From: an uncultured Eggerthellaceae bacterium
GTDB lineage: Bacteria; Actinomycetota; Coriobacteriia; Coriobacteriales; Eggerthellaceae
Reading direction: 5' to 3'
DNA: 40,085 nt
Assembly (NCBI GenBank): GCA_903789415.1
Contig: CAIFEG010000017.1
Span: 622-40,706, forward strand
Below, one piece after another: positions 1-40,085 of the stretch. Both the position numbers and the translations under genes were made by a program. The notes beneath the pieces were generated by a model. The model was given only the letters and a program-made list of their open reading frames with translations, was not told the origin of the DNA and did not search any database. The first letter of the stretch is position 1. Each line of letters opens with the position of its first letter.

Positions 1-92
1 CCCCGAGATCTACACGGGTAATATCGTGGTTATTTTCATTAGTTTATCAGCGACAACAAAAAGCCGGCGCGGGGCTTGTATTCCAATGGCAA

Positions 93-852
93 GCTTAATT
101 ACCAGCCAAAATGACGCTGCACCAAAACTTTGCCGTTTGATACTCTTGGGCCGTGTAAGCTTAATTACCAGCCAAAATGACGCTGCACCAAAACTCGTGC
201 CTGATGGTCAGCTTCTTTCGCTTGGCTTAATTACCAGCCAAAATGACGCTGCACCAAAACCCAGCGTGTCATTGACAGAACGGGAGTCAAGCTTAATTAC
301 CAGCCAAAATGACGCTGCACCAAAACCCGCGATGTGAATCCTGTTTATTCTTAAGCGCTTAATTACCAGCCAAAATGACGCTGCACCAAAACACGTGATG
401 GTGCAAACGTTTGGCAGGCTCAGCTTAATTACCAGCCAAAATGACGCTGCACCAAAACAATAGTCACGGACTGCGTCAAACAGTGCCTGCTTAATTACCA
501 GCCAAAATGACGCTGCACCAAAACCCTCTTTGCGCTGTGATTTTATAAATCCGTGCTTAATTACCAGCCAAAATGACGCTGCACCAAAACCTTGAAACAG
601 AGGCGCATGGCTTAAGTGTTGCTTAATTACCAGCCAAAATGACGCTGCACCAAAACCAAGGTCTGCAAGCTTACCTTCTTCGGTGGCTTAATTACCAGCC
701 AAAATGACGCTGCACCAAAACTACCTCGTACAAGTGGTAGCTCACTTTCGGCTTAATTACCAGCCAAAATGACGCTGCACCAAAACAGAATGGATGATAT
801 CGTTCCCGAAAACATCGCTTAATTACCAGCCAAAATGACGCTGCACCAAAAC
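93..852 (-). CRISPR. CRISPR array, 12 repeats of 36 bp, 11 spacers (type II-A)
   Basis: Twelve identical 36-bp repeats start at 93, 159, 225, 291, 357, 423, 489, 555, 621, 686, 751 and 817. On the plus strand each starts GCTTAATTACC and ends CTGCACCAAAAC. Spacers are 30 bp except the two at 657-685 and 722-750, which are 29 bp. Read on the minus strand the repeat begins GTTTTGGTGC, the usual start of type II-A repeats, and the tracrRNA anti-repeat at 7241-7276 pairs with that strand. The array is therefore transcribed on the minus strand, like the cas genes, and the leader side is the csn2 side, so the newest spacer should be 787-816. No repeat in 93-852 carries a mismatch, which fits an active or recently active array. 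I found no spacer target within the window by eye. Confidence 0.98.
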
Positions 853-906
853 CACTAGCGCAAAATCCCACTGCCTAAGATCTCATTAATGACTGGTTAC
901 GATCAA
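853..906 (-). promoter_or_regulatory. CRISPR leader segment between csn2 and the first repeat
   Basis: Only 54 bases lie between the csn2 stop codon and the leader-proximal repeat. Repeat orientation and tracrRNA pairing put the leader on this side, so new spacers should be inserted at 852/853. I see no convincing -35/-10 pair inside the 54 bases. The promoter for pre-crRNA may lie within the csn2 3' end, or the array may be partly read through from the cas operon. The leader boundary is inferred from geometry, not from a known leader motif. Confidence 0.6.
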
Positions 907-1593
907 CTAATATTCAAGAAAATACTGGTCAATACAAAGTTTTTGAGTACTTTTATATTCCATATCATCATGCCAACTTTCTAAAAATAACGTCGGAATT
1001 TTTAAAAAAATTGCATGATTGATTAATTTCTGAAGATAATCAGGCGAGAAAAAACTTTTTGCATTTACAAAAACTAGTACTTTTTTGAGTTCAATATCAG
1101 AACATAAATTTAGAAACGCTATTCCTTTTTCAAAGAGCGAATCATCTGAGCGAACAGATGTCCCAAACGATAGAGCTTTCATAAAAGCTTCTATTCCATA
1201 GTCTAATTCAAAATCGTAAGACCCTATTATGTTTGTTCTTACAGATCCAATTGCATCTTCAATTTGAATCATCAACGCATTGATTTGACTCGATTTTTCA
1301 AGGTCACTATTAATGTTTTTGCTCACTTTTTTAATTAGTGGCACTACAAGTTTCCGATCATTCAAAGGAAAATTCGGCAGGCTATCTATGACTAAAAGCT
1401 CGGAACCTTTTCTTTTTCTTTCAGACCCGTCATCGTTCCAGATGGAAAATGGCTCGATTGCCTGATCATATTTCTCTTCTTGTAACGACTGCACTACTCT
1501 TGAAAAGACTTCTCGATCTTGAACTTCAAGAATGGATGCATGATCTTGATTAACAGAAACTGAATGTTCAAATCTATCAAATTTTATTTTCAT
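907..1593 (-). CDS. csn2: Csn2, type II-A CRISPR adaptation protein
   Basis: A 228-residue protein, close to the usual 220 residues of the short Csn2 subfamily. The N-terminus (MKIKFDRFEHSVSV, then a segment around VQDREVFSRVVQSL) matches the Csn2 pattern of a short beta start followed by a helix. Known Csn2 proteins form tetrameric rings that bind free double-stranded DNA ends and work with Cas1-Cas2 and Cas9 in spacer acquisition. The start codon overlaps the cas2 stop codon in an ATGA (1590-1593), which fixes the start and shows translational coupling. It is the last gene of the cas operon and directly precedes the array. The gene is strongly AT-rich (for example 17 G+C in 1261-1320). Its presence with cas1, cas2 and cas9 assigns the locus to subtype II-A. 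Confidence 0.93.
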   Translation of the reverse strand: MKIKFDRFEHSVSVNQDHASILEVQDREVFSRVVQSLQEEKYDQAIEPFSIWNDDGSERKRKGSELLVIDSLPNFPLNDRKLVVPLIKKVSKNINSDLEKSSQINALMIQIEDAIGSVRTNIIGSYDFELDYGIEAFMKALSFGTSVRSDDSLFEKGIAFLNLCSDIELKKVLVFVNAKSFFSPDYLQKLINHAIFLKIPTLFLESWHDDMEYKSTQKLCIDQYFLEY

Positions 1594-1919
1594 AGCACTA
1601 CCAAATTCGAAGTATCGTCGAGCTCCTCTTTTTCAGGACTATCTCCCGCAATTTGCACGATTGACGCATACTGCTTTTCAGTAATCTTCAGAGCTTGAAC
1701 AAGACCTTCTGGAGGTTTAATCTCCTTAAGTTTGCTAATCAAACCATTTGCAATTCGGTCATTGATAGCAAGCTTCGAATACACAGATTCTTGCATCATT
1801 AAATAGCCCGACTTGATCAGTTTCTTCCGGAATTGAGCATAATGACGTCTTTGCGCAGCAGTTTCCACCGGCAAATCGAAAAACACAATCACACGCATAA
1901 ACCGAACACGACATTTCAT
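1590..1919 (-). CDS. cas2: Cas2, CRISPR adaptation protein
   Basis: A 109-residue Cas2. The signature MRVIVFFDLPVET begins at residue 8, with the conserved aspartate at D15 on the first beta strand of the ferredoxin-like fold. Cas2 is the structural core of the Cas1-Cas2 integrase and holds the prespacer. The ATG overlaps the cas1 stop codon (ATGA at 1916-1919), so the longer start is preferred over an internal Met8, although most relatives begin near Met8. The stop overlaps the csn2 start in the same way. Part of the cas9-cas1-cas2-csn2 operon. Confidence 0.96.
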   Translation of the reverse strand: MKCRVRFMRVIVFFDLPVETAAQRRHYAQFRKKLIKSGYLMMQESVYSKLAINDRIANGLISKLKEIKPPEGLVQALKITEKQYASIVQIAGDSPEKEELDDTSNLVVL

Positions 1920-2794
1920 AAGAACGAATACGACACAATCTCTGAAGCAGGCGCTTCTTTATTGAGGACATCAATACATTTCTTTATATACATGTTTATG
2001 ACCGAAGATAATTTATACCTACCATCCTTAAACCTAACTTCAGAGTTAAACATATTTACCAGTAAGTGACGCATTTCCCCGGTAAAGTCTTCCAGGCCAG
2101 AATGGATAACAAGCTCATCGACAATGGGACGGAATGGTTCCATAAAATCGCAAGCTAGATTCCAGGGATTAAATTCTCCCCGATGAAAAATTCCAACCTC
2201 AGTTAGATAACCATAAGAAATAATTTCCCGAGCACATTTTGACATAAGAATGTCGTACCCATAATTTAGCGACGCATTTATCCAACAATCAATATCACGA
2301 TTGAAGTCTTTCCCAAACAGCGTCGTAAAATAAAGACATGCAGCTGCAGCCTCCCTATTCGTAGTATCTCCTGAATGAACTTCTTTTGCATGCTGCAAAA
2401 GTGTGTTTGATTGAACCTTAAAACCTTCTCTACGAAGTACAGCAGCTTGAGCCTCAATTTTATCCCGAACCACACACATCCAAACATGTTTGCGCCATGG
2501 TTGCGACCAATCTAATTGTTTGGCTATACATCCGGATACACGAAAGTGTCCATGTAAAGGGATTGATTCTGAAACAGGGTTCCATTTTTCATCGCAAAAC
2601 ACGACCCGTATTTTATTTTTTGCCAGCTCAGACATAAGATATGAGCTCACAAATGCTTGCGTAGTTGAAATAGTCACAGACTCAATCTCAGACAAGTGAA
2701 TTCTGGTCGTTTTCTCTTTATTGGAAACGACCAGATATCCTGCCTTATATCTACATGAACAAGGTTTTTCTATACAAACTTCTCGAAACCCCAT
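1916..2794 (-). CDS. cas1: Cas1, CRISPR integrase
   Basis: A 292-residue Cas1 of the usual type II-A length. It catalyses integration of prespacers at the leader-repeat junction as a complex with Cas2. The three metal-binding residues are visible: E148 in NREAAAACLYF, H204 in GIFHRGEFNPWNLA and E219 in DFMEPFRP. The N-terminal beta-rich half and helical C-terminal half are both complete, so the enzyme is probably active. The start codon lies nine bases after the cas9 stop codon and the stop overlaps the cas2 start, so it is the second gene of the operon. Base composition is AT-rich relative to the respiratory genes further on. Confidence 0.97.
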   Translation of the reverse strand: MGFREVCIEKPCSCRYKAGYLVVSNKEKTTRIHLSEIESVTISTTQAFVSSYLMSELAKNKIRVVFCDEKWNPVSESIPLHGHFRVSGCIAKQLDWSQPWRKHVWMCVVRDKIEAQAAVLRREGFKVQSNTLLQHAKEVHSGDTTNREAAAACLYFTTLFGKDFNRDIDCWINASLNYGYDILMSKCAREIISYGYLTEVGIFHRGEFNPWNLACDFMEPFRPIVDELVIHSGLEDFTGEMRHLLVNMFNSEVRFKDGRYKLSSVINMYIKKCIDVLNKEAPASEIVSYSFL

Positions 2795-2803
2795 AGGATG
2801 CTC

Positions 2804-5800
2804 TTATTCCTGAGATTTCTTCGCTGCAGCTTCGAGCTGCTTAAAAGTTGTTTTGCGCTCAAAGATTCCCGTAACTGACTGATCAATCCAAGTAATATTA
2901 GGAAGTTCATTACCAAGTGTGAATATTATTAGTCCGCAATTTTTTTTCTTCCCCAATGCAGTCAAATCGCACGTTCCTGACGCACCTGTTGAATATTTCG
3001 CAATAGATTGAATGATCTGACATTGTATATCTTGGGACAAAGCCGCAAACATGTTTTCTATTTCAGAACTTGATACATCTAGCAAAGATGCAGCTTTATT
3101 GTTTGATTGTTCAAGTTTCTTAGTTAACCAAGAAAAAATAGCTTGAATGCTACCTTCTGGCACAGAATCCGTTTTTTTTCGAAACACTGCTTGTTCAATA
3201 CAATGCATTGTTTTGTAATTATCAAGACGCCCTGGAATTTCGTCAGCAGGTCTTGCGTAATTTCGACTGCCACTCGCCCGGCCGCCAAGATAATAAGTAA
3301 TTCCATCTAGAATAAATTTTTGTTTTATCGGGATATGATGACGCAGGATCAAGACACTATTGCACCCTTTTTCTTGAGCGATAGTTTCTGCATAGCGCTG
3401 TAACGAAGACGGGTCGCTCTCGAGAGACGAGGCTAGATAGCAAGGTACACCTTCAAAGAAGCATTTTTTACGCCCTTTCTTATCAATTGCTTCGAATGCT
3501 AAGCAATATGCAATTCTTGGCTTATTGTATCCACCATACTTCTTCACATCGAGAGCATGATCAGTATTTCCACCTCTCAGCGGGATTAGATTCACTACGC
3601 CGTTTTTGTCAGGCTTGGCGTTCTTTTTATCTCGTGGGGAATAAACCGTTTGGTCCCAAAACGCACCTGTTTGGTATTCCGGCATACGACTGAGAAATAC
3701 GCCTTGGTACTGAGCGACGCGGCGCATCTTCTCCTTTTCTGCTGCAGAATCCCATATTTCACCCGTCTCCATATTAGTCTGCCTGCGCCCATTGCACATA
3801 CGATCAACGATAACACCCGAGTTACCATACGGATGCTTCGGATCGTCTTTCCCTTGTTCTTTGAGCCAGCGTTGCACATATGAAATATCGATTTCGTTAT
3901 TCCAACGCGGAAGCATCATGTCTAAGAAACGGGCATCTTGACATGCTAAGTACGCATCATGCGCATGATGAAAATCATTGAGGGTACGTGACTTATACAA
4001 TCCCGCACGCTTACGCACTCCTGACGAGACTGAGGCACGAACCGATACCACACGCGCATTAGGATATTTCTGCTCGCACATCAGTCGGACAAATTTCACA
4101 ATCTGACTAGTTTCAACAAGTTGCCTATTCACAAAGCCAGTAAGCTGTTTAGGAGTAACAGTGGTACGTGTTAAATTTCTAAACTTCTTCTCTGAAATAA
4201 GCCCTGCATTTTTAAGCGCAACCCATGTACTGCGCATTCGATGCTGAATTGAAGGATCTAGCAATTTGTTATCGAGTTTTCTTTGATTTTCCTTCTGAAA
4301 AACAAGCGCTTTGTTGTCAAGACTGTCATCCTTTATATACATTTGAGGAATAATATGGTCAGTTTGATAGTCACTCAAACGATTGATATCCAGAGGTTTC
4401 CCCGAATAGAGTGACTTACCATTTTGCATAAAGTAGAGCATCATTTTTTCAGAAGAAAGATCTGTCTTATTCTTCTTGAGCTCCCTCACTATGCTAGAGA
4501 CATAATCCTTTCCACCAACATTTTCAGCATCTTTAAGGAGTGTTTCATAACATTCCTTGAGTTTTTTGAATCTTGTTTTTGTTTGTTTTCCACGATCTTC
4601 GGGTTTTTCTCCGCGTGTAACTTCAATACAGATAGTTTTTGGCTGGCGATTCCCAGCAACTTTTATGAGCTCGTCAATAATAAGCATTGCTTGATGAACC
4701 GTGCGGCGCAATGCGGGAGAACCATGCATATCATCAATTGAAAGCGTTTGATTGTCGGCAAACTCTTTATTGGCCTGATCAATTGCTTTATCAAAACCGA
4801 GATCTTTATCGTTAATAATCTCCATAAAGACCATGGTGTCGTTGTGCTTATCTGGAATCGGATTCCCATTTTCAAGTACATCGATAATAGTGTGAGCTTG
4901 GGCTTTCCAACCAGGACGTTTTTCAATCTTATTATCTGTTTGACTAGCATAAATTCCGGTTAAGAGCTTTTTTGAAAGGTTACCCCACCCTTTGTAGCGC
5001 AAGCTTACAAGCTTATTTATTTGTTTGCTTGTAAGAGGTGCTTCAAGCTCACTGTTAAGCTGCTCAAGTTTATGCTTATAGATGCTCTTATCTTCAAAAA
5101 TAGTGCTCCAGAAAATAACTTGTTCTATCTGGTCCAATGTGAGCGGACAATTAGAACTTTCTAGGTCATCAACCTCTAGAATTTTGCGAAAATCATTCCA
5201 CGCTTCGAGTTTAGAAGCAAAACCTGTTTCTTTCTGAGCGCCTTTGATTTCAGCATTAGCACCATTTAGGTGTTTCTTTATCCATGTTTTTATATGTTTA
5301 TATGAAACAGTTTTTTGATGCATGAACAGATCTCTAACAAGATCATGTTTCATTGAATAATCAATGCGATGAAATTCGCTTTCGCTATCTAATTTTATTC
5401 TTGTACCGTTAAGTTCGTTAAGAACGCAAAACTTTTCGTAGAGAAGCGAATGACGCGGAAGAACAGGCTCACCATAAAGATATGAGCAAGTACTGCGCAT
5501 ACGTTCGATAAAATTTTCTGCCGTTTCGTCCTTATCAAAGATTTCGTCGACATTCCACGGATAAGCTTCTTCATGTTTTTTCCCCGCTGTGCGCACTGCC
5601 CAGCCAAATTTACGATCAGAATTTGAATCGTCATGATTTGAGTTCTTATGAAATGGACCATGGGGATCAGAGGCTGTATTTAGCGGCCCAACATAATACG
5701 GAATACGACTGGTAAGTATCTTCACAAGCAACTCTTTGTTTTTCTGCAAAAAGGGATAGTACTGTCCTTGGTTGTCGATGATTTTTTCAAGCTCTTCAGC

Positions 5801-7198
5801 ATGCAACTGATTTGGAATGGCACCATTACTGCGCGTTTTTTGTTTAGCTAAGAACTTTCCATCGTCAAGGCTTAAACGTTTATACATCTCTGCATAGCTA
5901 AGTTGACCAGTATCATGTGTCTGGTCTTGCTTCCACTCATCGTTTACAGCACTGTCGAGAATCTTTTTCAGATTATTTATGAGGCTTTCTTGAGTGCATC
6001 TGTCCTTTTTAGAAAAAGATGAAGGTTGTTCTCCCACAACATAAAAAGTATAACTTTGCTTCGGAAGCCTATTGATATCATAGTCACCGCGGGAATCCTT
6101 CGGTCCACGGAAAAATTCGTTGTATTCCTTATGCTGCCCATCTTTCATTGGAAAATAACGCTCGTCTTTCAATAGACGCTTCACACAGGCTAGTTCTTTT
6201 CCGTGCTGCTCATACGATTGCACCATTGCGGATGAAAGACTATCCTGACCTGCAAGTATTTCGTCCAAAACATATGCCGAATAAACCGAACGAATTGCTT
6301 CATAGAGTGGCTGCGCTTCTTCAGGACACAAATCTATAAAAGCATCTGGTTTTTCATCATCGGAAAGAGAAAATTCTGTAATGCTCTCCTGAGGGTCTAC
6401 GTCATGAAAAACTTTAGCATATTCAACTTTTAGCCCCAAACAGGCCCTTGCAACATTGCCTGCCCATTTAGCAGCTGCTTTCTCAGGACGGAACGCACTT
6501 GCGAGGTCTTTTGCTTTATCAGAAGGCTTCTGGTCAGGTGCAATAAGTGCCTTAACCATAAGCTTTTCATTAGGATTTGTGCTATAAGCTTCCGTAACAT
6601 CTGAGTCAATTCCCATCTGTTGAAGATTATCAACATAGGTTTGCAACGCATCAGCAAGCCTATGGATGGACTGATTTGGATTGGCGGTCTTAGCAGAAAT
6701 TTTTTCGCCCTCATGCAAGAAGTTACCACGATGCTTCATGATATTGTGAAGTGCCAGATACACCCACCGTAAATCGGCTTTGTCAGGTGTTTCCATGAGA
6801 TATTGGCGAAGATGAAAGATGGTTGGAAACTTTTTATAGAAGGTCTTTTCTTCCTGCTCGTTATCAAAAAGAACCCACTTCATACCATTACGATCGGCAG
6901 GAACGAGGGCACTTTGGTTAAGTCGTTTGAAAAAGTTTTCGTCAACCTTTTCCATTTCAGGAGCAAATATTTCTTGCAGTTTTTCAATGCGCTGGCGTCT
7001 ACGAGCGAGGCGGCGACGCTGCGAACGGAGCGAACGTGTATGAGCAGCCGTATCCGCAGATGAGAAAAGACGTGAACCCATTGTTGGCCTATTTTTAACA
7101 TGGCAGATGTCTCCATTTTGATCGACCAGAGCCCAACCAACAGATCCGGTGCCGAGGTCTAAACCGATACTATATTCGGTTGCTTTTTTCGGATTCAC
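2804..7198 (-). CDS. cas9: Cas9, RNA-guided DNA endonuclease (type II-A)
   Basis: About 1464 residues, a long Cas9 compared with the 1368 of Streptococcus pyogenes. I chose the GTG at 7198 because GGAGAGG sits seven bases upstream; the frame stays open to an earlier GTG at 7231 that lacks such a site. RuvC-I is near the N-terminus (YSIGLDLGTGSVGW, catalytic D14), followed by an arginine-rich bridge helix (RSQRRRLARRRQR). RuvC-II is KTICIEVTRGEKPED. HNH has YQTDHIIPQ and DNKALV. RuvC-III has HHAHDAYLACQ. All nuclease residues appear intact. The C-terminal PAM-interacting part is complete, but the PAM cannot be read from sequence. It is the first gene of the cas operon, and its 5' region overlaps the tracrRNA promoter on the other strand. 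Confidence 0.97.
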   Translation of the reverse strand: MNPKKATEYSIGLDLGTGSVGWALVDQNGDICHVKNRPTMGSRLFSSADTAAHTRSLRSQRRRLARRRQRIEKLQEIFAPEMEKVDENFFKRLNQSALVPADRNGMKWVLFDNEQEEKTFYKKFPTIFHLRQYLMETPDKADLRWVYLALHNIMKHRGNFLHEGEKISAKTANPNQSIHRLADALQTYVDNLQQMGIDSDVTEAYSTNPNEKLMVKALIAPDQKPSDKAKDLASAFRPEKAAAKWAGNVARACLGLKVEYAKVFHDVDPQESITEFSLSDDEKPDAFIDLCPEEAQPLYEAIRSVYSAYVLDEILAGQDSLSSAMVQSYEQHGKELACVKRLLKDERYFPMKDGQHKEYNEFFRGPKDSRGDYDINRLPKQSYTFYVVGEQPSSFSKKDRCTQESLINNLKKILDSAVNDEWKQDQTHDTGQLSYAEMYKRLSLDDGKFLAKQKTRSNGAIPNQLHAEELEKIIDNQGQYYPFLQKNKELLVKILTSRIPYYVGPLNTASDPHGPFHKNSNHDDSNSDRKFGWAVRTAGKKHEEAYPWNVDEIFDKDETAENFIERMRSTCSYLYGEPVLPRHSLLYEKFCVLNELNGTRIKLDSESEFHRIDYSMKHDLVRDLFMHQKTVSYKHIKTWIKKHLNGANAEIKGAQKETGFASKLEAWNDFRKILEVDDLESSNCPLTLDQIEQVIFWSTIFEDKSIYKHKLEQLNSELEAPLTSKQINKLVSLRYKGWGNLSKKLLTGIYASQTDNKIEKRPGWKAQAHTIIDVLENGNPIPDKHNDTMVFMEIINDKDLGFDKAIDQANKEFADNQTLSIDDMHGSPALRRTVHQAMLIIDELIKVAGNRQPKTICIEVTRGEKPEDRGKQTKTRFKKLKECYETLLKDAENVGGKDYVSSIVRELKKNKTDLSSEKMMLYFMQNGKSLYSGKPLDINRLSDYQTDHIIPQMYIKDDSLDNKALVFQKENQRKLDNKLLDPSIQHRMRSTWVALKNAGLISEKKFRNLTRTTVTPKQLTGFVNRQLVETSQIVKFVRLMCEQKYPNARVVSVRASVSSGVRKRAGLYKSRTLNDFHHAHDAYLACQDARFLDMMLPRWNNEIDISYVQRWLKEQGKDDPKHPYGNSGVIVDRMCNGRRQTNMETGEIWDSAAEKEKMRRVAQYQGVFLSRMPEYQTGAFWDQTVYSPRDKKNAKPDKNGVVNLIPLRGGNTDHALDVKKYGGYNKPRIAYCLAFEAIDKKGRKKCFFEGVPCYLASSLESDPSSLQRYAETIAQEKGCNSVLILRHHIPIKQKFILDGITYYLGGRASGSRNYARPADEIPGRLDNYKTMHCIEQAVFRKKTDSVPEGSIQAIFSWLTKKLEQSNNKAASLLDVSSSEIENMFAALSQDIQCQIIQSIAKYSTGASGTCDLTALGKKKNCGLIIFTLGNELPNITWIDQSVTGIFERKTTFKQLEAAAKKSQE

Positions 7199-7222
7199 AT
7201 TTATTCCTCTCCAAAGTTGCGT

Positions 7223-7228
7223 TACAAT
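7223..7228 (+). promoter_or_regulatory. Probable -10 element of the tracrRNA promoter
   Basis: TACAAT stands 12-13 bases before the region where the anti-repeat begins (7241), the right place for a tracrRNA promoter. A hexamer TTTATT lies 17 bases upstream (7200-7205) and is only a weak -35. The element lies just upstream of the cas9 start codon, so tracrRNA and cas9 have overlapping divergent control regions. Confidence 0.45.
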
Positions 7229-7234
7229 CACTAT

Positions 7235-7348
7235 GTCATTTTAGTTACCAGCCAAAATGACACTGCGAGTCAAAATAAAGGCTTGCCTTGAATGCTTCTT
7301 TTGAAGCTGCCGTTATGGCAAAAGCTCCTACTTCGGTGGGAGCTTTTT
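7235..7348 (+). ncRNA. tracrRNA of the type II-A CRISPR system
   Basis: Positions 7241-7266 match the plus-strand repeat at 24 of 26 bases, so the transcript can pair with the repeat part of the crRNA. Pairing is broken after CTGC by a bulge (GAGT) and resumes at CAAAAT, as in other II-A duplexes. Then comes AATAAAGGCTTGCC, like the nexus start of S. pyogenes tracrRNA. It is followed by a GCTTC-TTTT-GAAGC hairpin (7293-7306), a TGCC-GTTAT-GGCA hairpin, and a terminator. The role is to form the guide duplex bound by Cas9 and cut by RNase III. The start is inferred from the putative -10; the end is set by the terminator. Confidence 0.93.
7321..7348 (+). terminator. Rho-independent terminator of the tracrRNA
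   Basis: An 11-bp stem, AAAGCTCCTAC pairing with GTGGGAGCTTT around a TTCG tetraloop, runs into a T-run ending at 7348. It gives the 3' end of the tracrRNA. Confidence 0.93.
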
Positions 7349-7380
7349 AATCCCCTTTTCAAACCTTTAATTTCGCCGTA

Positions 7381-7449
7381 AATAAAATAAGGCTAGAGCA
7401 TTGAGACATTTTAGGTGTCCCATACTCTGGCCTCGCTGATTATTTTATT
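7381..7449. other. Large imperfect inverted repeat, possible terminator or structured RNA
   Basis: Inner arms 7390-7408 (AGGCTAGAGCATTGAGACA) and 7416-7433 (TGTCCCATACTCTGGCCT) pair over about 17 bases around a seven-base loop. Outer arms AATAAAATA (7381-7389) and TATTTTATT (7441-7449) pair exactly, leaving an unpaired bulge at 7434-7440. On the minus strand the inner stem is followed by a U-rich stretch, so it could terminate the membrane-protein gene that ends at 7532. It is larger than the other terminators in the window. No gene was seen in 7350-7531. Confidence 0.5.
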
Positions 7450-7531
7450 CATGTATGCTTAATAATTTTGCCTTCCTTATTAGGGCTATTCTACCCTTTC
7501 CAGAAGGCAATAACTTCCAATAGACCCACGT

Positions 7532-8095
7532 TTATTTCTTTGCATGCTTTCCGCTCTTGGCGGGCTTGTCGTTTTTCGCAGGCTTTTCCCTCATAGCAGA
7601 CTTGTCTTTCTTAGTGCGCTTTTCCTTTTTCGCAGGTGCTTCTTGCTGAGCGTTTCCAACAGGATCGGGGACAATAGGAATCTGCCCCGTAAACTGCTCG
7701 CGGTTGATCATTCCCCTTTTCAGGGTGCGGCTCCTCGAAACAAAGTGCCCGATAAGCATGACTAGTCCAAACAGTAAGCAAATACCGGTATAGATGAGGG
7801 TCATCTGATCACCCGACGCGCGAACCACACCAACGATCGCCGCGATCAGATAGAGAATTCCTGCAACAATTTCACCGCCCGCAACTCTTTTGCCATTGCA
7901 CGCCAAAAGAATAATTCCTGAAATAAGAATTAAACAAGCCAGGATAAATGACGTGCCTTCAGGCAAATACACGACTTCACGCATAAAGTTCATGATGTCA
8001 TCGGCACCGAAAAATCCGGCTGTAGCCAGGTTATATCCAATGAAAACAACCAGGCCTAACGAAAGTATTCCAAAAATTATTTTTAATGCCCTCAA
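7532..8095 (-). CDS. Small multi-pass membrane protein with lysine-rich cytoplasmic tail
   Basis: About 187 residues. I prefer the TTG at 8095, because AAGGAG lies six bases before it; the frame also allows upstream starts at 8128 (TTG) and 8125 (ATG) without a clear ribosome site. Four to five hydrophobic segments follow (for example IIFGILSLGLVVFIGY and ILYLIAAIVGVVRA), which resembles small DUF308-like membrane proteins, but I cannot assign a family firmly. The last 35 residues are a Lys/Ala/Pro repeat tract (KKEKRTKKDK, KPAKNDKPAK) that would be cytoplasmic and strongly basic. It is a single gene between the tracrRNA and pepF, transcribed away from pepF. Function unknown. Confidence 0.75.
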   Translation of the reverse strand: MRALKIIFGILSLGLVVFIGYNLATAGFFGADDIMNFMREVVYLPEGTSFILACLILISGIILLACNGKRVAGGEIVAGILYLIAAIVGVVRASGDQMTLIYTGICLLFGLVMLIGHFVSRSRTLKRGMINREQFTGQIPIVPDPVGNAQQEAPAKKEKRTKKDKSAMREKPAKNDKPAKSGKHAKK

Positions 8096-8489
8096 AGCAA
8101 ACTCCTTGTCGCAATACATGCGCATCAAATTCTATTTCATTTTGTTCAGAGAAATGTTTGCCTTTTCTCGTGTATTTGTAAAGTAAACATTCCCGCAGCT
8201 CGAACATATAACAATACAGTTCAACAGCACACTTAACAATACGCAACATGCCATGCATTTACAGGAACATTGCCCATATAGAAGTAATTTGTTGACTGGT
8301 CTCCGTATTTCCACATAAGCCAAAAAAGCGTGCATGCCATCATGTACTCGGTTCTCGCACCGAAGCCCGCAACCATGCGCAAATAAAACGCTCGGTAAAC
8401 AATGATTGGGAACTTTTGCCCGTGCATCGATCATCTTTCCGTACTGCTAGAATGAAGTCAAAATATAGTGATCTTTTGAAAGGAATCGC
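8096..8489. other. Intergenic region between divergent membrane gene and pepF
   Basis: Nearly 400 bases without a supported gene. The short open frames here lack ribosome sites and recognisable protein features. It should hold both divergent promoters. An extended -10 (TGCTAGAAT, 8445-8453) is the best candidate for pepF. I see no clear operator or hairpin in the rest. Confidence 0.6.
8445..8453 (+). promoter_or_regulatory. pepF: Extended -10 promoter element upstream of pepF
   Basis: TGCTAGAAT fits the extended -10 form TGnTATAAT with one mismatch in the hexamer and lies 37 bases before the pepF ATG. No good -35 is present at the usual distance, as is common for extended -10 promoters. The ribosome site GAAAGGAATCGC precedes the ATG. 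Confidence 0.45.
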
Positions 8490-10283
8490 ATGCCAACCTA
8501 CGAAAACAGAAGTCAGATTCCAGAAAAATACACGTGGGATTTAACCTCAATCTATAAAACCGACGAAGATTTCGAACAAGCGCTCAAACAAGCTCAGGAC
8601 TACCCTGCGCGTTTGAGTGCATTCAAAGGCAAAATTTCTCAGTCCGCCGACGAACTTTTGAAGTTTCTCAAAACAGATGAAGAGATCGGCATCAATTTAG
8701 ACAAACTCATCACCTATTCCCAGCGCAAAGGTGATGAAGACACGCGCGTATCAAAATACCAGGCATATACCTCGCAGGTCATAAGCGTGTATACGCAAAT
8801 CTCCGCAGCGGAATCGTGGTTTAACGCCGAGCTTTTAACGCTTACCGATGACCAGATGGAAGCATTCTACAAAGCGCAGCCTCAACTAGAGGTATATCGC
8901 CGCGCGTTAAGCTTGATCTTCCGCCAACGTGCGCACACGCTTTCGGCTCCTGAAGAAGCGCTGCTAGCGCAGGCAGGAGATATGGCAACTCAGCCCGAAA
9001 ACATTTTCTCAATGTTTAACGATGCCGACCTCACCTTCGACGACGCCGTAGATTCACAAGGTGAAAAGCATCCGGTTACCCACGGATCGTACATCCCGCT
9101 GATGATGAGCAAGGATCGCGCGCTTCGCGAATCGGCATTTCATTCGATCTACAGCAAATATGGCGCATTCCGCAATACGTCGGCCGCCATGCTGGCAAGT
9201 CAGGTGAAGCAGCTGAAGTTTTTCAGCCAGGCGCGCAAATATCCGACTTCGCTTGCGTATTGCCTCGATCAAAATGAGGTTCCCACCAGCGTGTACGACA
9301 ACCTCGTCAAGGCCGTGCGCGCGAATCTTCCGCAGTTCTATGACTACATCGCGCTGCGCAAACGCGTGTTGGGCTTAGACGAATTGCATTATTGGGATAT
9401 CTATGCACCGTTGGTCGACGACGTCGAAATGAACTTCACCTACGAGGAAGCGTGCGATTTGATCTTAAAGGCGCTCGCCCCAATGGGGAAAGATTACGTG
9501 GCACTCGTGCGCAAGGGTCTTTCCGAGCGTTGGGTCGACGTTTACGAGACTCCGGGTAAGCGTTCTGGCGCATACTCGGCCGGTGGATACGGAATGCACC
9601 CCGTGATTTTGATGAACTTCCAGGGAAAGCTGGATGACGTCTTCACGCTTATCCATGAGATGGGTCACTCGATCCACACGTATTTGTCGACGCACAATCA
9701 GCCTGCCGTCTACTCGAATTACGTGATCTTCGTGGCCGAGGTGGCAAGCACCTGCAACGAAGCGCTACTTTCGCATTACCTGCTCGAACATGAGAAAGAT
9801 CCTAAGAAGCATGCCTATATTTTGAATCACTTCTTAGAGCAGTTCCGCGGGACCATTTATCGCCAGTGCATGTTTGCGGAATTTGAACGCGCGGTCAACG
9901 ACATGAATGCAAAGGGCGAAGGTATTACCGCCGACGCGTTGTGCCAAAAGTATCTGCAGCTCAATCACGATTATTACGGCGATGGCGTTCATTTGGACGA
10001 AGAGATCGGCATGGAGTGGGCACGTATTCCACACTTCTACTATGACTACTACGTGTATCAGTACTCCACGGGATTTGCCGCCGCGATCGCGCTTTCGCAG
10101 CGTATTCTAAATGAGGGCGAACCAGCGGTACAAGATTATCTTGGCTTCCTGAAAAGCGGAAGCAGCAAACCGCCTATCGAGCTGTTGCGTGGTGCGGGCG
10201 TGGATATGGCTACGCCAAAGCCCGTCAACGATGCCCTTGCGTATTTCGGTGATCTCGAGAAGGAACTTGAGAAAGAAATTTAG
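8490..10283 (+). CDS. pepF: Oligoendopeptidase F (M3 metallopeptidase)
   Basis: A 597-residue cytoplasmic zinc peptidase of the PepF group, of normal length (about 600). PepF enzymes cut short peptides of roughly 7-17 residues and take part in peptide recycling and nutrition. The zinc motif HEMGH is at residues 389-393 within FTLIHEMGHSIHTYLS, and the third ligand is probably E417 in VAEVASTCNEALL. The N-terminal helical part begins RSQIPEKYTWDLTSIY, typical of the family. No signal peptide is present. The ATG has GAAAGGAA upstream. The gene stands alone between its own promoter region and a strong terminator and is not linked by sequence to the redox genes that follow. Confidence 0.96.
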   Translation: MPTYENRSQIPEKYTWDLTSIYKTDEDFEQALKQAQDYPARLSAFKGKISQSADELLKFLKTDEEIGINLDKLITYSQRKGDEDTRVSKYQAYTSQVISVYTQISAAESWFNAELLTLTDDQMEAFYKAQPQLEVYRRALSLIFRQRAHTLSAPEEALLAQAGDMATQPENIFSMFNDADLTFDDAVDSQGEKHPVTHGSYIPLMMSKDRALRESAFHSIYSKYGAFRNTSAAMLASQVKQLKFFSQARKYPTSLAYCLDQNEVPTSVYDNLVKAVRANLPQFYDYIALRKRVLGLDELHYWDIYAPLVDDVEMNFTYEEACDLILKALAPMGKDYVALVRKGLSERWVDVYETPGKRSGAYSAGGYGMHPVILMNFQGKLDDVFTLIHEMGHSIHTYLSTHNQPAVYSNYVIFVAEVASTCNEALLSHYLLEHEKDPKKHAYILNHFLEQFRGTIYRQCMFAEFERAVNDMNAKGEGITADALCQKYLQLNHDYYGDGVHLDEEIGMEWARIPHFYYDYYVYQYSTGFAAAIALSQRILNEGEPAVQDYLGFLKSGSSKPPIELLRGAGVDMATPKPVNDALAYFGDLEKELEKEI

Positions 10284-10338
10284 CGCTTGCCGCACAAAGT
10301 CGTTGGAGGTTTTCCCAGCGTCTTGATGTGCTAGCTCG

Positions 10339-10385
10339 AAGCCCAAATTCGTTTGCGAACTTTCGCCTACGGATTTGGGCTTTTC
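10339..10385 (+). terminator. Rho-independent terminator of pepF
   Basis: AAGCCCAAAT (10339-10348) pairs with ATTTGGGCTT (10373-10382), followed by TTCTTT. The loop can form a small extra hairpin (TTCG with CGAA). It lies 56 bases after the pepF stop. Confidence 0.85.
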
Positions 10386-10389
10386 TTTG

Positions 10390-10432
10390 TAAAAAATACG
10401 CCCGCCCTGACAAATGCCAAGACGGACGTATT
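10390..10432 (-). terminator. Rho-independent terminator of the molybdoenzyme/NrfD operon
   Basis: On the minus strand AATACGTCCGTCTTG pairs with CAGGGCGGGCGTATT over 15 bases including G-U pairs, with an eight-base loop and a following U-run (the A-run at 10391-10396 on the plus strand). It faces the pepF terminator and closes the operon that ends at 10502. Confidence 0.88.
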
Positions 10433-10501
10433 AGGGGGGTTACAGTTAATGCGCTTCCCTTACGGCAAACGCACGGACTGCCGTTTTACCGATCTTGCGT
10501 T

Positions 10502-11380
10502 CTACATAATTGCAGGAACGACGATCGTTACGGGGAGTGCTGCCGTCACGATGAGGTAACGCAGCAGGTAGCCGCCGATGAGAACGCCGACGAAACTGCA
10601 CACATCAGCGAACTGCGGATTCGGCTTCTTACCGAACTTGCCAATAGAATCGATGATGATTGGAATGACAAGACCGATCAGGATAAAGCCAATCCAGAAC
10701 ATCGGAGCAAACTGACCAGCAAGAAGGCTCACAACGGTTGCATGTGCCTGTGCGCCAGCGGTGTTCACGATGAACAGCATTGCTGCAACCAGAACAACCT
10801 CGGCAATTGGCAGCCAGTAGTGAATCGCGTTGACCGAGGTCAGGGACTCTTCTTCCTTCGGGCTCTCGATTACCGTAACCAGCATGACCGATGCCATTCC
10901 GGTTGAAACTGCAGAAACCAAGAACAGAACAGGAAGGATTGCGTTGTTCCACAGTGGGAACGTATGCACAACGCCTAACAGGCAGCCAGTGTATGCGCCC
11001 ACGCAGATGCCGAAGATCGATCCAAGAAGATCAAGCCAATGTGGCACCTTCTTGTGGATTATCTCCATGATGAGCACGATGAGCGCGATCACTTCGAAAA
11101 TTGCTAAGAAGTAAACGCCCCAGGTCATCACCGATCCGGTGTTATGCAACAGCAAGGCGAAACGCAGAGGATTCTGGAATCCGGCGCGCGCGTCTAACAT
11201 CAGCAAGACCAAGCCGACAGCAACCGCGATTGGTGCAATCCAACGTCCAGCCTTGCGTGCTATTGTCGCATTTGGGTGTCTCCAAGCAGCTAAAGCGGAG
11301 GTAATGAATGCGCCGCCGCCCAAGCCTGCTAAGAACAGGTATAAGGCAATAGGCACATCCCATACGGGTGTAAATTCCAT
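10502..11380 (-). CDS. NrfD/PsrC-type membrane anchor of a molybdoenzyme complex
   Basis: A 292-residue integral membrane protein with about eight hydrophobic segments, starting MEFTPVWDVPIALYLFLAG, a pattern typical of NrfD/PsrC quinone-interacting subunits. In this family the protein anchors the exported catalytic and Fe-S subunits and exchanges electrons with menaquinone. It is the last gene of the operon; its ATG lies six bases after the stop of the Fe-S subunit gene, with GGTGATGGAAG as a ribosome site that overlaps that stop. A strong terminator follows. It differs from the DmsC-like anchor of the second operon at 38164, so the two complexes have different membrane modules. Confidence 0.9.
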   Translation of the reverse strand: MEFTPVWDVPIALYLFLAGLGGGAFITSALAAWRHPNATIARKAGRWIAPIAVAVGLVLLMLDARAGFQNPLRFALLLHNTGSVMTWGVYFLAIFEVIALIVLIMEIIHKKVPHWLDLLGSIFGICVGAYTGCLLGVVHTFPLWNNAILPVLFLVSAVSTGMASVMLVTVIESPKEEESLTSVNAIHYWLPIAEVVLVAAMLFIVNTAGAQAHATVVSLLAGQFAPMFWIGFILIGLVIPIIIDSIGKFGKKPNPQFADVCSFVGVLIGGYLLRYLIVTAALPVTIVVPAIM

Positions 11381-11386
11381 CTTCCA

Positions 11387-11926
11387 TCACCTCACGTAGT
11401 AGACTTTTGACTTCGTGAGGTCGCCCGCAATAGGCTGAGCGTTTGTGCGCTCAATTTCACGAGAAATCTCACTATCAGGGTCATCAAGGTCGCCCCAGAT
11501 ACGTACACCCGTTGGGCAAGCAGTAACACAGTTTGATGCGTCCTGACCGCTACCGGTATTTGCTACGCAGTAACGGCACTTTCCAACCGTACCTGTTTGG
11601 CTATTAACCACACGAACCTGATATGGGCACGCTGCCATGCAATATTTACAGCCAATGCAACGCCCCTGATCAACTTCAACAATCCCATCAGGGCCAAAAT
11701 GTGAAGCTCCTGTTGGGCAAACACTTACACACGGAGCATCTTCACACTGCATGCACTGCAGCGGAACGGTCTCCATGTGAACCGCCGGATACGTGCCTGT
11801 TTCCTTCGTTTCATAACGAATGAACGCTTCATCATCCAGCAAATGATTTTGGTTCTGGCACGCGAGACGGCAGGCGAAGCACCCGATGCACTTCTTCGTG
11901 TTTATTAACATTCCATACCGAGCCAT
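11387..11926 (-). CDS. Four-cluster 4Fe-4S electron transfer subunit (PsrB/DmsB-like)
   Basis: 179 residues with four ferredoxin-type cysteine groups. The first is C13-x2-C16-x2-C19-x3-C23; the others are in CEDAPCVSVCP, CIGCKYCMAACP and the KCRYC...NCVTACP pair. In this family four 4Fe-4S clusters form a wire from the NrfD-type anchor to the molybdopterin subunit. It has no signal peptide and is presumably exported with its Tat-bearing partner, as known for DmsAB-type complexes. The start codon overlaps the stop of the catalytic gene by one base (TAATG), so the two are translationally coupled. The short C-terminus ends SKVYYVR. Confidence 0.94.
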   Translation of the reverse strand: MARYGMLINTKKCIGCFACRLACQNQNHLLDDEAFIRYETKETGTYPAVHMETVPLQCMQCEDAPCVSVCPTGASHFGPDGIVEVDQGRCIGCKYCMAACPYQVRVVNSQTGTVGKCRYCVANTGSGQDASNCVTACPTGVRIWGDLDDPDSEISREIERTNAQPIAGDLTKSKVYYVR

Positions 11927-14100
11927 TACGCACCCACTTTCCGTACCGTAACGACCGCTTCTTGAACCATCGCCGCACCGGTTCCCGGTTCAGAGTCCAG
12001 CGGAACAATGCTTTTCACTGGAACACCAACGTTATAGGCAGCCGTTTCATCTTGTGATGTAGCGCCATAGTGCTCAGCCATCCAAACTGCTTCAGGATGA
12101 ATGCAGCTGGTCACATGAGCTCTGGCTCTAAAGCTTCCGATATCAGACGTAACTTCAACTTCGTCGTTTTCAGAAACGCCGATAGACTGTGCGTAGTCGG
12201 AATTAATCCACAGACGATCAAGCCCATAGGTCTTTGAGACTTGCATCAGGCGGGCAACATTGCTGGTAAAGGTATTCGTGTGAATAGCCTGTGAGCCAAT
12301 GAGCAAACGAAGATTGTCGCCCGAAGCTTCGCGTTTAGGCTCAGTCCAAGTAGGTACCGCAGAAAGACCCGCATCCTGGAATGCATTCGACGAGAAATCA
12401 AGTCTGCCGGAAGACGTGCGATACGTTGGAGTGGATCCATACGTAACGTTGGTATTCGGAATGCTTGAAACAGCTTCAGACTGAAGGCCATCGTATGAGA
12501 CATTCATCAGATCTGCGCACGCTCTGTTGTAGTCATCAACATCGAAGTTGAAGTCGTCGCCCACACCTTCGGCATCCGCAAGTCCGCTGATAATTTCGGC
12601 AACGGTCTTGGTGTCTGGGTGAATTTGGTCGATGACCGGGTGACGAACGGCAGCAACAGAAGAAATTCCCGACGCCGTCTGAATGGTATCCGTGCGCTCA
12701 AGATAACTCGTAAGCGGCAGGACGTAATCAGCAAGCTGTGCGGTATCCGTCATCATGGTGTCACACACAACTAAGCAATCAAGCGCATTTAAGGCCTGCG
12801 TAACTTGGTCTTTGTCGGTAAAGTCCTGAACAGGGTTTGTCTCGAACAGAATTGCTCCGGTGATATCGCCAGAAAGCATACCGCGGATCGCACCAACCGC
12901 GCTGCTTCCACTGCTCAAAGGTGCTGCGTCAGAGCCCACCGGGCTATCGCTTACCTGATCAAGCTGGCTGATGCCTGCAGACGCCAGCATCGAATCGCTG
13001 ATGTATGGAGCACGGCCATAGATCATGCCGCCTTCTTGGTTGGTGTTGCCCAACATTGCGTTGACCAGAAGAAGCATACGAACCGTATCCGCGCTGTTCT
13101 GGTATCCACAGCCAAATGCACCGGCCCATGACATTTCAACAAGCGAACGTGGGGCATTGTTAATGAGGTCTGCTGCAATGCTCGCGATCTTGTCGGCAGG
13201 AATCCCTGTCTTGTCACTCGCCCAATCAGGAGTGTATTGACCCATTTCTGATGCAAAGCTTTGGAACCCATTTGCATGTTGGTTTACAAAGTTGCGATCA
13301 TATGAACCTTTAAGAATCATCTGGTTCGCAATAGCCAGCAGCAATGCAAGTTCTGAACCAGGACGGCACGGTACCCATTCGCTTGCCATGCTTGAGAACG
13401 AGGTCAAGCGAGGATCGACGACAACCACATTGCCGCCTCTTTCGCGAAGCGTTTCAAAGTCAGCCGACTCCGCGGGACGCATACCGTCATAGTAGCTTTT
13501 GTCCAGGCTTAATACGTAATTTGCATTTGCAATGTCCGGTGAAGGGTACGCACCGGAAATATTTTCCACAGCAGCCGTGATATCGCAGTTGTTAAATGCG
13601 CCGTCGGTATAGTAGTTAGGAGATCCGATGGCCGTCATAAAACGACGTACGAAATAGCTATCGGTGCCGTGTCCTTGAATTGCAGCGATTTTTGAAGAAT
13701 CGCTACCAAGGTTCTCTGCAATCTCAGTGAATGCTTGATCCCATGAGATCTGAGAAAAGCTGCCTGACTTATCTTTTTTCAATGGCTCAGTCAGGCGATC
13801 TTCGGAATATGGAAGCGTAATAAGACCTTGACCACGTCCGCAGATTTTACCGCGTGAATACGGATGGCCTGTCAGTCCCATTGCGCGCAATGGACGCTCA
13901 TCGTTTATCCATATACTCATGCCACATTGATTTGAGCAGCCGTCGCACAACGTACAGCGTCTTTCACCACCAGTATTTTGGTAGTTGGCGGCGTGCGCCT
14001 GCTGCCAGGCACCAAAGCTCACGTAACCGGATACCCCTGCAAGAGCTATCGCCCCCGCACTTCCGGCCAGAAAGCTGCGCCTGGTCATTTTGTTTGACAT
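11926..14100 (-). CDS. Tat-exported molybdopterin oxidoreductase, PsrA/PhsA-like catalytic subunit
   Basis: 724 residues, DMSO reductase superfamily. A Tat signal is at the N-terminus (TRRSFLAGSAGAIALAG) with likely cleavage after AHA (residues 35-37). A 4Fe-4S motif follows (C52-x2-C55-x3-C59, with C87 in GKICGRG). C172 in GAFNNCDITAA is the likely molybdenum ligand; a cysteine here is typical of polysulfide, thiosulfate, tetrathionate and nitrate (Nap) type enzymes, not DMSO reductase itself. The C-terminal molybdopterin-binding domain is present (LLIGSQAIHTNTFTS). No in-frame TGA is seen, so it is not a selenoprotein. Ribosome site GAGAGGAAATTGAT precedes the ATG. It works outside the cell membrane with the Fe-S and NrfD subunits. 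The substrate cannot be told from sequence; sulfur compounds are a reasonable guess. Confidence 0.9.
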   Translation of the reverse strand: MSNKMTRRSFLAGSAGAIALAGVSGYVSFGAWQQAHAANYQNTGGERRCTLCDGCSNQCGMSIWINDERPLRAMGLTGHPYSRGKICGRGQGLITLPYSEDRLTEPLKKDKSGSFSQISWDQAFTEIAENLGSDSSKIAAIQGHGTDSYFVRRFMTAIGSPNYYTDGAFNNCDITAAVENISGAYPSPDIANANYVLSLDKSYYDGMRPAESADFETLRERGGNVVVVDPRLTSFSSMASEWVPCRPGSELALLLAIANQMILKGSYDRNFVNQHANGFQSFASEMGQYTPDWASDKTGIPADKIASIAADLINNAPRSLVEMSWAGAFGCGYQNSADTVRMLLLVNAMLGNTNQEGGMIYGRAPYISDSMLASAGISQLDQVSDSPVGSDAAPLSSGSSAVGAIRGMLSGDITGAILFETNPVQDFTDKDQVTQALNALDCLVVCDTMMTDTAQLADYVLPLTSYLERTDTIQTASGISSVAAVRHPVIDQIHPDTKTVAEIISGLADAEGVGDDFNFDVDDYNRACADLMNVSYDGLQSEAVSSIPNTNVTYGSTPTYRTSSGRLDFSSNAFQDAGLSAVPTWTEPKREASGDNLRLLIGSQAIHTNTFTSNVARLMQVSKTYGLDRLWINSDYAQSIGVSENDEVEVTSDIGSFRARAHVTSCIHPEAVWMAEHYGATSQDETAAYNVGVPVKSIVPLDSEPGTGAAMVQEAVVTVRKVGA

Positions 14101-14193
14101 ATCAATTTCCTCTCTTTTAAAGCCTCAAGCAGAACATGCTCGCGACCAGAATCTTCATCGATTCAAAAATCGCCCGTTCAATTCCTCACGAAA

Positions 14194-14297
14194 GCGAATC
14201 GTTGTTTTGCGATCATCGTCTTACGAATCGTTGCTCTACAAAGCGTTGTTTTACGAAGCCTTGTCTTCCAACTCATCGTCTTCCGACTCATCATCAT
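14194..14297. repeat. Degenerate 15-bp tandem repeat across the torD stop codon
   Basis: Seven units of 14-15 bases: starts at 14194, 14209, 14223, 14238, 14253, 14268 and 14283. Examples are ACGAATCGTTGCTCT and ACGAAGCCTTGTCTT. The units encode the acidic tail of the TorD protein and continue past its stop at 14251-14253 into the gap before the molybdoenzyme gene. Confidence 0.65.
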
Positions 14298-14979
14298 CGG
14301 GAGCCCACCGCAACGAAATTGCGGAAAGCACATCAACAATTGCCAGGTAGAAGTACGCTTCTTTGCCTAGCCTCAGCAACTTCAGTCGGTACCGAGTAAG
14401 CCAGCCAAAGCGCTCTCCTAAAAACATGTGCCCTTGTTCTTCTCCCCCAGAACGCAGAATGACTGCTGCAAGATCTGCTTCAAGGGACAAGTGATCAGGA
14501 CAAGCCTGGAATTCTTTGGGAACCTGCATGCCCATACGCTCAATGAGGCTCTTCATATACACTGCCGAATCTCCGCCGTACATGCCCTTTTCGCCTGCGA
14601 AGGGAATTCGCATATCGGTTTCGGACCATGGGCAATACAAAGATTCGACGGGTACTGCGCTTTCGGGTAAGCCACCAACAAAGTGGTGGGAAGCAAACTG
14701 GGTTTTCTCTTCGTATGAAGGTGGATTTTTAATTGCTTCAACTTCAGGAGTAGAAATCCAATTTTCAAGCACGCACGCGCGATCATCTAACGGCGTCAAT
14801 GCAGATCTACAACCCGTTAAAAAGTTATTCCAGTTTCCATACTGGATCTCTGCCTCCCACACGTTCTGAGGAACATGGGCAAAGCAATGAGAAATGGTTG
14901 AAAGAACATCTGCAAGTGAATCTGTTTGATGATCTTCAGACTGTTTTGAAACAGCTTGTTGCGCTTTCGTGCGTTCCAT
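14251..14979 (-). CDS. TorD/DmsD-family molybdoenzyme chaperone
   Basis: 242 residues, all-helical, with the family motifs VPVESLYCPW (compare YES-Y in TorD) and CPDHLSLEADLAAVI (compare the PDHL-E-F motif). TorD-type proteins bind the Tat signal and the apo-form of the catalytic subunit in the cytoplasm until the molybdopterin cofactor is loaded. It lies just upstream of the catalytic gene in the same operon, so that protein is the expected client. The C-terminal tail is very acidic (DDDESEDDELEDK) and is encoded by a 15-bp repeat tract that runs on past the stop codon. About 150 bases separate it from the molybdoenzyme start. Confidence 0.88.
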   Translation of the reverse strand: MERTKAQQAVSKQSEDHQTDSLADVLSTISHCFAHVPQNVWEAEIQYGNWNNFLTGCRSALTPLDDRACVLENWISTPEVEAIKNPPSYEEKTQFASHHFVGGLPESAVPVESLYCPWSETDMRIPFAGEKGMYGGDSAVYMKSLIERMGMQVPKEFQACPDHLSLEADLAAVILRSGGEEQGHMFLGERFGWLTRYRLKLLRLGKEAYFYLAIVDVLSAISLRWAPDDDESEDDELEDKAS

Positions 14980-15016
14980 GAGAAATCCCTTTCGCTTCGT
15001 TCACGCAGAAAGCGTA

Positions 15017-15808
15017 TTAACTACCCTGGTATGGACGCACCAAATCGCCTGTAAGCTGGGCGGTTGAGAGGACGCCTTGATTGATTGCCTCTTGCGCGAT
15101 GTCTTGCCAGTCGATGAACTTGATCGCACCGTTCGGGCACTGCTCTGCGCAACGACCGCAAGAAATGCATTTCGTGGAAACGCCAGTCTCGCTGGAGACT
15201 TGTGGCATATTCCATGGGCATGCCTCGTGGCACATTCCGCAGCCGATGCATCTGCTTGCATCAACTACACGAGCACCCGTTTGATCATCCGAATGAATTG
15301 CATGTACAGGGCAATACTTCACGCACTGAGGATCTGCGCACTGTTTGCAAGATTTAATGGTGAATTCGCAGTTGCCGAAAATACCGTCGCCCGAACCAAC
15401 GCTTGGTCCAAAGTTGTAGTTTTCCCAAACACGGACACGAGCCGTGTGCTGAGATGCCCAACCATCATTACGAAGGCTGCACATAAGTTCGCAACGCTGG
15501 CAGCCGCTACAACGGCCACGGTCGGTTACGATCATTTTTTGTGGGGTGGTTGAAAGTTGAATTCGACCAGACGCGATTGCATCTTCGGTCACGCCCCATT
15601 TTGCGACGACACCGCCGACAATCAAACCAGCTACGCCGCATCCGCACATTGCAAGTACGCTACGACGTGTAAACGTTTTTGGTTTAGTGGAGTTTCCGGC
15701 TTCTGGAGTAGCAGCATTTACTGTTTTTGCAGCGTCCGTTTTTGGAGCTTGCTGTGACTGCTCGTCCATCTTAGCCGTACTATCGTTATTCAGATTAGTA
15801 TCTGACAT
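15017..15808 (-). CDS. Tat-type ferredoxin-like 4Fe-4S protein (YdhY-like)
   Basis: 263 residues. A polar 45-residue N-terminal extension precedes a Tat-like motif (TFTRRSVLAMCGCGVAGLIV). Four 4Fe-4S cysteine groups follow: CSGCQRCELMC, CKQCADPQCVKYCP, CIGCGMCHEACP and CISCGRCAEQCP. The segment around DRGRCSGCQRCELMCSL resembles the Fe-S partners of YdhV-type aldehyde:ferredoxin oxidoreductases (YdhY in E. coli). The gene for such an oxidoreductase starts divergently 415 bases away, while in its own operon this gene heads the chaperone/molybdoenzyme/NrfD set. It could therefore carry electrons for either enzyme or link both. There are 37 bases to torD. Whether the Tat-like region is cleaved or serves as an anchor is not clear. 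Confidence 0.87.
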   Translation of the reverse strand: MSDTNLNNDSTAKMDEQSQQAPKTDAAKTVNAATPEAGNSTKPKTFTRRSVLAMCGCGVAGLIVGGVVAKWGVTEDAIASGRIQLSTTPQKMIVTDRGRCSGCQRCELMCSLRNDGWASQHTARVRVWENYNFGPSVGSGDGIFGNCEFTIKSCKQCADPQCVKYCPVHAIHSDDQTGARVVDASRCIGCGMCHEACPWNMPQVSSETGVSTKCISCGRCAEQCPNGAIKFIDWQDIAQEAINQGVLSTAQLTGDLVRPYQGS

Positions 15809-16223
15809 ACGCGTGTCTCCCCCTCACTTTCCAATAAATGAGAAAGTTCTCGTAGTCCAAAGCACCCACATAGGTGCTCCCCTCCCTCTCGGATCTATAG
15901 AAACACGTTTCGCACAACGCTTACGTTTATACCGATGTTTCAATTTTTGTATTGCCCTCATTCTGGGTAAAAAAAGAAAAATTTAGGGAAATATCAGCAA
16001 TTTTGGAAATTACCCCGAAAAAGGGGGTACCCCTTCCAAAGATTTGTGCATACTTACAGGCACGCGTAAAAGCTGCGATATGTATCCATGGACATCAGCT
16101 GCATTTAGAGAAACACATGCAGCATTTAAACCATGACATATATATCTAAATGCTTTGAGCGAATCTCTTCTTGTGTCTAGGTTTCGCGCAACAACAGTAA
16201 TCAAGAGATTTGGAGAGATCAAT
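15809..16223. promoter_or_regulatory. Divergent control region between Fe-S/molybdoenzyme operon and aldehyde oxidoreductase
   Basis: 415 bases without a supported gene. The central part is AT-rich and contains TACCCC (16011-16016), GGGGGTA (16023-16029) and CCCC (16030-16033), which form overlapping inverted repeats, including the near-palindrome AAGGGGGTACCCCTT (16021-16035). A related motif lies upstream of the gene at 20270. The 5' end for the oxidoreductase is set by GGAGAG (16212-16217) before the ATG at 16224. Confidence 0.6.
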
Positions 16224-18341
16224 ATGCCAGACGAAAAGTCTTATGGTTGGGCTGGCAAAATCCTGCGTGTAAATTTAAGCACGGGGGATATATCTACAAT
16301 GCCAACTGAACCTTATAAACCATTTATTGGTGGTATGGGTATTGCCAACAAGATTATGTATGACGAGGTTCCCGCTGATACTGATCCATTTTCCGAGGCA
16401 AGCAAAATCGTATATGCAGTTGGACCACTCACCGCTTCTGGCGTCCCACTGGCTGGACGTATGACTATCGCAAGTCTTTCAACATTTACCGAAGGACATT
16501 TGATCGTCGATAGCCACACAGGCGGAATGTTGGGCGCTCGCATTAAGCAAGCTGGATACGATGCCATTATTGTTGAAGGCATTTCAGACCATCCGGTATA
16601 CATTAATATTGTCGATGATGACGTTCAGATTAAAGATGCATCATTTGTATGGGGCATGGGCACACGTGAAACAACCGCTGCGCTCAACCGCGCAGAAAGC
16701 ACGAAGGCGTGCGTCGCATGCATCGGACCTGCGGGCGAGAATTTGCTTCCATATGCATGCATGCTTAACTCTCGTAACCATTCAGCTGGCGCTGGTTTGG
16801 GTGCCGTCATGGGTTCTAAGAAACTCAAGGCACTCGTTGTCGAAGGCAATAAACCAGTGTATGTTTCCGATCCTCAAGCAGTTGCTGATCTTTCAGACTA
16901 CATGCTTCGTGAGATCATTGGTTCAAACAACAACCATGTTGTTCCTTGCACACAACAGGAATGGGCAGAGTATTACGACGAGGGTTCTCGTTGGACTTCT
17001 GAGTATGGCTTGGATTGGCAACTTGCAGAAGGCGGTCCTGTTGAGACTGGTGAACCTAAACCAGGCGAGCTCAATACCGTCGGCTATCGTTGCATGAAAT
17101 CCAAGAAGGACTTGGGCAGACTTGCTGCAGACTACACCATCAAGATGAATGGTTGTCACAGCTGCCCAATTCACTGCTACAGCGACCTGCGCAACCAGGC
17201 TTCTGCTGCTGCAGGCGGCGAAGAAATCGCTGGCAACACCTGCGTTCCTAACTTCCCATGGCAGTATATGGAAGGCATTCTGCACACGGGCATCACGCAG
17301 AAGAATATGCCTGAGGCGTTCATCAACTGGAACAATGCGATTGGTACCTGCGTTGATGAGCTGGGCTTGTGGTGCAACTACGCACAGCTCTACCGCGATA
17401 TCGCTCACTGCATCCAGGCAGGCATTTTCCAGCGTGTGCTTCCTGCAGATGAATACAACATGTTTGACTGGACGAAGTTCAATGCAGACAACCAGGATCC
17501 ATCTGTTATGGTTCAGATCCTTCGTCATATTGCTCGTAACGACAACGAAATGTCTTACATTGCATATGGTCCTATCGTTTGGACGAGACGTTGGAACGAC
17601 GAGAACTGGTTCAACGAGCAGCCAAGCCAGCTGATCAACTATCGTGGTTGGCCGGTACACCATGCACTTGAGTGCTTCGGTCAGGTTGGTCTTCTGTACA
17701 ACATGCTGTTCAACCGCGACGATATGGTTCACTCTGCCGTTAACTTCCAAGGTTGCGGACTTCCTATTGATGTGAAGAAATCCATCGCAGCTGAGGTTTG
17801 GGGCGGCGAAGATGCAGTCGATCCAGACAGAAACTACACGCCGATGAACGAGCACAAGGCACGCTTTGCGTGGTGGAGCGCGGTTACCGATGTTCTTCAT
17901 GACTCACTGGTTATCTGCAACTGGGTATGGCCAATGACGATGAGCCCATCGAAGGATCGTAACTATCGTGGCGACCTGGACTTGGAGTCGAAGTTCTTCA
18001 AGGCAGTCACGGGCATTGATATGACAACCGATCAGCTCTATGACGCAGGTAACAAGATCATTACCCTGCAACGCTGCAACACCATTCGCGGCATGCACAC
18101 CAATGATCTTCGCCACCAGCACGACGTTGTAACTGATTGGGTATTTAACATCAATCCTGGTCAGGCTGCATTTACCCCTGGCACCATCAAGATGGAGCGT
18201 AACGACTGGGAAACTGCACTTACCATGTTCTATCAACAATTCGGCTGGGATCCGAATACCGGAGCTCCAACCGCAGAACAGCTCGACAACTACGACATGC
18301 AGGATGTCCGAGCAGAGCTGCAGTCGTTAGATCTGATGTAG
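16224..18341 (+). CDS. Aldehyde:ferredoxin oxidoreductase family enzyme (YdhV-like)
   Basis: 705 residues. The ATG at 16224 has GGAGAG at the right distance; the frame is open further upstream but without a ribosome site. The N-terminus (YGWAGKILRVNLSTGDI, then FIGGMGIANKIMYDEVP) and the segment MLNSRNHSAGAGLGAVMGS are very like E. coli YdhV. The Fe-S ligands C311-x2-C314-x3-C318 and C511 (QGCGLP) are present. Family members carry a tungsten or molybdenum pterin cofactor and oxidise aldehydes, or run in reverse, with ferredoxin-like partners; the YdhV substrate is uncertain. No signal peptide, so it is cytoplasmic. Codon use is strongly biased (CGT for Arg), which suggests high expression. 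Divergent from a YdhY-like gene and followed by a strong terminator. Confidence 0.93.
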   Translation: MPDEKSYGWAGKILRVNLSTGDISTMPTEPYKPFIGGMGIANKIMYDEVPADTDPFSEASKIVYAVGPLTASGVPLAGRMTIASLSTFTEGHLIVDSHTGGMLGARIKQAGYDAIIVEGISDHPVYINIVDDDVQIKDASFVWGMGTRETTAALNRAESTKACVACIGPAGENLLPYACMLNSRNHSAGAGLGAVMGSKKLKALVVEGNKPVYVSDPQAVADLSDYMLREIIGSNNNHVVPCTQQEWAEYYDEGSRWTSEYGLDWQLAEGGPVETGEPKPGELNTVGYRCMKSKKDLGRLAADYTIKMNGCHSCPIHCYSDLRNQASAAAGGEEIAGNTCVPNFPWQYMEGILHTGITQKNMPEAFINWNNAIGTCVDELGLWCNYAQLYRDIAHCIQAGIFQRVLPADEYNMFDWTKFNADNQDPSVMVQILRHIARNDNEMSYIAYGPIVWTRRWNDENWFNEQPSQLINYRGWPVHHALECFGQVGLLYNMLFNRDDMVHSAVNFQGCGLPIDVKKSIAAEVWGGEDAVDPDRNYTPMNEHKARFAWWSAVTDVLHDSLVICNWVWPMTMSPSKDRNYRGDLDLESKFFKAVTGIDMTTDQLYDAGNKIITLQRCNTIRGMHTNDLRHQHDVVTDWVFNINPGQAAFTPGTIKMERNDWETALTMFYQQFGWDPNTGAPTAEQLDNYDMQDVRAELQSLDLM

Positions 18342-18379
18342 GAACTGGCGAAATCGTTCGCTGCATGAGATAGTTTCAG

Positions 18380-18410
18380 AACCCCTTGGAGAAATCCAAG
18401 GGGTTTCTTT
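18380..18410 (+). terminator. Rho-independent terminator of the aldehyde oxidoreductase gene
   Basis: AACCCCTTGGA and TCCAAGGGGTT form an 11-bp perfect stem with a GAAA tetraloop, followed by TCTTT. It lies between convergent genes and may also act weakly on the minus strand for the LuxR gene ending at 18423. Confidence 0.95.
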
Positions 18411-18422
18411 ATGCCCTTTTAC

Positions 18423-19946
18423 CTAATTTACTTTGAGGTAGTCAAGGATTGCTTGGCGGGAATGAAGCCCCGTCTTTGCATAGATGCGCTTGATGTGCGC
18501 ATGAACGGTGCCCGGTGAAATACAAAGCTCATCGGCGACCTTCTGCTGTGTATGGCCCATTGCATAAAGTGTCAACACTTCAACCTCGCGATCAGACAAC
18601 AAGAACTGTTTTCCAAGTTCTTCGATGTCGGTTTGCATGGCCTTCATGCGAACATCTTCCATTGTTTCAGGAGCAGATTCGTTGTCGATGCCCATGAAAC
18701 GCTTAACAAACCGTGAGTTTTTGGCCTTGAGTTCTTTTTCATCGCTCGCATCGTTAATCTTGATTAGTTGCGTAAATACGACCTGCGATGATGCCACGAT
18801 ACAGCAGGTAATCACCACGGTAATCTCCAGTGGATCAAACCCCCAACCGTTGAATAAGAAGAGCTCTCCCCTGCGCGCAAGGGCGCGCGAAAACAAGAAC
18901 ACCGTGAATCCGCCAATCGCGTAGAAGAACGGATCGCGCCATCCATATCCCATAAATGCAGCGACACCAAAACACGTATACATCACCATGATGGCGTTGA
19001 GGACGGTGGTTGCCACTGCTCCTACTTCAAGTGTGTTCGGGAAAACCGTATAGAGAAGCAGCGCCGTGCACGCAAGCGCCTGCATGACAATCCAGGAATA
19101 GGTACTGACGACTTTTCTGTTTCTTCTGAGAGCAACGACAACGATGAGGGCGCACACGATAATGACCAGGAAGAAGTAGGCAAATCGCGAAGGTGCAGAA
19201 AATGCGATTGGTTGCCCCGCAGGATAGCCGCGCAGAAGCCCAATTACGATGGCCATAAACCCAATGCCTAAGGCAAGGGCGGTGAGGAATCGTTTGCTGG
19301 AGGCATTATCTTTCACGAAATCAGTAAGGAGATCGCGCCCAAATTCAGGTCTGACCTGGAAGGGGCGCTTCACTTTACGAGCAGACAGCATAAAGGCGAA
19401 TTGGCAAAGCGTAAGAATTGCCGCCGTAAAATCATCGAAGGGATTAGGAACGTAGACGCATATGAATAGCACGACTTCGCTTACCGCCATCCCAATGGCG
19501 ATGATTCCCAGCGTCGTTAGCATGTTTGCTCCACGTATATAGCGAATCCAATACGCAATCATGAACATGCCGAATATCTCGTTAACGATATGCAGCACGA
19601 TGATGAACGTTTCAGATGAATTCGGATTCTGTGTTGCCAGTCCCAACGCCACCAGCAATGCAGCCTGCAATACAATGGACGCACGCATCATTCGATTTAC
19701 TTGGCGTTTAGAAAACGATATATTGAGCGCCACCATGATCGCAAGCACAATCATGAAAAATGCGATCATGACCAGCGCAGAACCATCGGTGTTGATTCCG
19801 TCATCGGTAAAGTGGTAGCTCCCGTAACTTCCGATGATGATGCTGCATCGAGCGCATGCGAGACCTAGAAACGTCGCCCAAAAAGACTTTATGAGATATT
19901 GCAAACCATCTTTAAAGCCCAATGATGCTGTTTTCTCAGAAGCCAC
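18423..19946 (-). CDS. Membrane-bound LuxR-family transcriptional regulator
   Basis: About 507 residues. The GTG at 19946 is preferred because AAGGAGG lies just before it; an upstream ATG at 20033 has no such site. About 400 residues with 11-12 hydrophobic segments are followed by a C-terminal LuxR helix-turn-helix (LLSDREVEVLTLYAMG, then QQKVADELCISPGTVHAHIK). This architecture, many-pass membrane sensor plus LuxR domain, is common in Eggerthellaceae, where such genes sit beside specific respiratory molybdoenzymes; there they are thought to sense small molecules. It is convergent with the aldehyde oxidoreductase and divergent from the gene at 20270, which are the likely targets. No kinase or receiver domain is present, so signal and DNA binding are in one chain. 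Confidence 0.92.
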   Translation of the reverse strand: MASEKTASLGFKDGLQYLIKSFWATFLGLACARCSIIIGSYGSYHFTDDGINTDGSALVMIAFFMIVLAIMVALNISFSKRQVNRMMRASIVLQAALLVALGLATQNPNSSETFIIVLHIVNEIFGMFMIAYWIRYIRGANMLTTLGIIAIGMAVSEVVLFICVYVPNPFDDFTAAILTLCQFAFMLSARKVKRPFQVRPEFGRDLLTDFVKDNASSKRFLTALALGIGFMAIVIGLLRGYPAGQPIAFSAPSRFAYFFLVIIVCALIVVVALRRNRKVVSTYSWIVMQALACTALLLYTVFPNTLEVGAVATTVLNAIMVMYTCFGVAAFMGYGWRDPFFYAIGGFTVFLFSRALARRGELFLFNGWGFDPLEITVVITCCIVASSQVVFTQLIKINDASDEKELKAKNSRFVKRFMGIDNESAPETMEDVRMKAMQTDIEELGKQFLLSDREVEVLTLYAMGHTQQKVADELCISPGTVHAHIKRIYAKTGLHSRQAILDYLKVN

Positions 19947-20269
19947 GCACCCTCCTTGCGAAAGTTTCAAAGAAAGAAGTCTGTGTATAGAAAAATCTGT
20001 ACTGTTTATAGACAAAATAATTACCAAAAGCAATTTTTGATACTACTTCAATTACACAGGAATGAAAATAATTCCAGGGTCAAATTCATGAAAATGAGAA
20101 AATCAAACACACGAACACCCGTTCAGCAACGAAAAAATTACGAACCCACCAACGGAATGCACGAATCCATGTTACGAATCTGACATAAATTGGTTTTTAC
20201 CCTCAAAGAGGATAGGGATCCCCTGCCCTTTACGGGCACAATGAAACCGAAATAAGGGGGGATATATAA
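19947..20269. promoter_or_regulatory. Divergent control region between LuxR gene and the gene at 20270
   Basis: 323 bases without a supported gene. Five ACGAA words occur at 20111, 20129, 20140, 20161 and 20174. TACCCT (20198-20203) and AGGGATCCCCT (20214-20224) resemble the motif upstream of the aldehyde oxidoreductase. A small hairpin TGCCC-TTTAC-GGGCA (20224-20238) follows, then AAGGGGGGATATATAA before the ATG. Confidence 0.55.
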
Positions 20270-21343
20270 ATGGAAGAAAATTCATCGCTGCAAGATGAAG
20301 AAAAAGATTCATCAAACGAAAAAGATTCGTTAAATTCTTCTGTGAATTCGAACGCCGACACATCTTCAGCCAACGCCGCAATCTCTTCGGATAAGGTGTC
20401 GGATGAGGCTAATTCTGAGGCTCCTTCGAACGCAATCCCAAATAATGCGCAAGAAATTCTAGACCAGCAAGACGCTCAGCAACAAGAAACAAACCAAGAG
20501 CCAGAAAAGACTCCTGAACAGCTGCAAACTGAAGCCGAAGTGAATGCGCTTAAGGGAGTGTTTGCGGACATTCGCCATCAATCGCGCATGAGCAATTTGG
20601 TTACGCCGGACCGTTGGGCGGAACGCGCAATGATTCCCGAGCATCTGAGCAGCCAGCAATTCGTCGACTTGGTTTTTGATGTGATTGCCACGGGTGGTGT
20701 CGCAGAAAAGTCCGAATCGGAAGATTCCGGCGCGGATGAAGATGCAAATGCAGCAGATGGCTCGGCGGCAGAAGACACACAGGCTGTGCAGGGCAAAGCA
20801 CCTCAGACATCCGAGGTTTCGGCAGACGATGCAGCATCTGATCAGGAAGGCGATTCGTCGGGCGAAGATATGACCGCTGATGCTGATGAGGCGGATGCAG
20901 AGAATTCAGAACCAGTCGGGGCACTTGCCGCTATTAAGGCGGGAATAGTTTCTATTCCTTGCTCTGATATCGTTTCCATGGAAGGTAAAGATACGATGTA
21001 TCTTTACTCGAACAAGCTGATGACCGACGTGTATGCGCGCTGGGCATTTCTCGCAAACGAGGATGACCGCGTAGCCACGTTTGTGGAATGCGTGCGTCAA
21101 GAATCAAAGACATACCCGCGCCCGATGATCTATCGTGCCCTGACGCACCATCCGTTTGATCTTACCGAAGACGAAGTCTTAGATGCATGGAAGGCCACGC
21201 AAGAGACGAATCTGTATCCTGATATCAAATCGTGCACCGCGAGCAATGGCGATGTGTATTTCTATTCGGATAAATACCTCGACGAAAATTATGCAAAGGC
21301 ATTAGCCGAGTATTACTCCGTCGAACGTTACATGAGTCCATAA
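20270..21343 (+). CDS. Acidic cytoplasmic protein of unknown function with duplicated motif
   Basis: 357 residues with no family I recognise. The first 80 residues are a Ser/Asn/Glu/Gln-rich, probably disordered tail. A second acidic linker (Glu, Asp, Ala) splits a folded part in two (about residues 90-140 and 215-357). The C-terminal part holds two similar units: DTMYLYSNKLMTDVYARW and GDVYFYSDKYLDENYAKA, about 75 residues apart. No signal peptide, membrane segment or cysteine cluster is seen. It is the first gene downstream of the LuxR divergent region and precedes the IscU-like gene by 51 bases, so the two are probably co-transcribed. Placement beside the aldehyde oxidoreductase suggests a maturation or chaperone role, but this is only an inference. 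Confidence 0.8.
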   Translation: MEENSSLQDEEKDSSNEKDSLNSSVNSNADTSSANAAISSDKVSDEANSEAPSNAIPNNAQEILDQQDAQQQETNQEPEKTPEQLQTEAEVNALKGVFADIRHQSRMSNLVTPDRWAERAMIPEHLSSQQFVDLVFDVIATGGVAEKSESEDSGADEDANAADGSAAEDTQAVQGKAPQTSEVSADDAASDQEGDSSGEDMTADADEADAENSEPVGALAAIKAGIVSIPCSDIVSMEGKDTMYLYSNKLMTDVYARWAFLANEDDRVATFVECVRQESKTYPRPMIYRALTHHPFDLTEDEVLDAWKATQETNLYPDIKSCTASNGDVYFYSDKYLDENYAKALAEYYSVERYMSP

Positions 21344-21394
21344 ACCACATGACATTTTCTGTTTGTCATTTACGTTGTTATTGAAAGGAACACT

Positions 21395-22051
21395 ATGCCC
21401 AAGAGCGAAGTTCGAAACTTATATATGGACGTTCCCGACCGTCATGTCATCAGGACACAAGACGTGTACCAAACGCAGACTGAAATCGGTGTGCGCCAGT
21501 ATTCAGATACCTTGCTTCATGTGGTTGCAAACTATCAGAACAGTGGAATTCCTGAGGGATGTAACGCTGAAGGAATGGCCGGAAAGTCAAAGCACGGCGA
21601 GATTGCATGCCAGATTTATGCGGTCATCAATCCGAAGACACGCACCATCGACCACATCGGGTTCCGCAGCCGCGGTTGTTTATCCATTACCGCATGTGCA
21701 AGCCAAATTTGTGTAATGGCGCATGGGCTCACAATCCAGCGTGCACTCACCATTACTCCTGATGATATTAAACAATCGCTTGATGGCGTGCCATACGACA
21801 AAGAAGACACCCCGGTGTTTGCGGTAGAGGCGCTGCACGCGGCAATTGGCGACTTCTTGCTGTCAGAAGGCGGACTTGAGCTGCAACAGAAGGAAGCTCC
21901 CTGCGATGTCGATGGCATGAACTGCTTACTTTGCGAACACTGCAGCCTGCGTAACCTGCGTATGGATTGGATCGTAGAGCATCGCGAAGATGCCGACAAA
22001 GTGAAAAGCTCAACGACCGCAAAGAACGCAACCGAAAAAAGCGAGAAGTAA
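21395..22051 (+). CDS. IscU/NifU-N-like Fe-S scaffold-type protein with extra cysteine cluster
   Basis: 218 residues. Residues about 30-155 fit the IscU/NifU N-terminal fold: GEIACQIYAVI (C72, matching the first scaffold cysteine), IDHIGFRSRGCLSITACAS (C95, matching the second), then FAVEALHAAIGDFL, matching the C-terminal helix. The third scaffold cysteine, expected just before that helix, seems to be replaced (DTPVFAVEAL). Instead a C170-x6-C177-x2-C180-x2-C183 cluster is added near the C-terminus. The start has GAAAGGAACACT upstream. It may build or deliver an Fe-S cluster for the neighbouring oxidoreductases. No IscS or other isc/suf gene is in the window. The C-terminal 25 residues are charged and probably disordered. 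Confidence 0.82.
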   Translation: MPKSEVRNLYMDVPDRHVIRTQDVYQTQTEIGVRQYSDTLLHVVANYQNSGIPEGCNAEGMAGKSKHGEIACQIYAVINPKTRTIDHIGFRSRGCLSITACASQICVMAHGLTIQRALTITPDDIKQSLDGVPYDKEDTPVFAVEALHAAIGDFLLSEGGLELQQKEAPCDVDGMNCLLCEHCSLRNLRMDWIVEHREDADKVKSSTTAKNATEKSEK

Positions 22052-22062
22052 TTTCGTCAATC

Positions 22063-22113
22063 GTGCTTGGTACGCCCTGCTTCCTGCGCAGCAAAAGGCA
22101 GGGCGTAGAGCAC
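22063..22113 (+). other. Stem-loop after the IscU-like gene
   Basis: TACGCCCTGC (22071-22080) pairs with GCAGGGCGTA (22098-22107), extended outward by GTGCT and AGCAC. No U-run follows, so it is not a standard terminator. It may stabilise the mRNA or form part of a larger structure with the hairpin at 22132-22161. Confidence 0.5.
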
Positions 22114-22131
22114 CTAAAAGCGTAATGCAAT

Positions 22132-22170
22132 GCACCTATTCTCGTTTCCTGGAGTAGGTGCTTCTTATTT
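22132..22170 (+). terminator. Probable terminator after the IscU-like gene
   Basis: GCACCTA (22132-22138) and TAGGTGC (22155-22161) pair, with an inner CTC/GAG, followed by TTCTTATTT. A second GCACCTA copy at 22110-22116 could pair with the same 3' arm, so alternative folds exist. Confidence 0.55.
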
Positions 22171-22171
22171 C

Positions 22172-22185
22172 CGAAAACGTTTTCG
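22172..22185. promoter_or_regulatory. Perfect 14-bp palindrome CGAAAACGTTTTCG, operator-like
   Basis: The site is fully symmetric with a central CG, the form seen in LacI/GalR-family operators. It lies 166 bases before the ABC transporter start, upstream of a possible -10 at 22309-22317 (TGATATTAT). No LacI-type gene is in the window. Confidence 0.4.
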
Positions 22186-22351
22186 ACCTCTCTTCAACAG
22201 CAGAAATTCTGATACCTTTTTCTATTCGAGCATATTTTTCGTCAAATATTTGATTGTTTCTATGACAAATTGAAGACTTTAAATTCCTCATTTAGCACGC
22301 TGAGAACGTGATATTATCTTTTTTAAATCTATTCTTATCTGGGGATAATAC

Positions 22352-23431
22352 GTGGATCAGCATAATGAAGAACATAAATCTGGCTTTTCAGAATCTTCCG
22401 GGTCTGAGGCCGTGCTTGTTTCATCACATGCGAAACATGCGAATGTGATCATTGCTGGTCTCGCGGTGCTTGTTGTTGTCATCATGTTTGTCTCGCTTGC
22501 CTTGGGCCGATTCTCTATACCGCCCGACCAAGCGGTAAAAATGATTCTGAATAACATTGTTCCCATCAACCAAACCTGGACCGACCAGCAAGCGGCGTTG
22601 TTTTTTAACGTGCGCCTGCCTCGTGTTTTGATGGCGCTGCTCGTTGGATGCTGTCTTTCGGTCGCCGGTGCCGCATACCAAGGAACCTTTCAGAACCCCC
22701 TGGTAGCTCCCGATATTTTAGGCGCAAGCCAAGGTGCTGCATTTGGTGCAGCGGTTGCAATTCTGATGCATTTTTCCGATTGGGGCATTTCGATCAACGC
22801 ATTTTGCTGGTCGCTCTTTACGGTTTTTCTTGTTCTTGTCATCAGTGCACATGCGCGGGGAAATCACATCACCGTCGTGGTGTTGGCGGGCGTTATGGTA
22901 AGTTCCCTGTTCTCTGCAGGTGTGTCATATGCAAAATTGGTCGCCGACCCCAATGATGAACTCGCGGAAATCACGTATTGGCTGATGGGAAGCGTCACAG
23001 GAGCTTCCATGTCGGGAATCGCTAACGTGTTTCCCATCATGCTTGTGGGAAGTATCATTCTTTTCGTGGTTCGCTGGCGCATCAATATCTTGACCATGGG
23101 CGACGACGAAGCCGCAACCATGGGTGTGAATGCGCGCAAGATTCGTCTTCTTATCATCATTGCCGCCACGTTAGTAACGGCGGCAAGCGTATGTGTGACC
23201 GGAATGATTGGCTGGGTTGGTCTAGTTATTCCGCACCTATGCCGCATGCTGGTCGGCGCTGATTATCGAAAACTCATTCCTGCATCGATGCTGATGGGTT
23301 CAGGATTTTTATTGCTGGTAGATGATATCGCACGCCTGGCAACGGCCCAGGAAATTCCTATCGGAATTCTGACCGCATTTGTAGGTGCTCCATTCTTCTT
23401 ATTCCTTATCACAAGAAAGAAGCGTGCATGA
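22352..23431 (+). CDS. BtuC/FecCD-type ABC importer permease
   Basis: 359 residues with about ten membrane segments and a 30-residue polar N-terminus. Family marks include FNVRLPRVLMALLVGCCLSVAGAAYQGTFQNPL near the start of the transmembrane domain (read as two parts, RLPRVLMALLVG and GAAYQGTFQNPL) and GMIGWVGLVIPHLCRMLVG near the end. These are typical of importers of iron-siderophores, cobalamin and, in the MolBCA branch, molybdate/tungstate. The start is GTG with GGGGAT upstream. The stop overlaps the ATPase start (ATGA). The setting among molybdopterin and aldehyde oxidoreductase genes makes an oxyanion substrate plausible but unproven. Confidence 0.93.
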   Translation: MDQHNEEHKSGFSESSGSEAVLVSSHAKHANVIIAGLAVLVVVIMFVSLALGRFSIPPDQAVKMILNNIVPINQTWTDQQAALFFNVRLPRVLMALLVGCCLSVAGAAYQGTFQNPLVAPDILGASQGAAFGAAVAILMHFSDWGISINAFCWSLFTVFLVLVISAHARGNHITVVVLAGVMVSSLFSAGVSYAKLVADPNDELAEITYWLMGSVTGASMSGIANVFPIMLVGSIILFVVRWRINILTMGDDEAATMGVNARKIRLLIIIAATLVTAASVCVTGMIGWVGLVIPHLCRMLVGADYRKLIPASMLMGSGFLLLVDDIARLATAQEIPIGILTAFVGAPFFLFLITRKKRA

Positions 23432-24210
23432 GCATTGACGTTAAACATGTAAGTTTTTCATACGGCAAACACGAAGTGTTGCATGATGTGTCATTTGAGA
23501 TTCCCGATTCCACGCTGGTAAATGTATTGGGGCCAAATGGCGTAGGCAAGTCTACCCTGTTCAGATGTATTTTATGTCTCAATAATACCTATACGGGACA
23601 AATCCTTGTCAATGGCAAAGACATTCGCAACATGTCGGTGAAAGAACGTGCGCGGGAAATCTCCTATATTCCGCAGTCGCATACGCCTGTCTATGACTAC
23701 GAAGTCATAGATGTGGTGACGATGGCCACGGGACATGAGCTCAAGCTGTTGGCAAACCCGGGCAAAACGCAGCTCGAACATGCCTATGAAGCACTCGAGC
23801 GTGTGGGAATCGAAAAATTTGCGCATCGTACGTATACGCAGATTTCTGGTGGCGAGCAGCAGCTGGTGTTGATTGCAAGAGCACTCGCCCAAAACGCAAA
23901 GACAATCATCATGGATGAGCCAACGAGTGCATTGGATTATGGCAACACGGTACGCGTTCTTTCCTGCGTGAAAGAGCTCGCTCACGAAGGCTTGTCCATC
24001 ATTCAGTCAACTCACAATCCCGACCAAGCATTTCTATATTCCGGTCGCACGCTGGTGCTTTCGAATGGAAGGGTTATGGCTTACGGAGACCCGCGCGACA
24101 TCATAACGTCAGAGCTGATCAGCAAGCTCTATCACGTCGACGTTGACGTTCAATCGCTTTACAACGACAAGGTGCGTGTATGCATCCCTGTTGATCAAAT
24201 CCACGATTAG
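23428..24210 (+). CDS. ABC importer ATPase (FepC/BtuD-type)
   Basis: 260 residues. Walker A GPNGVGKST (35-43), Q-loop in SYIPQSHTP, signature ISGGEQQ (139-145), Walker B TIIMDEP with E164, and H-loop H196 (STHNPDQ) are all intact. It powers import through the permease encoded just upstream, with which it overlaps by an ATGA. It lies 12 bases before the binding-protein gene. It is cytoplasmic and membrane-associated. The order permease-ATPase-binding protein is a normal one for this importer class. Confidence 0.95.
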   Translation: MSIDVKHVSFSYGKHEVLHDVSFEIPDSTLVNVLGPNGVGKSTLFRCILCLNNTYTGQILVNGKDIRNMSVKERAREISYIPQSHTPVYDYEVIDVVTMATGHELKLLANPGKTQLEHAYEALERVGIEKFAHRTYTQISGGEQQLVLIARALAQNAKTIIMDEPTSALDYGNTVRVLSCVKELAHEGLSIIQSTHNPDQAFLYSGRTLVLSNGRVMAYGDPRDIITSELISKLYHVDVDVQSLYNDKVRVCIPVDQIHD

Positions 24211-24222
24211 AAAGAAGGAGAA

Positions 24223-25398
24223 ATGGGAGGAAAAGCGAAATCAAGAAAGAAGCGAATTGGGGGTGTTGTAGCTGGATGTGTAGTAGTATTTGCGCTTGCA
24301 TTTGTACTTGCGTTTTCGCTCGCTTCACTTACCGGCTGCTCATCATCGGATAATTCGCAAGGAGGCAACGGAAATACCACAACGGCTGCGCAAACGAATT
24401 CGGGAAGTTCAGAGACACGTGAATTCACCGATTCAGCGGGACGAACCGTAGAAATTCCTACCAACATTGAACGTATCGCCCCATCTGGCTATACGGCACA
24501 GCAGGTTCTATTGACTATTGCACCAGATAAGATGGTTGGTCTTGCGAGCGAGTTAACTGATGACCAAGTAAAGATTTTTGGTGACGAATTTAAAGACAAA
24601 CCCGTGTTCGGAGCATTCCTAGGTGCAAAAGATACGTTTAACCGCGAAGCAGTGGCCAGTGCAGATCCACAGATCATCATTGATACCGGTGAGAAAAAGG
24701 ATGGTATTGCTGACGATCTCGATAATCTTCAAAACCAGACCGGCATCCCGTGCGTGTTTATCGAAACAACACTTTCGGACTACGGCGACGCCTATCGCAC
24801 TCTTGGCGATCTGTTAGGCGAACAAGACCGTGGAAACGAAATTGGCGATTACCTACAGGGCGCATACGACCAAACCACCAGCGTCATGCAGACCATTCCG
24901 CAGGATCAACGTGCACGGGTTGCCTACATGGTCGGTGACCAGGGAACCAATGCAATTGCCCAAGGATCCTATCAGGGCCAGGTCATCGATATGGTTGCAA
25001 ATAATGTGGTAACTGCCGAAAAGGTATCCGGAAAGGGTGACGGCAACCAAATTTCAATGGAGCAGATGGCGAACTGGAATCCTGATTACATCATCTTCCA
25101 GGACCAGAGTGTTTATGACTCAGCACAAACCGACCCTGCTTGGCTGACTATTTCCGGAATGCAAAAGGGACAAGATTACGTATGCCCGAGTGTTCCGTGG
25201 TGCTGGCTCAACAGCCCTCCAACGGTCAATCAGATGTTGGGCGTGCAGTGGCTTCCGCGCGTCTTATATCCGGATCATTTCAGCGATTCGATTCAGGACG
25301 TGACCAGGACATACTTCAAGACCATGTACAACTATGATCTTTCAGATGACGAATTGAATGACATACTGCAACATGCACTTCCTGCAGATCAGGAATAG
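24223..25398 (+). CDS. ABC importer substrate-binding lipoprotein, class III
   Basis: 391 residues. A basic N-terminus and hydrophobic core end in a lipobox (SLTGC, lipidated C39), followed by a Ser/Asn/Thr-rich linker and a periplasmic-binding domain of the FepB/BtuF/MolA fold, beginning TREFTDSAGRTVEIP. The C-terminal part has PSVPWCWLNSPPTVNQMLG, which looks like the end segment of metal- or oxyanion-binding members of the family. The ribosome site AAGAAGGAG lies before the ATG. It captures the ligand outside the membrane and delivers it to the permease. Iron complexes, molybdate or tungstate are the main options; context favours the last two. Confidence 0.9.
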   Translation: MGGKAKSRKKRIGGVVAGCVVVFALAFVLAFSLASLTGCSSSDNSQGGNGNTTTAAQTNSGSSETREFTDSAGRTVEIPTNIERIAPSGYTAQQVLLTIAPDKMVGLASELTDDQVKIFGDEFKDKPVFGAFLGAKDTFNREAVASADPQIIIDTGEKKDGIADDLDNLQNQTGIPCVFIETTLSDYGDAYRTLGDLLGEQDRGNEIGDYLQGAYDQTTSVMQTIPQDQRARVAYMVGDQGTNAIAQGSYQGQVIDMVANNVVTAEKVSGKGDGNQISMEQMANWNPDYIIFQDQSVYDSAQTDPAWLTISGMQKGQDYVCPSVPWCWLNSPPTVNQMLGVQWLPRVLYPDHFSDSIQDVTRTYFKTMYNYDLSDDELNDILQHALPADQE

Positions 25399-25471
25399 TT
25401 TTCTGTAGGGATTGCTGCAGGGGAGGTTCTAGTTCACCTTCATGGTTCATTTTACATACGCCACTTAATGG

Positions 25472-25504
25472 AAAAGAGGTCGCGCTACGCGGCCTCTTTT
25501 CATT
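25472..25504 (+). terminator. Terminator of the ABC transporter operon, probably bidirectional
   Basis: AAAAGAGGTCGCG pairs with CGCGGCCTCTTTT around a three-base loop, giving runs of T at the end on both strands. It lies between the convergent transporter and LuxR genes. Confidence 0.85.
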
Positions 25505-25612
25505 TCTGGGCGTTTCGTTTTGTGTGTTTTGTGACTTACGCCTATCGTTTTGCGGCTTGTACCTATTACCTCTTGTGGATACGTGCTTACCGCTTTGTGA
25601 CTTCCGCATTAT
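25501..25612. repeat. Degenerate repeat tract across the stop codon of the second LuxR gene
   Basis: Similar pieces recur at about 20-base spacing: TTTTGTGACTTACGCC, TTTTGCGGCTTGTACC and CTTTGTGACTTCCGC. The last of these encodes the end of the LuxR protein (EVTKR, stop at 25587); the others lie beyond it between the gene and its terminator. Confidence 0.45.
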
Positions 25613-27464
25613 CCACCAGGCGCATAAGCTCCTGCTGACTATGCACGTTCAGCTTGCGGTAGATATGGCGGATATGCGTCTTCGCCGTGCCTTCGCTGAT
25701 GAAAAGCTTGTTCTCGATGTATTTGGCGTTGAAGCCTTTTGCGAGATAGAAGAACACCTCTGTTTCACGACGGGACAACAGGAAGGTATTTGCCACCGCT
25801 TCGCAGCGAATGCGGAACGGTCCCGGGCGTTTTCCGCCCTTTTGGTCTTTTGCGCCATTCTTACCGGTATTCTCTGGTCCCTCATATCCGATAGACATTC
25901 CGGCAAGGCGCACACTTGAGCGATATGAAAGCTTCGGTGATTGATGCGGTGCTGGCTTCGATACGGGTTGGGTTTGTCCGGAGCTGCTTTCTGCCCCATG
26001 GGTTTGTCCAGATGCTTCGGCACTACCATTCGCGACGGAGCCCACATTCGCGTCGTTTGCATGGGTGACACGCGTGGTATTATCGGCGCCGTTGAGGCCG
26101 TTCGCCGTGTTGACGCCGTTCGCGTTGGCATCATATGAAGGTGCCTGCACACCAGGAGCAGAAGACCCCTGCGCACCAGGGGCCAGCTGTTCCGCATCCA
26201 AATCAGAGCGAAAACTGTTCGCAAGCATGGGACCCGATTTCACCAACCGTGCAATGTCCCGCTCTCGTGGGAGCAGCGCACATCCTATAAGCAGCAAGAT
26301 GATAAACATCAGAGACATCTGATACACATCTAAAGAAATGTTCCCGTAGGTCGACACGATCGCCGGCAGAAACGTCTCGACCAAAATGCCGAATGCCATC
26401 ATTCCACGTCCAAGGCCAAACATAAGCACCGGTGACACGCGGAAATTCGCTGACACGCCACAGAAGAAAATCCAAAGAAGTGCCTCGAATGAGAAACATC
26501 CGATAAGCGGGATCAAAGCTAAAACAAACGATGATCCACTCGCGTTAAAGAAACCCGGGATAAACGCAAGCGCAACGAAGGGGATCGCAGGGCGAAAATA
26601 ACGTTCCCACCGTATGGTTCCATCATTTTTTTGCATCGCAAGGAAAAAGATAAGCATGGTAATTCCGCTGGCGACTACAAGTAAAAGTCGATTCGATGGA
26701 CTTGCCGCAGGAAGCATCGCCTGAATAGAAATCTGTCGAAGCGAGCTGAGGACAATACCCATGATAACGATAGGCACGCTGATGGTCAGAAGAAAGCGCA
26801 ACCTGTTAACCGGCAGTGGATTGAAAATAGGGGCATTGTCCGCATCATCACCTTCGGGAATTTCCTCGGGAGTAATCTGCCATAACAGCCAGAGTTCAAC
26901 AAGAGGAATCAGCATGGCGATGATTTCTGATACAGGGTATGGAATAAAGCTAAGCAGGAGCACAAAAACCACAATACTCAGGAACACAGAGATAGCAGTT
27001 CCTGCAACAATCACTTTCGCATCACAGCGGGAATACGCCACGCCCCAAAATATGATGAGGAACGCCGATCCTGCACCGGTGGTAAGTCCGGATATCACCC
27101 CAAGAAATTGATTGCTTATGCTGTCCGTGAACAAAAACAAAAATGTACCGATACACGCAAGGACAGCGGAAACTACCAGGAGCTTTTTTGACGTGTAGAA
27201 ATTTAAAAATTTCTGATCGGTCGCACCTGCAAAGAGTAAGCACACAACGTACGCGAAAATAGATACGACATACGGCAAGGTCAGATGCGTACCAAACGAT
27301 CCTTGCCAAATCATTTGTGTGCCAAAAAGCATAGGCGCACCAAACATGGTGGCATATACCCATGCCTGATGAAGACCAAAGCCTATTGACAAATATGGAA
27401 GTGTTCTCTCACTTCCCGGCTGAATAGAAGATTTACGAGATTGTCCCCGATTCATCTCAGCCAC
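25587..27464 (-). CDS. Membrane-bound LuxR-family transcriptional regulator with long linker
   Basis: About 625 residues. I prefer the GTG at 27464, seven bases after AGGGG; an earlier in-frame ATG exists at 27557. Roughly 400 residues with about 12 hydrophobic segments begin LPYLSIGFGLHQAWVY. They are followed by a linker of about 110 residues rich in Ala, Asn, Gly, Ser and Thr, and then a LuxR helix-turn-helix (LLSRRETEVFFYLAKG, YIENKLFISEGTAKTHIR). It has the same architecture as the regulator at 18423 apart from the long linker. Likely targets are the nearby TorD operon and the molybdoenzyme operon at 33725, by the usual pairing of such regulators with respiratory genes; this is inference. 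Confidence 0.9.
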   Translation of the reverse strand: MAEMNRGQSRKSSIQPGSERTLPYLSIGFGLHQAWVYATMFGAPMLFGTQMIWQGSFGTHLTLPYVVSIFAYVVCLLFAGATDQKFLNFYTSKKLLVVSAVLACIGTFLFLFTDSISNQFLGVISGLTTGAGSAFLIIFWGVAYSRCDAKVIVAGTAISVFLSIVVFVLLLSFIPYPVSEIIAMLIPLVELWLLWQITPEEIPEGDDADNAPIFNPLPVNRLRFLLTISVPIVIMGIVLSSLRQISIQAMLPAASPSNRLLLVVASGITMLIFFLAMQKNDGTIRWERYFRPAIPFVALAFIPGFFNASGSSFVLALIPLIGCFSFEALLWIFFCGVSANFRVSPVLMFGLGRGMMAFGILVETFLPAIVSTYGNISLDVYQMSLMFIILLLIGCALLPRERDIARLVKSGPMLANSFRSDLDAEQLAPGAQGSSAPGVQAPSYDANANGVNTANGLNGADNTTRVTHANDANVGSVANGSAEASGQTHGAESSSGQTQPVSKPAPHQSPKLSYRSSVRLAGMSIGYEGPENTGKNGAKDQKGGKRPGPFRIRCEAVANTFLLSRRETEVFFYLAKGFNAKYIENKLFISEGTAKTHIRHIYRKLNVHSQQELMRLVDNAEVTKR

Positions 27465-27595
27465 ACGACCACCCCTCAACGGTCGAAATTGGCGCTCTTC
27501 TGAATTCCCAGTTACAAAGAGCTTTCTTCTTAAAGTATTCTGTTTTGCCGCATACAAAATCTCTGTTGGCTTCTGTACGCTTCAAGTAAATTCTA

Positions 27596-27637
27596 TGAAA
27601 AAGAGGACAAACCAACTGGCCGTTTAGTTCGTCCTCT
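27596..27637 (-). terminator. Terminator of the small exported protein gene
   Basis: On the minus strand AGAGGAC and GTCCTCT (27631-27637 and 27602-27608) form the base of a longer imperfect stem and are followed by TTTTTC. It lies 26 bases after the stop codon at 27664. Confidence 0.8.
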
Positions 27638-27663
27638 CCATGAATGACAATGATTTTTGGAGA

Positions 27664-28128
27664 CTATTGCGTCACCGTTACGACGAGATGATCCCAGTTT
27701 TCGAGTACGGTATCATTTCCCGTCGTTCCATTGCCATCGAGTGTGGATTGCGTGCCCGGGTTTTGAGACTCTGCTTTATACACCGTGCACGTGTACTGCC
27801 TGCCAGACAAGGTGTCTGCCAAGCTTGAAGTGCTATGGTCATGGACTGCTTCAACAGAATTTGCATCTTCAGAAGAAACTGCACATTCTTGGATTACATC
27901 CGAGGCATTGCTGCCATCCGGAACAACCACAACTCCAGCCTTCACCCCACCGTTTACTGCGGTTTGATCGACAGTGACCGGAACCATAATTACGCCTTCG
28001 GCATCTGAACTTGCTACCTGCTCGTCGTGAACATAGTAGAATCCGTATGCCGGAGCAACAATTAAGGCACAAGCCAAAATCGCAACCGCTGCAACAAGAG
28101 CAATCTTGATGCGGTTTATGTTGGCCAT
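27664..28128 (-). CDS. Small exported or membrane-anchored protein, unknown function
   Basis: 154 residues. The N-terminus (RIKIALVAAVAILACALIVAPAYG) is one hydrophobic segment that can act as a signal peptide or anchor. The rest is a soluble domain with two valine-rich stretches (GVIMVPVTVD and AGVVVVPDGSNAS), two cysteines (in QECAVS and QYTCTVY) and a C-terminus ending WDHLVVTVTQ. The pattern near VVVVPDGSNASDVIQ recalls a small MltG/LysM-like start, but I cannot assign a family. Ribosome site AAGGAAGG lies before the ATG. It has its own strong promoter and terminator, so it is a single-gene unit. Confidence 0.78.
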   Translation of the reverse strand: MANINRIKIALVAAVAILACALIVAPAYGFYYVHDEQVASSDAEGVIMVPVTVDQTAVNGGVKAGVVVVPDGSNASDVIQECAVSSEDANSVEAVHDHSTSSLADTLSGRQYTCTVYKAESQNPGTQSTLDGNGTTGNDTVLENWDHLVVTVTQ

Positions 28129-28174
28129 AAGTGTTCCTTCCTTGAAGGATCTTCGCTCATTGCAACATAGTCAA

Positions 28175-28204
28175 ATTATACTTCTATAAGACACATGCAC
28201 TCAA
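28175..28204 (-). promoter_or_regulatory. Promoter of the small exported protein gene
   Basis: On the minus strand TTGAGT (28199-28204) and a perfect TATAAT (28175-28180) are 18 bases apart, 46 bases before the ATG at 28128. It is the most consensus-like promoter I see in the window. Confidence 0.75.
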
Positions 28205-28367
28205 GTCGACGATTTCAGCCCCGTTGCGTTTCTCCTGTTCAAACGCGGGCCTTGTTCCATTCGTATGAAAGATCAGCCTCTCAGGATGATGTTGGCATCT
28301 CGGAAGTTTCTACAATTTTTAAGTAAAGAAACAACTGAACCATGGGTAAAAACAAAGAGGGGAACGT

Positions 28368-29258
28368 ATGAGCGAAGAGAAAAAGGCATCAAAAAAGGAT
28401 GCCACATCCGATGAGGACATTTTGTTTCCTCAATCAACGTTTGACTATGATCCGTTGAGCGTTGATGACAACGAAATCGATCAAGAGAAAATGGATGACG
28501 ACAATCCGTACGATACCGTCGATTATCCAACCGTTCGTAACATGCCAGAGGATATGCATCACGGACCGCGCTATACCGCGGAGCGCCAAGGCAGTGTGGA
28601 GAAAGCAGTCGATGAACTGTTTGACCACAATCCATCGCGCAAGCCCGTGTTCTTGAAGATCCTGAAATGGTGCGAAGGCGGAAGCCTTAATAGCGAATTG
28701 TCTGAAAAGATTAAGGCGGCGCAGAACAACAATTATTCCGTGTACACGCCTACGATGTTGTGCCGGATGCTCGAACGCACCGGTGCCCTCACCCTTACGA
28801 TGCCCGAGACAAGTGAGGAAGAGGAAGATATCGAAGATGGCGTTCGCTATCTGAAGATTAACAAACATGTCGACCCCACCTGGACCACCACCGAAGATGG
28901 TTCTGAGGTATATCAAAAATATATGCAGGGTGACGAATTCAAGGACATCGTGCTGAATCGTGATGTGAAGTACGCCGAGCCTTATTTGGTTATTCTCAAT
29001 GCGTTAAACGAGGCGCCTCATTCGAAGAAGGAGCTGGAAGATATGGTGAATGACATGCCTATTCTTCAGCATCCGCGCCGTTTCGGCGGACATTTCATCG
29101 ACATGCTTGAGCGCTGCGCGGCAATCGAGTGGCGAGATCGTTCGTGGCACATCACCGACCTTGGCAAAGCGATGATTCCCGCAGTACAGCAGAAAGTATT
29201 TGAGATGAAAGAAGCCGAACTTACCAAGGATCAGGAGTCACAAAATGCCGCAGAATAA
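28368..29258 (+). CDS. Winged-helix-like protein of unknown function, linked to TorD
   Basis: 296 residues, cytoplasmic, acidic. After a 60-residue disordered start come two similar helical units that look like winged helix domains. Unit one (about 75-150) has VFLKILKWCEGGSLNSELSE, then MLCRMLERTGALTL. Unit two (about 205-275) has YLVILNALNEAPHSKKELED, then FIDMLERCAAIEW and SWHITDLGKAM. The shared feature is MLER followed by a hydrophobic strand. The start has GAGGGGAACGT upstream. It overlaps the TorD gene by 14 bases, so the pair is one operon. I do not recognise a named family; a role as chaperone partner or regulator for molybdoenzyme maturation is a guess from context. Confidence 0.8.
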   Translation: MSEEKKASKKDATSDEDILFPQSTFDYDPLSVDDNEIDQEKMDDDNPYDTVDYPTVRNMPEDMHHGPRYTAERQGSVEKAVDELFDHNPSRKPVFLKILKWCEGGSLNSELSEKIKAAQNNNYSVYTPTMLCRMLERTGALTLTMPETSEEEEDIEDGVRYLKINKHVDPTWTTTEDGSEVYQKYMQGDEFKDIVLNRDVKYAEPYLVILNALNEAPHSKKELEDMVNDMPILQHPRRFGGHFIDMLERCAAIEWRDRSWHITDLGKAMIPAVQQKVFEMKEAELTKDQESQNAAE

Positions 29259-30069
29259 TACCGAACAAGCAGCTTCCGTATCCGAAGAAGAACGCCGCAC
29301 GTCGGCCCCTGAAAATACGGCAGCATCAAAGCGCTCACAGGATGCTTCCGCACCTGAAGAAGAACAAACGACCGACACCGAAGGGTCCGAAGAAGAAGTA
29401 GATTTACCTTCCCTGATGAATATGCGTGCACGTACCTATGGCGTTTTGGCGCGCTTGTATCGAAAAGAAGTTGACGATGATGTCCTAAAAGAGCTGCAGG
29501 GAATGCGCTTCCCTACCGCTACGGGAAATAAGAAGGTGGATAAGGGATATCGCCTTTTGTATGACTATCTGAAAGGTGCCTGGGAGGACAGCGTGACCGA
29601 GCTTGCGGTGGACTACGTGCGCACCTTCATTGGGCACGGCGTGAATGGATACTCTGCGGCATATCCGTATGAAAGTGTGTATACTTCGGAAAAACGCCTG
29701 ATGATGCAGGAAGCCCGCGCAGAAGTTTTACAGACGCTGCGCGATAACCACCTCAAGCGCAATCAATGGAATGAGGGCGAAGATCATATCGCCATCGAGT
29801 TGGAGTTCATGCAGCGTATGTCGATGCGTACCGCCAAAGCGCTGCGTGACGAGCGCGAAGATGATGCGATTACCTATCTTGAGACGCAATTCCGGTTTGC
29901 CAATGATCACCTGATGAACTGGCTGCCGATGCTTACCAAGGATATGTTGATGTTCGCAAAGACTGATTTTTACAAGGGTCTTGCGTATTTGACCATGGGA
30001 TATGTCGAAGAAGACGTTGATATCTTGAAAGAGCTGCTTGATAGCGTCAATGATGGCGAGGCGGAATAG
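29245..30069 (+). CDS. TorD/DmsD-family molybdoenzyme chaperone
   Basis: 274 residues. The first 55 are acidic and disordered; the TorD helical fold follows, with YPYESVYTSEKRLMM (the Y-ES-Y motif) and EDHIAIELEFMQRM (the DH-E-EFM motif). The function in the family is binding the Tat signal and apo-catalytic subunit of a molybdoenzyme before export. The closest candidate client is the 1253-residue enzyme at 33725, whose own operon within the window has no TorD. It overlaps the upstream winged-helix-like gene, with AGGAGTCACAAA before the ATG. A strong terminator follows. Confidence 0.9.
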   Translation: MPQNNTEQAASVSEEERRTSAPENTAASKRSQDASAPEEEQTTDTEGSEEEVDLPSLMNMRARTYGVLARLYRKEVDDDVLKELQGMRFPTATGNKKVDKGYRLLYDYLKGAWEDSVTELAVDYVRTFIGHGVNGYSAAYPYESVYTSEKRLMMQEARAEVLQTLRDNHLKRNQWNEGEDHIAIELEFMQRMSMRTAKALRDEREDDAITYLETQFRFANDHLMNWLPMLTKDMLMFAKTDFYKGLAYLTMGYVEEDVDILKELLDSVNDGEAE

Positions 30070-30098
30070 GATTTTCTCTTGCTTGCACGTAAAAAACA

Positions 30099-30132
30099 GG
30101 GGGGCGCGCCGCATGGCACGTCCCCCATTTTT
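30099..30132 (+). terminator. Terminator after torD, probably bidirectional
   Basis: A G-run (30099-30104) pairs with CCCCC (30122-30126), with an inner GCC-GCAT-GGC hairpin, followed by ATTTTTG. On the minus strand the same stem is followed by TGTTTTTT, so it can also end the ATPase gene that stops at 30161. Confidence 0.85.
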
Positions 30133-30160
30133 GTTCAATCAGTTCTGCTTTTTTCAAACG

Positions 30161-32161
30161 CTATTCGATCTCAAATTTTCCTAAAAATGCCTGGCCACCG
30201 ATGGTGCTCGGAGCAGCATTGCCCGCTTCCTCCAAGTAATGAGACGGGCGTGTAAGGGCGATACGCTTCCCGTCTTCCGACTTCACGCGAACAATTTGCA
30301 TGTTGGTACGCGCGGCAAGTTCCAGGTTTGACCGGCGGAAAAACGAAAAAATGAGGCGCTTGTTCGCCTTCGAAATTGCACAGAGGAACTTTCTGCGATC
30401 CTCGTTTAAAATACGATCGCGTGTTTCGTCAGTGCTCACGACCTCGAAAGCTCCTTGACGCGGAACAAATCCATCAATGGCAGCCATGAAGAAGACATTA
30501 TCGTATTCACAGCCCGAGAGATTTTCCATCGTGCTGATGTGAATGGCATGAGGGTTCATCGGCCAGGTAGGAGTCATAATCTCGCGACGCATGAGGTCAA
30601 ACATCTGCTCGGCGTTTTCATCGCCGACGATACGCTGTTGCAGCGGCTCGAATTCGATAAGGTCGAGTGCGCCCACGGCGCGAAGGAGATCAAAACCATG
30701 TCTGCCCGCATTGTGCTTGATGAATTCCTGTCCCTCTTCAAAGCGCTTTCCAAGCTCTTCGGAACGCAAGAACATCGAAGAGTCCGACAGCGTATGCGAA
30801 AGGGCATCGTAGAGATCCATTTCGTGTTCCTGCGCGTAATTTTGCAGCGACAGCCAGAAGTTACTGCGGGTGAGGTGATCATTAAAGCCACACCAACTTC
30901 TCCATGAGGTAAGATCCTGCGGATGTGCAAGCAGCGCGAGCTTCGTATACGCAACCAAGGCACGCGCTCGGTTCGTATCGCGCGGATCGCCAGTGAACTG
31001 GCCAAAGGCGCCCGCACACGATACTTCAAACCCACGCTTTTCCAGCAGGTTTTTCGCCATGAGTGCCCACGTCTTGTTCGGCACTACCACACAGGTGCGA
31101 CCCTCAAAAATCTCTTCTTGTTGCTCATCAGACTCCGTTTTTGGTGCGCGATGCAACTTCTTATCGATATCGGTGCGATCTTTGTCACCATCTAAAACAA
31201 GGCGAATATACTTGGTAAGTTCGTTTGCCTCTTCTTCAGGCGTTGCCCATTTCACCGCGCAAAATGTCTGGTCATTAAGGTTGGTTGGCGCTTCGTTTGT
31301 CGAGGCATACGCAGGATTCATGTCCCCATGATGCGCGAGCGCATTTGCCATCGCGATGACCTGGTCATCTCCAAATGATTGCTGAAGTTTGAATACCTCA
31401 ACGCCACGGCGCAGCGTATCAAATTCGGTAAACCCTTGGGGATAAGGATGGCGGCACGCAATCTGGAGCGTTTCATTGGGGTTGCCGGCGACGATGACAC
31501 GATCCTTCGCCAACAGGCACATACTTACCTGCTGCGCGTGACTTAGGTTTTGGAAATCATCGCAAAGAACCACGTCATAGTGCTTTGCATACGCCGATCC
31601 CGCATCACTTTTCAGGAAGTCCGCTGCAAGCATGGGTGCCTCAGACGGAAGCATCGCATTGCGCGAGGTCAGAATGGTACGAATGATTTTCAAGAGATTC
31701 TTTTCGGGAACCCCCACCATCCAATCGTCAAATGGCGTGTAGTTTTCCATTTCACGGTAGAAATACGAAACCATGTTACGCAGCTTGCGGTTCGTCTCAC
31801 CGGTTGTACGAATATCTTCCAAGAAGAAAAGATATTCTGCACGGGTGAGCAGGCGTGGAATCCTGCCGGTGCTTTCGCGCGCATCTTTCGTGTTTAAGAC
31901 CCGCACGCATTCTTCAAGGGCGGTAGTGATGTGCACATGTTGCGCCGCATCCTTTTGATCTTCAGGTACAAATGAGACGAGACGGTCGCGTAATGCCTGC
32001 ACCGAAAAGCCGTTTGATGCAACGACGAGAATCTTTTGGGGATCGGTTCCCTGGGTCAGCAGCTGCGCCGTGTAGCGGACAATTGCTTCGGTTTTTCCGG
32101 AGCGCGGGGCACCTTCAATTTTTGCCATACGGCCGGTAAACGCCAGGATATCTTCCATCAT
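30161..32161 (-). CDS. UvrD-like superfamily 1 ATPase/helicase with degenerate motifs
   Basis: 666 residues. Walker A is intact (GAPRSGKT, 17-24). Motif II is DDFQN (201-205) instead of DEFQD. Motif III is AGNPNET instead of GDxxQxI. The region matching motif V is STMENLSGCEYDNVFF, without the usual KG, and motif VI is DRRKFLCAISKANKRL instead of RRLxYVAxTRAK. The overall UvrD/PcrA layout (1A, 1B, 2A, 2B) is kept. It may bind ATP but have altered or lost helicase activity. It follows the coiled-coil gene at 32172 by ten bases and forms an operon with it. No nuclease domain is seen. Function in this respiratory neighbourhood is unknown; it may be an unrelated conserved pair. Confidence 0.82.
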   Translation of the reverse strand: MMEDILAFTGRMAKIEGAPRSGKTEAIVRYTAQLLTQGTDPQKILVVASNGFSVQALRDRLVSFVPEDQKDAAQHVHITTALEECVRVLNTKDARESTGRIPRLLTRAEYLFFLEDIRTTGETNRKLRNMVSYFYREMENYTPFDDWMVGVPEKNLLKIIRTILTSRNAMLPSEAPMLAADFLKSDAGSAYAKHYDVVLCDDFQNLSHAQQVSMCLLAKDRVIVAGNPNETLQIACRHPYPQGFTEFDTLRRGVEVFKLQQSFGDDQVIAMANALAHHGDMNPAYASTNEAPTNLNDQTFCAVKWATPEEEANELTKYIRLVLDGDKDRTDIDKKLHRAPKTESDEQQEEIFEGRTCVVVPNKTWALMAKNLLEKRGFEVSCAGAFGQFTGDPRDTNRARALVAYTKLALLAHPQDLTSWRSWCGFNDHLTRSNFWLSLQNYAQEHEMDLYDALSHTLSDSSMFLRSEELGKRFEEGQEFIKHNAGRHGFDLLRAVGALDLIEFEPLQQRIVGDENAEQMFDLMRREIMTPTWPMNPHAIHISTMENLSGCEYDNVFFMAAIDGFVPRQGAFEVVSTDETRDRILNEDRRKFLCAISKANKRLIFSFFRRSNLELAARTNMQIVRVKSEDGKRIALTRPSHYLEEAGNAAPSTIGGQAFLGKFEIE

Positions 32162-32171
32162 CTGACATCAC

Positions 32172-33254
32172 CTATTCCTGGAAGGAGCCAACACGTGCAT
32201 CGTACACGCGGCTTGATCCATCTTCGTAGTTTACTTGCCAGATGTCGTAGGTCAGCGGGAAGTCGGCCTGCTTGAGCTCGTAAATCTTCTTGTAGTCCTC
32301 GCCATCCGTTTCGCCTTCGGCTTGATCGGTTTCACCTTCGGCCTGGTCGGTTTCTGCCTCCTGGTCGGCTGCATCCTCTGTCTGGTTCGTTTCGGCATCG
32401 GGAGTGCTTTCCTGGTCGCCTGCCGCGGCAGTCGTGGCTTTGTCGGCCTCGGTTTCATCTGCCGCCGCTTCGTTGGCGTTATCTCCACGAAGACCTTCGC
32501 GCTCATCACGCGGCATGGGCTCCACTTCATCGGTTAAGCCGCGAGCCTTTTTGACCGAAAAGCCATGCTGCGCACTTGCCTCTTTAGTAAGCTCTGGAGA
32601 CTCAAGGAAGTCCTCATCGGCCTTGTGTTCAGCCTCGATCCTTGCCTTGGCTTCCTGTTCTTTCTTTGCCGCCTCTTCTTCCCGGCGACGCTCTTCGGCT
32701 TCTTGTTTTGCCTTTTCACCAGCTACTTTTTGCGCCTCGTAGGACTCTTCGTCAGGCAAGACCACGCTGGTTACCCCATCGCCGAGCGCGCCATCACTAT
32801 ACTTCTGGCGCAATTCAGAAATGGCTTTCGCTGCCTTATCGGGCTCAACCGCGTTGGTGGTTTCGCAACGAAGCTTTGCGGTGAGTGCACCGTTTTCGAA
32901 CTCGAGCTCATACCATTTAATAGCCAGCTCATCATTTCCAATACGCGACTGGCGGCGATTAAAGATGCGCATGTTGTTGCTCACGTTATAGAGCTCGTTA
33001 TAGATCCAGCGCTCCATAACCTCACGCCACAGTTCGTCGGCACCCTCGTCGGATGATTTCAAATACTTACGCTGACCCATGCGAATCAGAAAGCGCGCCG
33101 TATTTTCTGGCTCGCCTTCACTTGCTTCGTGGTAACGCAAAAGTGTTTGCGCTACGTGCGTAAAGCACCGTGAAACTTCGAGTTTTAATTCGTCATTTTT
33201 TAGACGCTCATCGACATCTAAGATCAGTGTTAAAGACGGATGAGGCAATCCCAT
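32172..33254 (-). CDS. Protein of unknown function with helical core and acidic repeat tail
   Basis: About 360 residues. The ATG at 33254 has GGAGGGCCTT upstream and is preferred to one at 33293. Residues 1-165 form a folded alpha/beta domain (starts MGLPHPSLTLILDVDERL; holds ERWIYNELYNVSNNMRIF). A long charged coiled coil follows (about 170-215, rich in KQEAEERRREEEAAKK), then an acidic, Ala/Glu/Asp/Thr-rich low-complexity stretch with a repeated AEGETDQ unit. It ends with a short conserved-looking domain (FPLTYDIWQVNYEDGSSRVY). No cysteine cluster or membrane segment. It is the first gene of the operon with the UvrD-like ATPase, so the two products probably act together. I recognise no family. 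Confidence 0.78.
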   Translation of the reverse strand: MGLPHPSLTLILDVDERLKNDELKLEVSRCFTHVAQTLLRYHEASEGEPENTARFLIRMGQRKYLKSSDEGADELWREVMERWIYNELYNVSNNMRIFNRRQSRIGNDELAIKWYELEFENGALTAKLRCETTNAVEPDKAAKAISELRQKYSDGALGDGVTSVVLPDEESYEAQKVAGEKAKQEAEERRREEEAAKKEQEAKARIEAEHKADEDFLESPELTKEASAQHGFSVKKARGLTDEVEPMPRDEREGLRGDNANEAAADETEADKATTAAAGDQESTPDAETNQTEDAADQEAETDQAEGETDQAEGETDGEDYKKIYELKQADFPLTYDIWQVNYEDGSSRVYDARVGSFQE

Positions 33255-33724
33255 AAGGCCCTCCTTGTTTTGTTGCTCTCCCATGCGATGCAAAGCGTTT
33301 CGCTCGCATCATCCTTTTGTCTAAAACAACTGTAATCGCAGATGAATATATAAAATAATCCCACAAGGATGATATCTGTCATCCAGAAGCATCCTTCCCT
33401 TATGATTCCCAAACTTTTCTTCTCCTTACTATTTGGGTAACAAAATAGTTTGAGGGGGAAGCTCAACTATCGCGGGCTCTGAAAGAACTTCATGAGTTAT
33501 TTCAATGAGTTGGTTCATGACGTACTAACTACGTTAGTTTCGACTCAATTGATTGATTCAAAACTCAATGAACGACCGCATGAATAACTGCATGGACCTC
33601 TTTCGCGACTGCCTCGATTTCTTGACTGCATGGAATTGCTGATTCAAGCAAACGATTCGCAAGCTCTTTTTCTCAAATCTGTTTTGAAAGACACACATCT
33701 ATTGTTCAAGGAGAGGAGGGGCAT
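33255..33724. promoter_or_regulatory. Divergent control region upstream of the 1253-aa molybdoenzyme operon
   Basis: 470 bases without a supported gene. It holds an inverted repeat GGATGA-N6-TCATCC (33367-33384) with extra CATCC half-sites on both sides (near 33310 and 33390), and CCCAAA...TTTGGG. A 15-bp dyad ACTAAC-TAC-GTTAGT lies at 33524-33538. The stretch 33490-33690 repeats short words (ATGAGTT, ACTCAAT, CTGCATGGA). AAGGAGAGGAGGGGCAT precedes the ATG at 33725. Several regulator sites are likely; none is identified. Confidence 0.6.
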
Positions 33725-36700
33725 ATGGCGAAACTTACACTCACGCGTCGTAGTTTTCTAAAAGCAGCCGCCGTGACTGCTGCTGCGGCCTCAGTGGGGT
33801 TTGCTGAAAAACCTTCGACCGCACTGGCCGTTGGTGAAGACGAATCAGCAGGCGAAGTAAGACGTATTCGTTCATGTTGTCGTGCATGCGGCAAATGCGA
33901 ATGCGGCGTTTGGGTAACCGTTCAAGATAACAAAGTATTAAGAGTTGAAGGCGACGAGTCCAGCGCACATAGTCGTGGACATTGTTGTGCGAAATCGCAG
34001 TCTTCAATGCTGGCTTTGTATCACCCAGACCGACTTCGCTATTGTATGAAGCGCACAAACCCGAAAGGTGAAGACGATCCAGGATGGATTCGTATTTCAC
34101 TCGCCGATGCCTTCGACGAAGCAGGCAGAAAGTTCAATGAAATCGTTGAGAAATACGGTGGAGAATCTTGCTTCGCAATGGGAGGAACTTCTCGTGTATG
34201 GGCACAGCCTCCATACGGCACACTGAAATCAATTTTCCCTACGCCAAATGCTCACTTAGCGTACGAGATCTGCAAGGGACCACGTCACTTCGGCGGAATC
34301 TTGACCGACGAGATCGGTTCGCCTTGGATGGAAGTTGAGCAGGGACCAATGGTGTACGTGCAATGGGGCACCGCACCTGAGTACTCTAACTACGACTCCA
34401 CCAACCGTACCGTCGTCGATTGTTCACAGCGTGCATACAAGCACATCATCGTTGACCCTCGTATGACCCCGCTGGGAAAAGAAGCAGACCTTTGGCTGCC
34501 TCTGCGCGTGGGCACCGACCTTTGCATGGCTTTAGGTTGGTTAAAGTGGATCATCGACAACGAAGCGTACGATGATTTGTTCGTACGTCGTTGGACGAAT
34601 GCTCCATTCCTGTGGAACCCAGAAGAAGGCGGACGCACCAGAAAAGGTTGGTTCCTGGAAATGAACGGCGGCATCGATATGGAGAGCCGTCTGTTAACCG
34701 AGGCCGATCTTGATCGTGATTGGGTACGCCAGTACTGGGAGCCCGCAGATCCGCAGTATTCATATCGTCGTTTCATCTGCTGGGATGAAAACAACCAAAA
34801 ACCAACCTATTGGGATGCAGAGCGTTGCCAATGGGAAGGTGAACGTCAGAAGATTCCGACGACCGGAACCTGGATTGAGCATCCGTATAAGCCAATCGTG
34901 GCTGATGCATGGCTGCCTGATCCTTCACATTTCGCTGATCCTGCTGATCCTCAATACGATGCGTATTGGGACGAAGGAAACGAAGGCGGACGTCGTTCCA
35001 ACCCTCGTGGACTTCCGAAGAACCCGTCACTGTTCCCTGGTGGCGTAGAGATTAGACTCGCAAATGGTCAAACCATTCAGGCGCGCACCGTTTGGGAGGC
35101 ATTCTCTGACAGCCTAAGCGATTACACCTTGGATTACGTTTCTCAAGTAACCGAAGTGCCTGCCGACAAGATTGAAGAGGCAGTTCGCACCTACACCACT
35201 CGCCTGAACCCTCTCTATGGCAATGGTGGTATCCACTATCAGCTGGCTCCAGACCAGACCGGACACGCCGTGCAGAATACACGTGCACTTCAGATTATTG
35301 CGTGCATCACCGGCAACTCTGATATGCCTGCAGGTAACCGTGGATCTTCAAAGGCACAAGTCGATGGCTGCGCAGGACGTGCAAACATGCGCGTTACCGA
35401 CCACCAGCCTCAGGATTGGGGAATTCGCCAGGGCGTTGGCACCATGAACTTGGGCGACACCCCTCGTGACCTTTCGATTCAGCAGCAAATTCCGCTGATT
35501 CAGAACTTTGTACAGTACTTGCTGGACAACAATTCTCCTTTGGCAGAACGCTACGGAAACCATGTTCCTACCGACGACGAAGCTCGTTGGATCGCAGAGC
35601 GCAAAGGTGGCAATTATCTAAGCAGCCGCAGCTGGCCTGCACTTACCACCGTGTTCGATCAGAACGCAAAGCAGATCTCTGCAGATCGTTTCCCGCTGCT
35701 TCGCTATTGGAACCGTTGGGCAGATGCATCTGCTATCTGGGACTCTATCAATGGAATTAATACTCCGTACCAGATTCATGGTGGCGTGTGCATGTCTGGC
35801 GACTTCATGAACCAAAGCAATCTGCTTGAAGCATGGGAAGCACTCACCCGCTTAGACTTCTGGTTAGACTTCAACTTGTGGTCATGCCCGAACAACGGAT
35901 GCGCCGACATCATCATCCCTGTTCTTCACTGGCTTGAGTGCAACACCGGCCGTGTTTCACAGGGCGCAGGCGGACTGTTTGGTGCAGGTCAACGTACCGT
36001 TGAGCCTATGGGCGACTGCATCTACGACCCTGTGGCCGTTATTTGCCTGTATGAAGCAATGGCAAAGGCGCTCACCGGCAAAGAGCATCCAACCCGTGAG
36101 GACATCCCTGCAGATCGTCGTTCTGTTATTTGGAACGACCGCGACCTTAACTACGATGGCTGGAACAACCTGGACTACACGCAGTTCGTGCAGATGGGCG
36201 GTCCGGTCACCTATGAGCAGCAAGAATATCGTGTGCTCAAAGATGCAACCGATGCATGGCGTATTCCTGAATTCCAATACAAGGAAACTCAGCCTGAACC
36301 TGTCATCCCTGACTTCCCTGACTATGCTGCATCAGAGCGTCCTGCTCAGGTTATCAACGATGTTGCGGGTCCTGACTTCCCTGAATATGCAGCGAAGTTC
36401 CAGGAAGAAGGTTGGTTCGACTGCCGTAAGTGGCACCCAGAGCGCTGGGGCACCTATCGTCGTTGGGAAATGGGCTATCGTCGTCAGCAAGGCGGCTACA
36501 ACCTGTATCCTGCTATCGACGAAAAGTGCGGCTTCATGACCCCTACCGCAAAGGTAGAAATTTGGTCTACGATCGCTGAGTCCTATATTGGCGACAACAC
36601 GGAAACATTTGCTGCTTCTTGCCAGCCAGAGCGTGCTGCATATGATGGTTCAATTCCTGATATCGATAAGTTCCCTCATTGGTTTGAGCCAAAGAACTCC

Positions 36701-37486
36701 AAGATTCAGGCCCCTCAGTACTATCATGCAGATCTCGCCGACCAGATTACGACCAGCGACGCCTACATCAACGAGCACTACACCGGCGACCATGCAATGG
36801 AAGAATATCGCGATGCCCTCAAACAGTATGGTGATGACCATGCGTTCATCGCGACCACCGGCTCTCGTCAGCCTGTCTACTTCCACACCGAGCATCGTCA
36901 GCTGCCATGGTGCCGGGAGCTTTGGCCTTCTCCACGTGTTGAAATCAACCCGAACGATGCAGCACGCGTTGGCGTAAAGCAAGGCGATTGGGTATGGCTG
37001 CGCAGCCCTTGGGGTGCCGTTCGTGAAGTTGTCGATCTGTACTACGGCATCAAAGAAGGAACCATCAACGCAAACCACGCATGGTGGTACCCAGAGATTG
37101 ATACCGCATCACACGGCTTCGAGCTGGTAAGCATTAACTGCCTGATGGATAAGTACGCACAGTGCTGGGTCTGCGGAGGTTCGCAACTTCGTGGTCTGCC
37201 AATGCTGATGTACAAGGCAACCGCTGATAACAGCCCGTTCGGCAACCCGGTTCCATGCGATCCAAATGGCAACCCTGTCATTACGAACGCACAAGATCCT
37301 CGTTTGAAGGAATGGTTGTCCAACGATCCGCGCTTAGCTGATTCTACGGTCAACATTCTGTTTGCAAACAGCGAAGCTACCGGCTTGCAGCCATCAATTC
37401 AAAGCCCTGACATTTATCCAAATGGCAAACTCGTTCCAGGCGATATCGGAAACGACGAACTTGGCCAGTACAGTAGGAAAGATTAG
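33725..37486 (+). CDS. Very large Tat-exported molybdopterin oxidoreductase
   Basis: 1253 residues, DMSO reductase superfamily but far longer than usual (700-1000). Tat signal at the N-terminus (LTRRSFLKAAAVTAAAA). The Fe-S region has many cysteines: C51, C52, C55, C58, C60 and then C87, C88 (SRGHCCAKSQ). C183 in AYEICKGPRHFGG is the best candidate for the metal ligand. A C-terminal molybdopterin domain follows (FIATTGSRQPVYFHTEHRQL; QGDWVWLRSPWG). The length and the membrane-LuxR context recall the large bis-MGD enzymes of Eggerthellaceae that reductively transform aromatic or other small molecules; acetylene hydratase and transhydroxylase are also distant relatives. Substrate unknown. Strong codon bias suggests high expression. 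It heads the operon continued by the Fe-S, anchor and NapG-like genes. Confidence 0.93.
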   Translation: MAKLTLTRRSFLKAAAVTAAAASVGFAEKPSTALAVGEDESAGEVRRIRSCCRACGKCECGVWVTVQDNKVLRVEGDESSAHSRGHCCAKSQSSMLALYHPDRLRYCMKRTNPKGEDDPGWIRISLADAFDEAGRKFNEIVEKYGGESCFAMGGTSRVWAQPPYGTLKSIFPTPNAHLAYEICKGPRHFGGILTDEIGSPWMEVEQGPMVYVQWGTAPEYSNYDSTNRTVVDCSQRAYKHIIVDPRMTPLGKEADLWLPLRVGTDLCMALGWLKWIIDNEAYDDLFVRRWTNAPFLWNPEEGGRTRKGWFLEMNGGIDMESRLLTEADLDRDWVRQYWEPADPQYSYRRFICWDENNQKPTYWDAERCQWEGERQKIPTTGTWIEHPYKPIVADAWLPDPSHFADPADPQYDAYWDEGNEGGRRSNPRGLPKNPSLFPGGVEIRLANGQTIQARTVWEAFSDSLSDYTLDYVSQVTEVPADKIEEAVRTYTTRLNPLYGNGGIHYQLAPDQTGHAVQNTRALQIIACITGNSDMPAGNRGSSKAQVDGCAGRANMRVTDHQPQDWGIRQGVGTMNLGDTPRDLSIQQQIPLIQNFVQYLLDNNSPLAERYGNHVPTDDEARWIAERKGGNYLSSRSWPALTTVFDQNAKQISADRFPLLRYWNRWADASAIWDSINGINTPYQIHGGVCMSGDFMNQSNLLEAWEALTRLDFWLDFNLWSCPNNGCADIIIPVLHWLECNTGRVSQGAGGLFGAGQRTVEPMGDCIYDPVAVICLYEAMAKALTGKEHPTREDIPADRRSVIWNDRDLNYDGWNNLDYTQFVQMGGPVTYEQQEYRVLKDATDAWRIPEFQYKETQPEPVIPDFPDYAASERPAQVINDVAGPDFPEYAAKFQEEGWFDCRKWHPERWGTYRRWEMGYRRQQGGYNLYPAIDEKCGFMTPTAKVEIWSTIAESYIGDNTETFAASCQPERAAYDGSIPDIDKFPHWFEPKNSKIQAPQYYHADLADQITTSDAYINEHYTGDHAMEEYRDALKQYGDDHAFIATTGSRQPVYFHTEHRQLPWCRELWPSPRVEINPNDAARVGVKQGDWVWLRSPWGAVREVVDLYYGIKEGTINANHAWWYPEIDTASHGFELVSINCLMDKYAQCWVCGGSQLRGLPMLMYKATADNSPFGNPVPCDPNGNPVITNAQDPRLKEWLSNDPRLADSTVNILFANSEATGLQPSIQSPDIYPNGKLVPGDIGNDELGQYSRKD

Positions 37487-37503
37487 AGAAGGGAGGTACT
37501 CAA

Positions 37504-38160
37504 ATGGCACATTACGCAATTTTGACAGACTTAAACCGTTGCACCGGATGCTTGTCCTGCACGGTAGCCTGTAAAGCAATCAATGGTGTTCCTGTCGGGC
37601 ATTTCTGGATTAAAACCCTTCGTGTTGGTCCACATCCAAAATATGAAGGGGCACAATTCCCCGACGTCGAGATGTACTTCCTTCCTATGCAGTGTCAGCA
37701 TTGCGAACATCCTGAATGTGTGGAGGTATGTCCTACCGAAGCATCTCATGTTCGTGAAGATGGCACCGTTCAAATCGACAGAAGCAAATGTATCGGATGC
37801 CGCTTCTGTGTTATGGCTTGTCCATACGGAGTACGTTATCTGAACGAAGAAGACCGCGTCGTAGAAAAATGCACCCTCTGCGAAGAAAGAATTACGCAAG
37901 GAGAACTTCCCCAGTGCGTGTCTCAATGCGGTGCACGTGCACGCTTCTTTGGCGATCTTGATCAGGGTGTCGACAACTTTGAGGCCCCTGCTCACCCCGA
38001 TAGCCCTGGTTGTCAGTACGACGAAATGACGCAGACGCGCGTCAGACTGAAGGACTACGTGGAACCCTATAAACCAAGCGATATTCATCATGTTGTCGAT
38101 GTCGGCAACCATCCGAAGATGATGTATCTGCTGCGCGAAGGCAGAGAGTGGAGGGAGTAG
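37504..38160 (+). CDS. DmsB-like four-cluster 4Fe-4S subunit
   Basis: 218 residues with four ferredoxin-type cysteine groups: C13-x2-C16-x2-C19-x3-C23, CQHCEHPECVEVCP, CIGCRFCVMACP and the CTLCEER...QCVSQCG pair. It transfers electrons between the DmsC-like membrane anchor and the large catalytic subunit and has no signal of its own. It lies 17 bases after the catalytic gene, with GGGAGG as ribosome site, and three bases before the anchor gene. The C-terminal 60 residues extend beyond the fourth cluster and may contact the large subunit. Confidence 0.95.
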   Translation: MAHYAILTDLNRCTGCLSCTVACKAINGVPVGHFWIKTLRVGPHPKYEGAQFPDVEMYFLPMQCQHCEHPECVEVCPTEASHVREDGTVQIDRSKCIGCRFCVMACPYGVRYLNEEDRVVEKCTLCEERITQGELPQCVSQCGARARFFGDLDQGVDNFEAPAHPDSPGCQYDEMTQTRVRLKDYVEPYKPSDIHHVVDVGNHPKMMYLLREGREWRE

Positions 38161-38163
38161 AAC

Positions 38164-39063
38164 ATGGAACCACAATGGCCGCTTATTCTCTTCACATTCT
38201 TCCTTTGCCTCGCCGGCGGCATATTCGGCATGCAGGGTTACCTGGACGTTAAAGGCAAAGGCGCCAAGATGCAGAAAGCATCGCTGCTGATGTCCCTTAT
38301 CGCCCTGATCGTTGGCGGAATCTCGGTATTCTTCCACCTGCAGCACTGGGAGCGCATCTTCAACGGCTTCGGACACATCACCTCAGGCATTACGCATGAG
38401 TTTATTATCTGCATCGTGTTTGCGGTGGTGTTGCTCATCTACTTCATCATGATGCACCGTTCCGAAGACAACCTGGCACCGAAGTGGTGCGGCGTGCTCG
38501 CGATTATCGTGGGCCTGTTGATGCCAATCGTCACCGGCTTCAGCTATCTGATGCCTGCGCGTCCTTCTTGGGATACCCCGCTGTTGGTGCTGTACTACAC
38601 CGCCAACACGTTTGTCCTGGGTTCGCTTACCGCGATGATCATCGCCGACGTCAAGAAGGAAGACGACGTCAAAGACGAGCTAGGGAAATGGGCACTTTGG
38701 AGTGTCATAGTCGAGCTCATCATCGTGTTCATCTACGCATGCGTCATCAACGCATCGGGCAACCTGTACTCTTCTGACATTCAGTACTACTTCGACCCAA
38801 CCCTGCCGGATGTTCCTATGGTGGACCGTGTGGGTATCGAAACAAGCCTGTTTGCTGGATCACAAGCTGTTTCTTTCTGGTTGGGCACTATCGCAGTTGG
38901 ACATGTTGTTCCGTTGGTCCTTCTGTTCATGCTCAAGAAGAAGAATGAAAAGTATCGTGGCTATTCAGTCGTCGCATTCATTTGCGCCGTCATCGGAAGC
39001 TTCACCTGGCGCGTAAGCCTCTATGTCGTAGCACTGGATATCTTCTCGCTTTTCATTCCGTAG
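38164..39063 (+). CDS. DmsC-like membrane anchor subunit
   Basis: 299 residues with eight hydrophobic segments. It begins MEPQWPLILFTFFLCLAGG, the pattern of DmsC anchors, which bind menaquinol and hold the DmsAB-type pair on the outer face. The histidine in FFHLQHWER, after the second hydrophobic segment, may lie near the quinone site, by analogy. The gene starts three bases after the DmsB-like stop, with GGAGGGAG upstream. It is followed by a stem-loop at 39071, but the NapG-like gene 180 bases on is in the same direction and may belong to the same operon. Confidence 0.9.
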   Translation: MEPQWPLILFTFFLCLAGGIFGMQGYLDVKGKGAKMQKASLLMSLIALIVGGISVFFHLQHWERIFNGFGHITSGITHEFIICIVFAVVLLIYFIMMHRSEDNLAPKWCGVLAIIVGLLMPIVTGFSYLMPARPSWDTPLLVLYYTANTFVLGSLTAMIIADVKKEDDVKDELGKWALWSVIVELIIVFIYACVINASGNLYSSDIQYYFDPTLPDVPMVDRVGIETSLFAGSQAVSFWLGTIAVGHVVPLVLLFMLKKKNEKYRGYSVVAFICAVIGSFTWRVSLYVVALDIFSLFIP

Positions 39064-39070
39064 GAATTAT

Positions 39071-39097
39071 CTCCTCGCGACACGCCTTCGCGAGGAG
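39071..39097 (+). other. Perfect 10-bp stem-loop after the anchor gene
   Basis: CTCCTCGCGA and TCGCGAGGAG pair around a seven-base loop, eight bases after the stop. The next bases (CACTTCACCTTTT) are not a proper U-run, so it may protect the mRNA end or act as a weak terminator. Confidence 0.6.
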
Positions 39098-39158
39098 CAC
39101 TTCACCTTTTAAACGACTGGCCGCCTTTAGAAGGTTTGGTTTTGAAAACATGTGATGG

Positions 39159-39210
39159 ACAGGGCTGGTACCACGTAAGATCTTCGCTTATTGCAGCAGA
39201 CCAGCCCTGT
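39159..39210 (+). other. 11-bp inverted repeat in the leader of the NapG-like gene
   Basis: ACAGGGCTGGT (39159-39169) and ACCAGCCCTGT (39200-39210) pair exactly around a 30-base loop. TATT and a later TTTT follow. It lies 36 bases before the ATG at 39246 and could be a terminator, an attenuator or an operator. Confidence 0.55.
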
Positions 39211-39245
39211 TATTCATGGGTTTTCGAATATTAAGGAGGGGGATT

Positions 39246-40073
39246 ATGGCCGAAGTGAATAATCAATCAGATTCTGCTGAAGAAAAGCAGAAAGCTGCTG
39301 ATGCCAAATCCAAGGAAACTCAATCTGCCGAGGTGAATGCCGAAGCGCAAGCCAACTCGCAGGCCGCAACACAGGCCGAAGGGCCAACCTCGGGCGAAGA
39401 AGCTTCAAGCGAACAAAGCTCGGGCGAAGAAGCCACGCCGCGCCGTCAACCGAAAAATTTAACCAGGCGAGCGCTGTGTATTGGGTTAGGAAGTACCGCT
39501 GCCCTACTGGGAATAGGAGCGCTGCGATATGTGGGACACACCCCCGTCAATCGTCCACCAGGAGGACAAGACGAGAGTCATCTGGTAAGTGCGTGCATTC
39601 GCTGCGAGCGTTGCTATGAAGCATGCCCACGTCACGTTATTGTTCCTGCACATGTGGAAAATGGCATCCTGGGAGTACGCTCTCCACAACTGAATTTCGA
39701 CAACGATTACTGCGATTTCTGTCAACAAGAAAACGATGGCGTGCCTCTGTGTGCATCACACTGCCCCACCAATGCGTTGAATTTACCCGCCGGAGCCACA
39801 CAGCAAACCACCATCATCGGTCTTGCCGTGCTGGATCCGAGCACCTGCTTGGCCTACCACGACACGGGCTGCCAGCTGTGCTATGATGCCTGCCCCTATA
39901 ACGCAATTGAGCTTCAAGGCAACGGTAACCGACCACACCCTGCCGTCATTCCTGAAAATTGCAATGGATGCGGCGCATGCGAATCCGTATGCATTTCTTT
40001 GAAGTCTGGCTCCCTGGGTGAGGGAGCAACCGAACGTGCCATCAAAGTACGTCCACTCGCCACGTTGAATTAG
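39246..40073 (+). CDS. NapG/MauM-like ferredoxin-type 4Fe-4S protein
   Basis: 275 residues. The ATG at 39246 has TTAAGGAGG upstream and is preferred to an earlier in-frame ATG at 39216. A 75-residue acidic, Ala/Glu/Gln-rich start precedes a Tat-like segment (NLTRRALCIGLGSTAALLG). Four 4Fe-4S groups follow: CIRCERCYEACP, CDFCQQ...CASHCP, CQLCYDACP and CNGCGACESVC. NapG-type proteins carry electrons on the outer face of the membrane and usually pair with a NapH-type membrane ferredoxin. GGGAGGG after the stop suggests a further gene starts at the window edge, possibly such a NapH. Likely an added electron route for the 1253-aa enzyme. Confidence 0.9.
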   Translation: MAEVNNQSDSAEEKQKAADAKSKETQSAEVNAEAQANSQAATQAEGPTSGEEASSEQSSGEEATPRRQPKNLTRRALCIGLGSTAALLGIGALRYVGHTPVNRPPGGQDESHLVSACIRCERCYEACPRHVIVPAHVENGILGVRSPQLNFDNDYCDFCQQENDGVPLCASHCPTNALNLPAGATQQTTIIGLAVLDPSTCLAYHDTGCQLCYDACPYNAIELQGNGNRPHPAVIPENCNGCGACESVCISLKSGSLGEGATERAIKVRPLATLN

Positions 40074-40085
40074 GGAGGGCATACG

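What the first reader, a model, noticed from the sequence alone, without database searches (positions are those of the whole stretch)
33725..40085. 1253-residue molybdoenzyme operon of unknown substrate
The catalytic subunit is several hundred residues longer than usual, has an unusual cysteine-rich N-terminal region (C51, C52, C55, C58, C60, C87, C88) and is accompanied by both DmsBC-like and NapG-like electron carriers. The setting with membrane LuxR regulators resembles specialised gut actinobacterial reductases. It may act on a plant, drug or host small molecule.
Basis: partly seen in the sequence, partly recalled or inferred. Interest (0 to 1): 0.6.

Follow-up and report, generated by a model that had tools for sequence, protein, structure and literature searches.

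The report
Hydrocaffeic acid dehydroxylase operon, orthologue
This is a gut actinobacterium's version of a known enzyme system (Hcdh of Eggerthella lenta) that strips one hydroxyl group from hydrocaffeic acid, a breakdown product of plant polyphenols; it is not an enzyme of unknown substrate.

Summary
The operon is real and read correctly, but its substrate is not unknown. The 1253-residue protein is the orthologue of Eggerthella lenta hydrocaffeic acid dehydroxylase (Hcdh). It is 78% identical over the whole alignment, and 82% over all 1193 aligned residues, to the E. lenta type-strain protein. I identified that protein as Hcdh by length, mass, identities to its paralogues, and elimination. 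It falls inside the Hcdh clade (bootstrap 100, SH-aLRT 100), sister to the valeric-acid dehydroxylase Elen_0497.

The neighbourhood is the published Hcdh/Dadh type: A-B-C subunits, NapG, a divergent helicase, a DadhE-like hypothetical, a TorD chaperone and a membrane LuxR, in the same order as in E. lenta. The 'unusual' cysteines are a normal [4Fe-4S] motif. The extra length over E. lenta Hcdh is 60 residues.

Most likely it dehydroxylates hydrocaffeic acid to m-hydroxyphenylpropionate as a respiratory electron acceptor outside the membrane. The chemistry is inferred from orthology and was not shown here.

Side results: the same genome carries a dopamine dehydroxylase orthologue with the active-type arginine, and Hcdh operons share a covarying RNA hairpin between subunit C and napG that Rfam does not contain.

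The parts
33725..37486 (+). hcdhA: catalytic subunit, 1253 aa, TAT signal, [4Fe-4S] ligands C52/C55/C60/C88, predicted Mo ligand C183
   Evidence: 78.3% identity over the full alignment to E. lenta 3518954-3522535; Hcdh clade 100/100; Pfam Molydop_binding 67 bits, Molybdop_Fe4S4 29 bits; residue conservation
37504..38160 (+). hcdhB: ferredoxin subunit, four cysteine groups for four [4Fe-4S] clusters
   Evidence: 84% identity to the E. lenta hcdh-locus B gene versus 59-72% to B of other E. lenta dehydroxylases; Pfam Fer4_11
38164..39063 (+). hcdhC: membrane anchor, NrfD/DmsC type, 7 strong hydrophobic segments
   Evidence: 63% identity to the E. lenta hcdh-locus C gene versus about 36% to other C genes; Pfam NrfD, DmsC; hydropathy
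39064..39245 (+). structured hcdhC-napG spacer with strong hairpins; the loop conserved in relatives is degenerate here
   Evidence: fold z -4.9; orthologous spacers; model R1 does not match the window
39246..40073 (+). napG-like membrane-associated polyferredoxin (DadhG type)
   Evidence: NapG model hit 88 bits; 64% identity to the E. lenta hcdh-locus gene
32172..33293 (-). conserved hypothetical, 373 aa, divergent from hcdhA
   Evidence: 49% over residues 10-235 to the E. lenta gene in the same place
30161..32161 (-). UvrD-like helicase, DadhD type
   Evidence: Pfam UvrD-helicase; about 48% to the helicase of the E. lenta hcdh locus, 26-30% to the dadh-locus helicase
29245..30069 (+). TorD-like chaperone, DadhF type
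   Evidence: Pfam Nitrate_red_del 109 bits; 72% to the E. lenta gene
28368..29258 (+). hypothetical protein, DadhE type
   Evidence: 53% to the E. lenta hcdh-locus gene, 26% to the dadh-locus one
25587..27557 (-). membrane LuxR regulator, probable HcdR orthologue
   Evidence: Pfam GerE; 42% over the membrane part and 52% over the DNA-binding part to the LuxR in the same place near E. lenta hcdh; 9 strong hydrophobic segments

Best explanation
The operon encodes the orthologue of E. lenta hydrocaffeic acid dehydroxylase and its accessory proteins. Shown: orthology, gene order, signal peptide, cofactor and cluster ligands. Inferred: the TorD-like chaperone guards the catalytic subunit during bis-MGD and Fe-S insertion and TAT export. 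The A subunit sits outside the membrane, bound through ferredoxin B to anchor C. Electrons from menaquinol reach the Mo centre through C and B, helped by NapG/NapH. The Mo centre, bound by Cys183, removes the para-hydroxyl of hydrocaffeic acid to give m-hydroxyphenylpropionate, which serves as an electron sink. The membrane LuxR regulator switches the operon on when hydrocaffeic acid is present. The helicase is needed for expression, as DadhD is for Dadh.
For: A contig of exactly 3,632,260 bp identifies the E. lenta type strain. Its gene at 3.52 Mb encodes 1193 aa, 134.0 kDa, 35.8% identical to Dadh and 58-63% to the 635-kb paralogue. Published Hcdh: 1193 aa (PMC11585353), 133.9 kDa and 35.3% to Dadh (PMC7028382), 60.6% to ELEN_0497. 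Seven such enzymes exist in that genome; PMC11887054 says all are assigned. Window versus that protein: 78.3% of the alignment, 82.2% of 1193 aligned residues. This passes the published cut-offs of 75% identity at 90% coverage and 72% for the Hcdh network cluster, which was found isofunctional in cultures. Trees. The window has the Hcdh residue at 62 of 63 positions separating the Hcdh and Vadh clades. Same gene order in E. lenta.
Against: No activity or expression data exist for this organism. A paralogue at about 61% identity (Elen_0497) has different substrates, so a shift at 78-82% is possible though less likely. The window genome's contig ends after napG, so napH and the polyferredoxin were not seen in it. 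The identity of the type-strain gene as Hcdh rests on matching published numbers and elimination, not on a locus tag. HcdR is assigned by position and similarity only.
Confidence: 0.92

Rival explanations
1. Hcdh-clade enzyme that has shifted to a related catechol acid, such as dihydroxyphenyl-valeric acids, caffeic acid or DOPAC.
For: The sister clade (Elen_0497, Vadh) acts on dihydroxyphenyl-valeric acids; members of this enzyme family are very substrate-selective.
Against: The window carries the Hcdh state at 62 of 63 clade-separating positions and sits well inside the clade with E. lenta Hcdh; cultures whose enzymes fall in the published Hcdh cluster dehydroxylated the predicted substrate.
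Confidence: 0.06
2. Respiratory reductase for DMSO, nitrate, thiosulfate or another inorganic acceptor.
For: Best NCBIfam hits are PhsA, Fdh-alpha and DmsA models; DmsB/DmsC-type partners.
Against: All these hits are far below their cut-offs, e.g. 145 of 694 bits for PhsA. The predicted Mo ligand is Cys, not the Ser of DMSO reductase or the Asp of NarG (ligand types from general knowledge). The protein falls inside the catechol dehydroxylase tree.
Confidence: 0.01
3. Acetylene hydratase or pyrogallol transhydroxylase.
For: Acetylene hydratase is the best PDB match by sequence and by fold.
Against: The sequence match covers only parts (113 bits) and the structural alignment has 16% identity, against 78-82% to Hcdh; PMC7028382 describes catechol dehydroxylases as relatives of acetylene hydratase with shared origin, a separate clade.
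Confidence: 0.01

Closest known systems
Hydrocaffeic acid dehydroxylase (Hcdh) of Eggerthella lenta, PMC7028382 and PMC11585353
   Same: Full-length orthology (78-82%), A-B-C subunits, TAT signal, accessory genes and their order, membrane LuxR at a distance from the enzyme genes
   Different: 60 residues longer, mainly inserts at residues 780-799 and 853-881; 48% GC window; degenerate hairpin loop in the hcdhC-napG spacer
El Vadh (Elen_0497), PMC11887054
   Same: Sister clade, 61% identity, same subunit plan
   Different: Acts on dihydroxyphenyl-valeric acids; has its own adjacent LuxR in a multi-enzyme cluster; fixed differences at 63 positions
Dopamine dehydroxylase (Dadh) of E. lenta
   Same: Same enzyme class and same kind of accessory genes D-I
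   Different: 44-46% identity, 1012 aa as read here; the window's genome holds a separate Dadh orthologue
Acetylene hydratase (PDB 2e7z)
   Same: Same fold family, Cys ligand to the metal, [4Fe-4S] site
   Different: 727 aa, non-redox hydration, low identity

Membership tests
Hcdh (E. lenta hydrocaffeic acid dehydroxylase) | At least 75% identity over at least 90% coverage (published presence cut-off); at least 72% for the Hcdh network cluster | tested here: met
   78.3% of the alignment, 82.2% of 1193 aligned residues; 100% of El Hcdh and 95% of the window protein covered; cut-offs
Hcdh (E. lenta hydrocaffeic acid dehydroxylase) | Falls in the Hcdh clade, apart from Elen_0497 | tested here: met
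   22-row clade SH-aLRT 100; 12-row clade 100/100; 62 of 63 separating positions
Hcdh (E. lenta hydrocaffeic acid dehydroxylase) | Three subunits, TAT signal, accessory helicase, DadhE-like protein, TorD, NapG, NapH, ferredoxin | tested here: met
   napH and polyferredoxin seen only in relatives because the contig ends
Hcdh (E. lenta hydrocaffeic acid dehydroxylase) | Regulated by a membrane LuxR (HcdR) not adjacent to the enzyme genes | tested here: inconclusive
   LuxR at 25587-27557 matches the E. lenta gene in the same place, 42% in the membrane part; that this gene is HcdR is inferred
Hcdh (E. lenta hydrocaffeic acid dehydroxylase) | Converts hydrocaffeic acid to m-HPPA; induced by hydrocaffeic acid | not testable with these tools
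   Needs culture or enzyme assay
DMSO reductase / nitrate reductase | Ser (DMSO reductase) or Asp (NarG) Mo ligand; curated family cut-offs reached | tested here: not met
   Cys183 at the ligand position; NapA 81-83 bits of 904-931, dmsA_ynfE 112 of 778
Acetylene hydratase / pyrogallol transhydroxylase | Close similarity to the characterised enzyme | tested here: not met
   Acetylene hydratase 113.5 bits in pieces and 16% identity in the fold alignment; transhydroxylase not among the phmmer matches listed

The most novel reading that the evidence does not exclude
The hcdhC-napG spacer of Hcdh operons holds an undescribed structured RNA element: a hairpin with a nearly invariant CUGGUC loop and freely covarying stem, followed by a long second hairpin. 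It would act in cis on expression of the electron-transfer genes downstream, possibly through the operon's own helicase. The conservation of the structure is shown; its function is not, and a terminator or attenuator remains the simplest reading.
Probability: 0.2. Interest if true: 0.5.

Novelty: new member of a known kind. Interest (0 to 1): 0.22.

Why it matters
It removes one entry from the list of orphan gut molybdoenzymes and gives a testable prediction: this small-genome actinobacterium should dehydroxylate hydrocaffeic acid and, from its second enzyme, dopamine. It also shows that the Hcdh locus keeps its place and its accessory genes across several genera, which ties it to the helicase-chaperone-NapGH set that the E. 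lenta dadh work showed to be needed.

Tried and rejected
Unknown-substrate reading: rejected by clade placement. DMSO, nitrate or thiosulfate reductase: rejected by model cut-offs, Mo ligand and tree. Unusual cysteine-rich domain: rejected, canonical [4Fe-4S] site. NapG as an odd extra: rejected, it is part of the known accessory set. Rfam search: nothing at gathering thresholds for the window; at E up to 10 for the E. lenta and Adlercreutzia spacers only eukaryotic or sub-threshold matches. Idea that the CUGGUC hairpin is a general E. lenta terminator loop: not supported, since of the first 30 of 81 TTCTGGTCG words only one reached even 8 loose pairs; but another intergenic hairpin with this loop exists near 2497135, so a terminator role is not excluded. 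The AlphaFold model was only moderate (mean pLDDT 69, pTM 0.75) and was used for the fold class alone.

Full report
WHAT IS THERE. The ORF at 33725-37486 encodes 1253 residues with a TAT signal. It is followed by a ferredoxin subunit with four cysteine groups, an NrfD/DmsC-type anchor with seven strong hydrophobic segments, and a NapG-like protein. From the ribosome-binding site, napG starts at 39246, not 39216. The window runs to the last base of its contig. In relatives the next two genes are a NapH-like membrane ferredoxin and a polyferredoxin. On the other side, divergent, lie a 373-aa hypothetical and a UvrD-like helicase, then a hypothetical, a TorD-like chaperone and a LuxR with a membrane part. 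The order is kept in several other genera.

IDENTIFYING THE REFERENCE. That genome encodes seven large dehydroxylase-type proteins: one at 602-605 kb, five at 635-667 kb and one at 3.52 Mb. The last is 1193 aa, 134.0 kDa, 35.8% identical to the 602-kb enzyme (Dadh, next to a LuxR) and 58-63% to the 635-kb enzyme. Published values for Hcdh are 1193 aa (PMC11585353), 133.9 kDa and 35.3% to Dadh in strain A2 (PMC7028382), and 60.6% to ELEN_0497 (PMC11585353). PMC11887054 states that all catechol dehydroxylases of this strain are assigned, so elimination gives the same answer. The 602-kb protein has Ser at the position equivalent to 506 (my start lies five codons downstream of the likely annotated one), as published for the inactive Dadh of this strain, which supports the identification.

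MEMBERSHIP. The window protein is 78.3% identical to E. lenta Hcdh over the full alignment and 82.2% over all 1193 aligned residues. This passes the published 75% identity / 90% coverage cut-off and the 72% network cut-off; members of that cluster tested in culture dehydroxylated the predicted substrate. In a quick tree of 59 sequences it lies in a 22-row Hcdh clade (SH-aLRT 100). In a careful tree of 31 it lies in a 12-row clade with bootstrap 100 and SH-aLRT 100. Of 63 positions fixed differently between the Hcdh and Vadh clades, the window has the Hcdh residue at 62. The accessory genes match too: B 84%, C 63%, NapG 64%, TorD 72%, helicase about 48%, DadhE-like 53%, in the same order and orientation as in E. 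lenta. The LuxR matches the E. lenta LuxR in the same place at 42% over its membrane part, where such domains are generally under 20% identical between paralogues (PMC9734109). HcdR is published as not adjacent to hcdh, which fits, but the assignment is by position.

THE 'UNUSUAL' FEATURES. C52, C55, C60 and C88 are invariant and are the [4Fe-4S] ligands. C51 and C87 are common in the family and C58 is variable. The predicted Mo ligand is Cys183, invariant in the window and all 56 other dehydroxylase sequences checked, and aligned with the metal-binding Cys region of acetylene hydratase and polysulfide reductase. Length within the clade runs from 1170 to 1266; the window has 60 more residues than E. 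lenta Hcdh, mostly at 780-799 and 853-881. A predicted structure of moderate quality falls in the DMSO reductase fold family with acetylene hydratase as best match.

HOW IT WORKS. Shown: orthology, signal, ligands, gene order. Inferred from PMC11887054 and PMC7028382: chaperone-guided cofactor insertion and export, electron flow from quinol through C and B with NapGH, and reductive removal of the para-hydroxyl of hydrocaffeic acid. The respiratory role is inferred from work on related dehydroxylases.

DISTRIBUTION. By my count of the match table, 26 of 122 Eggerthellaceae genomes searched hold an enzyme at 76% or more over the first matched segment. The fixed genomic neighbourhood in several genera suggests inheritance in place with losses, unlike the published hypervariable cadh cluster.

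SIDE RESULT, SPACER RNA. Between hcdhC and napG, relatives carry a hairpin whose loop (CUGGUC, closed by U-G) is nearly invariant while the stem sequence differs completely. On 21 sequences 87.7% of cells pair against 55% in shuffles and 30-52% when slid; 10 of 12 pairs show changes on both sides. An exact-loop scan of about 2 Mb of fetched loci (some of them overlapping) found 20 hits: 19 in hcdhC-napG spacers and one downstream of the eCadh C gene in E. lenta. In whole-genome searches with a covariance model the hcdh-spacer hit is the best in five genomes (G011, G005, G049, G061, G022), with other hits near chance; the window's genome has no match in its hcdh locus. The window's own spacer is strongly structured (z -4.9) but its loop is degenerate. 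No Rfam family fits. Its function is unknown; an attenuator or terminator is the simplest reading.

VERDICT. A well-supported orthologue of a characterised enzyme system: ordinary in kind, useful as an annotation.

Noticed in passing
own genome G000 contig C3:24395-27451 (locus L176): Orthologue of E. lenta dopamine dehydroxylase, 84.4% over 1012 residues, with its own accessory genes and Arg at the position equivalent to 506 (active type; the E. lenta type strain has Ser).
   Followed up: partly
window 39064-39245 and orthologous spacers, e.g. L168:8046-8373, L066:14090-14279: Conserved hairpin with CUGGUC loop and covarying stem between hcdhC and napG, plus a second long hairpin whose apex often reads YYYCGC..CGCA; not in Rfam.
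   Followed up: partly
E. lenta L170 and L171, downstream of the Vadh, Eddh, Cadh, Eldh1 and eCadh C genes: A repeated large hairpin (e.g. CCTCGAGCGCGATTCGTC..TCCCCATACCCCCTTGCAAAC..GACGGATCGCTCTCGAGG) follows each C gene in the multi-enzyme cluster.
   Followed up: no
window 907-7231 (-): Type II-A CRISPR-Cas genes: Cas9 (1475 aa), Cas1, Csn2.
   Followed up: partly
window 10502-14979 (-): A second molybdoenzyme operon: PhsA/PsrA-like catalytic subunit (724 aa), NrfC-like ferredoxin, NrfD-like anchor, TorD-like chaperone; substrate not determined.
   Followed up: no
window 15017-18341: Aldehyde ferredoxin oxidoreductase (tungsten-type) gene next to a divergent polyferredoxin gene.
   Followed up: no
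window 20270-25398: FecCD-type ABC importer with a periplasmic binding protein; could serve metal, molybdate/tungstate or corrinoid uptake.
   Followed up: no
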